64,000 bases of DNA from an uncultured Amylibacter sp. (GTDB lineage: Bacteria; Pseudomonadota; Alphaproteobacteria; Rhodobacterales; Rhodobacteraceae). The stretch lies in the NCBI GenBank assembly GCA_947497475.1, contig CANMGS010000002.1, forward strand, positions 434,001 through 498,000, given 5' to 3'. The translations under genes and the position numbers were made by a program. This document shows, piece after piece, positions 1 to 64,000 of this stretch (its first letter is position 1; each line of letters opens with the position of its first letter). The notes beneath the pieces were generated by a model that searched no databases, was not told the origin of the DNA, and saw only the letters and a program-made list of their open reading frames with translations.

Positions 1-147
1 TCAAGTTCTTCTGACAAAATCCAAACTGTTTATTATGCTTTATATGCAGAGCGTGATGGCAAAAAACTGAAATTGGCAGAGGGTGTTCAGGGGGAAAGAG
101 CAGCAGAAGCTTTGTTAGCTGCAGTAAAAGAAAAGCTCTTTGGGTAA
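1..147 (+). CDS. C-terminal fragment of an unidentified protein (partial at the window edge)
   Basis: An open frame runs from base 1 to a TAA at 145-147 and gives the last 48 residues of a protein. It is rich in Lys, Glu and Ala and ends in a predicted amphipathic helix (EALLAAVKEKLFG). The start lies outside the window. It sits 75 bp upstream of fabD on the same strand. The fragment is too short and featureless to assign to a family. The frame could be fortuitous, but the composition and the tandem position suggest a real gene end. Confidence 0.5.
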   Translation, partial: SSSSDKIQTVYYALYAERDGKKLKLAEGVQGERAAEALLAAVKEKLFG

Positions 148-222
148 GCGTTGTTTGTTAAGGCTGGACGTAGCGTCATCAGCATCTTAAAAAGATATGA
201 ACGCAATTATTAAGAGATATCC

Positions 223-1161
223 ATGACACGCGCATTTGTTTTCCCTGGTCAGGGCGCCCAAACCATCGGTATGGGCAAAGAATTGGCTGACGCATACCCA
301 GCCGCCAAAGCAGTTTTCGAAGCCGTAGACGAGGCTTTAGGTGAAAACTTATCAGGCTTGATCTGGGGTGGTGATATCGCCGATCTTACTTTGACCGAAA
401 ACGCGCAACCTGCATTGATGGCGACATCGATTGCAGCAATGGAGGCTTTGAAAGCCGAAGGTGTGGGCATTGATGCCGCATCATTCGTGGCTGGTCACTC
501 ATTGGGCGAATATTCGGCATTATGTGCTGCGGGCTCTCTGTCACTTGCGGATACAGCACGTTTGCTACGTATTCGCGGTAAAGCGATGCAAGAAGCGGTT
601 CCTGTCGGCATCGGTGCTATGGCGGCATTGTTGGGGCTGGATTTTGAAACAGCCCAAGCCGTTGCGGATGAAGCGGCTCAAGGCGAGGTGTGTCAGGCGG
701 CGAATGACAATGATCCGACACAGGTTGTTGTATCTGGTCACAAAGAAGCCGTTGAGCGTGCCTGTGACATTGCAAAAGAGAAGGGTGCCAAGCGTGCGAT
801 GCTATTGCCAGTCTCTGCTCCATTCCACTGCGCATTGATGCAACCAGCCGCTGACCGTATGGCAGAAGCTTTGGCAGAGGTGACAATTTCTGATCCAGCT
901 GTGCCTGTTGTGGCAAACGTTTTGGCTGCATCTAATGACGATGGCAGTGCGATTGCAGATTTACTGGTTCAGCAGGTCACAGGGTCTGTACGTTGGCGCG
1001 AAAGTGTTGGGTATATGGCAGCACAAGGTGTGACAGAAATTTATGAAATCGGCGCGGGTAAAGCCCTGTCAGGGATGATCCGCCGTATCGAACGCGAGAT
1101 TGCCTGTACGGCCGTCAATAACGCAGATAATGTTGCAGCTGTTGCTGCAGACTTAGCTTAA
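223..1161 (+). CDS. fabD: Malonyl-CoA:ACP transacylase FabD
   Basis: This cytoplasmic enzyme moves malonyl groups from CoA to acyl carrier protein to feed type II fatty-acid synthesis. The 312 residues match the usual family length. The N-terminal FPGQGAQ motif (7-13) builds the oxyanion hole. The nucleophile elbow GHSLGEY carries Ser93, Arg118 should bind the malonyl carboxylate, and the SAPFHCALM segment places the catalytic His at 202. The ATG at 223 has a purine-rich stretch just upstream. fabG follows 14 bp downstream, so the two are almost certainly co-transcribed. acpP and fabF lie 4 kb further on, beyond an insert. Assignment is firm. Confidence 0.97.
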   Translation: MTRAFVFPGQGAQTIGMGKELADAYPAAKAVFEAVDEALGENLSGLIWGGDIADLTLTENAQPALMATSIAAMEALKAEGVGIDAASFVAGHSLGEYSALCAAGSLSLADTARLLRIRGKAMQEAVPVGIGAMAALLGLDFETAQAVADEAAQGEVCQAANDNDPTQVVVSGHKEAVERACDIAKEKGAKRAMLLPVSAPFHCALMQPAADRMAEALAEVTISDPAVPVVANVLAASNDDGSAIADLLVQQVTGSVRWRESVGYMAAQGVTEIYEIGAGKALSGMIRRIEREIACTAVNNADNVAAVAADLA

Positions 1162-1175
1162 AGGAAAGCAGATAT

Positions 1176-1913
1176 ATGTTTGATCTAACAGGTAAAAAAG
1201 CACTCGTAACAGGCGCATCTGGCGGTATTGGTGGTGCAATTGCAAAAGCACTTTATGCCCAAGGCGCAACCGTTGCTTTGTCTGGTACACGCGTTGATCC
1301 GCTGAATGCATTGGCTGCTGAATTGGGTGAACGCGCACATGTTGTGCCGTGTAACCTAAGCGATAACGAAGCTGTTTTGGCTTTGGCTGGACAAGCGTCT
1401 GAAGCGATGGGCGGTTTGGATATCTTGGTGAATAACGCAGGTATCACACGCGACAACATCTTTATGCGTATGTCTGACGAAGAATGGCAGCAAGTGATTG
1501 ATGTGAACCTATCGTCCACAATGCGCCTGATGAAATCTGTGATGCGTCCGATGATGAAGCAAAAACACGGCCGCATCATCAATATCACATCCATTGTTGG
1601 TGTGACGGGCAATGCAGGGCAGGTGAACTATGCGGCGTCTAAGGCGGGTATGATCGGTATGACCAAATCATATGCGCAAGAGATTGCAACGCGCGGCATC
1701 ACAGCCAACTGCGTGGCTCCTGGGTTCATCGAAACAGCCATGACAGCCGAGCTGCCAGATGCTGTTAAAGAGAAAATGACAGGCAACATCCCTGCGGGTC
1801 GTATGGGGACACCAGAAGAGATTGCATCAGCTGTATCATACCTCGCTTCAGATGAAGCAAGTTATATCACAGGTCAAACCATTCACGTGAATGGTGGTAT
1901 GGCGATGATTTAA
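1176..1913 (+). CDS. fabG: 3-oxoacyl-ACP reductase FabG
   Basis: This NADPH-dependent short-chain dehydrogenase reduces 3-oxoacyl-ACP to 3-hydroxyacyl-ACP, the first reduction of the elongation cycle. The 245 residues start with the Rossmann motif TGASGGIG (12-19), followed by NNAG (86-89) and a catalytic Ser139-Tyr152-Lys156 triad in the ITSIVG and NYAASKAG motifs. The C-terminus keeps the family pattern TGQTIHVNGGM. A Shine-Dalgarno-like AAAGGAAAG lies upstream of the ATG. The gene follows fabD directly. Many SDRs look alike, but the sequence type and the fab context make FabG by far the best reading. Confidence 0.97.
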   Translation: MFDLTGKKALVTGASGGIGGAIAKALYAQGATVALSGTRVDPLNALAAELGERAHVVPCNLSDNEAVLALAGQASEAMGGLDILVNNAGITRDNIFMRMSDEEWQQVIDVNLSSTMRLMKSVMRPMMKQKHGRIINITSIVGVTGNAGQVNYAASKAGMIGMTKSYAQEIATRGITANCVAPGFIETAMTAELPDAVKEKMTGNIPAGRMGTPEEIASAVSYLASDEASYITGQTIHVNGGMAMI

Positions 1914-2000
1914 TTGCAATTTTCCAAAGGAAAACTGCAATAAGACTGCGATCAGCAGTCTATAAGCAACCAGAGGGCAATTTCGAAAGGAATTGCCCTT
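1914..2000. terminator. Three consecutive hairpins between convergent genes
   Basis: Three inverted repeats lie back to back right after the fabG stop. The first pairs 1914-1925 with 1929-1940 (one mismatch, 3-nt loop). The second pairs 1943-1949 with 1955-1961 (perfect 7 bp). The third pairs 1974-1984 with 1989-1999 (one G-T pair, GAAA tetraloop). None has a long U-run on either strand. They separate the converging fabG and the orphan gene at 2031. Probable roles are bidirectional termination or protection of 3' ends. Confidence 0.55.
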
Positions 2001-2030
2001 ACGCTTGTCAAGCACATTAAAATATGAGTG

Positions 2031-2534
2031 TTATGTGTCATCTACTCTAACTAAGTATGCTTTGTCATTAAATGCACAATCATTGGCAACTAAGATGCTT
2101 TCTCTATCTACCCAGCGACTTTCAGGTATATTAAAGTGATCACGTGCATCCACATATCTGATGATATCGGAGTCACCGTTTGATTTCACAAGATAGAATG
2201 CATTAACATTTACGCCCCTTATAAAACTATTGTCCAAGAATGAAGTGAATAATAAATCATGAATGTCTGCAAATTTAATAGCATTGGAAGTTGCTGAAAG
2301 TTCTTTTCCTACATAACAAATAAATTTTACATCAGATAAATCGGTAAAATTAACATGATTGGTCTTGGTCAACTCTTCCACATATTTATTAAGGTGCGGA
2401 TTTGGGTTGATTAAAAAGAAATATAACAGCTGCTGCCGTCCCATACTTGATAAACTCAGAAAAAAACTGAACAAAATAAGTATTGGAAAGAAAAGAAGTA
2501 GGTGGCGAAATGTTTTTTTCAAATCAAACTCCAA
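2031..2534 (-). CDS. Orphan membrane-anchored protein of unknown function
   Basis: The 167-residue product opens with a basic stretch (MEFDLKKTFRH) and one hydrophobic segment at about residues 12-31 (LLLFFPILILFSFFLSL). That topology predicts a single N-terminal anchor with the remaining 135 residues outside the cytoplasm. No recognised domain or catalytic motif is visible. The gene is clearly richer in A+T than the fab genes beside it and breaks up a block that is continuous in many relatives, which suggests acquired or fast-evolving DNA. It faces fabG tail to tail. It may encode a lineage-restricted protein. The reading frame itself is well supported by its length and membrane pattern. Confidence 0.55.
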   Translation of the reverse strand: MEFDLKKTFRHLLLFFPILILFSFFLSLSSMGRQQLLYFFLINPNPHLNKYVEELTKTNHVNFTDLSDVKFICYVGKELSATSNAIKFADIHDLLFTSFLDNSFIRGVNVNAFYLVKSNGDSDIIRYVDARDHFNIPESRWVDRESILVANDCAFNDKAYLVRVDDT

Positions 2535-2707
2535 ACGTATAAAATTTAAATGATGTGCGAGTATGCGACTTATAGCAACCTGTAATCATTTCATTATGGT
2601 TTAGCTTAGATTTATCTAAAACCTTACCTAAATACCCACCCCACATTTACCTTTCCCAAACCTCCATCTCATAACCTAATCCCATAGCGAGTAGAGGAGT
2701 GGCGTGT

Positions 2708-2923
2708 ATGAATAGGGCTTTTGCAGCGATGCGACAGAGGGCGGAGCTTTGCTTTGACTGGATAATGCTAACCATATCAATTTGGGTGCTTTATCAAGGT
2801 ATTGCGCAAGAGCGTTATGCAGAGATAACACCATTGCAGGGAAGTTCTGCGATGGTGTTATTGATGTTTTTTTTATTCGCACTTCACCGCATTGGTGTGA
2901 TTTATCATAAGCTTAGGGCTTAA
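2708..2923 (+). CDS. Small two-helix membrane protein, function unknown
   Basis: The 71-residue product has two hydrophobic stretches (about 18-32, IMLTISIWVLYQG, and 50-62, AMVLLMFFLFAL) and basic ends, typical of a small inner-membrane hairpin. I chose the ATG at 2708 over the in-frame GTG at 2699 because an AGGAG at 2695-2699 sits 8 nt before the ATG. The last 11 bp overlap, tail to tail, the end of another tiny membrane ORF on the opposite strand (2913-3092). No family is recognised. Confidence 0.5.
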   Translation: MNRAFAAMRQRAELCFDWIMLTISIWVLYQGIAQERYAEITPLQGSSAMVLLMFFLFALHRIGVIYHKLRA

Positions 2924-3092
2924 GGCCAAAGTGCAGCAGAAGTGCTGCGAGTGCGAATGATATTATACTGAAAAGGATAACATTCTTTTTTTGAACACCA
3001 AATACAGATTGAACACGGCCCAGTACCAGATAGCTCCAAAAACAAGAGCCGATGAAGGACAGTAAAAGAAATATAAGACCCAGAATAATCAT
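2913..3092 (-). CDS. Tiny (59-residue) two-helix membrane protein, function unknown
   Basis: Reading the minus strand from the ATG at 3092 to the TAA at 2913 gives 59 residues. The first (2-24, ILGLIFLLLSFIGSCFW) and second (38-55, VILFSIISFALAALLL) hydrophobic segments flank a short basic loop (VQKKN). The pattern of two clean membrane helices with a positively charged turn is unlikely by chance. An AAGG lies about 11 nt before the ATG. The 3' end overlaps the convergent small membrane gene by 11 bp. It resembles many annotated small hypothetical proteins but matches no family I can name. Confidence 0.45.
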   Translation of the reverse strand: MIILGLIFLLLSFIGSCFWSYLVLGRVQSVFGVQKKNVILFSIISFALAALLLHFGLKP

Positions 3093-3140
3093 ATCTTGGG
3101 TACCTTACTTATACATCTTAGTATCTACAAAACATTTCTG

Positions 3141-3169
3141 AGGTCACCGTTGCAATTGAACGATGACCT
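3141..3169. terminator. Hairpin downstream of the aldehyde dehydrogenase gene
   Basis: AGGTCA (3141-3146) pairs with TGACCT (3164-3169), and an inner CGTT/AACG stem closes a 7-nt loop. It lies 18 bp beyond the stop of the minus-strand aldehyde dehydrogenase. There is no good U-run on that strand, so it may stop transcription weakly or only stabilise the 3' end. Confidence 0.35.
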
Positions 3170-3186
3170 TTTGGGAGAAATATTAA

Positions 3187-4623
3187 TCAAACCCCAATTT
3201 CCGAAATGAATTTCACGCGTTGATAAGCTGTAATGCCTTCTTCGCCGCCTTCGGTGCCGTAGCCAGAGTGGTTTACACCGCCAAAAGGTGTTTCTGGTGT
3301 GGCAACGCCAAAGTGGTTTACGCCGAACATGCCTGCGTTGATTTGGTCACCAATGGCATTGGCTTTGGCACCGTCCGTTGTGAATGCATATGACGCAAGG
3401 CCGTATTCAAGTTTGTTTGCGCGTTCAATCACTTCGTCGAAATCTTTGAAGGATGCAATTGGTGCAACAGGGCCAAATGGTTCTTCGTTCATGATTTTTG
3501 CGTCTTCTGAAACGCCTTTCAGAACGGTTGGTTTATAGAAGAAGCCTTTGTTTCCAAGACGTTCACCGCCTGCAAGCAGTTCTGCACCGTGCGATACAGC
3601 ATCATCGACCAAATCTTGCATTACGCTTAAGCGGCGCTCACCGATCAGTGGGCCCATTTGAACGCCATCTTTGAGACCTTCGCCAACAACAACGTCTTTG
3701 GCATGTCCGGCCATGCGTTCTGCGAATTCGTCATAGACGCCTTCTTGAACATAGAAGCGTGTTGGACTGATGCAAACTTGACCTGCATTGCGGAACTTTG
3801 TTGCAGAGCACATTTGTGCAGCTGCTGCGATATCTGCATCGTTGAAAATCATCACGGGCGCATGGCCGCCCAGTTCCATTGTACATCGGATCATACGTTT
3901 GGCAGCTTGCGCTTGAAGCAACATGCCAACAGGTGTTGAGCCTGTGAAGCTGAGCTTTTTGATGATTGGGCTGTCTAATAAGTAGCTGGAAATTTCAGCA
4001 GGGACCCCAAATACAAGGTTTAAAACACCGTCTGGTAGGCCAGCATCTTGGAAACAGCGCGCCATTGCAATCGCGGATGATGGTGTTTCCTCATCAGCTT
4101 TCATGATGATAGAACAGCCAGCACCCAAAGCGTTGCCTAATTTACGCATGACATTAGAGGCTGGGAAGTTCCACGCAACGAAAGCTGCCACTGGGCCAAC
4201 AGGCTCTTTTATCATCATTTGGCGTTGGCCTGGGATGCGGGCGGGGATTAAGCGACCATAGGCGCGTTTGCCTTGTTCTGCGTCCCAACGCAGACAACCA
4301 ATGACGAAATCCATCTCGAGCGATGCTTCGCCGACTGGTTTGCCCATTTCACGGCTGATGTTTTCTGCAATTGATGGTTTACGCTCTTCCATCAGGTCAG
4401 CGGCTTTGTTCAAAATAGCTTGGCGCGCAATTGGCGTTGTGTTGCGCCAGATTTTGAAACCTTTATCTGCGGCAGCTAAAGCGGCATCTAAGTCAGCGGT
4501 AGATGCATGTGGCAGAGTTCCAAGAACTTCTTCTGTGGCTGGGTTGATCACGTCTTGGCTTTTGCCAGAGGTGCCTTGGGACCATTTCCCATCAATAAAG
4601 AGTTCAAGTTTTTCGTATGCCAT
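3187..4623 (-). CDS. NAD(P)-dependent aldehyde dehydrogenase, succinate-semialdehyde dehydrogenase type
   Basis: The 478 residues form a full-length aldehyde dehydrogenase. WNFPAS (151-156) holds the catalytic Asn152, MKADEETP carries the coenzyme-binding Lys175 (usually KPAEETP, so Pro is replaced), FTGST (226-230) is the Rossmann loop, MELGG holds the general base Glu250, and NAGQVCISPTR holds the nucleophile Cys284. Overall it most resembles the succinate-semialdehyde group (GabD). The ATG at 4623 is preferred over an upstream in-frame start at 4716 because a GGAGA site precedes it and the extra 31 residues have no family similarity. It stands alone, divergent from acpP, so the physiological substrate is not fixed by context. 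Confidence 0.88.
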   Translation of the reverse strand: MAYEKLELFIDGKWSQGTSGKSQDVINPATEEVLGTLPHASTADLDAALAAADKGFKIWRNTTPIARQAILNKAADLMEERKPSIAENISREMGKPVGEASLEMDFVIGCLRWDAEQGKRAYGRLIPARIPGQRQMMIKEPVGPVAAFVAWNFPASNVMRKLGNALGAGCSIIMKADEETPSSAIAMARCFQDAGLPDGVLNLVFGVPAEISSYLLDSPIIKKLSFTGSTPVGMLLQAQAAKRMIRCTMELGGHAPVMIFNDADIAAAAQMCSATKFRNAGQVCISPTRFYVQEGVYDEFAERMAGHAKDVVVGEGLKDGVQMGPLIGERRLSVMQDLVDDAVSHGAELLAGGERLGNKGFFYKPTVLKGVSEDAKIMNEEPFGPVAPIASFKDFDEVIERANKLEYGLASYAFTTDGAKANAIGDQINAGMFGVNHFGVATPETPFGGVNHSGYGTEGGEEGITAYQRVKFISEIGV

Positions 4624-4757
4624 AGTGGTGTCTCCCAAAGTGTTGGTGAAAGGATTAACGGAGTTTCTATGGAACACAATGAAAAACCACGACAGGTTTT
4701 CAATGGAACCCGCCATGAATGCATATCAGGTATTCGTGACGTGGCGTCGGAAAACGT

Positions 4758-4785
4758 TTGCCATTGCGAAACTTTATGGTATAGC
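4758..4785 (+). promoter_or_regulatory. Probable housekeeping promoter of acpP
   Basis: TTGCCA (4758-4763) and TATAGC (4780-4785) are separated by 16 bp and point towards acpP, 129 bp upstream of its start codon. The 291-bp gap between the divergent aldehyde dehydrogenase and acpP otherwise shows no gene. The call rests only on matches to a sigma-70-like pattern. Confidence 0.4.
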
Positions 4786-4914
4786 GCGGCGGAGATTTGC
4801 TAAGGGCGGAAACGCTTTTGGCTTTTGGCCTTTAAAAATAAGGCTGTTGTTGGTATCAGAATCTGGTATGAACGAAAAACCAAGGGGATTTCCCCGCAAT
4901 ATGAGGACTGAATC

Positions 4915-5148
4915 ATGAGCGACATCGCAGATCGTGTAAAGAAAATCGTTGTAGAACACCTAAGTGTTGACGAAGCAAAAGTAACTGAAGGTGCATCTTT
5001 CATCGACGATCTGGGCGCTGACAGCCTAGACACAGTTGAGTTGGTTATGGCTTTCGAAGAAGAATTTGGCATCGAAATCCCAGACGACGCAGCTGAAACT
5101 ATTCAGTCATTCGGCGACGCAGTGAAATTCATCACTGAAGCTGGCTAA
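4915..5148 (+). CDS. acpP: Acyl carrier protein AcpP
   Basis: The 77-residue acidic protein carries growing acyl chains on a 4'-phosphopantetheine attached to Ser37 in the hallmark motif [10 protein letters not shown]. The four-helix length and the high Asp/Glu content are typical. The codon use is strongly biased and a GGGGA-type ribosome site precedes the ATG. Two hairpins immediately downstream, the second a strong terminator, should insulate it from fabF, as expected for a gene needed at far higher level than its neighbours. Confidence 0.98.
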
Positions 5149-5154
5149 GAATTT

Positions 5155-5204
5155 AAAGACTTTTAAGTCTTTTTAACGCGCTCCAAATAGGGGCGCGTTT
5201 TTTT
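5155..5204 (+). terminator. Tandem hairpins with rho-independent terminator after acpP
   Basis: A first stem pairs 5155-5162 with 5165-5172. A second, GC-rich stem (AACGCGC at 5175-5181 with GCGCGTT at 5193-5199, extended by three inner pairs) is followed by seven T residues (5198-5204). This is a textbook intrinsic terminator. Confidence 0.85.
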
Positions 5205-5299
5205 GTGCGAATCTGCGCCGATATGCTGTTGATTGCTTGCCCATATGTGGTTGGCAGGGTAGTTATGTTTGAAATAGGCAAGAAATACTGGGAGATGAT

Positions 5300-6562
5300 A
5301 TGCGTCGTGTTGTTGTTACTGGACTAGGAATGGTCTCACCACTGGCGTGTGGTGTGGATGAAACATGGAAACGTTTGACGGCTGGGGAATCTGCAGCTGG
5401 AACGATTTCACGTTGGGATGCGGATCATTTGGCAACAAATTACGCATGCGAAATTCCATTTGGTGATGGATCTGATGGCACATTTAATCCTGACGATTGG
5501 ATGGAACCAAAAGAACGCCGCAAAGTGGATGATTTTATTCTTTATGGTATGGCAGCAGCTGATCAAGCTGTCAAAGACGCAAACTGGGCACCTGAAGATG
5601 AGGACAGCTTGTTACGTACAGGTGTTTTAATTGGCTCAGGTATCGGTGGTTTGCAATCCATTGCGGAAACTGCTGTTACTCTAAAAGAGCGCGGACCACG
5701 TCGTGTATCCCCGTTCTTCATTCCTGGAGCATTGATTAATTTGGTATCAGGACAGGTTTCCATTCGATATGGTTTTAAAGGGCCAAACCATTCAGTTGTA
5801 ACTGCGTGTTCGACAGGTGCGCATGCTATTGGTGATGCGGCTCGTTTGATTGCTTTGGATGATGCGGATGTTATGATCGCTGGTGGTGCCGAAGGGTCTA
5901 TTTGTGAGATTGGTATTGCTGGCTTTAACGCTTGTAAAGCTTTATCAACAATGCGCCGTGATGACCCAAAATCAGCTTCGCGCCCATATGATAAAGACCG
6001 CGATGGTTTTGTTATGGGTGAAGGTGCTGGTATTGTTGTATTAGAAGAATATGAGCACGCAAAAGCGCGTGGCGCTAAAATTTATGCAGAGGTTCTGGGG
6101 TACGGCTTATCTGGTGATGCATACCATATTACAGCCCCTGCATCTGATGGGGACGGTGGTTTCCGCTCTATGACAGCGGCTATTAAACGTGCTGGTATTG
6201 AGCCATCTGATATTGATTATATCAATGCGCATGGTACATCTACGATGGCTGATACGATTGAATTGGGCGCTGTGACGCGCTTGTTGGGTGATGCAGCTAA
6301 AACGGCAACGATGTCTTCTACGAAGTCATCTATCGGTCACTTATTGGGCGCTGCGGGTGCTGTGGAAGCGATTTTCTGTATTTTGGCAATTCGCGATCAA
6401 CTGGCACCACCGACGTTGAATTTAGATAATCCTGATGTGGAAACTGATTTGGACTTGGCACCGAATAAAGCAGTTTCACGTAAGATCGATTATGTTCTGT
6501 CAAACTCGTTTGGTTTTGGCGGTACGAACGCATCGCTTGTTATGGGCAAGGTAGACGGCTGA
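5300..6562 (+). CDS. fabF: 3-oxoacyl-ACP synthase II FabF
   Basis: This condensing enzyme elongates acyl-ACP with malonyl-ACP. The 420-residue product has the thiolase fold, with the active-site Cys170 in VVTACSTGAHAIG, His311 in NAHGTSTMADT and His347 in SSIGHLLGAAG, so the Cys-His-His triad is complete. The gatekeeper GFGGTNASL motif is near the C-terminus. A GGGAG site lies 9 bp before the ATG. The gene follows acpP and its terminator and is followed 4 bp later by mltG, a pairing common in alphaproteobacteria. Assignment is firm. Confidence 0.97.
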   Translation: MRRVVVTGLGMVSPLACGVDETWKRLTAGESAAGTISRWDADHLATNYACEIPFGDGSDGTFNPDDWMEPKERRKVDDFILYGMAAADQAVKDANWAPEDEDSLLRTGVLIGSGIGGLQSIAETAVTLKERGPRRVSPFFIPGALINLVSGQVSIRYGFKGPNHSVVTACSTGAHAIGDAARLIALDDADVMIAGGAEGSICEIGIAGFNACKALSTMRRDDPKSASRPYDKDRDGFVMGEGAGIVVLEEYEHAKARGAKIYAEVLGYGLSGDAYHITAPASDGDGGFRSMTAAIKRAGIEPSDIDYINAHGTSTMADTIELGAVTRLLGDAAKTATMSSTKSSIGHLLGAAGAVEAIFCILAIRDQLAPPTLNLDNPDVETDLDLAPNKAVSRKIDYVLSNSFGFGGTNASLVMGKVDG

Positions 6563-6566
6563 TCTG

Positions 6567-7739
6567 ATGAATAAACATTTTGCGGCAAACTTCTTTAACC
6601 TGCTGATCATTGGCATGATTGCTTTGGCAGGATTCGTTTACTGGGCAAAGGCCGAGTTTTATAAAGCGGGTCCTTTAACCGAAGCGATTTTTATTGAGGT
6701 GCCGCGTGGTGGTAATATGCGGGGTGTTTCCAAAGAGTTGGAAGAAAAAGGGGCTATCACGCATGGAACGATTTTGCGTGTTGGTTCTGATTATTTGGAG
6801 AAAAGCAGCCAATTAAAATTCGGAAATTATGAAATTCCAGCGGGCGCTTCTATGGCGGATATATTGGAGATTGTGACCAAGGGTGGCCGTAGCAATTTCC
6901 GTTTTGTTGCACGTTACAATGTGAAAGTAGCTGGGCCTGCGGAATTGATATTGCGTGAACGTACATCAAGTGATGCACAGCCTTCTGTGATTGCTGCGTT
7001 TACAGTTGGTGACGATATGCCTGAAGCCTATACCAAGCTGGTAGAGGCCAAAACGCCAATTTCATATCAGGTGTCTTTGGCGGAAGGCGCAACAAGCTGG
7101 CAGTTTGTTGAGGCTTTAAAGGCTGCAGATTTCCTGGGCGGTGATGCTCCTGCTGTACCTGCTGAGGGCAGTTTAGCGCCGAATACCTATGAAGTACGCC
7201 GTGGGGCTTTACGCTCGGAAGTATTGGAGCAACTGGTGAACGCGCAAACAAAGATTTTGGCGGATGCATGGGAGCAGCGTGCAAAAGGGTTGCCTTTGAA
7301 ATCACCAATGGAAGCTTTGACGTTGGCGTCTATCATTGAGAAGGAAACTGGGGTTTCTTCGGAGCGTGAAGAAGTATCTGGCGTGTTTGTGAACCGTTTG
7401 AACAAGGGGATGAAGCTGCAAACAGACCCGACTGTGATTTATGGTATCACCAAAGGGGAAGGCACATTGGGACGTGGGTTGCGCCGCAGTGAGTTATCGA
7501 AAAAGACAGAATATAACACATATATTATTCCAGCCTTACCACCTGGGCCGATTGCGAACCCTGGTAAGGCGGCGATTGAAGCGGCGCTTAATCCTGCAGA
7601 GACAAAGAACCTGTTTTTTGTGGCAGATGGCACTGGCGGACATGCGTTTGCAGAGACTTTACGCCAACATAATGTGAATGTTGCAAAGTGGCGTAAAATC
7701 GAAGCTGAGAAACGCCGTAAGCAACAGCAGGAAAATTAA
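6567..7739 (+). CDS. mltG: Endolytic murein transglycosylase MltG
   Basis: MltG cleaves nascent glycan strands in the periplasm and thereby ends peptidoglycan polymerisation. The 390 residues start with a short cytoplasmic tail and one transmembrane helix (about 9-27), followed by a LysM-like segment and the YceG catalytic domain. The conserved LASIIEKETG motif carries the catalytic Glu258, followed by VFVNRLNKGMKLQTDPTVIYG-like signature residues from 274 to 293. The ATG lies 4 bp after the fabF stop, implying one transcript. The C-terminus is highly basic (KRRKQQQ). Confidence 0.95.
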   Translation: MNKHFAANFFNLLIIGMIALAGFVYWAKAEFYKAGPLTEAIFIEVPRGGNMRGVSKELEEKGAITHGTILRVGSDYLEKSSQLKFGNYEIPAGASMADILEIVTKGGRSNFRFVARYNVKVAGPAELILRERTSSDAQPSVIAAFTVGDDMPEAYTKLVEAKTPISYQVSLAEGATSWQFVEALKAADFLGGDAPAVPAEGSLAPNTYEVRRGALRSEVLEQLVNAQTKILADAWEQRAKGLPLKSPMEALTLASIIEKETGVSSEREEVSGVFVNRLNKGMKLQTDPTVIYGITKGEGTLGRGLRRSELSKKTEYNTYIIPALPPGPIANPGKAAIEAALNPAETKNLFFVADGTGGHAFAETLRQHNVNVAKWRKIEAEKRRKQQQEN

Positions 7740-7870
7740 TTTAATAATTACAATGTCTTGTGGCTTTACTTAACGAAGTCTTTTTGCTGCGTTCGCTGAC
7801 CCTGAGGTGCAAAATCTTGACTTTGCGAACGGTCCCGTGTACACCTTGTGACAAGCTGGAAGAAGTGGGC

Positions 7871-7898
7871 AAGCAGTAGCGGAAACGTTGCTGCTTTT
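7871..7898 (+). promoter_or_regulatory. Terminator-like hairpin between mltG and the GTA cluster
   Basis: AAGCAGTAGCG (7871-7881) pairs with CGTTGCTGCTT (7886-7896), allowing two G-T pairs, around a GAAA tetraloop, and the stem runs into TTTT (7895-7898). It lies 132 bp after the mltG stop and about 45 bp before GTA gene g1. It could terminate mltG mRNA or attenuate entry of transcription into the GTA operon. The rest of the 203-bp gap shows no gene. A promoter must lie here if the GTA is transcribed separately, but I see no clear sigma-70 pair. Confidence 0.5.
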
Positions 7899-7942
7899 GC
7901 ATTTCTACTCGACGGATGACTTCCGAGAGAAAGCCATACTAC

Positions 7943-8269
7943 ATGACTGATACAGTACCCGATTGGGTGAAAGCGCAGGCCGAACGTACTCGGCGTGCAC
8001 GAGAGACTTTTGAAAAAATAGCGCAAAATTTCGAAGCGATTGCAGACGTTTTGAACCCTGATGCGAAGGCTGCGGAGGCTTTGGCAAAGGAGTTTCAATC
8101 GAGCTATCGCGCATGCCTAAACGCTTTGGTGAAAGCGAATGAGGAGGAGGCAAAACTTGCAACAGAATGCGAAAAAATTAGTGGGATCATCCAAGGAGAT
8201 GCGCTCGACCTTGCAGAGGCGCGCGACGAAATCCTTGGGCGAATTGCTCGCTTGCGTGAGCGAAGATGA
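7943..8269 (+). CDS. GTA protein g1, putative small terminase subunit
   Basis: This 108-residue, highly charged, helical protein is the first gene of the GTA cluster. In Rhodobacter capsulatus the equivalent position is g1, the small terminase subunit that works with the large subunit in headful packaging of host DNA. The sequence has two coiled-coil-prone stretches (about 12-60 and 65-105). The ATG at 7943 (MTDTVPDW) is preferred over one at 7916, as it starts the conserved region. Its end overlaps the start of the terminase ATPase gene, indicating translational coupling. The call rests on position and general character. Confidence 0.75.
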   Translation: MTDTVPDWVKAQAERTRRARETFEKIAQNFEAIADVLNPDAKAAEALAKEFQSSYRACLNALVKANEEEAKLATECEKISGIIQGDALDLAEARDEILGRIARLRERR

Positions 8270-9572
8270 GGTTGATGCATTTCTGTCTGGGCTGAGTGCA
8301 AATGCGTTGAAAGCCCTGCCATGGATGTTTGAGTTTTGGGCATTGCCGCATCAATTGCCACCCTGTGAGAATTGGAACACTTGGGTTGTATTAGGCGGTC
8401 GTGGGGCGGGGAAAACCCGTGCTGGGGCTGAGTGGGTGCGATCGCAAGTGGAAGGTTCGCGACCGGTGGATGAGGGTGTTTGCAAACATGTCGCTTTGGT
8501 TGGAGAAACCTATGATCAGGTGCGGGATGTTATGGTGTTTGGTGAAAGTGGCCTATTGGCCTGTTCTCCGCCTGACCGTCGCCCAAGATGGGAGGCGGCA
8601 CGCCGCCGTTTGGTTTGGCCCAATGGGGCTGTGGCGAGTTGTTATTCAGCCAGTGACCCTGAAAGTTTGCGGGGGCCGCAATTTGATGCGGCTTGGGTTG
8701 ACGAGTTAGCGAAATGGAAAAAAGGACGTGCAGCGTGGGATATGTTGCAATTTGCTTTGCGACTGGGGGACGATCCGCGCCAAGTGGTGACGACAACACC
8801 TCAGAATGTGGTGGTGTTGAAAGAGATTTTGGCTTGTGATGGTGTGGTTTCTACGTCTGCACCAACCTCTGCCAATGCAATAAACTTGGCACAATCGTTT
8901 CTGGAAAAAGTAACCGCACAATATGGCGGTACACGGCAAGGGCGGCAGGAGTTGGATGGTGAGTTGTTGGAGGATGTGGAGGGTGCGTTGTGGCGCTTGT
9001 CTGATCTGGATGGCACCCGTGTTGAAACCGCACCTAAGTTAGACCGTGTTGTTATTGCGGTTGATCCGCCTACGACCAGTGGCGAGAACGCGGATGATTG
9101 TGGGATTGTTGTTGCGGGTGTTGTGGCGCAAGGACTGCCACAGGATTGGCGGGCGTATGTTCTGGCGGATTTAACGATGTCTGCTGTCAGTCCGAATGCT
9201 TGGGCCGCAGCGGTTGCTGTGGCCGCACAAGAGTTTGGGGCAGATCGTGTGGTGGCTGAGGTGAACCAAGGTGGGGAGATGGTGGAGACTGTGCTGCGAC
9301 AACACTCTGCTTTACTGCCTTACAAAGGTGTTCGGGCATCACGTGGTAAGTCTGCACGGGCTGAACCTGTTGTGGCTTTATACGAGCAGGGACGTATATA
9401 TCATCTGGGTGGCTTGCGAGAGCTTGAAGATCAGATGTGTCAGATGAGCCTTGCGGGATTTAGTGGCAAAGGCAGCCCTGACCGTGTGGATGCATTGGTT
9501 TGGGCTTTGACGGATCTGATGATCGATCCCGCACAGACATTTCAACGTCCGCAGGTGCGGACACTTTATTAA
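8199..9572 (+). CDS. GTA large terminase subunit (packaging ATPase/nuclease), g2
   Basis: This motor protein pumps roughly gene-sized fragments of host DNA into GTA heads. Counting from the ATG at 8199, the Walker A motif GGRGAGKT is at 66-73, the Walker B acid pair Asp168-Glu169 is in AAWVDELAKW, and the RNase H-like nuclease core starts at Asp289 in VVIAVDPPTT. The start is uncertain: the frame is open from 8139, the ATG at 8199 has AAGGAG directly abutting it, and a GTG at 8256 is also possible. All of these overlap g1. The order g1-g2-g3 is canonical. Confidence 0.93.
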   Translation: MRSTLQRRATKSLGELLACVSEDEVDAFLSGLSANALKALPWMFEFWALPHQLPPCENWNTWVVLGGRGAGKTRAGAEWVRSQVEGSRPVDEGVCKHVALVGETYDQVRDVMVFGESGLLACSPPDRRPRWEAARRRLVWPNGAVASCYSASDPESLRGPQFDAAWVDELAKWKKGRAAWDMLQFALRLGDDPRQVVTTTPQNVVVLKEILACDGVVSTSAPTSANAINLAQSFLEKVTAQYGGTRQGRQELDGELLEDVEGALWRLSDLDGTRVETAPKLDRVVIAVDPPTTSGENADDCGIVVAGVVAQGLPQDWRAYVLADLTMSAVSPNAWAAAVAVAAQEFGADRVVAEVNQGGEMVETVLRQHSALLPYKGVRASRGKSARAEPVVALYEQGRIYHLGGLRELEDQMCQMSLAGFSGKGSPDRVDALVWALTDLMIDPAQTFQRPQVRTLY

Positions 9573-9594
9573 TTCATTTATTAGGAGCAACTTT

Positions 9595-10767
9595 ATGGTT
9601 CTGCAATTTTTGCGGGGGAAAACCCCTGTGTCTGAAACAAAGGCATCGGGTGCGGCACCTGTTATTGCTTTTCATGGGGCGGGACGCCCTGCATGGAGTG
9701 CCCGTGATGTGGCATCGTTAACGCGCACTGGCTTTACAGGGAACCCTGTGGGGTTTCGCTGTGTGAAGATGATTGCTGAGGCGGCTGCGGCGGTGCCTTG
9801 GGTGTTGTCGGACAATGAACGGCGATATGATCAGCATCCTTTGTTGGCGTTGTTATCGCGCCCCAATGGCGCGCAGGGGCGTGCGGATTTGTTGGAAAGC
9901 TTTTACGGGCAGATGCTGCTGTCGGGGGATGGGTACTTTGAGGCAGCAGGTGCTGGTCTGGATGGTGGCCCAGCGGAGCTGTATGTTTTGCGGTCAGACC
10001 GTATGCGGGTGATCCCCGGTGGTGATGGATGGCCTGTGGCCTATGAGTACAGCGTTGGGGCGAAGAAGCATCGGTTTGATATGGCGGTAGATGTGGTGCC
10101 GATTTGCCATGTGAAGGCGTTTCACCCCCAAGATGATCATTATGGGTTGTCGCCGATGCAAGCGGCGGCATCAGCGTTGGATGTTCATAATGCGGCGAGC
10201 AGGTGGTCAAAGGCGTTGCTGGACAATGCGGCGCGCCCGTCAGGAGCCATTGTTTACAAAGGCTTAGATGGGCAGGGCACATTAGGGTCGGATCAGTACA
10301 ACCGTTTGGTGGATGAGATTGAGAGCAACCATCAAGGTGCACGCAATGCGGGACGCCCGATGTTGTTGGAAGGTGGTTTGGATTGGAAACCAATGGGGTT
10401 TTCACCGTCTGATATGGAGTTTCAAAAGACCAAGGACAGTGCAGCGCGTGAGGTGGCGTTGGCCTTTGGTGTGCCGCCAATGTTGTTGGGGTTGCCTGGT
10501 GATAACACCTATTCGAATTACCAAGAGGCGAATAGGGCGTTTTACCGCCTGACCGTATTGCCTTTGGTGGGCAAGGTGGCGGATGCGATGTCGGCTTGGT
10601 TGTCGGGGCATTTCGGAGCGAATTTAAAGCTGGCAGCGGATTTGGATGGTGTTCCAGCGCTGGCGCATGAGCGTGAGGCGCAGTGGAATAGGGTGTCTGG
10701 GGCGACTTTCCTGTCGGATGCAGAAAAGCGCGTGATGTTGGGGTTACCCGCGGTGGCGCATGAGTAA
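9595..10767 (+). CDS. GTA portal protein (HK97 family), g3
   Basis: The 390-residue product matches phage portal proteins, which form the dodecameric ring at one head vertex through which DNA enters. Visible family features include the N-terminal GNPVGFRCVKMIAEAAAAVPW region, YYGL-like HYGLSPMQAA (about 180-190), and the GVPPMLLGLPGDNTYSNYQEA block at about 300-320, a hallmark of this family. An AGGAG site precedes the ATG. It lies between the terminase and the g3.5/protease genes, with an 8-bp overlap into g3.5. Confidence 0.95.
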   Translation: MVLQFLRGKTPVSETKASGAAPVIAFHGAGRPAWSARDVASLTRTGFTGNPVGFRCVKMIAEAAAAVPWVLSDNERRYDQHPLLALLSRPNGAQGRADLLESFYGQMLLSGDGYFEAAGAGLDGGPAELYVLRSDRMRVIPGGDGWPVAYEYSVGAKKHRFDMAVDVVPICHVKAFHPQDDHYGLSPMQAAASALDVHNAASRWSKALLDNAARPSGAIVYKGLDGQGTLGSDQYNRLVDEIESNHQGARNAGRPMLLEGGLDWKPMGFSPSDMEFQKTKDSAAREVALAFGVPPMLLGLPGDNTYSNYQEANRAFYRLTVLPLVGKVADAMSAWLSGHFGANLKLAADLDGVPALAHEREAQWNRVSGATFLSDAEKRVMLGLPAVAHE

Positions 10768-10999
10768 ACGCGGGGCGGGGTCGCGGTTCTTATACGAACC
10801 CTTTGATGCAGCGGCGGCGCGTCTGGAGACCCATGAAAAGGTGATTGAGGAACGCTGGATTGGGTTGGAACGGCGGCTAGGACAGATTGAGACCACGTTG
10901 GAACGGCTGGAAAAACGGCTTTGGTTGGCTGTATTTGGCGTGGTCAGCTTTGTTTTGGTTCGAGGTGTTTTAAACATCTTAGAAGTGGCGAATAACTAA
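10760..10999 (+). CDS. GTA small protein g3.5
   Basis: This 79-residue protein has a charged coiled-coil-like middle (about 18-53) and one hydrophobic C-terminal segment (about 55-72, LWLAVFGVVSFVLVRGVL), so it is probably membrane-associated. A gene of this kind sits between portal and prohead protease in Rhodobacterales GTA clusters, where it is called orfg3.5. Its role is not established. The start overlaps the portal stop by 8 bp, so it is translationally coupled. Confidence 0.8.
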   Translation: MSKRGAGSRFLYEPFDAAAARLETHEKVIEERWIGLERRLGQIETTLERLEKRLWLAVFGVVSFVLVRGVLNILEVANN

Positions 11000-11010
11000 C
11001 GGATATTTAT

Positions 11011-11571
11011 ATGTTTTATGGAAATAAAGATTTTGGATTAGAAACAAAGTTTGCCCGATTTGATGCGGCATCTTGTTTGAAGAATGAGTGTGAGATTTCG
11101 GGCTATGCGTCCGTGTTTGGGGCGGCGGATCAGTCGGGTGATGTGGTGCAGATGGGGGCTTATGCGGAGTGTTTGCAGAGTTTACGCGACCAAGGGCGAT
11201 CTGTGAAAATGTTGTGGCAGCATGACCCAACCAAGCCGATTGGAGTTTGGGATGATATTCATGAAGATGCCAATGGGCTGTTTGTGAAGGGGCGATTATT
11301 GCCTGATATTCAAGGCGGTGCGGAGGCTTTGTCGCTTATAAAAGCAGGGGCTATTGATGGGCTATCTATTGGTTATCGAACATTGTATTCGGGAAAATCG
11401 CCAAAAAATGGTAGATTATTACACAAATTAGAACTTTGGGAGGTATCATTGGTGACATTTCCAATGCTTCCCCAAGCGCGGGTCACATCGGATGGACAAA
11501 CGGATGATGATGCACTTGCAAACGAGCTGGTGGCGGCATTGAACGCTGCGCGCCATGATATGCTGACCTGA
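11011..11571 (+). CDS. GTA prohead protease (HK97 family), g4
   Basis: This 186-residue serine protease matures the capsid by removing the delta-domain of the major capsid protein. The fold signature is present: ISGYASVFGAADQSGD at about 29-44, the catalytic His71 in MLWQHD and the nucleophile Ser119 in DGLSIGY, followed by LELWEVSLVTFPM. It lies 11 bp after g3.5 and 39 bp before the capsid gene it processes. The order is identical to the reference GTA. Confidence 0.94.
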   Translation: MFYGNKDFGLETKFARFDAASCLKNECEISGYASVFGAADQSGDVVQMGAYAECLQSLRDQGRSVKMLWQHDPTKPIGVWDDIHEDANGLFVKGRLLPDIQGGAEALSLIKAGAIDGLSIGYRTLYSGKSPKNGRLLHKLELWEVSLVTFPMLPQARVTSDGQTDDDALANELVAALNAARHDMLT

Positions 11572-11610
11572 AACGCGGGCAGTTAACCTTCATCTAAATA
11601 GGATTGATTG

Positions 11611-12804
11611 ATGAGCAACCAAGAGACCAAGTCCTTGGACCATGAGGCGTGCGCCCAACCCAAGGGGTTAGAGGTGAAAGCCGCATTGTCGGGGTTTTTA
11701 AAAGATTTTTCGAAAATGAATACGGAACTGAAATCAAAATTACAGCTACAGGAAGATAGATTAGCAATGATTGAACGAAAGACACAAAATACGAACCGTC
11801 CTGCATTGTCGGGTGCCGCTGCGGTGGAAGTGCCGCATAAGAAAGCTTTTGCTGCTTATCTGCGATCAGGTGATGAGGATGCTATGCGCTCGCTAGGTGT
11901 GGAAGAGAAGGCGTTATCGTCTGCTGTGGCAGCGGATGGCGGTTATTTGGTGGACCCTGTGACGGCGGATCAGATTGCGGGTGTATTGCATGATACGTCT
12001 TCGATACGTTCGATCGCGAATGTGGTGGCGATTGAGGCAACAGTCTATGATGTGCTGGTGGATACGACAGAGGCGGGCGCTGGATGGGCGACTGAAGCTG
12101 ATGCTACAGGGGAAACTGCTACGCCGCAGGTGGAGCGTATTTCCATTCCTTTGCATGAATTGTCAGCACTGCCGAAAGCATCGCAACGATTGCTAGATGA
12201 TAGCGCGTTTGATGTAGAGGGTTGGTTGGCATCGCGTGTTGCTGATAAATTCTCGCGCGCTGAAGGCAGTGCGTTTGTATCTGGTGACGGTATGGATAAA
12301 CCAAAGGGCTTTTTGACGTATGATTCCGTGCAAAACGGGACGGAGATTTGGGGTGAGCTGGGCCATGTTTTAACGGGTGCTGATGGCGACTTTGATCCTG
12401 TGAACCCTGCGGATGCGATTGTAGACTTGGTCTATGCTTTGGGTGCGCGATACCGGGCAAATGCTACATTCGTGATGAATTCCAAAACAGCGGGTGCCGT
12501 GCGTAAGATGAAAGATGCGGATGGGCGTTTCCTTTGGTCGGATGGTTTGGCGTCGGGTGAACCTGCACGATTGATGGGGTATCCCGTGCTGATTGCCGAA
12601 GATATGCCAGATATCGCGTCTTGGGCGCCTGCGATTGCTTTTGGTGATTTTAATGCGGGTTATACGATTGCGGAACGTCCTGATCTGCGCATTTTGCGTG
12701 ATCCGTTCAGTGCAAAGCCGAATGTACTGTTCTATGCCACGAAACGTGTGGGTGGCGATGTCAGCGATTTTGCGGCCATTAAGTTACTGAAATTCGCGGC
12801 TTAA
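11611..12804 (+). CDS. GTA major capsid protein (HK97 family), g5
   Basis: The 397-residue product forms the GTA head shell. The first 100 residues make a helical delta-domain. The likely cleavage site is after Lys100, giving a mature chain starting ALSSAVAADGGYLVDP, close to the processing position known for the R. capsulatus GTA. The mature part shows the typical SIRSIANVV, EVEGWLASRVADKFSR-like and AIAFGDFNAGYTI blocks. The ATG at 11611 has AGGA 8 nt upstream and is preferred over the adjacent in-frame TTG. A structured 130-bp gap follows, the largest inside the cluster. Confidence 0.96.
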   Translation: MSNQETKSLDHEACAQPKGLEVKAALSGFLKDFSKMNTELKSKLQLQEDRLAMIERKTQNTNRPALSGAAAVEVPHKKAFAAYLRSGDEDAMRSLGVEEKALSSAVAADGGYLVDPVTADQIAGVLHDTSSIRSIANVVAIEATVYDVLVDTTEAGAGWATEADATGETATPQVERISIPLHELSALPKASQRLLDDSAFDVEGWLASRVADKFSRAEGSAFVSGDGMDKPKGFLTYDSVQNGTEIWGELGHVLTGADGDFDPVNPADAIVDLVYALGARYRANATFVMNSKTAGAVRKMKDADGRFLWSDGLASGEPARLMGYPVLIAEDMPDIASWAPAIAFGDFNAGYTIAERPDLRILRDPFSAKPNVLFYATKRVGGDVSDFAAIKLLKFAA

Positions 12805-12826
12805 AACTGCGTAAGGAACATGCCCT

Positions 12827-12880
12827 GCAAAGGGTGTGATGGGTTAGGGCGACTGTCCTGACCCTTTGGGCGCCCTTTGC
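12827..12880 (+). other. Two-tier RNA hairpin between capsid and connector genes
   Basis: An outer stem pairs 12827-12836 with 12871-12880 (10 bp, one G-T pair) and an inner stem pairs 12841-12848 with 12857-12864 (8 bp, one G-T pair, 8-nt loop). It starts 22 bp after the capsid stop. No U-run follows the outer stem, but a T5 stretch appears about 45 bp later (near 12926-12930). It probably sets the ratio of capsid to downstream transcripts by 3'-end protection or partial termination. Confidence 0.5.
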
Positions 12881-12947
12881 GTCGTCTAGCTGCTTCCCTC
12901 CGTCCGAGAGGCGTTGGGGGCGTCCTTTTTCGAATTTGGAGATATTT

Positions 12948-13532
12948 ATGGTTTTAACGGAAACAACTTCTGTTGCTTCGGATGTTTTGCCTGTGGATGC
13001 GTTTAAGGCGCATTTGCATATGGGCACTAGTTTTGCGGAGAGTGATTTGCAAGATGAAGTGTTGGAAGCTTATTTACGCGCTGCGATTGCGGCTGTTGAG
13101 GCGCGCTCTGGGCGGGTTTTATTGCGAAAGCATTATGTGTGGTCGCTGACCCGTTGGCGTGATGCTGCACGGCAGGTTTTACCTGTGCGGCCTGTAGTAG
13201 ACGTGACTGAGTTGCGTATGGTGGATGGCGCAGGGGATGAGAGTGCTGCGGATGTAGACAGCTATCGCTTTGTGCCTGATGATATTTGCCCTGCCGTTGA
13301 AGCGGTTGGAATGCTTTTGCCGCCTGTGCCTGTTGGCGGGTCTGTTGATGTGATGTTTGAAGCTGGGTTTGGGGCTGTATGGGCCGAAATTCCTGCGGAT
13401 TTGGCACAAGCAGTGCTGATTGTGGCAGCGAACGCATATGAAAACCGATCTGGAACGTCAGAAGCGATGCCAATGGCCGCGTTGAGTTTGATTGAGCCAT
13501 ATCGGGCGCTGCGTGTCATGCGAGGTGTGTGA
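12948..13532 (+). CDS. GTA head-tail connector adaptor, g6
   Basis: The 194-residue protein belongs to the phage gp6-like connector group, which attaches below the portal. Typical features are the helical YLRAAIAAVEARSGRVLLRK segment (about 41-60), then WSLTRW and the beta-rich VRPVVDVTELRMVDG block, and a C-terminal helix that starts ADLAQAVLIVAANAYENR. The ATG at 12948 follows a GGAGA site by 6 nt and is preferred over a TTG at 12936. Its TGA overlaps the ATG of g7 (TGATG). Confidence 0.88.
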   Translation: MVLTETTSVASDVLPVDAFKAHLHMGTSFAESDLQDEVLEAYLRAAIAAVEARSGRVLLRKHYVWSLTRWRDAARQVLPVRPVVDVTELRMVDGAGDESAADVDSYRFVPDDICPAVEAVGMLLPPVPVGGSVDVMFEAGFGAVWAEIPADLAQAVLIVAANAYENRSGTSEAMPMAALSLIEPYRALRVMRGV

Positions 13533-13864
13533 TGGTGCATTTATCAAAACGATTGACATTGGAAGAGCGGGTTGAAACGGCAGATGGTGCTGGTGGATTT
13601 GTTGAAGAGTGGCGTGTTGTTGGGGACATATGGGCCAATATGGATGCGCGATCTGGGCGTGTACGCAATGGGGATGCGGTTTCTGTGTCTGTGGTGCGTT
13701 ACCGTATTGTTGTACGCTCTGCGCCAAACGGGTCGGAACAGCGACCGCGTGCGGATCAGCGTTTTCGGGATGGCGGACAGGCTTATGTGATTGATGCGGT
13801 GGCACCACATGATCAGGCTGGTTTGTATTTGGAATGCTGGGCACATGAAGAGGTGGTGGCATGA
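13532..13864 (+). CDS. GTA head closure / stopper protein, g7
   Basis: This 110-residue beta-rich protein resembles SPP1 gp16-like head-tail adaptors that close the head below the adaptor ring. The N-terminal LSKRLTLEERVETADGAGGF strand pair and the WANMDARSGR segment are typical of the family. It is translationally coupled on both sides: its ATG overlaps the g6 stop and its stop overlaps the g8 start (ATGA). Function is inferred from family type and canonical position. Confidence 0.87.
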   Translation: MVHLSKRLTLEERVETADGAGGFVEEWRVVGDIWANMDARSGRVRNGDAVSVSVVRYRIVVRSAPNGSEQRPRADQRFRDGGQAYVIDAVAPHDQAGLYLECWAHEEVVA

Positions 13865-14271
13865 GTTATGCGGTTTCAGAGAGCTTACAAACAGCGGTTT
13901 ATGGGGCTTTGGTGGCTGACGCGACGGTTTCCAACTTGGTTGGTGGCGATATTTACGATGCGGTGCCAAGTGGAGCTTTGCCGAGTGTCTATATTGCTTT
14001 GGGTGAAGAGAAGGTGCGCGATCATTCAACCAAGACAGCATCTGGGGCGTTGCATGATTTGTCTGTGGATATTCACAGCGATATGGCGGGGTTTCAGACG
14101 GCGAAGACTTTGGCTGGTGCGGTTTGCGATGCGTTGATCGATGCGGATTTGGCTTTGAGCCGCGGTGTTTTAACAAGCTTAAATTTTAGGTTTGCGCGGG
14201 CGCGTAAGGGGATTAGCCCCGATCAGCGGGTGATCAACCTGACGTTTCGCGCTTTTGTTATGGATATTTAA
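13861..14271 (+). CDS. GTA tail terminator protein (DUF3168), g8
   Basis: The 136-residue protein matches DUF3168, which in the GTA caps the tail tube where it joins the head. The pattern SLQTAVYGALVADATVSNLVGG, then IYDAVPSGALPSVYIALGEE, and the central HDLSVDIHSDMAGFQTAK block are characteristic. The ATG overlaps the g7 stop by 4 bp. It is followed 24 bp later by the tail tube gene. Confidence 0.9.
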   Translation: MSYAVSESLQTAVYGALVADATVSNLVGGDIYDAVPSGALPSVYIALGEEKVRDHSTKTASGALHDLSVDIHSDMAGFQTAKTLAGAVCDALIDADLALSRGVLTSLNFRFARARKGISPDQRVINLTFRAFVMDI

Positions 14272-14295
14272 CAGTATATTTTTAAAGGAAAAATT

Positions 14296-14709
14296 ATGAC
14301 AGCTCAAAATGGTAAAGATCTGTTGATCAAAATAGACTTGGATGGTTCTGGCGCTTTTACGACGATGGCGGGACTGCGTGCCAGCCGCATTGCATTTAAT
14401 GCGGAAACTGTAGACGTGACCTCGTTAGGCAGTACTGGCGGTTGGCGCGAATTGCTGGATGGCGGTGGTGTGCGATCGGCCTCTATTTCTGGGTCGGGTG
14501 TGTTTACGGATGAAGATACAGATGAACGCGCACGGCAGTTGTTTTTTAATGGCGCGAAATCGGATTTTCAGGTGATTATTCCTGATTTTGGCGTGGTTGA
14601 AGGCGCGTTTCAGATCACATCGGTGGAATATTCGGGACGTTATGATGGGGAAGCTGTTTATGAGTTGGCTTTGGCATCTGCGGGTGAACTGACGTTTGCG
14701 GCGTTGTGA
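14296..14709 (+). CDS. GTA major tail tube protein, g9
   Basis: This 137-residue protein forms the stacked hexameric rings of the tail tube. Family-typical features are the N-terminal MTAQNGKDLLIKID strand, NAETVDVTSLGSTGGWRELL (about 35-54), the ISGSGVFTDE strand and the C-terminal ELALASAGELTFAAL end. An AAAGGA site precedes the ATG. The TGA overlaps the start of g10 (TGATG). Confidence 0.93.
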   Translation: MTAQNGKDLLIKIDLDGSGAFTTMAGLRASRIAFNAETVDVTSLGSTGGWRELLDGGGVRSASISGSGVFTDEDTDERARQLFFNGAKSDFQVIIPDFGVVEGAFQITSVEYSGRYDGEAVYELALASAGELTFAAL

Positions 14710-15023
14710 TGGGCAATCCGTACAGAGGTGACGTTGATCTGGTTATGAATGGTGAAACTTTGCCGATGCGCCTGACTTTGGGGGCGTTGGCAGAGCTGGA
14801 AGAAACGCTAGGTGATGACAGTTTGATGGCTTTGATCGAGCGGTTTGAAAGCGGTGCTTTTAAGGCGGGCGATATTGTTTCGCTTTTGGTTGCTGGGCTG
14901 CGTGGTGCGGGTTGGCAAGGTGGGCAATCGGAGCTGATGACAGCTGACATCGAAGGTGGGCCGATTGAAGCGGCAAAGCGGGCTGGACAACTTTTGAAAT
15001 CGGCGTTTAGTTTGCCGCAATGA
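14709..15023 (+). CDS. GTA tail assembly protein g10 (gp10 family)
   Basis: This 104-residue helical protein lies between tail tube and tape measure, the position of the tail assembly chaperone in phages. It shows the family pattern LTLGALAELEETLGDDSLMALIERF followed by a glycine-rich LVAGLRGAGWQGG loop. It overlaps the g9 stop by 1 bp and the next ORF by 4 bp. In lambdoid phages the analogous genes frameshift. Here the successor is a separate coupled ORF, and I see no obvious slippery site at the junction. Confidence 0.85.
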   Translation: MGNPYRGDVDLVMNGETLPMRLTLGALAELEETLGDDSLMALIERFESGAFKAGDIVSLLVAGLRGAGWQGGQSELMTADIEGGPIEAAKRAGQLLKSAFSLPQ

Positions 15024-15214
15024 GTGGATTTGATTGGCCTGCGATGATGCGGATTGGATTGCATCACTTACATTTAAAACCAGATGAGTTTTGGGGCTTA
15101 ACCCCATTGGAATTTCTTGTGATTTCTGGATTGGAAGGACGTAAATCTGCGGTGATGACACGCGCGGATTTAGCGGGCCTTTCTGCCCAGTTTCCAGATG
15201 GGAAAACGGAGTGA
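15020..15214 (+). CDS. GTA phage tail assembly chaperone-like protein, g10.1
   Basis: The 64-residue product (MSGFDWPAMMRIGLHHLHL, then KPDEFWGLTPLEF) matches the short tail assembly chaperone found right after g10 in Rhodobacterales GTAs (rcc01693-like). The WPAMMRIGLHHLxLxPxEFWxLTPxE pattern is distinctive. It starts inside the end of g10 (ATGA overlap) and ends just before the tape measure start, consistent with coupled translation. Confidence 0.88.
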   Translation: MSGFDWPAMMRIGLHHLHLKPDEFWGLTPLEFLVISGLEGRKSAVMTRADLAGLSAQFPDGKTE

Positions 15215-15216
15215 AT

Positions 15217-15879
15217 ATGGCAGATTATGAAACGGAAATTGACCAGCTGGAAGTTCAGTTGGAAGGGCTTGAAGAGCGTTTGGCAGGGGCTGCGGATATG
15301 ACAGCAGCTTTTCAGCGTGAATTGAGTGGTGTGCAGGTTGGAATTGCTGGGGCTGGGCGTGAAGCGACAGGGTTGTCGCGTTCGTTGGGCACTGGGATGC
15401 GTAATGCGTTTAGTGACATTGTTTTTGAAGGTGCGAAGGCATCGGATGTTTTGAAGAATGTGGCGAAGTCTTTGCTGGAAACCACGTTTAACAGCGCGAT
15501 TAAGCCTGTCACGACTGCGGTGTCTGGGGCGCTAACGGGTGGTTTGACGAATTTGATCAGTGGGATTTTGCCGTTTGAAAAGGGCGGTGTGTTTTCTGCG
15601 GGGCATGTCACGCCTTTTGCGAAGGGCGGTGTGGTGAGCAGTCCAACGCTGTTCCCGATGTCAGGTGGCACTGGTTTGATGGGGGAAGCGGGGCCAGAGG
15701 CGATTATGCCGCTGACACGTGGGGCGGATGGATCATTGGGTGTGCGTGCTGGTGGCGGTAGCACCGTTACAGTGAATATGAACATCCAAACCCCTGATGC
15801 AGAAGGATTTAAAAGGTCTAACAGTCAAATTGCGGCGGGTATTCAACGTGCGATCGCGCGTGGACAACGCAATAGTTAA
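15217..15879 (+). CDS. GTA tape measure protein, g11
   Basis: The 220-residue protein sets GTA tail length, and its shortness fits the short GTA tail. It opens with a coiled coil (about 5-45), continues with a helical segment containing VKNVAKSLLETTFNS-type residues, then the FEKGGVFSAG and FAKGGVVSSPTLFPMSGG repeats and the GLMGEAGPEAIMPLTRGADG motif, a hallmark of this group. The ATG at 15217 has GGAG 5-6 nt upstream and is preferred over the overlapping GTG at 15211. Confidence 0.93.
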   Translation: MADYETEIDQLEVQLEGLEERLAGAADMTAAFQRELSGVQVGIAGAGREATGLSRSLGTGMRNAFSDIVFEGAKASDVLKNVAKSLLETTFNSAIKPVTTAVSGALTGGLTNLISGILPFEKGGVFSAGHVTPFAKGGVVSSPTLFPMSGGTGLMGEAGPEAIMPLTRGADGSLGVRAGGGSTVTVNMNIQTPDAEGFKRSNSQIAAGIQRAIARGQRNS

Positions 15880-15890
15880 GAGGGAATAAT

Positions 15891-16523
15891 ATGACATTTC
15901 ATGAAGAAAGATTTCCTGCGGATTTATCCTTTGGATCTGTAGGCGGGCCTGAACGGCGCACAGAGATCGTTGCGCTGAACAGTGGGTTTGAGGAACGCAA
16001 CAGCCCGTGGGCGCATTCGCGTAGACGCTATGATGCAGGTGTTTCTATGCGGTCTTTGGACGATATGGAAAAGGTGATTGCATTCTATGAGGCGCGTCGG
16101 GGGCCATTGTTTGGATTTCGTTGGAAAGATTGGACGGATTACAAGAGCAGTTTGCCGTCTTTGGATGTGAGTTTTCTGGATCAGGAAATTGGGGTTGGGA
16201 ATGATGTGACCTCTGAATTCCAGCTGTGTAAGGATTATCGATCAGGAGATGAGGTTTATTGCCGAGATATTCGTAAGCCTGTGGAATTTACGGTTGTTGT
16301 TGGAGTTGGTGGTGATGAACTGGAAGAAGGTGAGCATTACACGGTGGATTTGACCACGGGTGTTGTGACGTTTGCAGAACCACCTGGTGAAGGGGCGCTG
16401 ATTACGGCTGGTTTTGAGTTTGACGTGGCGGTGCGTTTTGATGCGGATCGTTTAGAGATGAGCCATGCGAGCTTTGTGGCTGGCGAAATTCCGAGCATTC
16501 CAGTTGTGGAGTTGCGGGTATGA
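15891..16523 (+). CDS. GTA distal tail protein (DUF2460), g12
   Basis: The 210-residue protein forms the ring between tail tube and baseplate hub. DUF2460 hallmarks are visible: FPADLSFGSVGGPERRTEIV near the N-terminus, SPWAHSRRRYDAGVSMRSLDD, and GPLFGFRWKDWTDYKSS at about 76-92. The C-terminus has a repeated sheet region ending SHASFVAGEIPSIPVVELRV. It overlaps g13 by 4 bp (ATGA). Confidence 0.93.
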   Translation: MTFHEERFPADLSFGSVGGPERRTEIVALNSGFEERNSPWAHSRRRYDAGVSMRSLDDMEKVIAFYEARRGPLFGFRWKDWTDYKSSLPSLDVSFLDQEIGVGNDVTSEFQLCKDYRSGDEVYCRDIRKPVEFTVVVGVGGDELEEGEHYTVDLTTGVVTFAEPPGEGALITAGFEFDVAVRFDADRLEMSHASFVAGEIPSIPVVELRV

Positions 16524-17404
16524 ACGTTCCTGAGGTTTTGAAAGAGCATGTGAAAACTGGTGTGACGAGTTTATGCCGCTGTTGGGTTTTAGTGCGCTCA
16601 GATGGTGAACGTATGGGATTTACCGACCATGATTGTGGTCTGAACTTTGAAGATACGGAGTTTACGCCGACTACTGGTATGGATGCGGCGGCTTTGGAAC
16701 GCTCGACTGGTTTGGCGGTGGATAACAGTCAGGCGGTTGGGGCTTTGAGTTCTGTCGGGCTAACAGATGAAGATATTGAACAGGGGCTTTATGATGGGGC
16801 TTCTATTACGCAATATTTGGTGAACTGGCAGGATACGGAACAGCGTACAATCACGTTTAAGGGCACTATCGGTGAGATTAAACGGGGTTCTGGTGCGTTT
16901 GAGGCGGAGTTGCGCAGTATCAGTGAAGGTTTGAACCAACCGATTGGGCGGGCGTATTTGCGCCAATGTGATGCGCAGTTGGGGGATAAACGCTGTCAGG
17001 TGGATTTGACGCGTGTTGAGTTTACGTCTGAGGCCGAGATCACATTTTCCGTTGGGCAACGTGTTTTGCATCTAAAGGGGCTTGGTGCCTATGATGATGC
17101 TTGGTTTTTGCAAGGGACTGTTGAATTTTTGACAGGGGAGAATGCGGGAGCAGTTGGTGTGATTAAGGTGGATCAGATCAATGGGCCGCGTCGTGTTATC
17201 GAGATGTGGGAAGATTTACGCCATCCGATTGCTGTTGGCGATATGGTTCAGGTGACGACGGGGTGTGACAAGGCCGAAGGTACATGCCGTGCGAAGTTTT
17301 CCAATTTGTTGAATTTTAGAGGCTTTCCAAAGATGCCCGGTGATGACTGGGCACTGTCTTATCCTGTGAGGGATGGGCAAAATGATGGATCAAGCTTGGG
17401 GTAA
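16520..17404 (+). CDS. GTA baseplate hub protein (DUF2163), g13
   Basis: The 294-residue protein builds the hub under the distal tail ring. The N-terminal LCRCWVLVRSDGERMGFTDHD block is the DUF2163 signature. Cysteines in RQCDAQLGDKRC (about 151-160) and GCDKAEGTC (about 252-260) are arranged as in hub proteins reported to bind an iron-sulfur cluster, as in phage lambda gpL. This assignment of the cysteines is by family analogy. It lies 3 bp before the g14 peptidase gene. Confidence 0.92.
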   Translation: MNVPEVLKEHVKTGVTSLCRCWVLVRSDGERMGFTDHDCGLNFEDTEFTPTTGMDAAALERSTGLAVDNSQAVGALSSVGLTDEDIEQGLYDGASITQYLVNWQDTEQRTITFKGTIGEIKRGSGAFEAELRSISEGLNQPIGRAYLRQCDAQLGDKRCQVDLTRVEFTSEAEITFSVGQRVLHLKGLGAYDDAWFLQGTVEFLTGENAGAVGVIKVDQINGPRRVIEMWEDLRHPIAVGDMVQVTTGCDKAEGTCRAKFSNLLNFRGFPKMPGDDWALSYPVRDGQNDGSSLG

Positions 17405-17407
17405 TAC

Positions 17408-17857
17408 ATGACATTACTAGAGAAAAAGATCGTTCGTGTGGCGCGTGCGTGGATAGGCACGCCTTATCGTCATCAGGCTTCTGTGAAAGGGCAAGGATGT
17501 GATTGCCTTGGGTTGTTGCGCGGTGTGTGGCGCGAGGTGATTGGAGATGAACCTGAGGCGGTGCCTGTGTATACGGCGGATTGGTCCGAAATGGGGCGCA
17601 AAGAGCGCCTGTGGGTGGCTGCGGCACGGAATATGAAGGCTGTGGAGTTTGATGCAGCACGTGCAGGGCAGGTCGTGCTGTTTCGAATGCGTGCGGGACA
17701 TGTGGCGAAGCATTTGGGGATATTGGCGCGATCAGCGGCGGGGTTTGAGACTGTGATTCATGCCTACACGGGGCGTGGTGTGATTGAGACGCCGCTCACA
17801 GATGCATGGAAGCGTAAGATTGTTGCGCAATTTCAGTTTCCACAGAAGGGAAAATAA
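17408..17857 (+). CDS. GTA cell-wall peptidase (NlpC/P60), g14
   Basis: This 149-residue NlpC/P60-fold peptidase probably opens the peptidoglycan of the recipient during DNA delivery. Catalytic Cys33 lies in GQGCDCLGLLRG and the His is in GHVAKHLGIL (His98 or His102). The third catalytic position is probably His118 in VIHAYTGRG. The N-terminal ARAWIGTPYRHQ segment is typical. It directly precedes the megatron gene without a spacer (stop TAA, then ATG), as in the reference GTA. Confidence 0.93.
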   Translation: MTLLEKKIVRVARAWIGTPYRHQASVKGQGCDCLGLLRGVWREVIGDEPEAVPVYTADWSEMGRKERLWVAAARNMKAVEFDAARAGQVVLFRMRAGHVAKHLGILARSAAGFETVIHAYTGRGVIETPLTDAWKRKIVAQFQFPQKGK

Positions 17858-20800
17858 ATGGCGACGATTTTATTATCTGCGGCAGGGGCTGCTATTGGCG
17901 GGAATATTGGTGGTACTGTTCTGGGTTTGACTGGGGCAGCTATTGGGCGCGCAGCTGGGGCTGTATTAGGCGGTGTGATTGATCAGAAGCTGTTTGGTCA
18001 GGCGGCACCTGTGGTGGAAACAGGACGTGTTGAGAGTTTCCGTGTGCAATCTGCGCAAGAAGGGACTGTTATTCCGCGTGTTATGGGGCGGATGCGTATT
18101 GGCGGGCAGATGATCTGGTCAAGCCGATTTAAAGAAACGGTTCAGACGAGTACGTCTGGTGGTGGCGGAAAGGGGGGATCTGCACCAAAGGTGACCACGC
18201 AGAGTTACAGTTATTCGGTGAGTGTGGCCTTTGCTTTGGGTGAAGGTGTGATTGATCGCGTGGGGCGTATATGGGCTGATGGGGTAGAGGTGCCACATGC
18301 GGAGTTAAACTATACGGTTTACAAAGGGGACGAAGACCAATTGCCTGATCCTGTGATTGCGGCTGTTGAGGGAATTGAGGATACGCCTGCGTTTCGCGGA
18401 ACCGCTTATGTCGTGATCGAGGACTTGCAGCTTGAACGCTATGGGAACCGCATTCCGCAATTGAACTTTGAGGTGTTTCGCAAAGCGCAACCTGAGGGGG
18501 CTTTGGATGAAGATGCTACGAGTTTGGTGCAATCGGTTTGTTTGATCCCAGGGACTGGTGAATATGCTTTGGCGACGACGCCTGTGGATTACGGGTTTGG
18601 GTTTGGCGCTTATGAGAGTGCGAATGTGAATACCAATCGCGGGCAAGCGAATGTGGTGCATGCTTTGGATGATTTGGTGTCTGATTTGCCGAATAACGGT
18701 GCTGCATCGTTGGTCGTGACTTGGTTCGGGACGGATTTGCGGTGTGGGTTGTGTAAGTTACGCCCGCAGGTGGAGCAGAAGCGGTATGAAGGCACGCCTA
18801 TGGCTTGGGAGGTGTCTGGGATTAATCGTGCGCAAGCGATTGAGGTTTCTCAGGATGAAGGGCGTCCTGTGTTTGGGGGGACACCTGCGGATGCTTCTGT
18901 GCTGGAAGGGATTGCAGCGCTTAAGGAGCGAAATCAACGGGTGACGTTTTATCCTTTTATTTTAATGGATATCCAAGAAAATAATGGATTGATTGATCCC
19001 TATACTGGAGAGGTTGGACAACCTGTTATTCCATGGCGAGGACGGATTACGACATCTCTTGCTCCTATGGTTCCAGGAACACCTGATGGAACGTCGAAGG
19101 CTTTGACTGAATTGAGGCAATTCATGGGTAAGGCTTCGGCCGCTGATTTCACGGTTAGAGGGCAAACGATTGAATATACGGGGCCTGCGGAATGGTCCTA
19201 TAGACGGTTTATTTTACATTATGCGCATTTATGTGCTTTGGCGGGTGGCGTGGATGTCTTTTGTATCGGTTCTGAATTGTTAGGCCTAACGCGTATACGC
19301 CTGAGAAGTAATAACTTTCCGATGATTAGTTTTTTGAAGAGCATAGCGCGACAAGTACGCATTATTTTAGGGCCAGATGTTAAAATTGGTTATGCTGCGG
19401 ATTGGTCAGAATATTTTGGATATCATCCACAGGATGGTTCTGGAGACGTATTTTTCAATTTAGATTCTTTGTGGGCAGATGATAATATCGATTTCATTGG
19501 GATTGATAATTATGTGCCCCTGTCTGATTGGCGTGATGAGCCTGGACATGTGGATGCAGATGCTGGCTCGGTATATGATCTAGACTACTTGCGAGGAAAT
19601 ATTGAAGGTGGCGAGGGGTATGATTGGTATTATGCGAGTGAATATGACCGCGAGACCCAAACACGTACGCTGATTAAAGATGGAGCTTACGGAGAAGATT
19701 GGATCTATCGTTATAAGGATTTTACCAATTGGTGGAGTAATAGGCATTATAACAGAGTTGGTGGTGTGCGTTCTGACGAGCCGACTGCATGGATACCGCA
19801 ATCGAAACCAATATTCTTTACGGAATTTGGGTGCCCAGCGGTGGATAAGGGTACGAACCAACCGAATGTTTTTTTGGATGAGAAATCATCGGAATCTGCT
19901 GTGCCATATTATTCTAATGGTGCGCCAGATAACTATATTCAAAGCCAATATCTAAAGGCGATGCTAACTTATTGGGGGGATGAGGCGCATAATCCTGTAT
20001 CCACTTTTTATGATGCACCGATGATTGATCTGGAAAATGCTAGTGTATGGGCGTGGGATACGCGGCCTTGGCCGGATTTTCCTGATCGTTTGAGCTTGTG
20101 GAGTGATGGTGTGAACTTTGCGCGAGGGCATTGGATTTCTGGGCGATTTGCGGATCAAAGTCTTGCAAACGTTGTGCGTGAAATATGTGAGCTGTCTGGG
20201 GTCTCAGATTACGATGTGAGCGGCTTGCAAGGGAATGTCACGGGGTTTGCTATACGTGATGTGGAAACAGGACGACAGAGCTTGCAATCGCTTATGCTGG
20301 CTTATGGGTTTTCGAGTTTTGAAGAGGGCGGTAAGCTAGTATTTAAGACACGTAAGGATATTGAGCCGATTGCGTTGAATGAGGCAGAATTAGCCGTAGT
20401 TCCTGATCAAGGTGATGTTGTTGCAAAGGTACGTGCACCTGATGCGGAGCGCATGGGACGGCTTCGTGTGCAATTTTGGGATCAGAACGCACATTATGAG
20501 GCAGCAGCTGTTGAGAGCCGTTTGACGGGTGATGAGAGCCTGAGAACGTCTTCGGTTCAGGTACCTTTGGTGCTGGATCGTGGAACAGGGCAGAATATTG
20601 CGGATCGTATGCTGAATGAGGCACGTGTGGCGCGTGATGAGATAAAACTTGCCTTGCCGCCGTCACGTGTGGATGTGGCACTCGGGAGTTTTATATCTGT
20701 CGGGGAAAGCCCGCTTGTATATCGCGTGGATCGTTTGGAAGAATTCGGTGCGCGATTGATTGAAGCAACACGTGTTGAACGGCATGTGTTTGATGCGGCA

Positions 20801-21772
20801 TCGGTGATTAACGTTGGGCGTGAACCAGTGCCTGTTGTGAGACCTGCCATTCCATATACAGCCTTTATGGATTTACCTTTGTTAACAGGTAATGAAGTGC
20901 CACATGCGCCGCATTTTGCGGCAACTGGTGATCCGTGGGGTGCTGGTGTGGCTGTGTATAGCAGTAACAGCTCTGATGGTTTTCAGTTGAACACGGTTGT
21001 TGAAGTGAAAACTGTTTTGGGAGTGACTTTAAGTGAATTGTCACGATCAAGCCCCGCGCGCTGGGATTGCGGAGAAGGTGTATTGGTTTTCTTCTCTGAT
21101 GATGTGCAATCTTTATCTAAGCGTGATGTGCTGGATGGCGGGAATGCTGCAGCTATTCGATCTGGAAATGGGGACTGGGAAGTGTTTCAGTTTCAGAATG
21201 CAGAGTTGCAGTCCGATGGTAGTTATCGATTGCATGGGTTGTTGCGGGGCCAAGCGGGGACAGAGTGGATTATACCTGATGTATGGCCTGTGGGTGCGCA
21301 GGTTGTTTTAGTGGGCGCTGGGATTGAACAGATTGATCTGGCAGCATCTGCGCGTGGCCTAGAGCGGAATTACCGTGTGGGGCCCGCGGATAGACCTGTT
21401 TCGGATGCGGCTTATCAGCAGCAATCATTGAGCTTTGAGGGGGTGGGATTACGGCCCTATGCACCTGTGCATTTGCGGGCTCAGACAAATGGTCATGATT
21501 ATGACTTTAGCTGGATACGCCGGACACGCATTGATGGGGACAGTTGGCAATCACTTGAAGTGCCTTTGGGCGAGGATACAGAACGTTATCATATCCGTAT
21601 TTTGTCGAATGATGCTGTTTTGCGAGAAGACGAAACGACTGTACCTGAATGGCAGTATAGCGCTGGGGATGTAACGACTGATGGCGCAAATGGAGAGATC
21701 ATTTTTGAGGTTGCGCAGATATCAGAGCGATTTGGAATTGGACCATATAATAGGATGACATTAAATGTTTGA
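17858..21772 (+). CDS. GTA host-contact protein (megatron, GTA TIM-barrel protein), g15
   Basis: At 1304 residues this is the largest protein of the window. It trimerises at the tail tip and contacts the recipient cell. It begins with a glycine/alanine-rich hydrophobic segment (1-45), continues with a tail domain (RGQVIPRVMGR-like at about 70-85), then the glycoside-hydrolase-like TIM barrel (about 430-740, with GSELLGLTRIR, DNIDFIGIDNYVPLSDW and FFTEFGCPAVDKG motifs) and C-terminal receptor-binding beta domains. The segment from about 18.95 to 20.0 kb is visibly AT-richer than the rest of the gene. It overlaps the next gene by 8 bp. Confidence 0.95.
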   Translation: MATILLSAAGAAIGGNIGGTVLGLTGAAIGRAAGAVLGGVIDQKLFGQAAPVVETGRVESFRVQSAQEGTVIPRVMGRMRIGGQMIWSSRFKETVQTSTSGGGGKGGSAPKVTTQSYSYSVSVAFALGEGVIDRVGRIWADGVEVPHAELNYTVYKGDEDQLPDPVIAAVEGIEDTPAFRGTAYVVIEDLQLERYGNRIPQLNFEVFRKAQPEGALDEDATSLVQSVCLIPGTGEYALATTPVDYGFGFGAYESANVNTNRGQANVVHALDDLVSDLPNNGAASLVVTWFGTDLRCGLCKLRPQVEQKRYEGTPMAWEVSGINRAQAIEVSQDEGRPVFGGTPADASVLEGIAALKERNQRVTFYPFILMDIQENNGLIDPYTGEVGQPVIPWRGRITTSLAPMVPGTPDGTSKALTELRQFMGKASAADFTVRGQTIEYTGPAEWSYRRFILHYAHLCALAGGVDVFCIGSELLGLTRIRLRSNNFPMISFLKSIARQVRIILGPDVKIGYAADWSEYFGYHPQDGSGDVFFNLDSLWADDNIDFIGIDNYVPLSDWRDEPGHVDADAGSVYDLDYLRGNIEGGEGYDWYYASEYDRETQTRTLIKDGAYGEDWIYRYKDFTNWWSNRHYNRVGGVRSDEPTAWIPQSKPIFFTEFGCPAVDKGTNQPNVFLDEKSSESAVPYYSNGAPDNYIQSQYLKAMLTYWGDEAHNPVSTFYDAPMIDLENASVWAWDTRPWPDFPDRLSLWSDGVNFARGHWISGRFADQSLANVVREICELSGVSDYDVSGLQGNVTGFAIRDVETGRQSLQSLMLAYGFSSFEEGGKLVFKTRKDIEPIALNEAELAVVPDQGDVVAKVRAPDAERMGRLRVQFWDQNAHYEAAAVESRLTGDESLRTSSVQVPLVLDRGTGQNIADRMLNEARVARDEIKLALPPSRVDVALGSFISVGESPLVYRVDRLEEFGARLIEATRVERHVFDAASVINVGREPVPVVRPAIPYTAFMDLPLLTGNEVPHAPHFAATGDPWGAGVAVYSSNSSDGFQLNTVVEVKTVLGVTLSELSRSSPARWDCGEGVLVFFSDDVQSLSKRDVLDGGNAAAIRSGNGDWEVFQFQNAELQSDGSYRLHGLLRGQAGTEWIIPDVWPVGAQVVLVGAGIEQIDLAASARGLERNYRVGPADRPVSDAAYQQQSLSFEGVGLRPYAPVHLRAQTNGHDYDFSWIRRTRIDGDSWQSLEVPLGEDTERYHIRILSNDAVLREDETTVPEWQYSAGDVTTDGANGEIIFEVAQISERFGIGPYNRMTLNV

Positions 21773-22478
21773 ATCATATCAATTTAAATTACCATTTTTA
21801 CAGGCGTCGCAGGCGCAAAAACATGTGACTGTGAATGAAGCTTTGGCACGATTGGATGCTTTGTCACAATTGACCTTTGTGTCTCGGTTTGATGATGTGC
21901 CCAATGCGCCATTAGATGGGCAAACCTATGTTGTGCCCGTTGGTGCGACTGGAATTTGGTCTGGGCAAGATCACAGAGTTGCATTGTTTTTGAATGGTGG
22001 TTGGGTTTTCGTGGATGCCCGCAATGGATGGATGGCTTGGGTCGTCGATGAAGCTGTTCAACTGCGGTTTCTTGATGGTTTTTGGGATGTTGTAGGCCGT
22101 TCTCAAAACACTGCGCTGGGTTTTTCCGAAAGAGTTGATATTCAATTTGACCACCAGATTATGGCTGGAGCAAACAACCAGACATCTGTTGTGATCCCGC
22201 ATCATAGTAGCGTGATAGGAGTAACCGCACGTGTAATTGACGAAATTGTATTTTCGGGTGCAACTGATTTTAATCTTGGCGTTGATGGTTCTGATAATAG
22301 GTATGGCAGTGGTTTTGGGCATTTTCAGAATACTTATATCCAAGGACTTACTGGGCAACCGTTGACCTATTATTCGGATACACCGCTGTTGTTGACGGCC
22401 AATGGTGGAGATTTCGTCAGTGGAGTCATAAGATTTGCCATTCATACTACACAGCTAACGCCGCCTGAAGCAGTTTGA
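21765..22478 (+). CDS. DUF2793 protein, putative GTA-associated fibre or spike
   Basis: The 237-residue product starts with the DUF2793 domain (about 8-110). Signatures are LPFLQASQAQKHVTVNEALARLDAL, then GQTYVVPVGATGIWSGQDHRVA and the Trp-rich GGWVFVDARNGWMAWV run. The second half (about 120-230) is a beta-rich domain reminiscent of phage fibre tips. DUF2793 proteins accompany GTA or prophage structural genes, and cell-surface binding is the usual suggestion. It overlaps g15 by 8 bp, so it is expressed with the tail. The C-terminal half is AT-richer, hinting at rapid exchange. Confidence 0.8.
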   Translation: MFESYQFKLPFLQASQAQKHVTVNEALARLDALSQLTFVSRFDDVPNAPLDGQTYVVPVGATGIWSGQDHRVALFLNGGWVFVDARNGWMAWVVDEAVQLRFLDGFWDVVGRSQNTALGFSERVDIQFDHQIMAGANNQTSVVIPHHSSVIGVTARVIDEIVFSGATDFNLGVDGSDNRYGSGFGHFQNTYIQGLTGQPLTYYSDTPLLLTANGGDFVSGVIRFAIHTTQLTPPEAV

Positions 22479-22777
22479 TGCGTGCTTTACTGCATGTGGA
22501 TGTGGTGACAGCGGCACGCGCATTACTGGCGGTTCCTGCGCGAGACAGAGTTGCGTTGTGTGATCAATTGTTCGATCGTGCACATGCAGCGGATAAATAC
22601 CGCAAACGGTTTGGTCGGTATTTGCGGGGATATGGATCTGGAAGTTTAGCCTCTGCCTGTTGGGATAATAATCTGATGTCAGAGCCGTTTTTGTCGGATA
22701 AAGGCTATGCGCAGTGTATGCATGTGATCTTTGATCGTGTTTTAAATGGTTTTCCGACTAGCCGCGCGCGCAAGTGA
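22478..22777 (+). CDS. Short conserved GTA-linked protein, function unknown
   Basis: This 99-residue basic protein (MRALLHVDVVTAARALLAV...) begins on the A of the preceding TGA (TGATG), so it is the last coupled gene of the GTA cluster. It has a helical N-terminus, an AADKYRKRFGRYLRGYG segment, and a compact C-terminus with two Cys. I recognise no catalytic motif. Similar short genes follow GTA clusters in related bacteria as far as I recall. Its 3' end overlaps the convergent DksA-like gene by 20 bp. Confidence 0.65.
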   Translation: MRALLHVDVVTAARALLAVPARDRVALCDQLFDRAHAADKYRKRFGRYLRGYGSGSLASACWDNNLMSEPFLSDKGYAQCMHVIFDRVLNGFPTSRARK

Positions 22778-23096
22778 TACATGTGGCGACTGTTGGATTA
22801 TGATCCAAGCGTTTTGGGGCAATATCTTCACCGCATTCCATACAATATCCAAATTCACCTTCTGCAATACGGGCAAGGGCGGCTTTGGCTGCAATGACTT
22901 CTGATTGTCTGCGCTGACTGGTGGCGTTTGCCATAGCTTGTTGCTGCATAGCATCCATTCGGGATAGGCGCCCGACAGAGGTTTGATCAAGTATGACAGT
23001 TGATCTACTGTCTTCTGCGGCTTCGTCCATGCCTTCGAGTTCTGCAATCAAAGCAGTCAGTTTGTCGGTGTAATATGCGTCATCATGTTTTGTCAT
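22758..23096 (-). CDS. DksA/TraR-family C4 zinc-finger protein
   Basis: The 112-residue protein has a helical coiled-coil N-terminal half and a C-terminal zinc finger, YCMECGEDI then TCITCARG, giving the Cys-X2-Cys-X17-Cys-X2-Cys pattern of the DksA/TraR family. Such proteins enter the RNA polymerase secondary channel. This short version lacks the long DksA coiled coil, so it is closer to TraR-like proteins. I chose the ATG at 23096 (MTKHDD) rather than a GTG at 23105. It is transcribed towards and overlaps the last GTA gene. Confidence 0.85.
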   Translation of the reverse strand: MTKHDDAYYTDKLTALIAELEGMDEAAEDSRSTVILDQTSVGRLSRMDAMQQQAMANATSQRRQSEVIAAKAALARIAEGEFGYCMECGEDIAPKRLDHNPTVATCITCARG

Positions 23097-23185
23097 AATG
23101 TTCACAACTAGACGTGATTTGTATTGACGCTGTCAATTCTGTAATACATTGAGTCCGTAAAGAACTTAGCGAATTGGATATTACC

Positions 23186-24001
23186 ATGGCTCAAGCTGCA
23201 GAAAAACTACGCAAAGTCGATCCCGTATGGGAGCGTATTCGCAATGATGCTAAGGAATTGGCTGAACGTGAACCAGTGATGGCTGGTTTGGTGCATTCAA
23301 GTGTTTTGCATCATGATAGTTTAGAAAAAACATTAGGTTACAGGATTGCTTTAAAGCTTTCCAATGACGAAATGACGACGCAAATCTTGCGTGAGCTTGT
23401 AGATCAAGCGTATGCTGCTGATCCGTCTTTGGCGGATGATGCGCGCGCTGATATTATAGCGGTTCATGAACGTGATCCTGCATGTCATAATTATCTGCAA
23501 CCTTTGTTATTCTTTAAAGGTTTCCAAGCAATGCAAGCCTACCGCGTGTCACATTGGTTGTGGAAAGAAGGCCGCAAAGAGGTTGCTTACTTTATTCAAA
23601 CACGTAGTTCAGAGGTGTTTGGTGTGGATATCCACCCTGGTGCGACGATGGGCAAAGGTATTATGATTGACCATGCGCATTCTATTGTGATCGGTGAAAC
23701 AGCGCGTGTCGGCGATAATGTATCTATGCTGCATGCTGTAACGCTTGGTGGTACTGGTAAAGAAGATGATATTCGCCACCCGACCATTGAAAACGGTGTT
23801 TTAATTGGCGCTGGTGCGAAGGTGTTGGGTAATATCACCGTTGGGCATTGCAGCCGCATTGCTGCTGGCTCTGTGGTATTGAAAGAAATTCCACCATGTA
23901 AGACTGTTGCAGGTGTGCCTGCTAAGATTGTAGGTGAAGCTGGATGTGATCAACCTTCGCAATCTATGGATCAGCTGATTGCTGATGGCGGGCAGAACTA
24001 G
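23186..24001 (+). CDS. cysE: Serine O-acetyltransferase CysE
   Basis: CysE makes O-acetylserine from serine and acetyl-CoA, the committed step to cysteine. The 271-residue protein has the N-terminal helical domain (RNDAKELAEREPVMAGLVHSSVLHH) and the left-handed beta helix of hexapeptide repeats. The active region includes SSEVFGVDIHPGATMGKGIMIDHAHSIVIGET, with catalytic Asp and His residues in VDIHPGA and MIDHAH. I use the ATG at 23186 (MAQAAEKL), as an upstream TTG at 23174 lacks support. A strong bidirectional terminator follows at once, separating it from the convergent pdhC. Confidence 0.96.
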   Translation: MAQAAEKLRKVDPVWERIRNDAKELAEREPVMAGLVHSSVLHHDSLEKTLGYRIALKLSNDEMTTQILRELVDQAYAADPSLADDARADIIAVHERDPACHNYLQPLLFFKGFQAMQAYRVSHWLWKEGRKEVAYFIQTRSSEVFGVDIHPGATMGKGIMIDHAHSIVIGETARVGDNVSMLHAVTLGGTGKEDDIRHPTIENGVLIGAGAKVLGNITVGHCSRIAAGSVVLKEIPPCKTVAGVPAKIVGEAGCDQPSQSMDQLIADGGQN

Positions 24002-24019
24002 AATAGACATGATTAACAA

Positions 24020-24050
24020 AAAAGGCCGCTGGTAAAACAGCGGCCTTTTT
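24020..24050. terminator. Bidirectional rho-independent terminator (cysE / pdhC)
   Basis: AAAAGGCCGCTG (24020-24031) pairs with CAGCGGCCTTTT (24038-24049) around a 6-nt loop. The stem is preceded by a run of A and followed by a run of T, so it can stop both cysE and the convergent pdh transcript. Confidence 0.9.
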
Positions 24051-24065
24051 TGTTTGTTTCTATCG

Positions 24066-25346
24066 TTATGCAAACATTGCGAGTGGGTTTTCCAAGTAAT
24101 GCGCAATGCGGCCTAGGAATTCAGCCCCTAATGCGCCATCGATTACTCTGTGATCAACTGAAAGCGTCACGGACATAACAATTGCCGTTTTAACAGTGCC
24201 ATCATCCGCAATCACTGGTTTTTTCATACCAGCACCTACGGCTAAGATAGAGCCGTGCGGTGGATTGATCACAGCATCAAAGTTTTCAATGCCCATCATG
24301 CCGAGGTTTGAGATGGCAAAGCTGCCGCCCTGATATTCATGTAGTGCCAATTTACGTTCGCGTGCACGTCCTGCTAAGTCTTTCATTTCAGATGATAATT
24401 CAGAAAGAGACTTTTGATCCGAATCCCGTAGGACAGGGGTGAACAAACCGCCTTCGATTGCGACTGCTACCGCGACGTCTGATGGTTCTAGTTTTAAAAT
24501 ACGGTCTTCGGCCCAAACTGCGTTTGCATCTGGCACATCTTGCAGGGCCTTTGCGCAGGCTTTGATGATGAAATCGTTTACCGAGATTTTGATGCCATCG
24601 GCCTCTAAGGCCGTATTCATTTCTTTACGGGCCGCCATGAGGCGATCCAAGTGAATTGAACGACGCAGATAGAAGTGTGGGATGGTTTGTTTTGCCTCTG
24701 TCAGGCGGGCAGCGATTGTTTTACGCATACCGTCCAAAGGTACCTCTTCATATGAACGATCCTGATACATTGCTTTGACGGTATCGCTGGTCGCTGAGGA
24801 GGCTATGACGGCTTTTGCAGCAGGTGCAGATGGTGCTGCTGTTGCCGGTTTGCCTTCGACATCTGCCTTTATGATACGGCCATGTGGGCCTGAACCTGTT
24901 AGCGCTGATAAGTCTATACCTTTGTCAGCTGCGATACGGCGTGCAAGTGGGGTAGCAAAAACACGGTCGCCTTTTGCTGCAATGTTTTTGCCTTCAGGCG
25001 TAGGTGTTGGTTTTGGCTTATCTGGGGTGCTTACGCCTGTTCCTTCGTCCGTATGTGGATGGCGTTTTTCTTCGGTCGCTGTATCTACGGCAGAAGCATC
25101 TTCACCGTCTTCCAATAGGATTGCGATTGCTGTGTTAACGGCCACACCTGATGTGCCTTCGGCCACAAGGATTTTTCCGATAACACCTTCGTCTACCGCT
25201 TCGAATTCCATAGTGGCTTTATCTGTTTCTATTTCGGCCATCAGGTCGCCAGATTGAACTGTATCACCTTCTTTGACCAACCATTTGGCCAATGTGCCTT
25301 CTTCCATCGTAGGGGATAGGGCGGGCATTAAAATTTGAATTGCCAT
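24066..25346 (-). CDS. pdhC: Pyruvate dehydrogenase E2, dihydrolipoamide acetyltransferase
   Basis: The E2 core passes acetyl groups from lipoamide to CoA. The 426 residues contain one N-terminal lipoyl domain (1-80, lipoylated Lys43 in ETDKATMEF), a Pro/Ala/Thr-rich linker, a peripheral subunit-binding domain (about 130-165, [20 protein letters not shown]), a second linker and the catalytic domain with His399 and Asp403 in [10 protein letters not shown]. It is last in the pdhA-pdhB-pdhC operon, 10 bp behind pdhB. No lipoamide dehydrogenase gene follows before the terminator. Confidence 0.96.
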
Positions 25347-25356
25347 GTCTGATCTC

Positions 25357-26721
25357 CTAGCGATATGTGACTTGTTTCACCGCTGCAATCACTTCGTCTG
25401 TGGTTACAAGGGCAAGTTTTTCAAGGTTAGCGGCATAAGGCATTGGAACATCTTTGCCTGTGCAGTTGATCACGGGTGCATCAAGGTAATCGAATGCACG
25501 TTCCATGATCACGGCAGAGAGGTGATTGCCGATTGAAGCGACAGGGAAACCTTCTTCGACCGTTACGCAACGGTTTGTTTTCTTTACAGAATTTAACACC
25601 GTGTCGTAATCAATTGGACGTATAGACCGTAGATCAACAACTTCTGCTGAAATACCTTCCTCTGCCAATTTGTCCGCTGCTTCTAGGGCATATTTCATGC
25701 CAATGCCGAAACTAACAAGCGTTACATCTTCGCCTTCGCGCCAGATTTTAGCTTTGCCGATTGGCACAGTGAAATCTTCCAGATCAGGCACATCAAAGCT
25801 GGTGCCGTAGATCATTTCGTTTTCTAGGAAAATCACAGGGTTTGGATCTCGGATTGCTGATTTTAACAGACCTTTGGCATCTGCCGCTGAGTAGGGCATT
25901 ACAACTTTCAGGCCCGGAATTTGGGCATACCATGCGGCGTAACATTGGCTGTGTTGTGCACCAACGCGGGATGCAGCGCCGTTTGGGCCACGAAAGACCA
26001 TTGGACAGCCCATTTGACCGCCTGACATGTAAAGCGTTTTGGCGGCTGAGTTGATGATGTGGTCGATTGCTTGCATAGCGAAGTTGAATGTCATGAATTC
26101 AACGATTGGGTTTAGGCCACCAAAGGCAGCACCCACAGCAAGGCCAGCAAAGCCGTGTTCTGTGATTGGTGTATCAATTACGCGTTTTTCGCCGAATTCA
26201 TCCAGCAAACCTTGGGAGACTTTGTAAGCGCCTTGGTATTGGCCGACTTCTTCGCCCATAAGGAACACTTTTTCTTCGCGGCGCATTTCTTCTGCCATAG
26301 CGTCGCGCAAAGCTTCGCGTACGGTTGTGGATGTGAATGTTGTACCTTCTGGAATGTCTTCCATTGGAACATCAACAGGTGTGATTGCCTGCGCAGGCGC
26401 TGTAGTGGCTTCTTCTGTGACAGGAGCATCAGCTGTTGGGGAAGGGGCTTCTACTGTGTCTGCTGCGGATGCATCTTCGCCGTCTTCCAAAAGGACAGCG
26501 ATTGCTGTGTTTACGGCAACGCCTTCGGTGCCTTCAGCAATAAGAATTTTACCGATGGTGCCTTCGTCAACCGCTTCGAATTCCATTGTGGCTTTGTCTG
26601 TTTCAATTTCAGCCATAATGTCACCTGATTGAACGATGTCGCCTTCTTTAACCAACCATTTTGCGAGTGTGCCTTCTTCCATTGTTGGGGATAGGGCAGG
26701 CATAAGGATTTGAATTGCCAT
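25357..26721 (-). CDS. pdhB: Pyruvate dehydrogenase E1 beta subunit with N-terminal lipoyl domain
   Basis: The 454-residue protein fuses a lipoyl domain (1-80, Lys43) to the E1-beta transketolase-like domain (about 125-454), as is usual in alphaproteobacteria. The E1-beta part shows [26 protein letters not shown]-type residues, [19 protein letters not shown] and the C-terminal [17 protein letters not shown] region. The lipoyl domain differs from that of pdhC at only about seven of the first 89 positions, so the two have been kept alike. It lies 12 bp behind pdhA. Confidence 0.96.
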
Positions 26722-26733
26722 TGTTACGTCTCC

Positions 26734-27723
26734 TTAGCGCAAAATATCTGTATAAAGCTCGTCAACTGACGGCTCTGGACTTGTTTGGGCGAAATCTGCT
26801 GCTTCTGATACAACTGCTTTGATTTCTTTATCGATTGCTTTCAGCTCATCTGCAGTGGCATGCTTGCCTTGCTCGATCATTTCGCGGATATTGTCGATTG
26901 GATCGCGCTCTTCTTTCATCTTTTGCACCTCTTCGCGTGTGCGGTATTTGGCAGGGTCTGACATAGAGTGTCCACGATAACGGTATGTTTTTACACCTAA
27001 AATATATGGGCCATTGCCAGCGCGGCAGTGTGCAACAGCACGTTCGCCTGCTTCTTTTACTGCCAAGACATTCATACCATCCACGGCTTCACCAGGGATG
27101 TTAAAGGCCTCGCCACGTGTGTATAGATCTGGTGTAGAAGAGGCGCGTTCTAATGATGTGCCCATGGCATATTGATTGTTCTCAATGACGAAAACTACGG
27201 GGATTTTCCAAAGGCTTGCCATATTGAAAGCTTCATATACTTGGCCTTGGTTGGCTGCACCGTCACCAAAATAAGTAAAGCTGACGTTGTCTGTTCCGTT
27301 ATATTTTTCAGCAAAAGCTAGGCCAGCACCGATTGGGACTTGGGCTGCTACGATGCCGTGGCCGCCATAGAATTTCTTTTCAGTTGAAAACATATGCATG
27401 GAGCCACCTTTGCCGCGGGAATATCCCCCTTCGCGGCCTGTCAGTTCTGCCATCACACCTTTGGGATCCATGCCACAGGCCAACATGTGGCCGTGATCGC
27501 GGTATGAAGTGAGGCGGCTATCGCCCTCTTTTGCAGCGGCTTCTAAACCAACAACAACGGCTTCTTGGCCTATATAGAGGTGACAAAAGCCACCAATGAC
27601 GCCCATGCCGTATAATTGTCCAGCTTTTTCCTCGAACCGTCGGATCATTAACATGTTTTTATAATGCTCAAGCAGTTCTTCACCCGAAATGTTTGATTTT
27701 CGGGTCGATTTTTTAGCAGGCAT
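26734..27723 (-). CDS. pdhA: Pyruvate dehydrogenase E1 alpha subunit
   Basis: The 329-residue subunit binds thiamine diphosphate through GDGAANQGQVYEAFN, ending in the VIENNQYAMGTS segment that binds Mg and cofactor, and decarboxylates pyruvate with PdhB. Other family marks are GFCHLYIGQEAV (about 45-56), DSRLTSYRDHGHMLA, and the phosphorylation-loop-like RYRGHSMSDPAKYR near 248-261. The ATG is preceded by GGAGA. Directly upstream lies a perfect 26-bp palindrome overlapping the -10 element, implying repressor control of the operon. Confidence 0.97.
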   Translation of the reverse strand: MPAKKSTRKSNISGEELLEHYKNMLMIRRFEEKAGQLYGMGVIGGFCHLYIGQEAVVVGLEAAAKEGDSRLTSYRDHGHMLACGMDPKGVMAELTGREGGYSRGKGGSMHMFSTEKKFYGGHGIVAAQVPIGAGLAFAEKYNGTDNVSFTYFGDGAANQGQVYEAFNMASLWKIPVVFVIENNQYAMGTSLERASSTPDLYTRGEAFNIPGEAVDGMNVLAVKEAGERAVAHCRAGNGPYILGVKTYRYRGHSMSDPAKYRTREEVQKMKEERDPIDNIREMIEQGKHATADELKAIDKEIKAVVSEAADFAQTSPEPSVDELYTDILR

Positions 27724-27740
27724 GTAGCGTCTCCAAAATC

Positions 27741-27769
27741 AATATAGTTTAACGTTAAACTATATTATA
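27741..27769 (-). promoter_or_regulatory. pdh promoter -10 with overlapping 26-bp palindromic operator
   Basis: Bases 27741-27766 form a perfect palindrome with half-site AATATAGTTTAAC. On the minus strand a consensus TATAAT (27764-27769) overlaps its upstream edge by 3 bp, and the pdhA ATG lies 17 bp downstream of the other edge. A protein bound here would block polymerase at the -10/start region. No clear -35 is seen. The AACGTT centre fits several dimeric repressor families, and I cannot name the regulator. Confidence 0.7.
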
Positions 27770-27811
27770 GAGTAACTTTACGGAAAGTGCACGTGCTTTT
27801 TTATATGACAA

Positions 27812-27849
27812 GAAAAAGCCGCCTAGAATGTTATCTAAACGGCTTATTT
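27812..27849 (-). terminator. Rho-independent terminator after the ftsB-like gene
   Basis: On the minus strand AAGCCG (from 27845) pairs with CGGCTT (to 27816), with an inner TAGA/TCTA stem, and the structure runs into TTTTTC. It lies just upstream of the pdh promoter and should insulate pdhA from ftsB transcription. Confidence 0.75.
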
Positions 27850-27878
27850 TAGTCTTGGGATAGTCGGTAAATCTTTGT

Positions 27879-28184
27879 TTACCTTATAATTATTTCATCT
27901 TCGCGCGCCATGCCCAGCACTTTGCGGGCTTGCTCGTCTAACAGGTCTAGGTCCAGATATTTATCGGATAGCCGTTTTGTTTTGTTCTCGAGATACTCTC
28001 GTTGACTGGTTAACTGCGCCAATTGTGTCTGAAGTTCCAAAGCTTCAGCATTGACTTGGTTACGTTTGAAATGTCCAAAGTCACCCTGAATCGCGGCAAA
28101 GGCAAAGTAAGCCATTAGCAACACTGCTGTTACTAAAAACATGCTTGTTGAAAGCGCCCCTGAATTTCCACGTTGTTTATACAT
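27879..28184 (-). CDS. Septum formation initiator (FtsB/DivIC family)
   Basis: The 101-residue bitopic protein has a short basic cytoplasmic tail, one transmembrane helix (about 13-32) and a periplasmic coiled coil (about 40-75, EALELQTQLAQLTSQREYL), then the family motif LDLLDEQARKVLGMAREDE. FtsB-type proteins join FtsL and FtsQ in the divisome. I chose the ATG at 28184 (MYKQRGN) because a GAGG lies before it and the 18 residues of a longer frame look non-homologous. Position upstream of pdhA is conserved in many alphaproteobacteria. Confidence 0.88.
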   Translation of the reverse strand: MYKQRGNSGALSTSMFLVTAVLLMAYFAFAAIQGDFGHFKRNQVNAEALELQTQLAQLTSQREYLENKTKRLSDKYLDLDLLDEQARKVLGMAREDEIIIR

Positions 28185-28278
28185 AGTCTGCCTCACGGTT
28201 CGATCTTTGTCGCCGAACTCAAACGAATCATGCCACAAGTGATTCGCTTTGTGAATCCCTTAAATGCAAATGATTCGA

Positions 28279-28308
28279 AAAAAATAGGGGCCTTGAGTTG
28301 AGGCCCCT
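28279..28308 (-). terminator. Rho-independent terminator after fba
   Basis: AGGGGCCT (28286-28293) pairs with AGGCCCCT (28301-28308), and on the minus strand the stem is followed by a run of seven T residues broken by one A. It ends the gap-pgk-fba transcript. Confidence 0.88.
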
Positions 28309-28330
28309 GAATATTAAAGATTTCTTGGGC

Positions 28331-29224
28331 TTAGCCCGCGTTTGATGCTGCTGCGATACTGTCGATTGTTGCTGCAATCGTTGTGTTGAACGCATCATCT
28401 GATTGATCTGCACTCAAACCTTCGGTCAAAGCACGAGAGAAGCTGGCGATGATACCTGTGTTATTAGACAGGCGTGTGTTTGCTTCTTCACGGCTGTACC
28501 CACCTGAAAGTGCTACAACGCGCATAACACGTGGATGATCCACTAATGGTTGGTACAGATTTGTTTGCTCTGGCAATGTCAGTTTCAACATCACTTGTTT
28601 ATCTTCAGCCATAGCATCCAATGACTTCGTCAACTCAGCCAACAGGATGTTTTCAGCTTCTGCTTTATCTGCGATTGAAATTGTCACTTCTGGTTCAATG
28701 ATTGGCACTTGGCCGTGTGAAAGAACCTGTTCACCAATTTCAAACTGTTGCCCAACAACCGCTGCGATACCGCTTTGAGACGCTTTGTTGATTACAGAGC
28801 GCATTTTTGTGCCGAAAATGCCTGCTTTAGTACCGCGTTCCAAAGTTGCATCCAGACCATCAATTGGCTTCATCAATTGAACACCGTCTGCTTCTGCCTC
28901 TAGACCTTTGTCGATCTTTAGGAATGGCACAACGCCGCGCTCTTCCCAAAGGTAAGTTGCTGTTGGTTGACCTTCGATTTCGCGATCCATAGTCATTTCA
29001 AACAAAATAGCGCCAATAACTTGCTCTTTCTTGAAAGCAGGGGCTTTTGCGATACGGGCACGCATTGCGTGGATCAGATCGAACATTTCTGCATCATTTG
29101 AATAGGCGCTTTCATCTACACCATATAGGCCTAGGGCTTTTGGTGTAGAGCCACCGCTTTGATCTAGGGCTGCGATGAAACCAGCACCTGATTGCATTTG
29201 TTGGATTTGATCGTTTTTAGACAT
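28331..29224 (-). CDS. fba: Class I fructose-1,6-bisphosphate aldolase
   Basis: This Schiff-base aldolase splits fructose-1,6-bisphosphate into triose phosphates. The 297 residues show GFIAALDQSGGSTPKAL near the N-terminus, the FLKIDKG motif at about 101-107, and the Schiff-base Lys214 in VMLKLTLPEQTNLY, followed by ALSGGYSREEA. This is the short bacterial class I type. It follows pgk by 22 bp in a lower-glycolysis operon and is closed by a strong terminator. Confidence 0.95.
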   Translation of the reverse strand: MSKNDQIQQMQSGAGFIAALDQSGGSTPKALGLYGVDESAYSNDAEMFDLIHAMRARIAKAPAFKKEQVIGAILFEMTMDREIEGQPTATYLWEERGVVPFLKIDKGLEAEADGVQLMKPIDGLDATLERGTKAGIFGTKMRSVINKASQSGIAAVVGQQFEIGEQVLSHGQVPIIEPEVTISIADKAEAENILLAELTKSLDAMAEDKQVMLKLTLPEQTNLYQPLVDHPRVMRVVALSGGYSREEANTRLSNNTGIIASFSRALTEGLSADQSDDAFNTTIAATIDSIAAASNAG

Positions 29225-29246
29225 GAAGCGTTCCTAAGCGTTTAAA

Positions 29247-30446
29247 TTAGTGTGTTGTGTCGTTTAATGCAGCGACACCCGGCAGTGTTTTGCCTTCCAT
29301 CCATTCAAGGAAAGCACCACCTGCGGTAGATATATATGAAAAACTGTCGGCTGCACCTGATTTTTTCAATGCTGCAACAGTATCTCCGCCACCAGCAACG
29401 GACAGGATTTGACCATCTTCGGTCATTTCCGCAACTTTCAGCGCAACTGCATCTGTTGCTGTGTTAAACGGCGGGATCTCAAAAGCACCTAATGGACCAT
29501 TCCAGATCACTGTTTTCACGTCTTCTAGCTTTTTACAGATGTTTTCAACACTGTCTGGGCCTGCATCCAAGATCATTGTATCGCGCGGGCAATCATCTGC
29601 TGCGCGAACTTTGTTTTCAGCGAATTCTTTGAACTCACGCGCAACAACAACGTCTACTGGTAGAATAATTTCACAGTTTGCCGCTTCGGCTGCTGCCAAA
29701 ATCTCACGTGCGGTGTCTTGCAGATCGTGTTCGCATAGTGATTGACCAACTTGATATCCTTGAGCGGCTAGGAATGTGTTTGCCATGCCGCCACCAATAA
29801 CGATTTTATCCATTGGGCCGATAAGGTTTTTCAACAATACAAGCTTAGAAGATACTTTTGCACCACCAACCACGGCTAGAACAGGGCGTTCAGGTTCAGA
29901 AAGAGAGTTGGTAAGAGCTTTCAGTTCTTCTTCCATCAAACGGCCAGCACAGCTTGGTAATAACGTTGCAAGTGCTGCAACAGAAGCGTGCGCGCGGTGC
30001 GCGGTTGAAAACGTGTCGGATACGAATACATCGCCCAAGGCTGCCAAATCTTTGGCAAAGCCACGGTCGTTGTTTTTTTCACCTGCATGGAAACGTGTGT
30101 TTTCCAGCAAAAGAACATCACCATCTGGCAATGTGTCAACAGCTTCGCGCGCTGTTTGACCAATACAAGAGCTGGCAAAATGAACGCGGCGGTTTAGGAC
30201 TTGAGACAGTGCAGGTACGACCTGTTGTGTGCTCATAGAAAGATCAAAACCGCGTGTGGGGCGCCCAAAATGTGACAGCAATATAGGGCGGCCACCTTTG
30301 GACAGTACTTCCAATACAGTTGGTGTGATACGGTCTAGGCGGGTTGTGTCTGTAACTTTGCCGTTTTCAACGGGTACATTTACGTCCACACGGATCAGAA
30401 CGTTTTTGCCGTCCAAATCCATATCATCAAGTGTCTTCCAAGCCAT
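29247..30446 (-). CDS. pgk: Phosphoglycerate kinase
   Basis: The 399-residue enzyme interconverts 1,3-bisphosphoglycerate and 3-phosphoglycerate with ADP/ATP. Family marks are the N-terminal RVDVNVP (18-24), LLSHFGRP, the basic-patch [10 protein letters not shown], the hinge [12 protein letters not shown] and the nucleotide-binding [13 protein letters not shown] near the C-terminus. A GGAGG site that lies inside the end of the upstream 47-residue ORF precedes the ATG, so the two are tightly coupled. It is part of the gap-pgk-fba unit. Confidence 0.97.
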
Positions 30447-30450
30447 AAGC

Positions 30451-30594
30451 TTACCTCCAGAAGGCGATCCAATCTATCAGCACTAGTCCTTTTTTTGCTA
30501 GGAAAACGATGTTTTCTGATCCGTTCACAACGACGTCGTGGGCGATCAAAGCCAATAGGAAAATGCCAAAAGCGATTGCTGTTTTATTCGTCAT
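30451..30594 (-). CDS. 47-residue membrane protein between gap and pgk
   Basis: From the ATG at 30594 to the TAA at 30451 the minus strand encodes 47 residues: a hydrophobic helix (about 6-18, [13 protein letters not shown]), a short charged loop, and an amphipathic C-terminus ending [11 protein letters not shown]. The stop lies 4 bp before the pgk ATG, and the pgk ribosome site (GGAGG) is within its last codons, implying translational coupling. I recall similar tiny ORFs ending in a D-W-x-A-F-W-R motif at this locus in other Rhodobacterales, which supports a real gene. Function is unknown. Confidence 0.65.
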
Positions 30595-30601
30595 ATAATT
30601 G

Positions 30602-30622
30602 GGCCCGCAGGCAATGCGGGCC
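30602..30622 (-). other. Intercistronic hairpin downstream of gap
   Basis: GGCCCGCA (30602-30609) pairs perfectly with TGCGGGCC (30615-30622) around a 5-nt loop, between the gap stop and the 47-residue ORF. No U-run follows, so it probably protects the gap mRNA 3' end or partly lowers read-through. Confidence 0.6.
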
Positions 30623-30630
30623 ATCCTGTT

Positions 30631-31632
30631 TTAGATAAGCTTACCCATAGCTACGGCAGTATCAGCCATACGGCAAGAGAAGCCCCATTCATTGTCGTAC
30701 CATGACAGGATACGTACCATGTTTCCGCCCATAACTTTCGTTTGTGCAGAAGCAAAGTTAGATGAGTGTGTGTTGTGATTAAAGTCGACAGACACCAATG
30801 GCTCTTCTGAGTATTCAAGAATACCTTTCATGTAGCCATTTGCCGCTTCTTCAATCGCTGCATTTACTTCCTCAATAGTCACGTCGCGTGATGCTGTGAA
30901 TGTCAGATCAACGGCAGATACATTTGGTGTTGGCACACGGATCGCAGAGCCGTCCAATTTACCGTTCAGCTCTGGCAATACCAAACCAACAGCTTTTGCA
31001 GCACCTGTTGATGTTGGGATCATTGACATAGCCGCAGCACGTGCACGGTAAAGGTCTTTGTGACGACGATCCAACGTTGGCTGATCACCTGTGTAGGCGT
31101 GGATTGTTGTCATGATGCCTTTTTCGATACCGATTGCGTCATTTAAAACTTTTGCAACAGGTGCCAAGCAGTTTGTTGTGCATGATGCGTTTGAAACGAT
31201 CAGATCATCAGATGTCATTGTGTCGTGGTTCACACCGTAAACAACAGTCTTGTCCGCGTTCTTACCTGGTGCAGAAATCAACACGCGTTTTGCGCCTTGA
31301 TCCAAATGTACTTGTGATGCTTCGTGTGAGTTGAATTTGCCTGAACATTCCAAAACAACATCAACACCAGACCAATCTAATTCTGTTGGATCATATGTCG
31401 AAAACATACGCATTGGGCCTTTGCCAACATCCAAAGCACCGTCTGTGATTTTTACATCACCCGCACAACGACCATGCACACTGTCATACTTCAAAAGATG
31501 TGCTGTTGTTTCAATCGGGCCCGTTGCGTTCAATGCAACAACTTCGATATCATCACGACCGCTTTCAATAATTGCGGATAGGGTTGAACGACCGATGCGG
31601 CCAAAACCGTTAATGCCAACTTTTAATGTCAT
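30631..31632 (-). CDS. gap: Glyceraldehyde-3-phosphate dehydrogenase, type I
   Basis: The 333-residue NAD-dependent enzyme starts VGINGFGRIGR (5-15), and has the catalytic Cys151 in SNASCTTNCLAP and His178 in TTIHAYTGDQ. The C-terminus WYDNEWGFSCRM is diagnostic. I chose the ATG at 31632 (MTLKVGING), preceded by GGAGAG, over a longer frame from 31707 whose extra 25 residues are unrelated to the family. It is the first glycolytic gene of the run gap, 47-residue ORF, pgk, fba, and lies downstream of tkt. Confidence 0.97.
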   Translation of the reverse strand: MTLKVGINGFGRIGRSTLSAIIESGRDDIEVVALNATGPIETTAHLLKYDSVHGRCAGDVKITDGALDVGKGPMRMFSTYDPTELDWSGVDVVLECSGKFNSHEASQVHLDQGAKRVLISAPGKNADKTVVYGVNHDTMTSDDLIVSNASCTTNCLAPVAKVLNDAIGIEKGIMTTIHAYTGDQPTLDRRHKDLYRARAAAMSMIPTSTGAAKAVGLVLPELNGKLDGSAIRVPTPNVSAVDLTFTASRDVTIEEVNAAIEEAANGYMKGILEYSEEPLVSVDFNHNTHSSNFASAQTKVMGGNMVRILSWYDNEWGFSCRMADTAVAMGKLI

Positions 31633-31713
31633 GGTACTCTCCATTAAGCGCTGCACGCGCCTGTTATAAATCTGACCCCTAGATAGAGTGTCGCAGGCGT
31701 TAAACAAAGCATA

Positions 31714-31739
31714 ACGCCCAAGGTTTTATCCTTGGGCGT
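31714..31739 (-). terminator. Strong hairpin between tkt and gap
   Basis: ACGCCCAAGG (31714-31723) pairs perfectly with CCTTGGGCGT (31730-31739), loop of six. It starts 44 bp after the tkt stop. The U-run on the minus strand is poor, so termination may be partial and gap may receive some tkt read-through. Confidence 0.6.
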
Positions 31740-31782
31740 CAAAATGGCGCAAAATGTTAGCGATAAAGTAGGCTAACGCGAA

Positions 31783-33807
31783 TTATAATAGGTCTTTTGC
31801 GGCTTTCGCTACATTATCCGCAGTGATGCCAAAATGCTCAAACAGCTCTTCTGCAGGGGCAGAGGCACCGAATGATTCCATACCGACAAACGCTGCTTTC
31901 TTGTATGAGCCGCGTTCGCCAGACAACCAACGATCCCAACCTTGGCGGCAAGCTGCTTCAACACCCACACGCACAGGGCCTGCTGGTAGAACACGGCGGC
32001 GATATGTTTCGTCTTGTTGTTCAAACAGTTCCCAACATGGCATAGACACAACACGTGTACCGATACCTTCGGCCTCAAGTTTTGCCTTAGCTGCCATTGC
32101 GATTTCGACTTCGGAACCTGTTGCCAACAAAATAACTTTACGTTTCATACCTTTTTCAGCTTCTGCCAAAACGTAAGCACCCATTGCAGTCATATTCTTA
32201 TTCGTGTGCTTGGTGCGTACAGTCGGCAATCCCTGACGTGTCAGAGATAAAACAGAAGGGGTTTTCTTTGACGTTACAGCCAATTCCCAAGCTTCCGCTG
32301 TTTCCACACTGTCCGCAGGGCGGAACACATTTGTGTTGGGTGTTGAACGGCTGATCGCCAAATGCTCAACAGGTTGGTGTGTTGGGCCATCTTCACCCAA
32401 ACCAATGCTGTCATGCGTCATCACAAACACTGTTGGGATTTCCATCAAAGCTGCCAAACGCATAGAGGGGCGGGCATAGTCTGTGAAACACATGAATGTG
32501 CCGCCATATGGGCGTACACCACCGTGCAATGCCATACCGTTCATCGCTGCAGCCATACCATGTTCACGGATACCGTAACTGATGTGACGACCACCGCGGT
32601 TGCCTGGTTCAAAGTTGGTCATGCCAGCCGTACGCGTGTTGTTTGATCCTTCCAAATCTGCAGAACCACCAATGGTTTCTTGCATGATTGGGTTGATTAC
32701 TTCCAACGCCATTTGGCTGGATTTGCGTGTTGCCGCTTTTGGCTGTGTTTCAGAAATTTCTTTCTTCAAACGTTTGATCGCTGCTGACAGTTTCTTGGAT
32801 GGATCACCTGCCATACAGCGGTTGAATTCGGCCTGTTTTGCCCCTGAAAGTTTCGAAAATGCTTCATCCCATTCTGCACGGGCTGCCGCACCGCGAGATC
32901 CAATGGTTTCCCATGCGGATTTCACATCTGCAGGAACTTCATTTGCAGGATAAGGCCAATCATATGCTTCACGCATTTGTGCCAGCTGATCACCTTTGAT
33001 GTTATAGCCGTGACCACCTGATGTGTTTGCCACACCATCCACACCGATCGCGATTGTTGTTTTACAGGCAATCATAGAGGGTTTTGGTGATTTTTTTGCT
33101 TCTGAAATTGCGCGGTCAATCGCTGCTGGATCATGACCATCTACTGCAAATACTGACCAACCTGAGGCTTCAAAGCGTGCCAATTGATCTGTGTTGTCTG
33201 ATAATTCGACTGTACCGTCGATTGTGATGTTATTGTCATCCCAAAGGACGATCAATTTACCCAATTGATGACGACCAGCCAAACCGATGGCTTCTTGGCT
33301 CACACCTTCCATCAAACACCCATCACCTGCGATGACATATGTGTGGTGATCAATTGCTTTCTTACCAAAACGGGCTTGCAACGATTGTTCAGCCATCGCA
33401 AAGCCAACCGCGTTAGAAATACCTTGGCCCAATGGACCTGTCGTTGTTTCAATGCCTTTTGCATGACCATATTCAGGGTGACCTGCCGTTTTCGCGCCCA
33501 ATTGGCGGAAGTTACGAATTTGATCCATTGTCATGTCTTCATAACCAGTCAAATGCAAAAGCGCATAAATCAACATAGAGCCGTGACCCGCAGACAGAAT
33601 AAAACGGTCGCGGTCAGGCCAATCAGGGTTCTTTGCGTCGAATTTCAAATGTTTTTCAAACAGCACTGTTGCCACATCCGCCATGCCAATTGGCATACCT
33701 TGGTGACCAGATGCAGCGGCATGAACAGCGTCTGCTGCCATAATACGGATCGCTGCCGCTTTTTTGAAATGTTCTGGATGTTTGGTTTTTAGTTCTGAAA
33801 GTTCCAC
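31783..33807 (-). CDS. tkt: Transketolase
   Basis: The 674-residue enzyme transfers two-carbon units in the pentose phosphate pathway with thiamine diphosphate. It carries [18 protein letters not shown] near residue 33, [16 protein letters not shown], the diphosphate-binding [13 protein letters not shown] (about 156-168) and the second-domain signature [36 protein letters not shown]-type block near 440-480, here seen in parts. It precedes gap on the same strand across a strong hairpin, giving a carbon-metabolism gene run. Confidence 0.96.
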
Positions 33808-34003
33808 GAAAGAAGGCCCTTTATAGCAGCTGAATAAATGTGAGTTCCCACACCTGTGATAGCAAGCATTTGGGGTGGGTCAAGCGGATGTATGCTATTA
33901 CACGAAGATAATGGCGCATAGATTTGTTTTTTATTGGGAAAAATGCATAATTGATGCAAGATGATTTCGAATCAAATGATAAAGTTTTGCAACGAGGGGC
34001 AAG

Positions 34004-34618
34004 ATGCAGGCAGCAAAAGAACTGGAAACGCGATTTAATGCGGCACTGGCGAAAATATACACCACAGCTCAAAATGCGGATACAAATGCAGAAATAGCCA
34101 GGATTTCCAATGAACTAGCCACGCTAGAAGCTTGGAAAGTTGAGCAAGAGCAAGTTTTAGAAAAAGCGACCGCAGACATTGCCTCCTCGCAAAAAGAGGC
34201 AAGTGATGCCGCTGGTGTAAAATCTGAATTAGATGCAAAAGTAACAGAACTTACGACAAGTTTAGAAGCTTCAACCAAAGCTTGTGAAGTTGCACAAAAC
34301 CAACTGTCTGAATTAGCAGCTCAGAAATTAGCTGCAGAGGTTGCATTACAACAAGCGCAAGAAAGCATTGCAGCTGCTCCTGCGGATGCGGCCGGCACAT
34401 CAGAGATTACTGAAAAACTTGCTGCTGCCGAGAAAAAGGCAATAGATCTACAAGCTGAATTAGATGCTGCTCTTGCGGAAAAAGCGGCGGCTCCTGCGAC
34501 TGGTGATAATAGTGCTTTGGAAAAAGAGCTTTCAGCATTGAAAGCACAACGTGAAGTCGATTTAGCAGAAGTAAATGTTATTATTGAAAAATTAATTCCA
34601 CTTGTGGAGGGCAAATAA
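34004..34618 (+). CDS. Coiled-coil protein upstream of zapA
   Basis: The 204-residue protein is almost wholly helical, with long heptad-rich stretches (about 30-118 and 130-204), Ala/Glu/Lys/Gln dominated, and a short Ala-Pro hinge (AAAPADAAGTSE) in the middle. It has no enzymatic motif. A GAGGGGC site precedes the ATG. It ends 1 bp before the zapA ATG, so the two are co-translated, and a role as a partner of the Z-ring protein ZapA is a reasonable inference. Low-complexity sequence makes homology hard to judge. Confidence 0.7.
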   Translation: MQAAKELETRFNAALAKIYTTAQNADTNAEIARISNELATLEAWKVEQEQVLEKATADIASSQKEASDAAGVKSELDAKVTELTTSLEASTKACEVAQNQLSELAAQKLAAEVALQQAQESIAAAPADAAGTSEITEKLAAAEKKAIDLQAELDAALAEKAAAPATGDNSALEKELSALKAQREVDLAEVNVIIEKLIPLVEGK

Positions 34619-34619
34619 T

Positions 34620-35054
34620 ATGCCAGAGATTAAAATTCACATTGGTGGACGTGATTTTGATGTTGTTTGTAAAGATGGTGAAGAAGAATTCTTACATTCA
34701 GCAGCATCAATGTTGGATGTAGAAGCCACGGCATTAAACACAGCTATGGGGCGTATTCCCGAGAGCCGTATGTTGTTGATGTCTGGATTAATGCTTGCTG
34801 ATAAAACCGCTAGTTTAGAAGATCAACTGGCAGCCGCAGCGCGTGAAAAAGAGGGTGGTCAGCTTGCACATGAGGTTTCTGCTGAAATGGACAAGCTAAA
34901 AGTAGATTTAGATGCTGCAAATACAAAAGCATCAGATGCTGAAAAAGCTCTTGCTGATAAAGTTGTGGAAATGGCTACTGTTGAGGCCGATTTGAAGGCA
35001 ACATTAGAAACCATGGAACGCATGGTGACAGCATTAGAAGAAAAGGGCGCTTAA
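34620..35054 (+). CDS. zapA: Cell-division protein ZapA-like
   Basis: The N-terminal 95 residues fit ZapA, which crosslinks FtsZ filaments: MPEIKIHIGGRDFDVVCKDG then EEEFLHSAASMLDVEATAL and the helical SRMLLMSGLMLADKTASLEDQL. Unusually the coiled coil continues to residue 144, longer than typical ZapA. The ATG at 34620 directly follows the stop of the upstream coiled-coil gene and has GGAGGGC upstream. A terminator overlaps its stop codon. Confidence 0.85.
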   Translation: MPEIKIHIGGRDFDVVCKDGEEEFLHSAASMLDVEATALNTAMGRIPESRMLLMSGLMLADKTASLEDQLAAAAREKEGGQLAHEVSAEMDKLKVDLDAANTKASDAEKALADKVVEMATVEADLKATLETMERMVTALEEKGA

Positions 35055-35066
35055 GCGCCCCTTTTT
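35045..35066 (+). terminator. Rho-independent terminator after zapA
   Basis: GGGCGC (35045-35050) pairs with GCGCCC (35055-35060) around TTAA, which contains the zapA stop, followed by T5 (35062-35066). Confidence 0.85.
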
Positions 35067-35069
35067 ATA

Positions 35070-35432
35070 TCAAGCGTTTGACTCGCGAATTTTATTCGCT
35101 GCGTCTTTGTCATAACCAACACCGTTTTCATCAAACAATGTGTCCAATTCACCTGACAAAGTCATTTCTGTGATGATGTCACAGCCGCCAACGAATTCGC
35201 CTTTGACATAAAGCTGTGGAATAGTCGGCCAATCAGAAAAATCTTTGATACCTTGGCGAAGAGTTTCGTCAGCCAATACATTCACATCAGCGTATTGAAC
35301 GCCCATATAGTTTAACACACCAGCCACGCGGGATGAAAACCCACATTGCGGCATTGTTGATGTGCCTTTCATAAACAGAACAACATCGTTGCCGCTTACA
35401 GTTTCTTGGATTTGTGCATTTGCATCAGTCAT
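35070..35432 (-). CDS. grxD: Monothiol glutaredoxin GrxD (CGFS type)
   Basis: The 120-residue protein has the CGFS active site with Cys30 ([10 protein letters not shown]), then [19 protein letters not shown], which binds glutathione. Such glutaredoxins bind a bridging 2Fe-2S cluster and often pair with BolA proteins. A BolA-like gene lies 0.7 kb upstream on the same strand. The ATG at 35432 (MTDANAQ) is used, and its first 8 bases overlap the stop region of a 55-codon ORF upstream, implying coupling. A convergent zapA with terminator lies beyond its end. Confidence 0.95.
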
Positions 35433-35592
35433 AATGAGTGTCCTTGTGGCAGGAATTTTGCTTTGCACCATCATTTAACCTAGATTTATACATTCGCAAG
35501 CCCTTTAGCCCATATTTGAACAATACAATGAAGCCGCAGATGACAGCAAGCAGACGAACTAGGTCAGAGATGAGAGATAATGTTTCTATCAC
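35425..35592 (-). CDS. 55-residue membrane ORF coupled to grxD
   Basis: A GTG at 35592 opens a 55-codon frame with one hydrophobic helix (about 11-26, [16 protein letters not shown]) and a basic tail ([14 protein letters not shown]). Its start overlaps the stop of the preceding small gene in a GTGA arrangement, and its TGA lies inside the start of grxD. Overlaps at both ends are typical of translationally coupled genes and argue that it is real. There is no independent ribosome site. No family recognised. Confidence 0.5.
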
Positions 35593-35810
35593 TTTAATAT
35601 TCTCTGATGAATTGGTTTAGCCCCAGTTCTGCGAGCTAATTCTTGGTTCTGAATGTTGTCGCGATTGAATTGATTAAGGTCGATCTCTTCCATGCCTAAG
35701 TCGCTTTGTTGTGGGCCTTTGTAGAAGACAGAATACTTAAAAATGAAACGTAATATGATTGCTGTGGGAATGATTGCGATCCAGTACCAAGTCGGGAGAC
35801 CTAAAAACAT
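35589..35810 (-). CDS. Small membrane protein (73 residues), function unknown
   Basis: The protein has an N-terminal hydrophobic helix (about 3-23, LGLPTWYWIAIIPTAIILRFI) followed by a polar, probably cytoplasmic tail rich in Asp, Gln and Arg. An AAAGGA site lies 6 nt before the ATG. Its stop overlaps a GTG-started ORF, which in turn overlaps grxD, so all three form one unit. No domain is recognised. Confidence 0.55.
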   Translation of the reverse strand: MFLGLPTWYWIAIIPTAIILRFIFKYSVFYKGPQQSDLGMEEIDLNQFNRDNIQNQELARRTGAKPIHQRILK

Positions 35811-35904
35811 TGTAAATCCTTTATTTTAAATAATTACCGTATTTTACAAGTATGTAATCGAATAGAATTTTCAATGTTATCTAACAATAAAGAGGTGCAG
35901 TTGG

Positions 35905-36096
35905 TTAACGAAAAGCAAAGGATTTCAAGACGTTATTCTGTGTGCCAGGGTTCGCCAAAAATACAGCGAGTTCTTTATTATTACGGTGAATATTTGGGTC
36001 TGCATCTTTGGACTTAACATCCCGATCATGTGAACGGATAAGCCACAGAAACAGCCCAATTATAACTATAATAAGTATAATGTTGAAATCGATCAT
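35905..36096 (-). CDS. Small membrane protein (63 residues), function unknown
   Basis: One N-terminal hydrophobic helix (about 5-19, NIILIIVIIGLFLWLI) is followed by a positively and negatively charged tail (RSHDRDVKSKDAD...). The layout resembles the 73-residue protein downstream of it. A weak GAAG is the only ribosome-site candidate. It sits 55 bp after the BolA-like gene. I see no family. Confidence 0.42.
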   Translation of the reverse strand: MIDFNIILIIVIIGLFLWLIRSHDRDVKSKDADPNIHRNNKELAVFLANPGTQNNVLKSFAFR

Positions 36097-36151
36097 ACTT
36101 CGATCTTAGCAATTTACTTACCTAAAATCAAATTAGAGTTGGGCTAGTTGC

Positions 36152-36388
36152 TTATTCTTTAATAGCCGTCGTTAATTGCAGTGCATGCAGCTCACCATTC
36201 GAGCCATCCATTTTACCCTTCAAAGCTGCATAAACCATACGTTGTTGGGCAACGCGGTTTTTGCCTTTGAATTCTTCGGCAACAACTTTGGCGCCCATAT
36301 GAACGCCATCGTCGCCCATGACTTCGATGTCAGCTGTTGGAAAAGCTTCACGCAATAATGCTTCGATTTCAGATGCTTCCATTGCCAT
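36152..36388 (-). CDS. BolA family protein
   Basis: The 78-residue product has the class-II KH-like BolA fold: an N-terminal helix (EIEALLREAFPTADIEVMGDDG), the conserved His in DGVHMGAKVV, the FKGKNRVAQQRMVYAAL helix and a C-terminal GELHALQLTT strand. The HALQLT motif is typical. BolA-like proteins bind CGFS glutaredoxins through a shared 2Fe-2S cluster, and grxD lies downstream in the same direction. It starts 11 bp after purL, so it is in the purL transcript. Confidence 0.92.
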   Translation of the reverse strand: MAMEASEIEALLREAFPTADIEVMGDDGVHMGAKVVAEEFKGKNRVAQQRMVYAALKGKMDGSNGELHALQLTTAIKE

Positions 36389-36399
36389 ATCTTTGTTCC

Positions 36400-38562
36400 T
36401 TATGTTGCGAAACTTGGGATGCCAGCGTCAGATGCTGCTTTCACATCCGCCAATGATGCAGATGTATCACCCAAAGTGATGTCTGTTCCGCTAAAATTGC
36501 CAATTTCTGTGGCTTCAATACCAGCAGATTTTGCAGCTGCAAGCAATGCAGCAGCGTTTTTGGTTGCTAATAAGTAGCGCGCTTGATCTTCGCCGAAGAA
36601 CCAACCTGTGTCACCCGCTTTAACTGTAACGCCAACATTACCTGCCAACGCCATATCAGCCGCTGACAAAGCCAAACCTCCATCAGACAAGTCATGTGCC
36701 GCCGTGATTTGACCTGCTGCATGAGCAGCGCGTACAAATTCGCCAGCTGCTTTTTCGGCTGCTAGATCAACATGAGGTGCATCACCGTCTTCGCGGTTGA
36801 ACAATTCTTTCAGCAGGGCAGATTGGCCCAAGTGACCCTCTGTTTTGCCGATCAAAACAAGTGCGTCGCCATCATTTGGGCGCACGCGGATCATCTGATC
36901 CAAGTTTTCCAATAGACCAACAGCGCCAATTGTTGGGGTTGGCAAAATACCTTCGCCATCTGTTTCGTTATAAAGCGATACATTGCCAGATACGATTGGC
37001 ATATCCAATGCAGCAACGGCTTCGCCGATACCTTTGATACAACCCACGAATTGGCCCATGATTGTTGGTTTTTCAGGGTTGCCGAAGTTTAGATTATCTG
37101 TCGTCGCCAATGGTTTAGCGCCCGTTGCACATAGGTTACGATACGCTTCTGCAACGGCTTGCTTGCCACCTTCAGTTGGGTTGGCTTTACAATAGCGCGG
37201 TGTCACATCTGAAGTGAATGCAACCGCTTTGTCTGTGCCGTGAATACGCACGACGCCAGCGTCTGAACCAGGGCGCACAACTGTGTCGGCCATGACCATG
37301 TGGTCGTATTGTTCGTACACCCAACGGCGTGATGAATAGTTTGGTGTACCGATCAGTTTTACCAATGCATCTGCGGCATTCACTTCTGGTGCATCTGTCA
37401 AAGCTTCTGCCGCAGGTGTTTCCACCCATGGGCGGTCGTATTCTGGCGCGGTGCCTGATAACGCTTTCAGCGGAAGGTCCGCTTTCAATTCGCCATTGTG
37501 CATGATGATAAAGCGGTCTTCGGCGATTGTTTCACCGACGATTGCGAAATCAAGGTCCCATTTGTCGAATACAGCTTTTGCTTCTGCTTCTAAATCAGGG
37601 TTTAGAACCATCAACATGCGCTCTTGGCTTTCAGACAACATCATTTCATAAGCTGTCATGTTTTCTTCGCGGATTGGCACATCTTCGAGTTTCAATTTGA
37701 CGCCAAGATTACCCTTATCGCCCATTTCAACAGCTGAACATGTCAGGCCAGCGGCACCCATATCTTGGATTGAAATCACAGCACCTGTTTGCATCAACTC
37801 TAAAGTTGCTTCCATCAGGCGTTTTTCAGTGAAAGGATCACCCACTTGAACCGTAGGGCGCTTATCTTCGATGCTGTCATCAAATTCAGCAGATGCCATT
37901 GTTGCACCGCCAACGCCGTCACGACCTGTTTTTGCGCCAAGGTAAACAACAGGCATACCAACGCCAGAAGCCGCAGAATAAAAGATGCTGTCTGTTTTGG
38001 CCAAACCAGCGGCAAATGCGTTTACAAGGCAGTTGCCGTTATATGCTTCGTGGAATCGTACTTCGCCACCAACGGTTGGGACGCCGAAACAGTTACCATA
38101 ACCACCAATACCTTCGACAACACCATTGACCAGTGATTTTGTTTTTGGGTGTGTGATTTCCCCAAATGAAAGCGAGTTCATAGCCGCGATAGGGCGCGCA
38201 CCCATTGTGAATACATCGCGCAAAATACCACCAACGCCAGTCGCCGCTCCTTGATAAGGTTCGATGTAAGACGGGTGGTTGTGGCTTTCCATTTTGAAAA
38301 CGATCGCATCACCATCGCCAATATCTACAATACCAGCGTTTTCACCTGGACCACAAATAACCTGTGGGCCTTCGGTTGGCAGTGTACGGAGCCATTTTTT
38401 AGAAGACTTATAAGAACAGTGCTCGTTCCACATCGCAGAAAAAATACCAAGCTCGGTAAATGTTGGGGTGCGGCCCATCAAATCAAGAATACGTTGGTAT
38501 TCATCTGGGGCAAGCCCGTGGTCTTTAATCAGTTGTTCATTGATTTCTGGCTCGATGGTCAT
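36400..38562 (-). CDS. purL: Phosphoribosylformylglycinamidine synthase PurL
   Basis: PurL makes FGAM in purine synthesis using ammonia delivered by PurQ and PurS. At 720 residues it is the small (Bacillus-type) PurL. Motifs include [19 protein letters not shown] (about 44-62), [28 protein letters not shown] in parts, [14 protein letters not shown], and the C-terminal half [12 protein letters not shown] and [19 protein letters not shown]. It precedes the BolA-like gene by 11 bp. purQ and purS are not in the window. Confidence 0.96.
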
Positions 38563-38665
38563 ATGGGATCCCCAAAGTAGGCGTGTTTTGCGGTTCTTTT
38601 ATCGGTCTATGAGGCCAAGGGAAAGAGGAGAATCTATATGGGTTAAGGCAAAAAAGCCTTTGGGC

Positions 38666-38761
38666 AAAAAAAGAGGCCGAGACAACGCTCGGCCTTAGTC
38701 CAACAGGGAGGTGAAGAACGGGCAGGAAGGCAATAAATTGCCGCGTCCGCTCATCTTCAAG
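38666..38761 (-). ncRNA. Candidate small RNA (about 95 nt) with a 19-codon ORF
   Basis: On the minus strand a consensus TATAAT (38768-38773) is followed about 100 bp later by a strong terminator: AGGCCGAG/CTCGGCCT stem (38674-38681 with 38688-38695) and seven T residues (38666-38672). Between them lies a CACCTCCCTG stretch able to pair with ribosome sites. An ATG only about 7 nt from the predicted start opens a 19-codon frame ending at 38695. The unit is separate from purL and lysR. No -35 with ideal spacing is seen; TTGTTG lies 15 bp upstream of the -10. Confidence 0.5.
38695..38754 (-). CDS. Mini-ORF of 19 codons inside the candidate small RNA
   Basis: The frame reads MSGRGNLLPSCPFFTSLLD and stops at TAA within the ascending arm of the terminator. 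It would be nearly leaderless. A translating ribosome would cover the terminator stem, as in attenuators, yet no structural gene follows on this strand within reach except purL, 133 bp beyond the ORF stop. Coding is unproven. Confidence 0.3.
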   Translation of the reverse strand: MSGRGNLLPSCPFFTSLLD

Positions 38762-38767
38762 CTGATA

Positions 38768-38773
38768 ATTATA
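38768..38773 (-). promoter_or_regulatory. -10 element of the candidate small RNA
   Basis: TATAAT on the minus strand inside an AT-rich patch, about 7 bp before the inferred transcript start. It is the only strong promoter-like signal in the 300-bp purL-lysR gap. Confidence 0.45.
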
Positions 38774-38860
38774 TATGCAAAGGGTTAACAACAAGTGACG
38801 AACGAGCATACCCGCTAGTCGCTTTGTGCATAACTGTTAAGCAGAGTGATTAAAATATGC

Positions 38861-39763
38861 TCAAGTTGCTAATATTAAATCACTTTTTTTCGCATTTTTA
38901 ATCTCGTCCACAACGAAATCACGGAAAGCGGCAACTCTTTTCGACTGTCTGAGTTCCTCTGGGTAAGCCAAATAGACTGGAATTACCTGACTTTGATCTT
39001 CTGGAAGCACGCGAATAAGGTCTGGAAACTTCCTGCTGACGTAGTTTGGCAGCACACCGATTCCCACATTGTGAAGGGTCGCCTGTAAGACGCCAAAGTA
39101 GTTATTCACTGTCAAATGAGATGCATGATCGGATGAAAGTAGGGGTTTTAACCATTTCACGCTCTCATTTACCTGTCGTGATGTCAGGTTTTGGCTGAGG
39201 ATTCTATGGTTTGCCAAATCTTCCATCGTTTCAGGATGGCCGAAATGATCTAAATACTCTTGAGTTGCGTAAAGCCGCATGTGTACATCCATCAAACGAC
39301 GGCGCACCAGATCAGCTTGACTTGGTTCTTTCATACGAATGGCAACATCTGCCTCACGCATTGGCAGATCTAAAACACGTTCTTCTAGCATAAGATCAAT
39401 CTTAAGTTCTGGATGTTTGTCATAAAGGCGTCCAATACGTGGCGCCAACCAGAGTGTCCCAAAACCTGTGGTTGTTGTGACACGGAGTTCGCCAATAACT
39501 TCATCTTCGGTGTCACGAATACGCGCAGTTGTGGCTTCCAGTTTGCTGGACATGTCGCGGGTTGCGTCAAACAACAGTTCGCCTTGTTCCGTTAGGATCA
39601 AGCCACGTGCATGACGGTGAAATAAGATTACATCCAGTGCTTCTTCCAAAGCACGAATTTGGCGACTGACAGCAGATTGTGATAAATGAAGCGTATTGCC
39701 CGCATGCGTAAGACTGCCTGCATCAGCAACGGCATGAAAAACCCTAAGCTTATCCCAGTCCAT
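38861..39763 (-). CDS. LysR-family transcriptional regulator
   Basis: The 300-residue protein has the N-terminal winged helix-turn-helix (about 3-62, KLRVFHAVADAGSLTHAG with LSQSAVSRQIRALEEALDV) and a periplasmic-binding-like effector domain from about 92. The effector is unknown. The divergent position next to ccdA and tusA-like genes gives no clear target. The gene is followed on its strand by the candidate small RNA region. The ATG at 39763 is well placed at the family start (MDWDKLR). Confidence 0.92.
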   Translation of the reverse strand: MDWDKLRVFHAVADAGSLTHAGNTLHLSQSAVSRQIRALEEALDVILFHRHARGLILTEQGELLFDATRDMSSKLEATTARIRDTEDEVIGELRVTTTTGFGTLWLAPRIGRLYDKHPELKIDLMLEERVLDLPMREADVAIRMKEPSQADLVRRRLMDVHMRLYATQEYLDHFGHPETMEDLANHRILSQNLTSRQVNESVKWLKPLLSSDHASHLTVNNYFGVLQATLHNVGIGVLPNYVSRKFPDLIRVLPEDQSQVIPVYLAYPEELRQSKRVAAFRDFVVDEIKNAKKSDLILAT

Positions 39764-39841
39764 TGTAATCCCCTGTTTCTTATAATTTTGCGATGACCAT
39801 AACCTATGTGGCTATAATTCATAGAAAAAACAGTATTTGGG

Positions 39842-40069
39842 TTATGCTTTTTGCAAAAAATAGACTTGCGTACCAGATTCGTCGACCTGTTTTAGCAATT
39901 CATGGCCTTGTTCTGCGCAAAAATGTGGAACATCGACAACAGCTGCAGGGTCGTCTGCTCGCATTTTAAGGACTTGTCCAGACTGCAATGCCTGTAAGCG
40001 TTTACGGGCTTTCAGGACAGGTAAAGGGCACAAAAGCCCTGTGGCGTCTAGTTCTGCGTCATAGGTCAT
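39842..40069 (-). CDS. TusA/SirA-like sulfur carrier protein
   Basis: The 75-residue protein has the TusA fold with the sulfur-carrying Cys14 in the LLCPLPVLKARK motif (CPxP). The rest, DDPAAVVDVPHFCAEQGHEL, is typical. TusA-like proteins relay persulfide sulfur for tRNA modification or cofactor and thiosulfate metabolism. It is divergent from ccdA (about 80 bp), which handles thiol-disulfide electrons, so a link to sulfur or thiol chemistry is plausible but not proven. Confidence 0.9.
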   Translation of the reverse strand: MTYDAELDATGLLCPLPVLKARKRLQALQSGQVLKMRADDPAAVVDVPHFCAEQGHELLKQVDESGTQVYFLQKA

Positions 40070-40151
40070 AACAGTGAATTAATCGCGGATGTTACAGAAG
40101 TCCACGGATATGTGACGTGACCTTGATGAATTGCCAAGTTAGAAGAACTTT

Positions 40152-40904
40152 ATGTTTGGAATCGATCTCTTTGATGCGGCCCTAATGCCGTCTTTGTTTG
40201 TGGCCCTGCTTGCAGGGATCATTAGCTTTTTATCGCCATGTGTTTTGCCGATCGTTCCACCATATTTGGCTTATATGGGCGGTATTTCAATGTCAGAAAT
40301 GACGGACGAAAAAGTGTCAAACAGACCAGCCGTCATTGCCGCGATATTTTTTGCGCTTGGATTATCCACTGTTTTCATATTCTTAGGGTTTGCGGCTTCA
40401 GCATTTGGTCAATTATTTCTTCAAAATCAAACGCTTCTTGCGCAAATCTCAGGCGGTGTAATCGTTGTGTTTGGTCTGCATTTCCTTGGTTTAATCACAT
40501 TACCATTCTTGCAACGTGAAGCCCGTTTTGATGCTGGTGATCGTGGTGGGTCATCCTTTGGTGCTTATATTCTTGGTCTAGCCTTTGCGTTTGGCTGGAC
40601 ACCTTGTATTGGCCCAATTTTGGGAGCTATTTTAGCTTTATCAGCACAAGAAGCATCGATTGCGCGTGGAACCATGCTGTTGGCAACATATGCAATTGGT
40701 CTTGGGGTGCCGTTTATTATTGCTTCAATCTTTATCAATCGTGCGATTGGTTTGATGAACCGCTTTAAGCGTCATATGGGTCTAATTGAAAAAATCATGG
40801 GCGGTATGTTGGTTGTCGTTGGTATTATGATGATGACTGGTGCGTTTACACGCCTTGCTTTCTGGTTGTTAGAAACTTTCCCAGCATTGGCTGCAGTCGG
40901 TTAA
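40152..40904 (+). CDS. ccdA: Cytochrome c biogenesis / thiol transport protein CcdA
   Basis: This 250-residue inner-membrane protein with about six helices passes reducing equivalents from cytoplasmic thioredoxin to the periplasm for cytochrome c maturation. The redox cysteines are Cys30 in FLSPCVLPIVPPYLAYMGG and Cys151 in GWTPCIGPILG, the signature of the CcdA/DsbD-beta family. It is monocistronic or leads the following unknown/P450 pair after 66 bp. Confidence 0.93.
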   Translation: MFGIDLFDAALMPSLFVALLAGIISFLSPCVLPIVPPYLAYMGGISMSEMTDEKVSNRPAVIAAIFFALGLSTVFIFLGFAASAFGQLFLQNQTLLAQISGGVIVVFGLHFLGLITLPFLQREARFDAGDRGGSSFGAYILGLAFAFGWTPCIGPILGAILALSAQEASIARGTMLLATYAIGLGVPFIIASIFINRAIGLMNRFKRHMGLIEKIMGGMLVVVGIMMMTGAFTRLAFWLLETFPALAAVG

Positions 40905-40970
40905 TCTGCCTTACTTTTTTCGAATTCTTTGCCTATAGTTCAGCTATAACGAGCAAATAGGCATGATTGT

Positions 40971-42194
40971 ATGTCCAAAGAAAAACAACAGGTTAAAAAG
41001 CGTAAAGTATTTTACGTTCCGGGATACGACCCGATCTTACCACGTAGATACCGTGAGTTGTATCGCACCGAGGGTGCATTACAAGCTGATGTCTTAGGAT
41101 ACGATCTGACTTTAAAAGGTAAAGGTGGTAAAAACCAGAACTATGGCTGGACGGTTGATACGAATATCAACGGCCACACAACCCATTCAGATTTTGAATT
41201 TCTATTATGGTCTGATATCGTTCAGGATTCCATGAAACGCACAATTGCGGGCAGTTTTTGGCTGCTTGCACGTACTGCATGGGCTTATATTTCTACAGGA
41301 TCGCTGTTTCGGTTAATGAAACTACAAAAAGGCCCGATTATTGCAGCCTTGTATCCTGTAGTTGTCTTATTGGCTCAATTGATGATTGGATTGCTTTTAG
41401 GCTATTTTGCGTATCGCTTGATTGGTGGTTACACACATTGGCTACTTGGTACGCTTTCTGGGGCTGCTGTATTATCGGCAGTTATGGTTTGGTTTAAGTC
41501 TATCGATAACAAAATCTATGCTTATTACCTCATGCATGATTACGCATTCTCAGCCCAATATGGTGGAGATATTCCCCCAGAATTGGCCGAGAGAATGTAT
41601 CAATTTGCAGATCATATATATGCTGCTTTGGATGCTGACTTTGACGAAGTTTTGGTCGTTGGCCATTCATCTGGTGCACATCTTTCAATTTCAATTTTAG
41701 CAGATTTGATCCGTCGTTTAGGCGTTCCAAAAGATGGCCCAAAACTTGGTTTTTTAACATTGGGGCATGTTGTTCCAATGGTAAGTTTTCTGCCAAAGGC
41801 ATGGATTTTAAGGAATGATTTAAATTACTTATGTCAAAGAGATGAACTAAAATGGGTGGACATCACTGCGCCAGGAGATGGATGCACTTTTGCTTTGTGT
41901 GATCCTGTGGCTGTAAGCGGAGTGGCACCAGATGTAGATCAGAAAGGACCATTGATTATCTCAGCTGCATTTACGCAAACTTTATCCAAAGAATATTATG
42001 CCAAAATCAAAAATCGTTTTTTCCGCATGCATTTCCAATATCTGTGCCACTTTGATCGCCCAAGGGATTATGATTATTTTCAAATCACAGCGGGTCCTAT
42101 AAATCTGGAAACACGTTTTAATGGACGCGCGCCAAGCCCATCAAAGATAACGCGTGCTGTGAATAAATTTACGTCACAAGAGGCGCATAAATGA
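40971..42194 (+). CDS. Membrane protein with hydrolase-like GHSSG motif, coupled to a P450
   Basis: The 407-residue protein begins with a basic leader and VFYVPGYDPILPRRYRELY, a segment resembling the first strand of alpha/beta hydrolases. Two hydrophobic helices follow (about 122-147 and 155-173). Then comes VLVVGHSSGAHLS with the nucleophile-elbow pattern G-x-S-x-G at 231-235 (Ser233). Later residues (CDPVAVSG, FRMHFQYLCHFDRPRDYDY) could hold Asp and His partners. It overlaps the P450 gene by 4 bp (ATGA), so both act together, perhaps on a lipid. I know no characterised member. Confidence 0.75.
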   Translation: MSKEKQQVKKRKVFYVPGYDPILPRRYRELYRTEGALQADVLGYDLTLKGKGGKNQNYGWTVDTNINGHTTHSDFEFLLWSDIVQDSMKRTIAGSFWLLARTAWAYISTGSLFRLMKLQKGPIIAALYPVVVLLAQLMIGLLLGYFAYRLIGGYTHWLLGTLSGAAVLSAVMVWFKSIDNKIYAYYLMHDYAFSAQYGGDIPPELAERMYQFADHIYAALDADFDEVLVVGHSSGAHLSISILADLIRRLGVPKDGPKLGFLTLGHVVPMVSFLPKAWILRNDLNYLCQRDELKWVDITAPGDGCTFALCDPVAVSGVAPDVDQKGPLIISAAFTQTLSKEYYAKIKNRFFRMHFQYLCHFDRPRDYDYFQITAGPINLETRFNGRAPSPSKITRAVNKFTSQEAHK

Positions 42195-43582
42195 CCAAAG
42201 ACATTATTCCGCCAAAGCCAAGAAGCCGGCCTGATAAAGTCACAATGTTGCAGCATATGCGATTGTTCCGAAAGGATATTTTTGCATCTCAACCGCAGAA
42301 ATTATACCGTGCGTGGATGGCAGAATTCAAACTACCATTCTTTAAGTCATATTTTGTGAACGATCCTAAACTTGTGGATCATGTGTTAAAGAAAGATCCT
42401 GATAATTTTCCAAAATCTGAAATCATAAAAGGGGCGCTTTATTCTTTACTAGGAGATGGTGTTTTTGTCTCTAATGGTGAGTTGTGGAAACGTCAGCGTC
42501 GTATCATTGATCCTGCTTTCGAAGGTGGGCGTTTGCGCGATGTTTTCCCATCTATGGTCGCGGCGGGAACTGATGCTGTTGAACGCTTGGGGAAGCTTAC
42601 TGGTCAGCCATCTATCGAGATTGAAGAACAGGCCAGTCAATTAGCCGCTGATATTATCTTTCGTACGTTATTTTCGATCCCAATAACAGATGATGATGCG
42701 AAGCAAATATTTGAAAAATTTAAGGAATATCAGCGTACTCAACCACTTATGACTGTTGCAAGTTTTCTTAAGATACCCAATTGGATACCAAAGCTTCAAC
42801 GCAGAAGTACCAAACATGCAAGCGCTGAAATCCGCAAACTTTTAACGTCTTTGACGCAAGATCGGTTTGAAGAGATTAAAGCTGGGACAGCGCCTGACGA
42901 TTTAGCGACAAAGATAATGACAACTCGTGATCCTGTTACAGGCGATTTATTTTCACCGTCTGAAATGGTCGATCAGGTGGCAATATTTTTTCTTGCTGGG
43001 CACGAAACATCGGCAAGCGCATTAGCTTGGACTTTATATTTATTAGCGATTGATCATAAGACACAAGACAAGGTTGCAACGGAGGTCGCGGCAATAGACG
43101 AGCTTAGTTTTTCTAACCTCTCAAAAATGCCTTTTACACGCGATGTCTTTCGTGAAGCTTTACGTTTGTATCCGCCAGTTCCGATGATGGTGCGTGAAAA
43201 CATTAAGCCTGAAGTGTTCCGTAAACGTGAAATTAAAGTTGGCAGCCAAATTGTCCTAAGCCCATGGCATCTTCAACGGCACGAACGTTTTTGGGATAAG
43301 CCAGATGTGTTTGATCCTGGCCGCTGGCAGCAAGATGCCGCCAAGAAATCATCACGTGAAGCTTATATGCCGTTTTCAGCTGGGCAACGTGTTTGTACTG
43401 GGGCAGGGTTTGCAATGATTGAAGGTGTATTGATGATTGCAATGATCATCAAAGCATTCAAGATCGAGCCAACAGAAGAAAAACCAGTCCCAGTCGCACA
43501 TTTAACTGTTCGAGCCGAGAATGGTATTCACTTAAAACTCACGTCACGTGCTGTTGGTGCCAAGACAGAACAAAAAGCCTGA
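42191..43582 (+). CDS. Cytochrome P450
   Basis: The 463-residue soluble P450 has all hallmarks: I-helix AGHETSA with Thr273, K-helix ExxR as Glu322 and Arg325 in FREALRLYPP, the PERF-like DPGRW region near 375-379, and the heme-ligand loop FSAGQRVCTGAGFAM with Cys402. The loop is FSAG where most have FGxG. The substrate is unknown. The preceding membrane protein overlaps it, and no ferredoxin is adjacent. The 3' end overlaps a convergent ribbon-helix-helix gene by 44 bp. Confidence 0.95.
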   Translation: MTKDIIPPKPRSRPDKVTMLQHMRLFRKDIFASQPQKLYRAWMAEFKLPFFKSYFVNDPKLVDHVLKKDPDNFPKSEIIKGALYSLLGDGVFVSNGELWKRQRRIIDPAFEGGRLRDVFPSMVAAGTDAVERLGKLTGQPSIEIEEQASQLAADIIFRTLFSIPITDDDAKQIFEKFKEYQRTQPLMTVASFLKIPNWIPKLQRRSTKHASAEIRKLLTSLTQDRFEEIKAGTAPDDLATKIMTTRDPVTGDLFSPSEMVDQVAIFFLAGHETSASALAWTLYLLAIDHKTQDKVATEVAAIDELSFSNLSKMPFTRDVFREALRLYPPVPMMVRENIKPEVFRKREIKVGSQIVLSPWHLQRHERFWDKPDVFDPGRWQQDAAKKSSREAYMPFSAGQRVCTGAGFAMIEGVLMIAMIIKAFKIEPTEEKPVPVAHLTVRAENGIHLKLTSRAVGAKTEQKA

Positions 43583-43796
43583 TAGCGCTTGCAAGGCCTG
43601 CATCCACGAGACGAGCGGCGTCGATTTTAGCTGCAAGTTCATTTATCGGAATATTTTCTGTCTGTGCAATCTTTACGAAGGCCTGCCAATAGGGGGCTTC
43701 AAGTGAAACACTTGTTCTATGCCCACGCAAGGTGAGCGAATGTTTTTGAGGGCGGCCGAGATTAAGATCGGCAATTAATGTATCTATCGTCGTCAT
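43539..43796 (-). CDS. Ribbon-helix-helix domain protein (RHH_4 type)
   Basis: The 85-residue protein matches the alphaproteobacterial RHH_4 family: RPQKHSLTLRGHRTSVSLE forms the strand that inserts into DNA, and PINELAAKIDAAR with LASAIRLFVLSWHQQ forms the helices. It probably binds DNA as a dimer, or serves as a small regulatory protein. It follows the first Hint-domain gene by 19 bp on the same strand, so they are likely co-transcribed. Its end overlaps the P450 gene. Confidence 0.82.
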   Translation of the reverse strand: MTTIDTLIADLNLGRPQKHSLTLRGHRTSVSLEAPYWQAFVKIAQTENIPINELAAKIDAARLVDAGLASAIRLFVLSWHQQHVT

Positions 43797-43815
43797 TACT
43801 AGCCTCTAAGCTGCG

Positions 43816-44823
43816 TTAAGAGAAAAGGGAAAAGCCTTCTTCTTCTAGTGACATGACTTCGTTCACACGTAGAATTTTCCGTGCTGACGGGCCATATGTA
43901 CCCGTATTTGTTTCTAATTCAGGAAAAATTTCAAATAACTCTTCGCGAGGAGCATCATCAATCGCGGACATAGACATGTGACCAGGATGAAAACTTTCTG
44001 TTTTTGTGCCATTTGCAAAAATGATTTCATGTTTGTCAAAAAGGATATGGATATATTCTGTTTGTTTGATGTTATAATCCACGGTGACAGAGTAGTCGTT
44101 AATCAAACCTTTTGCTGGGGCTAGAACTTCGCGTTCTCCATGGTTGATCAAAGCACGGTCGGCATCAATCAACATGCGGTGCTGTGGGGATACGTGCATA
44201 TCACGATAAGGCAGCCCAGGACCAAACGCATCCTTACGAATTCGGATTGGGCGCAGCTTCGGATAGGCCATTAAGCGCGCGCCAGTCATACGCTTTTTAC
44301 CGACCCAACGGACAGCTTGGAGGCCATTATCAGCTGTAATAACAAGATCATCAACCTGTAAGTCTTCAACAGGGATAGAGCCACGTGGTGTCGCGATCAA
44401 TGTGCCAGGAGTAAAGCAAATAATGCTCGGGATTTCTTGGTATGGAATATTCGTATTGCCTGAAGATAGGTTAATATTCCTGATTTGTTGTCCTTCAACA
44501 AGATTACCTTCAAGTATAACAATACGATTTACCGCATCATCTACGCCATCATTTGCCGCTGTAAGATATGCGAATGTAATTGGCTGCCCATTTACAGTGC
44601 CTGTATATACTTCAACTGCGTTACCTGTCTGTGCATAATTTGGATATGCAGAGGACGTAAAATCAACACCGTTAATACTGAACTGTACGCCTGTATCCGT
44701 AGTATTTGGTTGTAAAAAACCATCATCATCTGGAACTGTCACAGTTTCAGCAATGCCAATCCGCAGTCGGAATGCACCTAAAGGGTCTCGGTCAACCCGA
44801 AATGATGTAAATGACTGTGGCAT
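43816..44823 (-). CDS. Hint-domain protein 1 (Hint_2 family)
   Basis: The 335 residues divide into an N-terminal beta-rich domain (1-130, MPQSFTSFRVDRDPLG and VPDDDGFLQPN), then a Hint domain from the putative nucleophile Cys136 (CFTPGTLIATPRG) through VSPQHRML (about 205) to ANGTKTESFHPG, and a C-terminal tail (EELFEIFPELE). Hint domains cleave or splice polypeptides through a thioester at the Cys. The Asn that inteins need at the end is not seen, so splicing is unlikely and autocleavage or secretion-linked processing is possible. It is paralogous to the gene at 45006. Confidence 0.85.
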   Translation of the reverse strand: MPQSFTSFRVDRDPLGAFRLRIGIAETVTVPDDDGFLQPNTTDTGVQFSINGVDFTSSAYPNYAQTGNAVEVYTGTVNGQPITFAYLTAANDGVDDAVNRIVILEGNLVEGQQIRNINLSSGNTNIPYQEIPSIICFTPGTLIATPRGSIPVEDLQVDDLVITADNGLQAVRWVGKKRMTGARLMAYPKLRPIRIRKDAFGPGLPYRDMHVSPQHRMLIDADRALINHGEREVLAPAKGLINDYSVTVDYNIKQTEYIHILFDKHEIIFANGTKTESFHPGHMSMSAIDDAPREELFEIFPELETNTGTYGPSARKILRVNEVMSLEEEGFSLFS

Positions 44824-45005
44824 TTACCGCTCTGCACCGCTTTCATGAGCAGAGAAGCCACACTTATATGTATGATCTGAACTGCCCGCCTCATTATGCT
44901 CTTTATACCCATCTAACGTGGATTTGAGCTTGTTAGGTACAAGATACAGTTTTTTGGATTTTATAGCAATAAATTAACACTTTTCAGGTGTTAAAAGTTA
45001 TATTA

Positions 45006-46067
45006 TCAAAAATCATTTAAAAACATATTCTTGTGTTTTAATGTTAATGTGTAAGAGCTGTTTTTGATTTTTGACTTCGACTGAAGCGTAGCTGCTTCCG
45101 TCACTGATAGGGATTGTCGTGCACTTGGCCCATAAATTCCAACATCTGTATCTAATTCAGGGAAAATTTCAAATAGCTCGTCTCTGGCTGCATCATCCAA
45201 ACCATCTATAGAAGCTTTATTTGGGTGAAAACTTTCAGACCAAACGCCATTCGCTTGGATTAGTTCGTGTTTGTCGAATAGAATATGTATGTATTCTGTT
45301 GCTTTAGCGTTGTGGTCCAATGTGACCGTGTGATCGTTGAGAAGCCCTTTGGCTGGTATGAGGATTTCATGAGAACCAAACATAACCTGTGCTTGCTTGG
45401 ACTTTATAAACATACGGTGTTGTGGTGAAACGATTAGGTCTCTTTCTGGTTTATTATGCCCAAATGCGTGTGCTTTGATTCTTATGGGGCGCAAGTGGGG
45501 ATGTGCTTCCATCCGCGCACCAGATATATATTTTCTTCCGATCCATCGTATAGCCTGTAAGCCATTATCTGAGGTGATAACAAGATCACCTACCTTTAAG
45601 TTTTCAATTAAAATTGGGCCGGTAGGAGTGGTTATTGTCGTTCCTGGTGTAAAACATGTAATACTTGGAATACCACCTTTGGTATAGGGAAGCTCAGTAT
45701 CTGTACTTACAGGGGTAATGCTTGTGATGCTATCACCAGGATTAATTGTTCCTGAAAGAACCACTAGGCGGTTTATGGCGTCTCCTATGCCATCACCTGC
45801 GGCTGTTAAATAACCGAATGTAACGGTTTGACCGCCTACCGTCGCAGAGTAAATTTCAACACCTGTACCCTGACTCCCCGGGAAAGCCGTTGAGGTAAAG
45901 TTGGTGCCGCCAATTGAAAATTGCGCTGTGCCAGACACATCGTCGCCGCTAGATTGTAAAAATCCGTCATCATCAATAACATTAACCGTTTCGATAATAC
46001 CTGCTGTGAGAGGGCCGCCATTTAGCGGGTCGCCATCAACGCGTATAGATAGAAATTGTTGAGGCAT
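45006..46067 (-). CDS. Hint-domain protein 2 (Hint_2 family)
   Basis: The 353-residue protein has the same plan as its neighbour: N-terminal domain (MPQQFLSIRVDGDPLN, IDDDGFLQSS), Cys138 opening CFTPGTTITTPTG, the VSPQHRMFI block, WSESFHPN, and a tail containing DELFEIFPELDTDVGIYGPS. It carries about 20 extra C-terminal residues (SKIKNSSYTLTLKHKNMF) not present in the paralog. It begins 36 bp after a repeat-containing unknown gene, and a TATAAA-like sequence lies about 35 bp before its ATG. The N-terminal domain is a family I cannot name. Confidence 0.85.
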   Translation of the reverse strand: MPQQFLSIRVDGDPLNGGPLTAGIIETVNVIDDDGFLQSSGDDVSGTAQFSIGGTNFTSTAFPGSQGTGVEIYSATVGGQTVTFGYLTAAGDGIGDAINRLVVLSGTINPGDSITSITPVSTDTELPYTKGGIPSITCFTPGTTITTPTGPILIENLKVGDLVITSDNGLQAIRWIGRKYISGARMEAHPHLRPIRIKAHAFGHNKPERDLIVSPQHRMFIKSKQAQVMFGSHEILIPAKGLLNDHTVTLDHNAKATEYIHILFDKHELIQANGVWSESFHPNKASIDGLDDAARDELFEIFPELDTDVGIYGPSARQSLSVTEAATLQSKSKIKNSSYTLTLKHKNMFLNDF

Positions 46068-46103
46068 TATGTAACCTCGCAGCTGTGTTTATATGTGTTC
46101 CAA

Positions 46104-47000
46104 CTACGCATCATGAGTAATAGACCTGTATGTTGCGCCTTGCTTGGCTTCGTACTCGCGGGCTTGGGATTGGAGCATTAAATAATGCTCCATAGCGTTG
46201 TTTTGTATCCAGCTTTCAGTCTTAGTTGCGTTTTCGCCAGCAACATCTTTGATACCATATGGTAACTCATGTGGCGTAAACGTAACTTTGATGTATGCTT
46301 TCGTTGAAAATGGCAATGCGCGTGGTGCTGTATAGATAACCTTCTTTGGACCGTGGGTGTCTGTGGCTAGTAGAGCGGTTTCAAGAGCATCATCTGTATC
46401 ATCACTGACTTGCTCGGTGTCATCTGCAAAAAACACGCTATCTGTCAGAACTTCGTTTTGGTGGAATTCGAAAATTGTTGTCTTGTTGTCTTGTTCCTCT
46501 TCTGTTTGGGGAGGTATTTTATCTTTAAATACAGAAGCTTCCCGATTTTTAGTTCTTACTGCTTCTGTCGGTGATGCCGGATCTATACACATTGGAGTGT
46601 TCTGAAGCTGCGTTTTATTCAGAACGAGTAAACGTGTTACTTTTAATGAGGTGCTGTCTTTGGAAGATGTGAGATCATCCCATGGTGGCAAGTTCATATC
46701 AGTAAGTAGTTTTTGACGAATACTTTTTAACCGTGCCTCATAAGATGTATTGTTTTGAACTATCTCTGGCTTTGAATGCGTCGTGCTTACTGTTTGTAAG
46801 TTTGGTTTATGTTCTGGTGCGTCGCTTAAAAGCTTTTGTCGAGCAAGTTTTAAGCGCTCATCGTATGAAAGCTGTTCGGTTTGTGTAGTTTTTTGCTTGT
46901 TTTTAGTGTTTTTCGTAGGTGTCAAACACACTGATTGATCCACTGACAATGTCAACGGATTACGCACACTCCTGCCTGCCTTAACGCCTGTACTAGCCAT
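46104..47000 (-). CDS. Repeat-containing, probably disordered protein, function unknown
   Basis: The 298 residues are polar and low in hydrophobics, suggesting disorder. A 16-residue element (SYDERLKLARQKLLSD) recurs about 45 residues later as SYEARLKSIRQKLLTD, both helical and basic. The C-terminal 75 residues look folded (PFSTKAYIKVTFTPHELPYG, then MEHYLMLQSQAREYEAKQG). I use the ATG at 47000 rather than a TTG at 47006. It lies directly upstream of Hint protein 2 (36 bp), so the two may share a transcript. No family recognised. Confidence 0.6.
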   Translation of the reverse strand: MASTGVKAGRSVRNPLTLSVDQSVCLTPTKNTKNKQKTTQTEQLSYDERLKLARQKLLSDAPEHKPNLQTVSTTHSKPEIVQNNTSYEARLKSIRQKLLTDMNLPPWDDLTSSKDSTSLKVTRLLVLNKTQLQNTPMCIDPASPTEAVRTKNREASVFKDKIPPQTEEEQDNKTTIFEFHQNEVLTDSVFFADDTEQVSDDTDDALETALLATDTHGPKKVIYTAPRALPFSTKAYIKVTFTPHELPYGIKDVAGENATKTESWIQNNAMEHYLMLQSQAREYEAKQGATYRSITHDA

Positions 47001-47160
47001 ACCCAACTACTCTTGTTTCGATCCCACCTTATGTGCGGTAGGTTATCTACAAGTAAATATTACACAAAATCGTGATTTTGTCCATTAAACTTTATTTAAA
47101 AGTCGCTGAAAATGAGACTTATTCAATTAGTTATGCTTTCCTTTGGTGAACTTATGCTGA

Positions 47161-47195
47161 AAAAACAAATGGCCCCATCAAAATGATAGGGCCAT
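47161..47195 (-). terminator. Rho-independent terminator after fumC
   Basis: ATGGCCC (47169-47175) pairs with GGGCCAT (47189-47195) with an inner ATC/GAT extension, and the minus strand runs into TTTGTTTTT. It ends the fumC transcript. The flanking 218-bp gap up to the repeat protein gene shows no other feature. Confidence 0.8.
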
Positions 47196-47224
47196 AAAAA
47201 AACTAAAACTATGTTTTGATTGTA

Positions 47225-48616
47225 CTATTTGGGGCCAATCATATCTTTTGGTTGTACAACTTCGTCAAAACGCTCAGCTGTTACAAAGCCAAGATTTACA
47301 GCTTCTTCTTTCAAGGTTGTACGGTTTTTGTGAGCTGTTTTTGCCACTTTCGTCGCATTGTCATAGCCAATTTCAGGTGCAAGTGCAGTTACTAGCATTA
47401 AGCTTTCCCACATAAGTGAGCTGATGCGATCTTCGTCTGCTTCTAATCCATCTATACAGTTGTCTCTAAATGCAACGGCTGCATCTCCAAGCAATTGCAT
47501 AGATTGCAGGACGTTGTAAGCCATCATCGGCTTGTAAACATTCAACTCAAAGTGGCCTTGAGAGCCAGCAAAGCCTACAGCAGCATCATTTCCGAATACA
47601 TGTGCACAAACTTGTGTCAGTGCCTCGCATTGTGTCGGGTTAACTTTGCCTGGCATAATAGATGACCCAGGTTCATTTTCTGGAAGAACCAATTCACCTA
47701 AACCACATCGAGGACCTGAACCTAATAATCTGATATCATTAGCGATTTTGAATAAAGATGCGGCAACTGTTTTCAACGCGCCAGACATTTCAACCATGGC
47801 GTCATGTGCGGCTAATGCTTCGAACTTATTAGGTGCTGTTACAAATGGCAGGCCTGTAATTTCAGCCATATTTGCGGCCACCATTTCACCCCAACCTTTG
47901 GAGGTGTTTAGACCTGTACCAACAGCGGTACCACCTTGAGCTAAAGGATAAATGTTGTTTAGTGCGTGTTTGACACGCGCAATACCCTGTTCAACTTGAA
48001 ATGCATATCCGCCAAACTCTTGGCCCAATGTGAGCGGTGTCGCGTCTTGGGTGTGTGTACGGCCAATTTTAATGATATCTTTGAAAGCTTCTGCTTTCGC
48101 AGCAAGTGCTTCATGCATCTTTTCCAAACCTGGGATCAAGACATCATTCGCAGTCATTGCCGTTGCAATATGCATGGCTGTTGGAAACGTATCGTTTGAA
48201 GATTGGCCCATATTACAATGGTCATTAGGGTGAACAGGGGACTTCGACCCCATTTCGCCATTTAGGATTTCGATTGCGCGGTTAGAAATAACTTCATTTG
48301 CATTCATGTTAGATTGAGTACCAGAGCCAGTCTGCCATACAACCAAAGGGAAATGATCATCCAAAGCGCCTTCAAAAACTTCGCCAGCAGCTCTGATGAT
48401 AGGTCCGGCAATATCAGATGATAATTTACCAAGTTCAAGGTTAGCTTGTGCACAAGCTTGTTTAATTGCGCCTAACGCCCGTACGATTGCCACAGGTTGC
48501 TTTTCCCAACCGATCGGGAAATTGATCAAGCTGCGTTGTGTTTGTGCGCCCCAGTATTTATCTGCTGGAACTTCCAACGGACCAAAGCTATCGGTTTCTG
48601 TACGTGTCGTAGTCAT
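47225..48616 (-). CDS. fumC: Fumarate hydratase class II
   Basis: This iron-independent TCA-cycle enzyme converts fumarate to malate. The 463 residues contain [35 protein letters not shown] in parts, [17 protein letters not shown] and the superfamily signature [11 protein letters not shown] at about 315-325. I chose the ATG at 48616 ([14 protein letters not shown]), preceded by GGAGA, over a frame from 48640. It lies between unrelated Hint and methyltransferase genes and is closed by its own terminator. Confidence 0.96.
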
Positions 48617-48697
48617 TCTACGTCTCCCCAAATGTATCATAATTTCTATAATAGGCTTTGGGGGGGCTGCACAAGTCGGTGAAGCGCTATATTCTGG

Positions 48698-49273
48698 TTA
48701 TATTATTGTTTTTCTAAACTCATAAACGCGTGCAGGAGGAAGATTGTTCAAAACTGGTGAAATTAATTTAGCGGATAGATTCAATCTTTGTCTGATTTTG
48801 CGAGAAATTGGGGGCTTTAGCCCGTATGTATATTGGATAAAAACACCGCCTGATTTTAATTTTTTAAAAGCTTCATTCAGTATCTTTTCCTGTAAATCCT
48901 TTTTGAGACTTAACATCGGTAACCCTGAGACAATAGCCTGCACATTTAAGAGTGGGGCCATGCGTAAATCTTCTGCTGACATTTGTATCACATAACTTTT
49001 AGGAAAAGATGTTTTTAAAATTTTGCAAAAACGTTCGTTGATATCAAACAAGGCCAATTGATTTTGGCTAAAACCATGGCTCAACAAACTTTCGGTGATT
49101 TTACCTGTGCCTGCACCCAATTCGATAACGTTACCAAAATTTGGCCTGAGCCGTTCTACCATTTTATCGCAAAGCGCACGTGAAGATGGTGCAAGGGCTG
49201 CGATTTCATGGGGCCTTGATCTAAGCTGTTCTAAAAAGAGTTTATGGTGATGCTTATTTTCCAACATAAGCAT
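48698..49273 (-). CDS. SAM-dependent methyltransferase, PmtA-like (phospholipid N-methyltransferase type)
   Basis: The 191-residue class I methyltransferase shows motif I VIELGAGTGKITESLL (about 49-64), the acidic motif II region ALFDINERF, and GLPMLSL as motif IV. The N-terminal FLEQLRSRPHEIAALAPSS and the later FIQYTYGLKPPI match the phosphatidylethanolamine N-methyltransferases of Rhodobacter type. It would then make phosphatidylcholine precursors. A distant match to rRNA dimethyltransferases is expected, but the flanking motifs favour the lipid enzyme. Two ATGs (49273, 49267) are equally possible. Confidence 0.75.
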   Translation of the reverse strand: MLMLENKHHHKLFLEQLRSRPHEIAALAPSSRALCDKMVERLRPNFGNVIELGAGTGKITESLLSHGFSQNQLALFDINERFCKILKTSFPKSYVIQMSAEDLRMAPLLNVQAIVSGLPMLSLKKDLQEKILNEAFKKLKSGGVFIQYTYGLKPPISRKIRQRLNLSAKLISPVLNNLPPARVYEFRKTII

Positions 49274-49313
49274 GTAGCTAACGGTTTAATGTAACGGGAT
49301 TGTCTCAGGAAAA

Positions 49314-49790
49314 TCACTGTTTTCTAAAGCTATCCAAAGAAACGACTTCTGCTTCTTTTTTCGGTTCGTCTTCTAGTTCTTCATCATCCTCAATTGTAAT
49401 CATTGGGCTTTCAGGGACTTCTTCCAGATATGTTTCATCATCTTCTTCAAACCGCAGGCCGAACTCTACACTTGGATCTACGAAGGTTTTAATTGCGTCA
49501 TATGGAATGACCAAAGGTTCGGGTGCATTGTTGAAATTTAATGTGATAGAGAAACGATCTTCCAGCACAGTAAGATTGTCGAACCAATGTTGTATAACAA
49601 TGGTCATTTCATCTTCATAACGTTCTTTGAGCCAATCTGCGATATCTACACCAGGATGATTGGTATCAAAGCAGATAAAAAAATGATGCTCCCCAGGTAG
49701 CCCATCTTTTGCGATCTTACGCAAAAGATCAGCCATAATACCGCGCATCGCGTTATGCATCATTTTGCCGTAGTCAATTGTATCAGTCAT
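49314..49790 (-). CDS. sspB: ClpXP adaptor protein SspB (alpha type)
   Basis: SspB tethers ssrA-tagged proteins to the ClpXP protease. The 158 residues have the N-terminal YGKMMHNAMRGIMADLLRKIA helix, the HHFFICFDTNHPGVDIADWLKERY strand region that binds the tag, an acidic flexible linker (about 125-148) and the C-terminal ClpX-binding tail VVSLDSFRKQ. The tmRNA that makes such tags is encoded 2.5 kb away in this window. Assignment is firm. Confidence 0.95.
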   Translation of the reverse strand: MTDTIDYGKMMHNAMRGIMADLLRKIAKDGLPGEHHFFICFDTNHPGVDIADWLKERYEDEMTIVIQHWFDNLTVLEDRFSITLNFNNAPEPLVIPYDAIKTFVDPSVEFGLRFEEDDETYLEEVPESPMITIEDDEELEDEPKKEAEVVSLDSFRKQ

Positions 49791-49901
49791 TTTATGCCCA
49801 TTGGTATCGTAACGTTAAGCATATAGAAATCATTGAGACTGAAAAGGCCTTGATTAGCAAGTTAGGTAAAAAATCACACGAAATACGGTTGATAAAACCA
49901 T

Positions 49902-51005
49902 TTATACTAACAGGCGGCTTTCATATCCTTTAAGGCTACGTACTGCGGATTTTCCATATGTAAAAATGTTTTTACGAAGCTCTGGAAAAAGCGTGTAAAT
50001 TTCTTCGCGGGCGTTTTTATGCATTGCGTGTAAGACTTGTTTGCCGGGATGAAAGCTTTCTGTTGCAATGCCTTCAGCATATATCACTTCGTGACGTTCA
50101 AAGAGTATGTGGTAGTATTCTATGTAGCCGCCTTCAATTGCTACAATAGTATCTCCATTCACCAGATCTTTGGCTGGTACTAAAATTTCAGATTGACCTA
50201 GTAGCAATTCAGCTTTGGCATCCTTAATCACCATACGGTGCTGCGGCGATACCATAAGGTCACGGTTGTTCTGCATTGCACCTTCTGTAATCAATATAGG
50301 GGCAATATCACCCAAAGCTTTAACCGTCGTTGAACCAATCCATTTTACCAATTGGTAACCGTTATCACGCGTTAAGACTTTATCGCCAACGTCAATGGAT
50401 TCGATGGTTTTTGAGCCTTCGTTTGTTAAAATCTGTGTTCCACGAACAAAGCACGGCACAATAGATGAGCCGATGTTTAATATACCGTTTCCTGTTTCAA
50501 CTGATGGAGGGGCCGAAATGTTACCATCACCGTTAAAATCCAAATCCGTTTCATGGTTGAATGTTAACGGGCTTGTACTGTTGGCGATATTTGATCCTGG
50601 TGCAATAAATAGATTACCATTCAGGCTTGGCGCACCTGCATCGCTTGATATTAGAACGCCAGAGTTGATGCGGATATATGTATCGCCGATACCATCAATG
50701 GAATTTTGGATAGTTGCGGTCTGACCAGGGTTTTGCGGTGTGTAGGAAAATTTAACAGTCCCAGCCGCAAAATCGGCAGCATTTTCAAAGACCTTTATAC
50801 CAATAAAACCTGCTGAACCTGTGATTTCACCATTGGCTGGTACATCCTGGATTTCAAAAACAACAATATCATCATCTTCAAAAACGGAAGGACCTGTGCC
50901 AACTGTTATGAGGCCTGCGTTATTATTTCCAGCACCAGATAAGGCATTAACGTTTGGGTTTAGGATCATATCTGATCCATTTACCACTAAATTACTAATT
51001 ATCAT
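49902..51005 (-). CDS. Hint-domain protein 3 (Hint_2 family)
   Basis: The 367-residue protein has a different, longer N-terminal beta domain (1-180: [18 protein letters not shown], repeated Gly/Asn, and a DLDFNGDGN calcium-loop-like stretch at about 154-162), then a Hint domain from Cys185 ([13 protein letters not shown]) through VSPQHRMVI to [10 protein letters not shown], and a tail ending in [12 protein letters not shown]. The Hint half is clearly related to the two other Hint proteins 4-6 kb away. No splicing Asn is apparent. Probably secreted or surface associated, though no signal peptide is seen. Confidence 0.85.
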
Positions 51006-51267
51006 TTTGAATCCTACGCCTAGAATTTACTCGTTACACTTGTTTTTGGACCGCAATTTACACCCTTAGATAGCGCGGGATTTAAACAGTCTTATCTTAT
51101 ATAAAAAGGGGGTCTGGCTAAGCATTTCCAATAACGTTAAGTCACTATTATTTGAATAACTTATGGTTGTGTTTACTTTGTTTAAGTATTTGTTTATATG
51201 ATGAAATAATTTCGTTAAATGAAGTGATTATCAATCTTGGCAATCATGGGTTGTTTCACGAAGTGTT

Positions 51268-52017
51268 TCAATAATCTGATCTAGCAATTTTACGATTGTT
51301 TTTTATTATAAATTCGTAATGTGACAAGCTGGGCGATAACTCTCGCAAGAGTTTTTCTTTTATTGCTCTTGCATAATCATCATATCCATATGCCGCTTGC
51401 ACAAAGGATCCATGGCCTCTTACAACGTTTTTTTCAAAATATGTGAGTAATGATAAATCCTCATCTAAAATGACCAAAGCATTTATCGTAATGTCTTTTG
51501 CTTCTAGAATAGTGGAAACACTCTTTGGGTCGTTGCCTCGGTTGCTAAATCCATCTGAGCTTATGTCAATTACACGCTTATAACATGGTTTAGGATTTCT
51601 ACGTAACAGCTTGTTTGCATGTATTAAAGCGTTCCCAATAGCTGTCATTCCACTATTTTCATAGCGGGTTATATCATCCACTTTTTCAGCAAAATCAAAT
51701 GCTGTCCTTTTATCCTTAACACTTTGCCAATTTAGAACAACGCGCTGGTCGAATTCACCTGACCACTGAGTCAATGCAATTTGGATGCCTCCTGGTAAAT
51801 AAGAGACGAGCTCAATCAGCTCTGGATCACGAAATGCAGAGGCAATGCCTACACGCTGTAATCGATATTCTTTCCAGTCGACACTGCCAGAGACATCTAA
51901 TGCTAGAATAAGTTCGATAGAACAACGATTTTGTGCATAAGCATCAATAGGCCCAATACCAATTAAGGCTGCGCAACAGAACTGGGCAAAACGCTTAAAT
52001 CTCATGAAAGGTGTCAT
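51268..52017 (-). CDS. DUF1194 secreted protein (von Willebrand A-like), copy 1
   Basis: The 249-residue product has an N-terminal signal peptide (about 1-28, FCCAALIGIGPIDAYA) and a von Willebrand A-like domain with the metal-site motif LALDVSGSVDWKEY and a second conserved region DISSDGFSNRGNDP. DUF1194 proteins are predicted to be exported, but their role is unknown. It is a paralog of the gene at 52479, and the tmRNA gene lies between them on the same strand. The basic C-terminus (KNNRKIARSDY) differs from that of the paralog. The start is uncertain (ATG at 52017 or 52005). Confidence 0.85.
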   Translation of the reverse strand: MTPFMRFKRFAQFCCAALIGIGPIDAYAQNRCSIELILALDVSGSVDWKEYRLQRVGIASAFRDPELIELVSYLPGGIQIALTQWSGEFDQRVVLNWQSVKDKRTAFDFAEKVDDITRYENSGMTAIGNALIHANKLLRRNPKPCYKRVIDISSDGFSNRGNDPKSVSTILEAKDITINALVILDEDLSLLTYFEKNVVRGHGSFVQAAYGYDDYARAIKEKLLRELSPSLSHYEFIIKNNRKIARSDY

Positions 52018-52133
52018 TCGTCATGGGCATTTAGAAATGCTACAAGATAATTATAACTATGCAATCCTTGATGATCTGACTGTGGTCACAATTCTGTGGG
52101 GATAGATTATAAAAAAATGGCTTTGTTTTGGAA

Positions 52134-52440
52134 AGTGCAGGTTTCTGTTGCAAGGTACCTGCGAACCCCGCCTAACGCGGCTAGGCGTTAGGAGTTAAGT
52201 TTCGATATTTCGAACTGCTTACGCAGCTAGAGCTACCGGAGCACGATTGTCATTTGCAATTGTACAGTTTTCGCCGATAACGGTGGCAGACAGCCGAGTA
52301 AAAGCTAACATCTTTAGACGTCCGTCGATCCTATTTCGACCCCATACCGCCCTCAAATGAAGGGATTTTTGGTGGAGTCGCCGGGTACCGCCCCCGGGTC
52401 CGATCCGTTTATTACATGCGCGTTTATCACCATAGTCCCC
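52134..52440 (-). ncRNA. ssrA: Circularly permuted transfer-messenger RNA (two-piece tmRNA)
   Basis: On the minus strand the acceptor piece comes first and ends in encoded CCA at 52372. A short spacer follows, and then the coding piece starts near 52345 with GGGGTCGAAATAGG. GGGGTCG pairs with CGACTCC of the acceptor piece to form a 7-bp acceptor stem with a G3-U70 pair, the alanine identity mark. The tag frame at 52257-52219 encodes ANDNRAPVALAA and TAA, a typical alphaproteobacterial ANDN...ALAA tag. A hairpin (52137-52162) marks the 3' region. Outer ends are approximate. Confidence 0.93.
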
Positions 52441-52478
52441 GAAGGAACAAATTTAATATAAGGTGTTAAGGCTGCTAA

Positions 52479-53219
52479 TTAAAGGGGTTTATTACGCAAT
52501 TTAGGGAAAGTATCATTATTGTATCCGATTATTGGTGCGGACAATTCTTTTAACAGTTTCTCGGACATAGCACGTTTATAATCCTCATAGCCAAGTGCGA
52601 GCATAGAAAATGATCCAAACCCATGGATGACTTCGGTATCAAAATATCCTTGTAGTTCTTTTTGTTTATTGAAAATCGGATTTTGCGTGTCTTTATCAAG
52701 ACTTACAACCAGCCCATTAACAACGATGTTATCAAAGTCTATCGCCATATACGTCTCTTGTGGTGTTTTGCCGTCATTATTGCTTCCATCACCTGAAAGA
52801 TCGATTGTACGACGCCAGCAATGTTTTTTCTGATCTAATATAGATTTGCTGAATTTAAGTGCTGAACCAATCGCAGTTTTTAAAGTAGCGCGGTCTTTAC
52901 GATGGTTGGCTAACACAGATGCGATATTAATCAGAGTTTCGCGAGACTTAAGTTCAGTCCAGTTCAATATCATTTTTTGATGTAGGTCCGAACTCCATTC
53001 AAATATGCTAAGTGTAATAGGGGCTTCTGGCTCTGATAAGATCAGTTCTTGGACATCTGGGGCTAGCAATGCGTTCGCGACACCAGAAAGCTGTAAGCGG
53101 TATTCGGTTGGATCTACGGACCCTGATATATCTAAAGCTAATACAAGCGCGTGTCTGCAAGCAGCGGAAGCCGGGACTGTCGCCATAGTGATGAGTAATA
53201 GGATGTAGGCCAATCTCAT
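52479..53219 (-). CDS. DUF1194 secreted protein (von Willebrand A-like), copy 2
   Basis: The 246 residues begin with a signal peptide (MRLAYILLLITMATVPASA, cleavage before ACRHAL) and then the von Willebrand A-like domain with LALDISGSVDPTEYRLQ and DLSGDGSNNDGKTP. The C-terminal GFGSFSMLALGYEDYKRAMSEKLLKEL aligns with the copy at 51268. I use the ATG at 53219, as a longer frame from 53369 would bury the signal peptide. The copies have diverged widely, so the duplication is old. Confidence 0.87.
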   Translation of the reverse strand: MRLAYILLLITMATVPASAACRHALVLALDISGSVDPTEYRLQLSGVANALLAPDVQELILSEPEAPITLSIFEWSSDLHQKMILNWTELKSRETLINIASVLANHRKDRATLKTAIGSALKFSKSILDQKKHCWRRTIDLSGDGSNNDGKTPQETYMAIDFDNIVVNGLVVSLDKDTQNPIFNKQKELQGYFDTEVIHGFGSFSMLALGYEDYKRAMSEKLLKELSAPIIGYNNDTFPKLRNKPL

Positions 53220-53248
53220 GTGAATGGTTTTTGATATCGTATGAATGT

Positions 53249-54103
53249 CTAACCCTTTGATTTTATGTGTGGGGTCCAAGGTTTGCGACTTAACATATCG
53301 CGGTACACCAAAGTGACTAATAAAAAGCTGATATATAGCAATAAATACCAAGAACCCATCTTGCCCCACCTGACCATTTCAAGGCTACCTTGACCTGCAT
53401 ACAACCATGTACCTGTCATTGTGCCAACATTTTCGGCAATCCATAGGAAAAATGATGACAGAAAAGCTGCGACTGGTAAGGGCATCCATCGTGGCGTGAC
53501 GCCAACATAAAACCATATACGCGTGCGCCAGAATATTATTATGGTTGCGGCAAATAAGATATTGCGGATGTCATATGTGTAATGATGGGTGAAAAAGTTA
53601 GTATATATCGCAATAGCCAAAGCGACAGTCATCCAAAAAGGTGGATAAGGGGCAAAGCGCATGTCAAATATGCGAATAACACGCGCCATAAAGCTGCCAA
53701 CACAGGCATACATAAATCCTGAAAACAAAGGAACTTCTGCAATTTTAATATATCCTGGTTCTGGGTAACCCCATGATCCCATTTTGACTTTGAAGATTTC
53801 CATGATGGTTCCAACGATGTGGAACAATAATATGACTTTGGCTTCGTTTAAGCTTTCGAGCTTAAAGACAAGGAATAGAACTTGAGTGGTGATTGCAAAT
53901 ATAAATAACGCATCATAGCGGTGTAATGCCCAATCATCTTGCCAGATGAGTGAGGTGATTATTATAACGATTAAGAAGATTAATCCAAACAAGCTTGCCC
54001 ATGCTTGTTTAAGAAAAAACATGATTAGTTCGGTTAATCCATTGGGTAGGGATTTACGTACCCAATCCCCTAAAATACGTTCAATTTGTAAATTACGCAC
54101 CAC
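53249..54103 (-). CDS. DUF817 integral membrane protein
   Basis: The 284-residue protein has about eight hydrophobic helices and matches DUF817: LFGLIFLIVIIITSLIWQDDWALHRYD, MGSWGYPEPGYIKIAEVPLFSGFMYACVGS in parts, and WIAENVGTMTGTWLYAGQ. Function is unknown. The start is a GTG at 54103, preceded by GGGGGA. It is encoded 29 bp upstream of the second DUF1194 gene on the same strand and downstream of chrR (60 bp), so it might share RpoE-driven transcription. Confidence 0.88.
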   Translation of the reverse strand: MVRNLQIERILGDWVRKSLPNGLTELIMFFLKQAWASLFGLIFLIVIIITSLIWQDDWALHRYDALFIFAITTQVLFLVFKLESLNEAKVILLFHIVGTIMEIFKVKMGSWGYPEPGYIKIAEVPLFSGFMYACVGSFMARVIRIFDMRFAPYPPFWMTVALAIAIYTNFFTHHYTYDIRNILFAATIIIFWRTRIWFYVGVTPRWMPLPVAAFLSSFFLWIAENVGTMTGTWLYAGQGSLEMVRWGKMGSWYLLLYISFLLVTLVYRDMLSRKPWTPHIKSKG

Positions 54104-54162
54104 GTCCCCCGAGGTATAGTCTTTTAGGGAACGTGATCTAGGACTGGCGTGAAATCAACCTC

Positions 54163-54804
54163 TTAAATGCGGAAAAATGGCTGCAAGAGGCGTGGTATGA
54201 TTGCATTGAAACGCAATGGAGCATCTGTGACGGCTAAACAAATGCAGTCTTCACCCATTTCCGCACGTGGGGTGTGTTCTAAGTCTTCGTCGGCGATTTC
54301 AATATCTCCGCGGCCAAAACGATCCACCTCATCCGCAAAAGCTCCCTGCAGAACAAGAGTAAGCTCAGTTCCACGATGACCGTGATCTGGTACAGCGCGT
54401 CCTGCTTCGATATGCAAAAGGCGTGCCGAAGCACCTTTGGATGTCTTCAATATGGCTTGCTTTACGCCCATACCAAGGTTTGTCCACTTCACATCATCAG
54501 GGTTTTCGCCGACATAATATTGTAATGCCGTTGGGAAAATACTGTCATTTTTGACAGGCTTAGGTGCGGGAGCAGGTGCACCATTAATCTTTGCCAATGT
54601 GGCCTCAAAGCTATCATCCGATATAGCCATAGTTTCAGTGTCATCTAAAACAGAACCGCCAACAGCTTCATAAGCTTCAACGGCTGCACGGCATTCATCA
54701 CACATGGAAATATGTGTCGCCACAGCCAGCTCAAACGCTTCTGGAAGGATGCCGGCAGCGTATCCCATAATCAGCTCTTCGCATAAATGATGTTGTATCT
54801 TCAT
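54163..54804 (-). CDS. chrR: Anti-sigma factor ChrR (zinc-binding, cupin domain)
   Basis: The 213-residue protein holds sigma factor RpoE inactive until singlet oxygen appears. Its N-terminal anti-sigma domain has His6, His31, Cys35 and Cys38 as zinc ligands, and the C-terminal cupin has His141, His143, Glu147 and His177. These numbers coincide with those established for R. sphaeroides ChrR, a striking match. The ATG is 3 bp after the rpoE stop, so the pair is co-translated and follows a promoter of RpoE type. Confidence 0.96.
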   Translation of the reverse strand: MKIQHHLCEELIMGYAAGILPEAFELAVATHISMCDECRAAVEAYEAVGGSVLDDTETMAISDDSFEATLAKINGAPAPAPKPVKNDSIFPTALQYYVGENPDDVKWTNLGMGVKQAILKTSKGASARLLHIEAGRAVPDHGHRGTELTLVLQGAFADEVDRFGRGDIEIADEDLEHTPRAEMGEDCICLAVTDAPLRFNAIIPRLLQPFFRI

Positions 54805-54806
54805 GG

Positions 54807-55361
54807 CTATACTCGTTTCATTTCATGGCGTAATTTTTCCAACGCCAATCTCAGTCTGGATTTGATCGTTCCAAGCGGTAATCCCGTTTCGACCGCTATT
54901 TCTTTGTGGGATAAATCCCCATAAAAAGCGCGTTTGACCAATTCTTGTTGTTTGTCAGGTAGGTTTGCGACAGCTTTGGTCAAGAGCTCATTTTCTTGGG
55001 CTGTTGCGATGATGTCCTGCGCATCTGGTTCTTCGGTTGGCCCCCAAAGAACTTCGTCAGGTTCGGGGCGATTGCGCTTGCGAATTGCGTCGATACGTTT
55101 GTTTCTGGCAATCGTGAATATCCATGTGGATGCAGAGGCGCGTTTTGGATCGAATTGCTTCGATTTCCGCCAAACAGTGGCCATTGTCTCTTGGACGCAT
55201 TCTTCTGCGGTGCCTTCGGTTGCACCTGCTTTCATTAAGAATGACTTAATGCGTGGGGCAAAATGAGCGAATAAAGTGGCAAAGGCTTTTTTGTCTTGTG
55301 ACATGGCTATATTCACCAAACATTGGTTGAATTCAGCAACCTCGTTTTTTTGTGTTGTCAC
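54807..55361 (-). CDS. rpoE: RNA polymerase ECF sigma factor RpoE (ECF11, singlet-oxygen response)
   Basis: The 184-residue sigma factor has region 2 (about 20-90, FAPRIKSFLMKAG, then QETMATVWRKSKQFDPKRASASTWIF) and region 4 (about 125-180, VKRAFYGDLSHKEIAVETGLPLGTIKSRLRLALEKL). I start it at the GTG at 55361, which has AGGGGG 7 nt upstream, because the predicted promoter start (about 55465) lies inside a longer frame from 55484. It is co-transcribed with chrR and very likely autoregulated through the TGATCC promoter. Confidence 0.93.
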   Translation of the reverse strand: MTTQKNEVAEFNQCLVNIAMSQDKKAFATLFAHFAPRIKSFLMKAGATEGTAEECVQETMATVWRKSKQFDPKRASASTWIFTIARNKRIDAIRKRNRPEPDEVLWGPTEEPDAQDIIATAQENELLTKAVANLPDKQQELVKRAFYGDLSHKEIAVETGLPLGTIKSRLRLALEKLRHEMKRV

Positions 55362-55470
55362 AGCCTTGCCCCCTTGGCGCGTCTTTTTTGGTCGCGCAAC
55401 AAAACCATAAGCGCGTTTGTATCGCAATGGTTCGACTTGGTTTACATGCAAATTTTCTGTCAACATAACA

Positions 55471-55500
55471 CTTCTACGGTACAAATTAAAAACTGGATCA
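55471..55500 (-). promoter_or_regulatory. RpoE-type promoter of rpoE-chrR
   Basis: On the minus strand TGATCC (55500-55495) and TAGAAG (55476-55471) are 18 bp apart, matching the known RpoE consensus of TGATCC and TA-rich -10 in Rhodobacter. It shares the GGATCA/TGATCC inverted repeat with the divergent promoter. Confidence 0.8.
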
Positions 55501-55504
55501 TTTT

Positions 55505-55534
55505 TGATCCAATTTCTTTTCTCACGCGTAACAA
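55505..55534 (+). promoter_or_regulatory. RpoE-type promoter of the divergent six-gene operon
   Basis: TGATCC (55505-55510) and TAACAA (55529-55534) are separated by 18 bp, giving a start near 55541, about 20 bp before the first ATG. With its mirror promoter it forms GGATCA-N4-TGATCC at 55495-55510, so two sigma-E polymerases would compete for the same place. Confidence 0.8.
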
Positions 55535-55561
55535 TCCCAAAAGACTAAAGGGACTACGACT

Positions 55562-56848
55562 ATGCCGTTTGAAAATTTACCAGTTGCTCCAACAAAGATT
55601 GCGATTATCGGGGGCGGTGTTTCTGGATTAGGAGCGGCGTATTTACTGTCACGATCCCATGATGTGACGCTGTTTGAAAGCGAAGGGCGGCTTGGTGGGC
55701 ATGCTCGTACAGTAATCGCAGGTAAGAATAATGATCAGCCTGTGGATACAGGGTTTATTGTTTTCAATTACGCAAATTATCCACGTCTTACAAAGCTGTT
55801 TGAGGAACTGAATGTTCCTGTAGAAAAAAGTAACATGAGTTTTGGAGTGTCTGCCAATAATGGCCAAGTTGAATATGCGCTGAACTCTATCAAAGCGATG
55901 TTTGCGCAAAACCGTAATTTAATTAACCCAGCCTTTTATAAAATGTTGCGCGATATCGTACGGTTTAATGCCCGCGCTGCCGATATGGTCAAAAGCCGTG
56001 AGATGACATTGGGTGAATTGATCAATGTTATGCGCTTGGGCGATTGGTTCCGTGATTATTACCTGTTGCCGTTTTCTGGTGCTATTTGGAGCACACCGCT
56101 GAAAGACATGATGGATTTCCCTGCAGAGGCGTTGATCCGCTTCTTTGAAAATCACAATTTGCTTGGCTATCACGGCCACCATCAGTGGTACACGGTTTCT
56201 GGCGGTTCTATCGAATACGTAAAGCGTTTGACTGCCAATATAGAAGCACAAAATACAAAGATCAGAGTGAATGCACCTGTGATGTCCGTACGACGTGATG
56301 AAAAAGGTGTTCTGGTGCGTGCTAAAGGCGGTGCATGGGAACGATTTGATCGTGTTGTATTTGCCTGTCATTCTGACGAAGCATTACAGATGCTGGAAGC
56401 CCCAACTGCAGATGAACAACGCTTACTAGGGGCTATTGGTTACCAAGATAATCATGCAGTTCTACATTGTGATGCAAGTGTTATGCCACGGCGCAAACAA
56501 TGTTGGGCGTCATGGGTTTATTCAACGAAAGAAGTAAATCGCAATGCCAGCATTGGTGTGACTTATTGGATGAACCTTTTGCAAAATATCAACCATGATG
56601 ATTTGTTATTAGAAACTTTGAACCCAAGCCATGATATCAAAGACGAATTGATTTATTCTGAAAAATCTTTCCGTCATCCCGTTTTTGACAAGAACGCTTT
56701 AGAAGCACAGCCGCAAATTCAAGCCATCCAAGGGCAAAATAATACATGGTTCTGTGGTGCTTATATGCGAAATGGCTTCCATGAAGATGGCTTTTCAAGC
56801 GGCGTTGATGTTGCCGAGCATATGGATGGGGTTGGCGTATGGGCCTAA
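55562..56848 (+). CDS. FAD-dependent amine-oxidase-like protein
   Basis: The 428-residue flavoprotein has the N-terminal FAD-binding motif IAIIGGGVSGLGAAYLL (about 13-29), LFESEGRLGGHARTV (the GG-arginine motif), and DTGFIVFNYANYPRL. The C-terminal NTWFCGAYMRNGFHEDGFSSGVDVAEHM is typical of this subgroup of the NAD(P)/FAD oxidoreductases. It leads the RpoE-driven operon. In R. sphaeroides a similar gene cluster next to rpoE belongs to the singlet-oxygen response and modifies membrane fatty acids, so lipid chemistry is plausible. It overlaps the next gene by 10 bp. Confidence 0.9.
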   Translation: MPFENLPVAPTKIAIIGGGVSGLGAAYLLSRSHDVTLFESEGRLGGHARTVIAGKNNDQPVDTGFIVFNYANYPRLTKLFEELNVPVEKSNMSFGVSANNGQVEYALNSIKAMFAQNRNLINPAFYKMLRDIVRFNARAADMVKSREMTLGELINVMRLGDWFRDYYLLPFSGAIWSTPLKDMMDFPAEALIRFFENHNLLGYHGHHQWYTVSGGSIEYVKRLTANIEAQNTKIRVNAPVMSVRRDEKGVLVRAKGGAWERFDRVVFACHSDEALQMLEAPTADEQRLLGAIGYQDNHAVLHCDASVMPRRKQCWASWVYSTKEVNRNASIGVTYWMNLLQNINHDDLLLETLNPSHDIKDELIYSEKSFRHPVFDKNALEAQPQIQAIQGQNNTWFCGAYMRNGFHEDGFSSGVDVAEHMDGVGVWA

Positions 56849-57603
56849 CGCTGGATCATATCCACGGGACAACGTTCCATAAACGGCACGGAGCCATTGC
56901 CAATGCTTTTAGCTATGGCGTGGACTATATGCTCGTGGATTTGGACGGGCCAGTAGCACGCCCTTTTTTGATGTCTGAGAATAAGTTTAACTTGGTTAGC
57001 ATGTATTGGCGTGATCATGGTGGTATGCGCGGTGCAGGGCAGGGATTGGATTGGGCGCGCCAGACTTTGCGTGATAATGGATTTGAACAATATTCAGAAG
57101 CAAAAATACTATTATTGGCACAGCCACGTGTTTTTGGGCATGTTTTTAATCCAGTTAGCTTTTGGTTGGTTTTTGATGAAGACGACAAACTGCGGATTGC
57201 AATTGCAGAGGTGAACAATACATTTGGTGATCGTCATTCTTATCTTTGCCATCATGATGATATCAGCCCAATTATAAAGGGTGATCAGGTCAAAGCACAC
57301 AAAGTATTCCATGTATCCCCATTTCAAGATGTGTCAGGTGAATATACATTCAAGTTTGATGTTACTCCTGAGAACCTAGGCGTTTGGATTGATTATCGCG
57401 ATGGCAACCGCGGTGTTTACGCGACATTCGTAGGCAAACGTCACCCTGTTACGAACGCTTCAATACTGCGGGCTGCAATTATGCGCCCGTTTGGGTCGAT
57501 CCGTGTATTGGCTCTAATTTACTACCAAGCTTTGAAATTGAAACTGAAAGGCGCCATTTACCGTGCGCGCCCTTTGCCACCCAAAAGTGAGGTTTCCCGA
57601 TGA
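56839..57603 (+). CDS. DUF1365 protein
   Basis: The 254 residues match DUF1365: IHGTTFHKRHGAIANAFSYGVDYMLVDLDG near the N-terminus, then RVFGHVFNPVSFWLVFDEDDKL, VNNTFGDRHSYLCH and KVFHVSPFQDVSGEYTFKF. DUF1365 genes almost always accompany FAD amine-oxidase and cyclopropane synthase-like genes in lipid-modification operons. Biochemistry is not settled. It overlaps both neighbours (10 bp and 4 bp), supporting a single operon. Confidence 0.92.
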   Translation: MGLTLDHIHGTTFHKRHGAIANAFSYGVDYMLVDLDGPVARPFLMSENKFNLVSMYWRDHGGMRGAGQGLDWARQTLRDNGFEQYSEAKILLLAQPRVFGHVFNPVSFWLVFDEDDKLRIAIAEVNNTFGDRHSYLCHHDDISPIIKGDQVKAHKVFHVSPFQDVSGEYTFKFDVTPENLGVWIDYRDGNRGVYATFVGKRHPVTNASILRAAIMRPFGSIRVLALIYYQALKLKLKGAIYRARPLPPKSEVSR

Positions 57604-58121
57604 AATATATAGCAATGACCTTGGCAATATGGGGCACAGCTGCCTCTGCCGCTTTAAGCACACCGCCAGAAGTACAGGCGAATTTGGATAATGCATCCCT
57701 TACAGGCGCAGCCAGTGCAAGTATTCTGACAAAGACAATATATGATGCGCAACTTTGGTCTGAAAATGGCAAACCTTTTGCTATGAAAGACGATTTTGCA
57801 TTGGCATTGACGTATAAAGCGTCATTTAAAGCTAGTGTTTTGGCTTGGGCAACCGTGTTCGAGATCGCGCGTATTGAAGATACTAAGAAGAAAGAGTTTG
57901 AGGATTTAGAAGATAAGCTTGTTACATGTTTTGCAGATGTAAAACGTGGTGATCGTTTTACCGCTATGCCGTTAAGTGCAAATAACGTGACATTCTTTTT
58001 TAACGGCCAAAAGAAATGCGACCTGTCTTATCCAAAACTAACGGAACGTTTTTTTGGTATCTGGCTTGGCCCTAAAACACGTGATCCAAAAGTATCTGCT
58101 AAGCTGAAAGGCGCTGAATAA
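57600..58121 (+). CDS. Chalcone-isomerase-like exported protein
   Basis: This 173-residue protein starts with a signal peptide (MKYIAMTLAIWGTAASA) and has the chalcone-isomerase-like fold pattern (ASILTKTIYDAQLWSENGKPF, ALTYKASFKASVLAWATVFEI, FLGIWLGP-like FFGIWLGPKTRDPK). Such bacterial proteins bind fatty acids rather than making flavonoids. Its place in the RpoE operon fits an envelope lipid role. The ATG overlaps the DUF1365 stop (ATGA), and the last base overlaps the next start. Confidence 0.82.
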   Translation: MKYIAMTLAIWGTAASAALSTPPEVQANLDNASLTGAASASILTKTIYDAQLWSENGKPFAMKDDFALALTYKASFKASVLAWATVFEIARIEDTKKKEFEDLEDKLVTCFADVKRGDRFTAMPLSANNVTFFFNGQKKCDLSYPKLTERFFGIWLGPKTRDPKVSAKLKGAE

Positions 58122-59362
58122 TGCCTGCAACAACCTACAAAGGATTGCCAAGCTATGCTCTGTTTTCAGGGATGTTGGCGTTTGTAGGTTTACCAATATA
58201 TATCCACGCTCCAAAATTTTTCGTGGATGAATATGGTGTAAGTCTAACTGCAATTGGAACGGCCTTGTTATTGGTACGTTTGTTGGATTTTGTTCAAGAT
58301 CCAGCATTAGGGTGGTTTTCAGACCGCTTGCAAAAAGCGAAACAATTGGTTGTTGCTGGCGCAGGTATCGTTTTAGCTGCTGCTTTATACGGTTTATTTG
58401 GGATAAATGCACCGTTTAACCCTTTGATTTGGTTTGTAGTATGTGTAGCTGTCTTATTCACAGCCTTTAGCTTTTTGACGATCATGTTTTATGCTCAAGG
58501 CATACAAAAAGCAGACAAAATAGGTGAAATGGGCCATGTGCGTTTGGCCGCTTGGCGCGAAACTGGTGCCTTAATCGGTGTTTGTGCCGCTTGTATTGCC
58601 CCACTTATACTACAAAATGCATTCCCCAGCTTTGGTCGCCCGTTGGCTTTATTCGCAATATTTTTCGCTGTGTTAACTCTGATTGCTGTTTTTGCAATGA
58701 AGTCAGAATGGACTGCTGGAACAAAGCAAAACAAAGAAATCCGCATCCCAATCTTGCAGGATAAAATTCTGCGGCGCTTACTGTTAATTGCTTTTCTAAA
58801 TGCAGCACCAGTTGCTGTCACCTCGAGCTTATTTTTGTTCTTTGTAGAATATCGGTTAGGTGCGGCAGATGCTGCAGGTCCCTTATTATTAGCATTTTTC
58901 TTATCCGCAGCGGCCTCTGTTCCATTGTGGGGAATGGCAGCACGTAAATACGGGGCGAAAGCTGTTTTGCTGATCGGCATGGCGCTATCTGTCATCGCAT
59001 TCGGTTTTGCATTGAATTTACAATCAGGGCAAATCATGGCCTTTGCAGCTGTTTGCATTGCATCTGGTGCTGCATTGGGGGCTGATATGACATTATTACC
59101 AGCCTTATTCGCGCGCCGCGTGACTGCTATATCCGATGCAGGCGGACAGGCATTTGGTTTATGGAGCTTTTGTTCAAAAGCCACACTTGCAATTGCCGCT
59201 GTAACAATGCTGCCAGCTCTTGAAGCTTCAGGTTTTCAAGTGGGACAAACGAATTCTCAAGAAGCATTACACATGCTGTCCATCTTATATGCATTGGTAC
59301 CGTGTATCTTAAAGATACTCGCTTTCACATGCTTGTTTTTCACAAAGCTAGAGGAGATCTAG
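58121..59362 (+). CDS. MFS transporter (GPH/MelB-like)
   Basis: The 413-residue protein has about 12 transmembrane helices and the N-terminal GLPSYALFSGMLAFVGLPIYIHAPKFF pattern plus VRLLDFVQDPALGWFSDRL, where the conserved Asp residues resemble the cation site of glycoside-cation symporters. The cargo is unknown. The gene overlaps the previous stop by 1 bp and abuts the DUF3833 gene. In R. sphaeroides a similar transporter is in the RpoE regulon. Confidence 0.88.
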   Translation: MPATTYKGLPSYALFSGMLAFVGLPIYIHAPKFFVDEYGVSLTAIGTALLLVRLLDFVQDPALGWFSDRLQKAKQLVVAGAGIVLAAALYGLFGINAPFNPLIWFVVCVAVLFTAFSFLTIMFYAQGIQKADKIGEMGHVRLAAWRETGALIGVCAACIAPLILQNAFPSFGRPLALFAIFFAVLTLIAVFAMKSEWTAGTKQNKEIRIPILQDKILRRLLLIAFLNAAPVAVTSSLFLFFVEYRLGAADAAGPLLLAFFLSAAASVPLWGMAARKYGAKAVLLIGMALSVIAFGFALNLQSGQIMAFAAVCIASGAALGADMTLLPALFARRVTAISDAGGQAFGLWSFCSKATLAIAAVTMLPALEASGFQVGQTNSQEALHMLSILYALVPCILKILAFTCLFFTKLEEI

Positions 59363-59920
59363 ATGTCGACCTTAACTATCATTGTTTTATGCGTCTTATT
59401 TGGCCTATTCGCCTTATATTATGCCAGCAATTTCATGGGGTTCATGGCCCAGAAACCTGAACACTACTCCGGGAAAGGCACGGAATTTGACATCCGTAAG
59501 GAATTGAATGGCCCTATTTTATGCGAAGGTGTCATTTATGGCCCCTTGGGGAGAGTACAGACTCGTTTTGTGGCGAATATGAACGCCGAGTGGAAGGGTA
59601 ACCAAGGTTTCATGACCGAAGAATTTCGTTATGACAGTGGTCACACTTTAAACCGCGAATGGACGTTAAGCGTTAAGAACGATGCATCATTTGATGCAAC
59701 TGCACCTGATATTATTGGTACTGGTCAAGGTGTGCATTCTGGTTCGAGTGTGCGATTGAATTATAACTTGAAGTTACCAGAGGATACAGGCGGCCATGTG
59801 TTGAATGTGACGGATTGGATGTATCTGATGGAAAACGGAACGATTATGAATCGTTCGCAGATGCGCAAATATGGTATCAAAGTTGGCGAATTGGTCGCTA
59901 CCATGCGCAAAGCGGCCTAA
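59363..59920 (+). CDS. DUF3833 protein
   Basis: The 185-residue protein starts with a single hydrophobic helix (about 3-20, TLTIIVLCVLFGLFALYY) followed by a soluble DUF3833 domain: FDIRKELNGPILCEGVIYGPLGRVQTRF, EEFRYDSGHTLNREW and LPEDTGGHVLNVTDWMYLMENGTIMNRSQMRKYGIKVGEL in parts. The MRKYGIKVGEL end is a family mark. Role unknown. It lies directly after the transporter and overlaps the SDR start (TAATG). Confidence 0.9.
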   Translation: MSTLTIIVLCVLFGLFALYYASNFMGFMAQKPEHYSGKGTEFDIRKELNGPILCEGVIYGPLGRVQTRFVANMNAEWKGNQGFMTEEFRYDSGHTLNREWTLSVKNDASFDATAPDIIGTGQGVHSGSSVRLNYNLKLPEDTGGHVLNVTDWMYLMENGTIMNRSQMRKYGIKVGELVATMRKAA

Positions 59921-60648
59921 TGTCCTTAAAGGGGAAACGATATTGGCTTGTTGGCGCCAGTGAAGGTTTGGGGCGTGAAATGGCGCTTCAACTCTCTGGC
60001 ATGGGAGTTGATCTTGTTATAAGTGCACGAACCAAGGGACGTTTGGATGATCTGGCCGTCGAATTAAAAGGTGCCGTAGATGTTGTGCCTATTGATGTTA
60101 AAGACGCTAATAACGTTGCTGAAGCTGCAAAAGACTTAGGCCAGATTGATGGTGTTATTTATGCCGCTGGTGTTTACAGCCCGATGAATGCCCAGTCGTG
60201 GAATGCTGAGGATGTTGAAGCTATGTGCGATATTAATTTCCTTGGTTGTACACGTGTATTGGGCCATGTTGTTTCAGATTTTGTTAAGCGCGATCAAGGG
60301 CATGTTGTCATTATTGGCAGTTTGTCGGGCTTTCGCGGATTGCCAAAATCCATTGGGTATAGTGCATCAAAATCTGCAGTGATGCATCTTGCAGAATGTC
60401 TTTATGCTGATTTACGCAGTACAGGCGTAAAAGTACAGTTATTGAACCCTGGTTTTATAAAAACACGTCTGACTGAAAAAAACGATTTTTCTATGCCGTT
60501 TTTAATGAGCAGTGCAGAAGCGGCAAAACATGCCATTACTGCAATGCAAAAGAATGGGTTTCAGTATAATTTTCCACGTGTGTTTTCATGGCTCTTTCGT
60601 GGGGCGAATTTTTTGCCAGCAGGTATGTATTACCGCTTATTTGGCTGA
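59920..60648 (+). CDS. Short-chain dehydrogenase/reductase
   Basis: The 242-residue SDR has the Rossmann motif VGASEGLGREMA (about 10-21), IDGVIYAAGVYSP (NAG-like), the catalytic Ser in IIGSLSGFRGL and Tyr-x3-Lys in GYSASKSA. I start it at the ATG at 59920 (MSLKGKRY), coupled to the preceding stop, as the frame upstream reads through DUF3833 out of frame. It is last in the RpoE-driven operon. Its 3' end overlaps the convergent regulator by 12 bp. Substrate unknown. Confidence 0.92.
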   Translation: MSLKGKRYWLVGASEGLGREMALQLSGMGVDLVISARTKGRLDDLAVELKGAVDVVPIDVKDANNVAEAAKDLGQIDGVIYAAGVYSPMNAQSWNAEDVEAMCDINFLGCTRVLGHVVSDFVKRDQGHVVIIGSLSGFRGLPKSIGYSASKSAVMHLAECLYADLRSTGVKVQLLNPGFIKTRLTEKNDFSMPFLMSSAEAAKHAITAMQKNGFQYNFPRVFSWLFRGANFLPAGMYYRLFG

Positions 60649-61593
60649 TTGTTTGCGGCATTGGCTGGGTGTCATACCAAAGCGTTCTTTATAAGCTCGG
60701 CTCATTGCGCTGGAATTTTGAAAACCGCTGCGCAAGGAAATCTCGGATATACTCATAGGTGTAGATAAAAGCATCTGTTGCACAGCTGACAGGCGGATAT
60801 GACGATATATTTGATTAATTGTTGCTCCAAACTCTGCAATGGCTCGGCGGTCCAATGTTTTTGCTTGGCACGACAAATGAGTGGCCAACGCATGGCGAGA
60901 AAGCGGGTTTTCGATAGTATCATGCATGGTTGATAGTGCTTTGTTCAACAACGGATTGCGGGCATTCTGTTTTGGTAGATGTGCAGTTAACGGCGCATCT
61001 TTTAATAGAAAGAACGATTCTATATCGACTTTAGAAGATTGTCCTAAGTGATTGGTAATAAGAAGTAATGCCAAATCAAAAGCAGACATAACACCCGCAC
61101 ATGTATACCTGTTTCTATCTTGGGTTAATCGCTGACGCTGTGCATTAACTTTTGGAAATTCTTCTGCAAAGCTGTCGAACGTATCCCAATGAACGGTTGC
61201 GATTTTCCCATCCAACAATCCAGCAGCGGCCATCAACCAGGCTCCTGTATCCAAACCAACCATAATATCTGCGAGTTTTGATGCCCTTTGTAGTGCGATA
61301 CGTGCCTTTGATGTATCGTGTTTTATATAGTCATAACTGGCATTTACGAATAAATAATCACAACGTCCCATTTCTGATAACGCCCCATCAGGCAATATGG
61401 GTAAACCGCTTGAGGATTGGACAGGATCACCAGAAAGCGTCAGAAATTGCCATTCAAATATGGTTTTATTGGCGAATGAGCTACAAGCACGCAAAGGCTC
61501 AAGACAGTTTGCCAAACAATGATTGGAAAACTGATCAAAAAGCAGAAATGATATTGTAATCGGCTTTGATGGTATATTTGTCCAAATGGGCAT
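60637..61593 (-). CDS. GlxA-family AraC-type regulator, CdhR-like
   Basis: The 318 residues combine an N-terminal DJ-1/PfpI-like domain (about 10-190, ISFLLFDQFSNHCLANCLEPLRA) with two C-terminal AraC helix-turn-helix units (about 225-312, HALATHLSCQAKTLDRRAIAEFGATINQIYRHIRL in parts, then ISEISLRSGFQNSSAMSRAYKERFG). It is divergent from the carnitine genes, the place of CdhR in Pseudomonas, so it probably activates them in response to carnitine. The 75-bp gap between is the likely control region. Confidence 0.88.
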   Translation of the reverse strand: MPIWTNIPSKPITISFLLFDQFSNHCLANCLEPLRACSSFANKTIFEWQFLTLSGDPVQSSSGLPILPDGALSEMGRCDYLFVNASYDYIKHDTSKARIALQRASKLADIMVGLDTGAWLMAAAGLLDGKIATVHWDTFDSFAEEFPKVNAQRQRLTQDRNRYTCAGVMSAFDLALLLITNHLGQSSKVDIESFFLLKDAPLTAHLPKQNARNPLLNKALSTMHDTIENPLSRHALATHLSCQAKTLDRRAIAEFGATINQIYRHIRLSAVQQMLLSTPMSISEISLRSGFQNSSAMSRAYKERFGMTPSQCRKQSAK

Positions 61594-61668
61594 GGTTTAT
61601 GTCTATATGTGTATAGTAAGGTTCGTCAATCCAGTGTTCCATGTAAAGGAGATACTCTGGAGATAACT

Positions 61669-62577
61669 ATGCCTTTAGAAATGAACACGAATGTCTTCAT
61701 CACTTGTGCTGTAACAGGATCAGGAAGCACCCAAGATCGCAGCCCACATGTACCACGTTCCCCAAAGCAGATTGCTGAAAGTGCGATTGAGGCGGCAAAA
61801 GCAGGGGCAGCCATTGTGCATTGCCATGTGCGTGATCCTGAAACTGGCGCGCCATCACGGGATTTAAAACTATATCGCGAAGTTACAGACCGTATTCGTG
61901 ACGCGGAAGTGGACATGGTTCTAAACCTTACGGCAGGAATGGGTGGCGATATGGTGTTCGGTAAACCAAACGCGCCGCTGCCATTGGCGGAAGGCACGGA
62001 TATGGTAAGTGCTGAGGAACGTGTGGCGCATGTTGCCGAATGCTTGCCAGAGATTTGTACGCTGGATTGCGGCACGATGAATTTTGCCGAAGCTGATTAT
62101 GTGATGACGAACACGCCTGGCATGCTTGAAGCGATGGGATCGATGATGGAAGATCTCGGTGTAAAACCAGAGATCGAAGCTTTTGATACAGGGCATTTAT
62201 GGCTTGCTAAAAATTTAGTGGAGAAGGGCATCTTAAAATCACCTGCACTTGTGCAGCTTTGTATGGGCATTCCTTGGGGGGCTCCTGATGATTTGAACAC
62301 TTTTATGGCCATGGTAAACAATGTACCTAATGACTGGAATTGGTCAGCTTTTTCCATTGGTCGCAATGAATTACCATATGTTGCAGCGGCTACCTTAGCA
62401 GGTGGTCATGTGCGTGTAGGGTTGGAAGATAACCTGTGGTTGGCAAAAGGTCAGTTGGCGACGAATGCTGATTTGGTCAAACGTGCAGTGACCATTATTG
62501 AGGGTATGGGGGCATCTGTAATGGGTCCTGATGCGGTACGTGAGAAGCTACGATTAACCAAGCGAGCTCCCAAATGA
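61669..62577 (+). CDS. 3-dehydrocarnitine cleavage enzyme (BKACE family), CdhC-like
   Basis: This 302-residue TIM-barrel BKACE enzyme condenses a 3-keto acid with acetyl-CoA. With dehydrocarnitine it would give betainyl-CoA and acetoacetate. The zinc-binding His51 and His53 are in IVHCHVRDPETG, and NLTAGMGGD, LDCGTMNFA and GHVRVGLEDNLW are family motifs. I chose the ATG at 61669 (MPLEMNTN), which has GGAG 6 nt upstream, over the frame start at 61609. It overlaps the carnitine dehydrogenase gene by 4 bp (ATGA), fixing the substrate with fair certainty. Confidence 0.9.
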   Translation: MPLEMNTNVFITCAVTGSGSTQDRSPHVPRSPKQIAESAIEAAKAGAAIVHCHVRDPETGAPSRDLKLYREVTDRIRDAEVDMVLNLTAGMGGDMVFGKPNAPLPLAEGTDMVSAEERVAHVAECLPEICTLDCGTMNFAEADYVMTNTPGMLEAMGSMMEDLGVKPEIEAFDTGHLWLAKNLVEKGILKSPALVQLCMGIPWGAPDDLNTFMAMVNNVPNDWNWSAFSIGRNELPYVAAATLAGGHVRVGLEDNLWLAKGQLATNADLVKRAVTIIEGMGASVMGPDAVREKLRLTKRAPK

Positions 62578-64000
62578 GCCGCGTTGTAGCAATTATCGGC
62601 GGCGGTGTGATCGGCGGTGGCTGGTTAACGCGTTTTTTGTTGAACGGCTGGGATGTCAATGTATTTGACCCTGATCCAGAAGCGGAGCGTAAAATCGGTG
62701 AGGTTCTGGTAAATGCACGCCGTGCGCTGCCAATGTTATATGATGTTTCTTTACCTGAGGAAGGTAAGCTAAGGTTTTGTGATACAATTGAGGCAGCGGT
62801 TGCAGGTGTGGAATGGATACAAGAAAGTGTTCCTGAGCGGCTGGATATAAAACATAAAGTATTCATTGAGGTGGAAAAATACGCTTCAAAAGATGCGATT
62901 ATTGGATCTTCTACGTCAGGTTTTAAACCGTCAGAGTTACAAGAAGGTTTATCACGACCAGAAGCTGTTGTTGTGACACACCCATTTAACCCTGTGTATC
63001 TGCTGCCGCTTATCGAGCTAGTTCCTTCTGATATAAATGATCAGCCAATGATAGAACGCGCTCAGAGTATTTTAACATCACTGGGGCTCTACCCACTTCA
63101 TGTTCGTAAAGAGATTGATGCGCATATCGCAGATCGTTTTTTAGAAGCCGTTTGGCGCGAAGCATTGTGGTTGATCAAAGATGGGATCGCTACAACAGAA
63201 GAAATTGATAACGCCATTCGCTATGGTTTTGGTCTGCGGTGGGGGCAAATGGGCCTGTTCGAAACCTACCGCGTTGCGGGCGGTGAGGCTGGTATGGAAC
63301 ATTTCATTGCACAATTTGGGCCGTGCTTAAAATGGCCTTGGACGAAACTTATGGATGTACCAGAGCTTACAGATGAATTGACTAAACAGATTGCAGGGCA
63401 GTCCGATGCACAATCTGGGCATATGTCGATCCGCGAACTAGAACAACTGCGCGATAACAATTTGGTCGCGATGATACGTGCGTTAAAAGGGCAAAATGCA
63501 GCGGCAGGAGAGCTGTTAAACACACATCAGGCGACATTAACGGCTCGTGATACCCCAGATTTTAGTAAGCCGTTGCAGACTGTGAACCGTGTGATCCCTG
63601 TGGATTGGGTTGATTACAATGGTCATATGAATGAAAGCCGCTATGGGCAGGTGTTTTCGGATGCTGCTGATGCCGTGATGGTCGCAGTCGGAGCAGATGA
63701 AGCTTATGTTGCGGGTGGTTTAAGCTATTTTACTGTAGATATAGATATCAAATTTTTACTGGAAACCCATGTAGGGCAAGCAATTACAGTTATGTCCTAT
63801 GTGCTTATGGGTGAAGGCAAAAAGTTGAAACTCTTTCATCAAATGTTGTCTGAAGATGGAGAGCTTCTGGCGACGGGCGAGCAATTCTTGCTGCATGTCA
63901 GCTTAGAAACGCGCCGTACATGTGAGCCTGAAAGTTCAGTTTTAGCAAATATTGAAGCCGCAGCCACTGCACATGCAAAACTGCCTGATCCGCGAACACA
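62574..64000 (+). CDS. L-carnitine dehydrogenase fused to a betainyl-CoA thioesterase domain (3' end beyond window)
   Basis: The frame is open from the ATG at 62574 to the window edge, at least 475 residues. Residues 1-310 are a 3-hydroxyacyl-CoA-dehydrogenase-like carnitine 3-dehydrogenase with a GGGVIGGGW Rossmann motif (9-17), SSTSGFKPSEL and the HPFNP motif (136-140). From about 335 a hot-dog thioesterase domain follows (DWVDYNGHMNESRYGQVFSDAAD). The fusion makes oxidation of carnitine and release of betaine from betainyl-CoA one polypeptide, as in known bifunctional enzymes. It is coupled to the BKACE gene. Confidence 0.92.
   Translation, partial: MSRVVAIIGGGVIGGGWLTRFLLNGWDVNVFDPDPEAERKIGEVLVNARRALPMLYDVSLPEEGKLRFCDTIEAAVAGVEWIQESVPERLDIKHKVFIEVEKYASKDAIIGSSTSGFKPSELQEGLSRPEAVVVTHPFNPVYLLPLIELVPSDINDQPMIERAQSILTSLGLYPLHVRKEIDAHIADRFLEAVWREALWLIKDGIATTEEIDNAIRYGFGLRWGQMGLFETYRVAGGEAGMEHFIAQFGPCLKWPWTKLMDVPELTDELTKQIAGQSDAQSGHMSIRELEQLRDNNLVAMIRALKGQNAAAGELLNTHQATLTARDTPDFSKPLQTVNRVIPVDWVDYNGHMNESRYGQVFSDAADAVMVAVGADEAYVAGGLSYFTVDIDIKFLLETHVGQAITVMSYVLMGEGKKLKLFHQMLSEDGELLATGEQFLLHVSLETRRTCEPESSVLANIEAAATAHAKLPDPRT

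Follow-up and report, generated by a model that had tools for sequence, protein, structure and literature searches.

The 64,000-nucleotide stretch of Amylibacter DNA examined here (the window) raises the question of what two neighboring Hint-domain proteins do, and which of the genes beside them belong with them. An earlier note on this sequence had described four consecutive minus-strand genes as a self-processing surface or secretion module with its own regulator. The row itself was confirmed by an ORF check: positions 43539–47006 encode a ribbon-helix-helix protein (RHH_4), the Hint_2 paralogs HintA and HintB, and a repeat protein, REP, with the 19 bp gap between the HintA and RHH_4 genes as described. 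The features are as follows.

43539..43796, minus strand, RHH_4 ribbon-helix-helix protein, 85 aa (Pfam PF13467, 79.4 bits; cut-off 25)
43816..44823, minus strand, HintA, 335 aa (Pfam PF13403, 183.8 bits)
45006..46067, minus strand, HintB, 353 aa (Pfam PF13403, 192.3 bits)
46104..47000 (ATG start; 298 aa) or 46104..47006 (TTG start; 300 aa), minus strand, REP, no Pfam family
47169..47195, minus strand, terminator-like hairpin 3' of fumC and ahead of the REP-Hint genes, with a T run behind its 12-pair stem
47225..48640, minus strand, fumC (Pfam Lyase_1, 380.9 bits; FumaraseC_C, 77.7 bits), in conserved synteny
49902–51005, third Hint_2 gene (Pfam), absent from the earlier note

REP probably starts at the ATG at 47000, to which its relatives align. 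The hairpin is a consensus match only, the whole scan having returned 10 sites against 8.0 in shuffled sequence. fumC forms one flank of the slot in which the Hint genes lie and is outside the module. A search of NCBIfam gave zero matches at E 0.1 for the RHH_4 protein, HintA, HintB and REP.

Domain architecture of HintA and HintB

HintA comprises a beta-rich N-terminal domain (residues 1–135), a Hint_2 domain that begins at Cys136 (residues 136–282) and a 53-residue tail; its predicted structure has a mean pLDDT of 78. HintB carries an N-terminal domain of the same kind, followed by a Hint_2 domain from Cys138. Both match the Hint_2 profile over essentially its full length (positions 1–147 and 1–146 of 147, respectively) at more than six times the curated cut-off of 28.4 bits; members of this family (PF13403) carry the annotation 'Hint domain-containing protein'.

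In 44 of 44 Hint proteins encoded in the slot, Cys1 is retained together with the Ser and His of block B, where we take Cys1 and Ser/Thr-x-x-His to correspond to the respective intein blocks. The same 44 proteins have Glu-Ser-Phe at the position of the intein His-Asn. The earlier description of a Cys1 and a VSPQHRM block without the terminal His-Asn was accurate, and identity as inteins was rejected on the absence of His-Asn followed by Cys, Ser or Thr. The closest sequence match of solved structure is the bacterial intein-like (BIL) domain 2lwy, a weak match (E 0.0054 over 29 residues); inteins and BIL domains are the top Foldseek matches, and Hedgehog-C (1at0) ranks 19.

The tail behind the Hint domain is 53–70 residues long, carries conserved positions and resembles the tails of most paralogs in the same genome. 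This bears on a reading of the locus as a secreted toxin system of the polymorphic type, in which Hint would release a C-terminal toxin: papers on MafB and CdiA toxins do mention Hint and intein-like domains, but since only the short, paralog-like tail follows Hint here, there is no variable toxin domain behind it, and we consider such a system highly improbable.

The earlier note had also recognized that the two proteins share an N-terminal domain, and the computed identity of 53% over 133 columns bears this out. Neither N-terminal domain of the window matched Pfam, and when 16 members were scanned the best result was a weak TIG match (E 0.023) in one of them. The domain is present in five of 295 sampled genomes of the family, including the genome of origin. 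The two halves of HintB differ in their affinities: its Hint domain is 69% identical to that of a dispersed paralog (L119) and 62% identical to that of HintA, whereas its N-terminus shows only 22% identity to L119. More broadly, the genome holds 14 Hint_2 places (two of the 14 paralogs lack Cys1), and the N-terminal domains differ widely among these paralogs, although HintA is conserved across 19 genomes.

Distribution of the slot and its neighbors

RHH_4 is encoded in 30 of 33 genomes of the genus and in 39 of 41 sampled genomes of the family, that of origin included. Among the best-scoring 29 loci from other genera, fumC lies within about 1.5 kb of RHH_4 in 26, and a Hint gene lies within that distance in one and in none of the other 28. 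Within the genus, Hint genes occupy the fumC/RHH_4 slot in 19 of 33 genomes and adjoin RHH_4 in 18. All 19 slot genomes encode a HintA ortholog and together form one clade in the tree; most simply, the Hint genes entered the slot by a single gain ancestral to one Amylibacter clade. The cultured relative Amylibacter sp. SFDW26 also carries the slot (locus L121).

These counts bear on the role that the earlier note had assigned to the RHH protein, that of transcriptional regulator of a four-gene self-processing module. Its position 19 bp behind HintA and the adjacency of Hint genes in 18 genomes speak for that role, and co-transcription of the two genes is possible. Yet 12 of the 30 RHH_4-bearing genomes in the genus have no Hint gene between RHH_4 and fumC, seven of these 12 lack any match to the Hint query genome-wide, and just one of the 29 other-genus loci has a Hint neighbor. 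A dedicated Hint regulator was rejected on this distribution, and the four-gene unit is very unlikely; RHH_4 is probably an older, conserved neighbor of fumC that adjoins the Hint locus without being part of it.

The neighborhood search that the earlier note had suggested found the order REP-HintB-HintA-RHH again in relatives. It occurs in genomes G000, G018 and G001. G025 shows it as well, with an additional Hint fragment of 94 aa separating the two Hint genes, and so does G026, where a third Hint lies on the fumC side of REP, between these two genes.

Two possible sources of HintA were considered and rejected. No phage record matched it by tblastn at E 1e-5. Plasmid records did match (247), all at less than 60% identity, and the 25 of these that were listed are mostly annotated 'Hint domain-containing protein'.

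REP, a co-distributed orphan

The repeat noticed earlier in REP is real: the elements SYDERLKLARQKLLSD and SYEARLKSIRQKLLTD align with a score of 53, which none of 300 shuffles reached (shuffle maximum 44). Besides this helix motif, present in duplicate, REP has a C-terminal region that is conserved, and it lacks any Pfam match at E 0.1. It was found in five of 61 genomes searched, including its own, and its own was the only one of 198 family genomes to encode it. Its structural model, built from only four sequences, has a pLDDT of 47 and was excluded from the fold search. A dN/dS of 0.30, against 0.03–0.05 for HintB and HintA, suggests rapid evolution, the values being indicative only because dS is near or beyond saturation. 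REP is probably a disordered, fast-evolving orphan.

The computed distributions of REP and HintB coincide in the same five, mutually related genomes. REP is likely a fast-evolving partner of HintB, inherited together with it, and might serve as its escort. Alternatively, and compatibly with the export reading set out below, REP and the small ORFs behind fumC could form one hypervariable family tied to the slot and not to HintB. A small ORF is present in the fumC–Hint gap of most slot genomes in which the gap is visible, and a chain of marginal similarities links REP to G006 (E 7e-4), G006 to G011 (0.001) and G011 to G005 (0.001). The database behind these E-values was small, however (about 40 sequences), and composition correction was off in the BLAST part of the search; nine small gap ORFs gave nothing near curated cut-offs in Pfam, the gap of G013 holds no ORF of at least 50 aa, and ORFs of such size could arise by chance. 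We regard a slot-wide family as possible, though less likely than not.

Comparison with known systems

HintA and HintB share the Cys1, SPxH and Glu-Ser-Phe pattern with most Hint_2 paralogs of their genome and differ from the family at large in their rare N-terminal domain and in their fixed chromosomal slot in the genus. Judged by their motifs, the slot Hints fit the B-type BIL domains: as that class is characterized in passages of reviews, both have intein-type N-terminal motifs and lack the His-Asn C-terminal motif. The class is further marked by placement in variable regions of proteins that are not conserved and often secreted; here the paralogs, with their varied N-terminal domains, and HintA, kept across 19 genomes, point in opposite directions. 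Reviews describe B-type domains as lacking the intein C-terminal motif and as self-cleaving (PMC4031507, PMC7765530, PMC5874633), and also ascribe to them C-terminal cleavage and, in one, a canonical splicing mechanism (PMC5874633, PMC7765530), so that the products may differ from those proposed below.

The likeness to the Hedgehog Hog domain extends to the fold, the Cys nucleophile and the missing second splicing half; the sterol-recognition region and sterol transfer are features of Hog that we do not ascribe to HintA and HintB. B-type domains of Rhodobacter have reportedly been shown to cleave, BIL domains flank calcium-binding repeats, and RTX exoproteins may end in a C-terminal Hint. Two proteins encoded in the same genome, with 19 and 52 GGxGxD motifs, have the same Hint domain and a similar tail; HintA and HintB, in contrast, contain no GGxGxD motif.

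Proposed mechanism and export

We propose that HintA and HintB are exported precursors from which the Hint domain frees the small beta-rich N-terminal domain, a reading toward which we lean and in which we infer both cleavage and export. In each protein the N-terminal domain would be the cargo, with the Hint domain and the short conserved tail behind it. Both are probably secreted, the precursor leaving the cell unfolded, probably through a type I secretion system by which its C-terminus would be recognized, and the Hint domain would fold outside. There, Cys1 would undergo an N-to-S acyl shift aided by the block-B Ser..His pair, and resolution of the thioester by water or another nucleophile would release the N-terminal domain. 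Asn cyclization and splicing of the intein type are not expected, because Glu-Ser-Phe replaces His-Asn. HintA would have been retained in the slot since entry, with REP traveling with HintB beside the older RHH_4. The notion of a self-processing secretion module stands in part: the domains are intein-like and retain the amino acids with which cleavage would begin, a role in secretion is plausible and the gene order recurs, but a unit with RHH as its own regulator is not supported.

The type I route rests on the paralogs, since HintA and HintB themselves lack GGxGxD. Of the 24 genomes in the genus that have Hint matches, 21 encode a PrtD-type exporter, compared with three of the nine that have none (Fisher p 0.005, a test that ignores kinship). 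The genome of origin encodes two PrtD-type genes above cut-off, neither adjacent to the slot. G025 (99% complete) is an exception to the PrtD–Hint association: it has seven Hint matches, but a search at the chosen thresholds gave no PrtD and no HlyD. In G006, HlyD is present and PrtD absent, and the HlyD match of G013 is partial only.

The thioester could instead be attacked by an amine or hydroxyl of the cell surface or of a partner such as REP, so that Hint would act as a ligase and attach the cargo covalently, much as Hedgehog transfers a lipid. The retention of the active-site Cys and His alongside replaced intein C-terminal residues, the conserved tail and the presence of Hedgehog-C among the fold matches are consistent with ligation; no acceptor is known, however, and plain hydrolysis accounts for the same residues. 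We think a ligase unlikely. A clade-specific system for covalent display or release, with exported precursors in which Hint, bearing Glu-Ser-Phe and not His-Asn, makes the Cys1 thioester a ligation handle, the lineage-specific beta domain joined to a surface or matrix acceptor and REP as escort, is a long shot.

Significance

Among the matches listed, the literature contained no paper on the REP-Hint locus and no functional study of Rhodobacteraceae Hint_2 proteins. A term look-up in three exoproteome papers (PMC5489592, PMC5839243, PMC3933643) returned neither 'intein' nor 'hedgehog'. According to a 2025 study (PMC12487129), the Hint_2 domain is over-represented among Rhodobacteraceae that respond strongly. 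The suggestion that the module was possibly undescribed applies at most to parts of it: Hint_2 is a known and common family, present in 130 of 149 sampled Rhodobacteraceae genomes with at least 24 matches in the richest, and what may be new here is the lineage-specific N-terminal domain, whose role as cargo is our reading, and the orphan REP. At 335 and 353 residues, HintA and HintB are short natural versions of such proteins and lend themselves to testing more readily than paralogs of 1,402 and 2,960 residues in the same genome; REP, a small putative partner gene, could reveal by its loss whether Hint proteins of this kind need a helper.

Gene organization of the Hint locus

An ORF check of the window confirmed the four minus-strand genes in a row described in an earlier note; these are given here together with a tmRNA gene.

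Features of the window
43539–43796, minus strand: ribbon-helix-helix protein RHH_4 (Pfam)
43816–44823, minus strand: Hint_2 protein HintA (Pfam)
45006–46067, minus strand: Hint_2 protein HintB (Pfam)
46104–47006, minus strand: probably disordered repeat protein REP (ORF only)
52128–52465: tmRNA gene, tag ANDNRAPVALAA, between two VWA-like genes

The Pfam search assigned no family to REP, and none of the four proteins had an NCBIfam match. HintB is separated from HintA by 182 bp, and HintA from RHH_4 by 19 bp. A terminator-like hairpin of 12 pairs with a T run follows fumC (47195–47169); because the hairpin scan returned 10 such sites versus 8.0 in shuffled sequence, a separate REP–HintB transcript is only likely.

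Hint_2 occurs at 14 places in the own genome. A third Hint_2 gene, with an N-terminal domain of a different type, lies just past SspB (49902–51005, minus strand); among the stretches opened around RHH_4 or Hint genes, it has an ortholog in G018 only (79%). The VWA-like genes flanking the tmRNA gene lie at 51268–52017 (DUF1194 match) and 52479–53369 (judged from translation only). Further away, a phage-like run encoding terminase, portal, capsid and tail proteins (8139–22478, plus strand; judged from translations) looks like a gene transfer agent.

Conservation of the RHH_4–fumC neighbourhood

From genus genomes we took 33 stretches surrounding RHH_4 and Hint genes, and their ORFs were labelled by BLAST against the window proteins. 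The backbone lysR-tusA-ccdA-lip-P450/RHH_4/fumC/SspB recurs, with some genes lost. RHH_4 was found in 30 of the 33 genus genomes, an RHH match being absent in G012, G013 and G029. One to three Hint genes adjoin RHH_4 on its upstream, fumC side in 18 of these 30; G013, in which fumC is followed by Hint, brings the genomes with an occupied slot between fumC and RHH_4 to 19. The slot of G005 is split over two contigs, and fumC is not visible in G009 and G030. RHH_4 and fumC have no intervening Hint gene in 12 of the 30 (G002, G007, G008, G014, G017, G020, G021, G022, G023, G024, G027 and G031), with gaps of 41–115 bp in seven and of 379–657 bp, containing a small ORF, in five.

Across the family sample of 41 genomes (own included), 39 carry RHH_4. 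Among the best-scoring 29 of the 38 other genomes, fumC lies within about 1.5 kb in 26 and a Hint gene occurs in one. This Hint-like gene (G063; L184 7919–8611, plus strand) shares four bases with the RHH ORF, and fumC lies upstream of both; thus, the slot has been filled on at least one further occasion outside the genus. By eye, it lacks Cys1, the first residue of the Hint domain.

The earlier note had proposed that the RHH protein is the Hint module's own regulator. The 12 genus genomes with no Hint gene between RHH_4 and fumC and the single Hint gene at 29 other-genus loci argue against this assignment; judged by gene order, RHH_4 behaves like a conserved fumC neighbour. The Hint–RHH_4 adjacency does recur, in 18 genus genomes.

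REP and small ORFs behind fumC

The repeated element claimed for REP exceeds shuffle expectation, scoring 53 against a maximum of 44, with 0 of 300 shuffles reaching 53. Its relatives start at an ATG equivalent to window position 47000, so REP probably comprises 298 residues. Across 61 genomes searched (E 0.01), REP matches exactly G000 (the own genome), G018, G001, G025 and G026, the same five genomes that carry HintB; the chance of drawing the same five of 19 is 8.6e-5 assuming independent genomes, which these are not. A profile search of 198 family genomes matched the own genome alone. G006 and G013, tree neighbours of the REP/HintB members, lack both genes, and G006 keeps a 118-residue ORF weakly similar to REP (E 7e-4).

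Small ORFs of 70–125 aa separate fumC from the Hint gene nearest to it (e.g., loci L095, L096, L099 and L101), several showing by eye a Trp ahead of a helix-like C-terminal stretch. Joined by marginal similarities, these gap ORFs possibly form one hypervariable family that includes REP. At L094 (G010), the interval between the slot Hints and fumC spans 3,191 bp; it holds an opposite-strand ORF of 921 aa along with antisense ORFs resembling one another, possibly an inserted repeat-protein gene.

Distribution and relation to known families

A scan of named genomes found the N-terminal domain shared by HintA and HintB at 17 loci, in Amylibacter, Neptunicoccus sediminis, other Rhodobacteraceae and one alphaproteobacterium. 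Three were opened (L127, L134 and L137); at L137, a similar protein (38% to HintA) lies at a different place, on a contig that also has ORFs resembling ribosomal proteins (by eye). The domain is present in 5 of 295 sampled family genomes and Hint_2 in 130 of 149, own included in both counts. A statement in PMC12487129 describes Hint_2 as over-represented in strongly responding Rhodobacteraceae. The suggestion that the module is possibly undescribed fails for Hint_2, which is known and common, and could hold only for the N-terminal domain and REP. No described counterpart was found for these two or for the genus-level slot.

Structure and predicted chemistry of the Hint domains

The predicted structure of HintA, built from 37 sequences (mean pLDDT 78, pTM 0.62), has an N-terminal half rich in beta strands, followed by the Hint part and a tail of helices. 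Among solved structures, Foldseek places inteins and bacterial intein-like (BIL) domains first; 2lwy is at rank 5 and Hedgehog-C at rank 19. Alignment lengths, mostly 150–190 columns, fit the Hint part. A sequence search yielded no solved structure below E 0.1 other than 2lwy (E 0.0054, 29 residues).

As previously noted, the Hint domains keep the Cys and lack an intein-type terminal Asn: Cys1, the block-B Ser and His, and a Glu-Ser-Phe replacing the intein His-Asn are invariant in 44 of 44 slot Hints. This count takes two contigs from G001 and one partial sequence from G005, and omits the Hint past SspB in G000 and G018, a 94-residue fragment in G025, and two Hints elsewhere in the G003 and G028 stretches. 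Cys1 is missing in 2 of the 14 own-genome Hint_2 paralogs; Hint_2-like genes without the catalytic Cys lie at L118 (5233–5892, plus strand; 9796–10464, minus strand).

The last step of inteins is cyclisation of the terminal Asn; thus, ordinary splicing should not occur in Hints with Glu-Ser-Phe at the His-Asn position, and the initial acyl shift would remain possible. Rhodobacter B-type domains have reportedly been demonstrated to cleave. As described in parts of the BIL literature, B-type domains lack the intein C-terminal motif and cleave without splicing (PMC4031507), cleave at N- and C-terminal ends (PMC7765530, PMC5874633), and appear to use the canonical splicing mechanism (PMC5874633).

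A putative export route

A rough 12-residue hydropathy scan found no strongly hydrophobic N-terminal stretch in HintA or HintB (maxima 0.97 and 1.56). Their Hint and tail regions resemble those of own-genome proteins carrying 19 and 52 GGxGxD motifs, which are characteristic of proteins secreted by type I systems. Of the 24 genus genomes with Hint matches, 21 have a PrtD-type exporter, versus 3 of the 9 without (p 0.005, kinship ignored), as scored on 30 first-look candidates per genome; the exceptions are G006 (HlyD but no PrtD), G013 (partial HlyD match) and G025 (neither). A putative type I export route is likely for both proteins.

Evolutionary history and modularity

In a midpoint-rooted species tree of five concatenated proteins from 30 genomes, which leaves out G030 (too few columns) and G012 and G029 (no stretch), one clade (support 0.89) unites 18 slot genomes with G008, which has no Hint match. 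The simplest reading of the slot's history would be a single gain and a single loss. The Hint-domain tree groups the HintA orthologs from every one of the 19 slot genomes in a single clade (20 sequences, support 0.985); the HintB orthologs of five genomes make up another (support 0.914). Comparing G000 with G018 gives dN/dS values of 0.048 (HintA), 0.031 (HintB) and 0.30 (REP), dS being close to or past saturation in several genes. These values are consistent with the Hint proteins being under purifying selection and with REP evolving fast under weak constraint.

The N-terminal domain of HintB shares 53% identity with HintA and 22% with a dispersed paralog, L119, whereas its Hint domain shares 62% with HintA and 69% with L119. 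Judged by these identities, HintB is a mosaic, and from this mismatch it is reasonable to infer that Hint and cargo parts have been exchanged between proteins.
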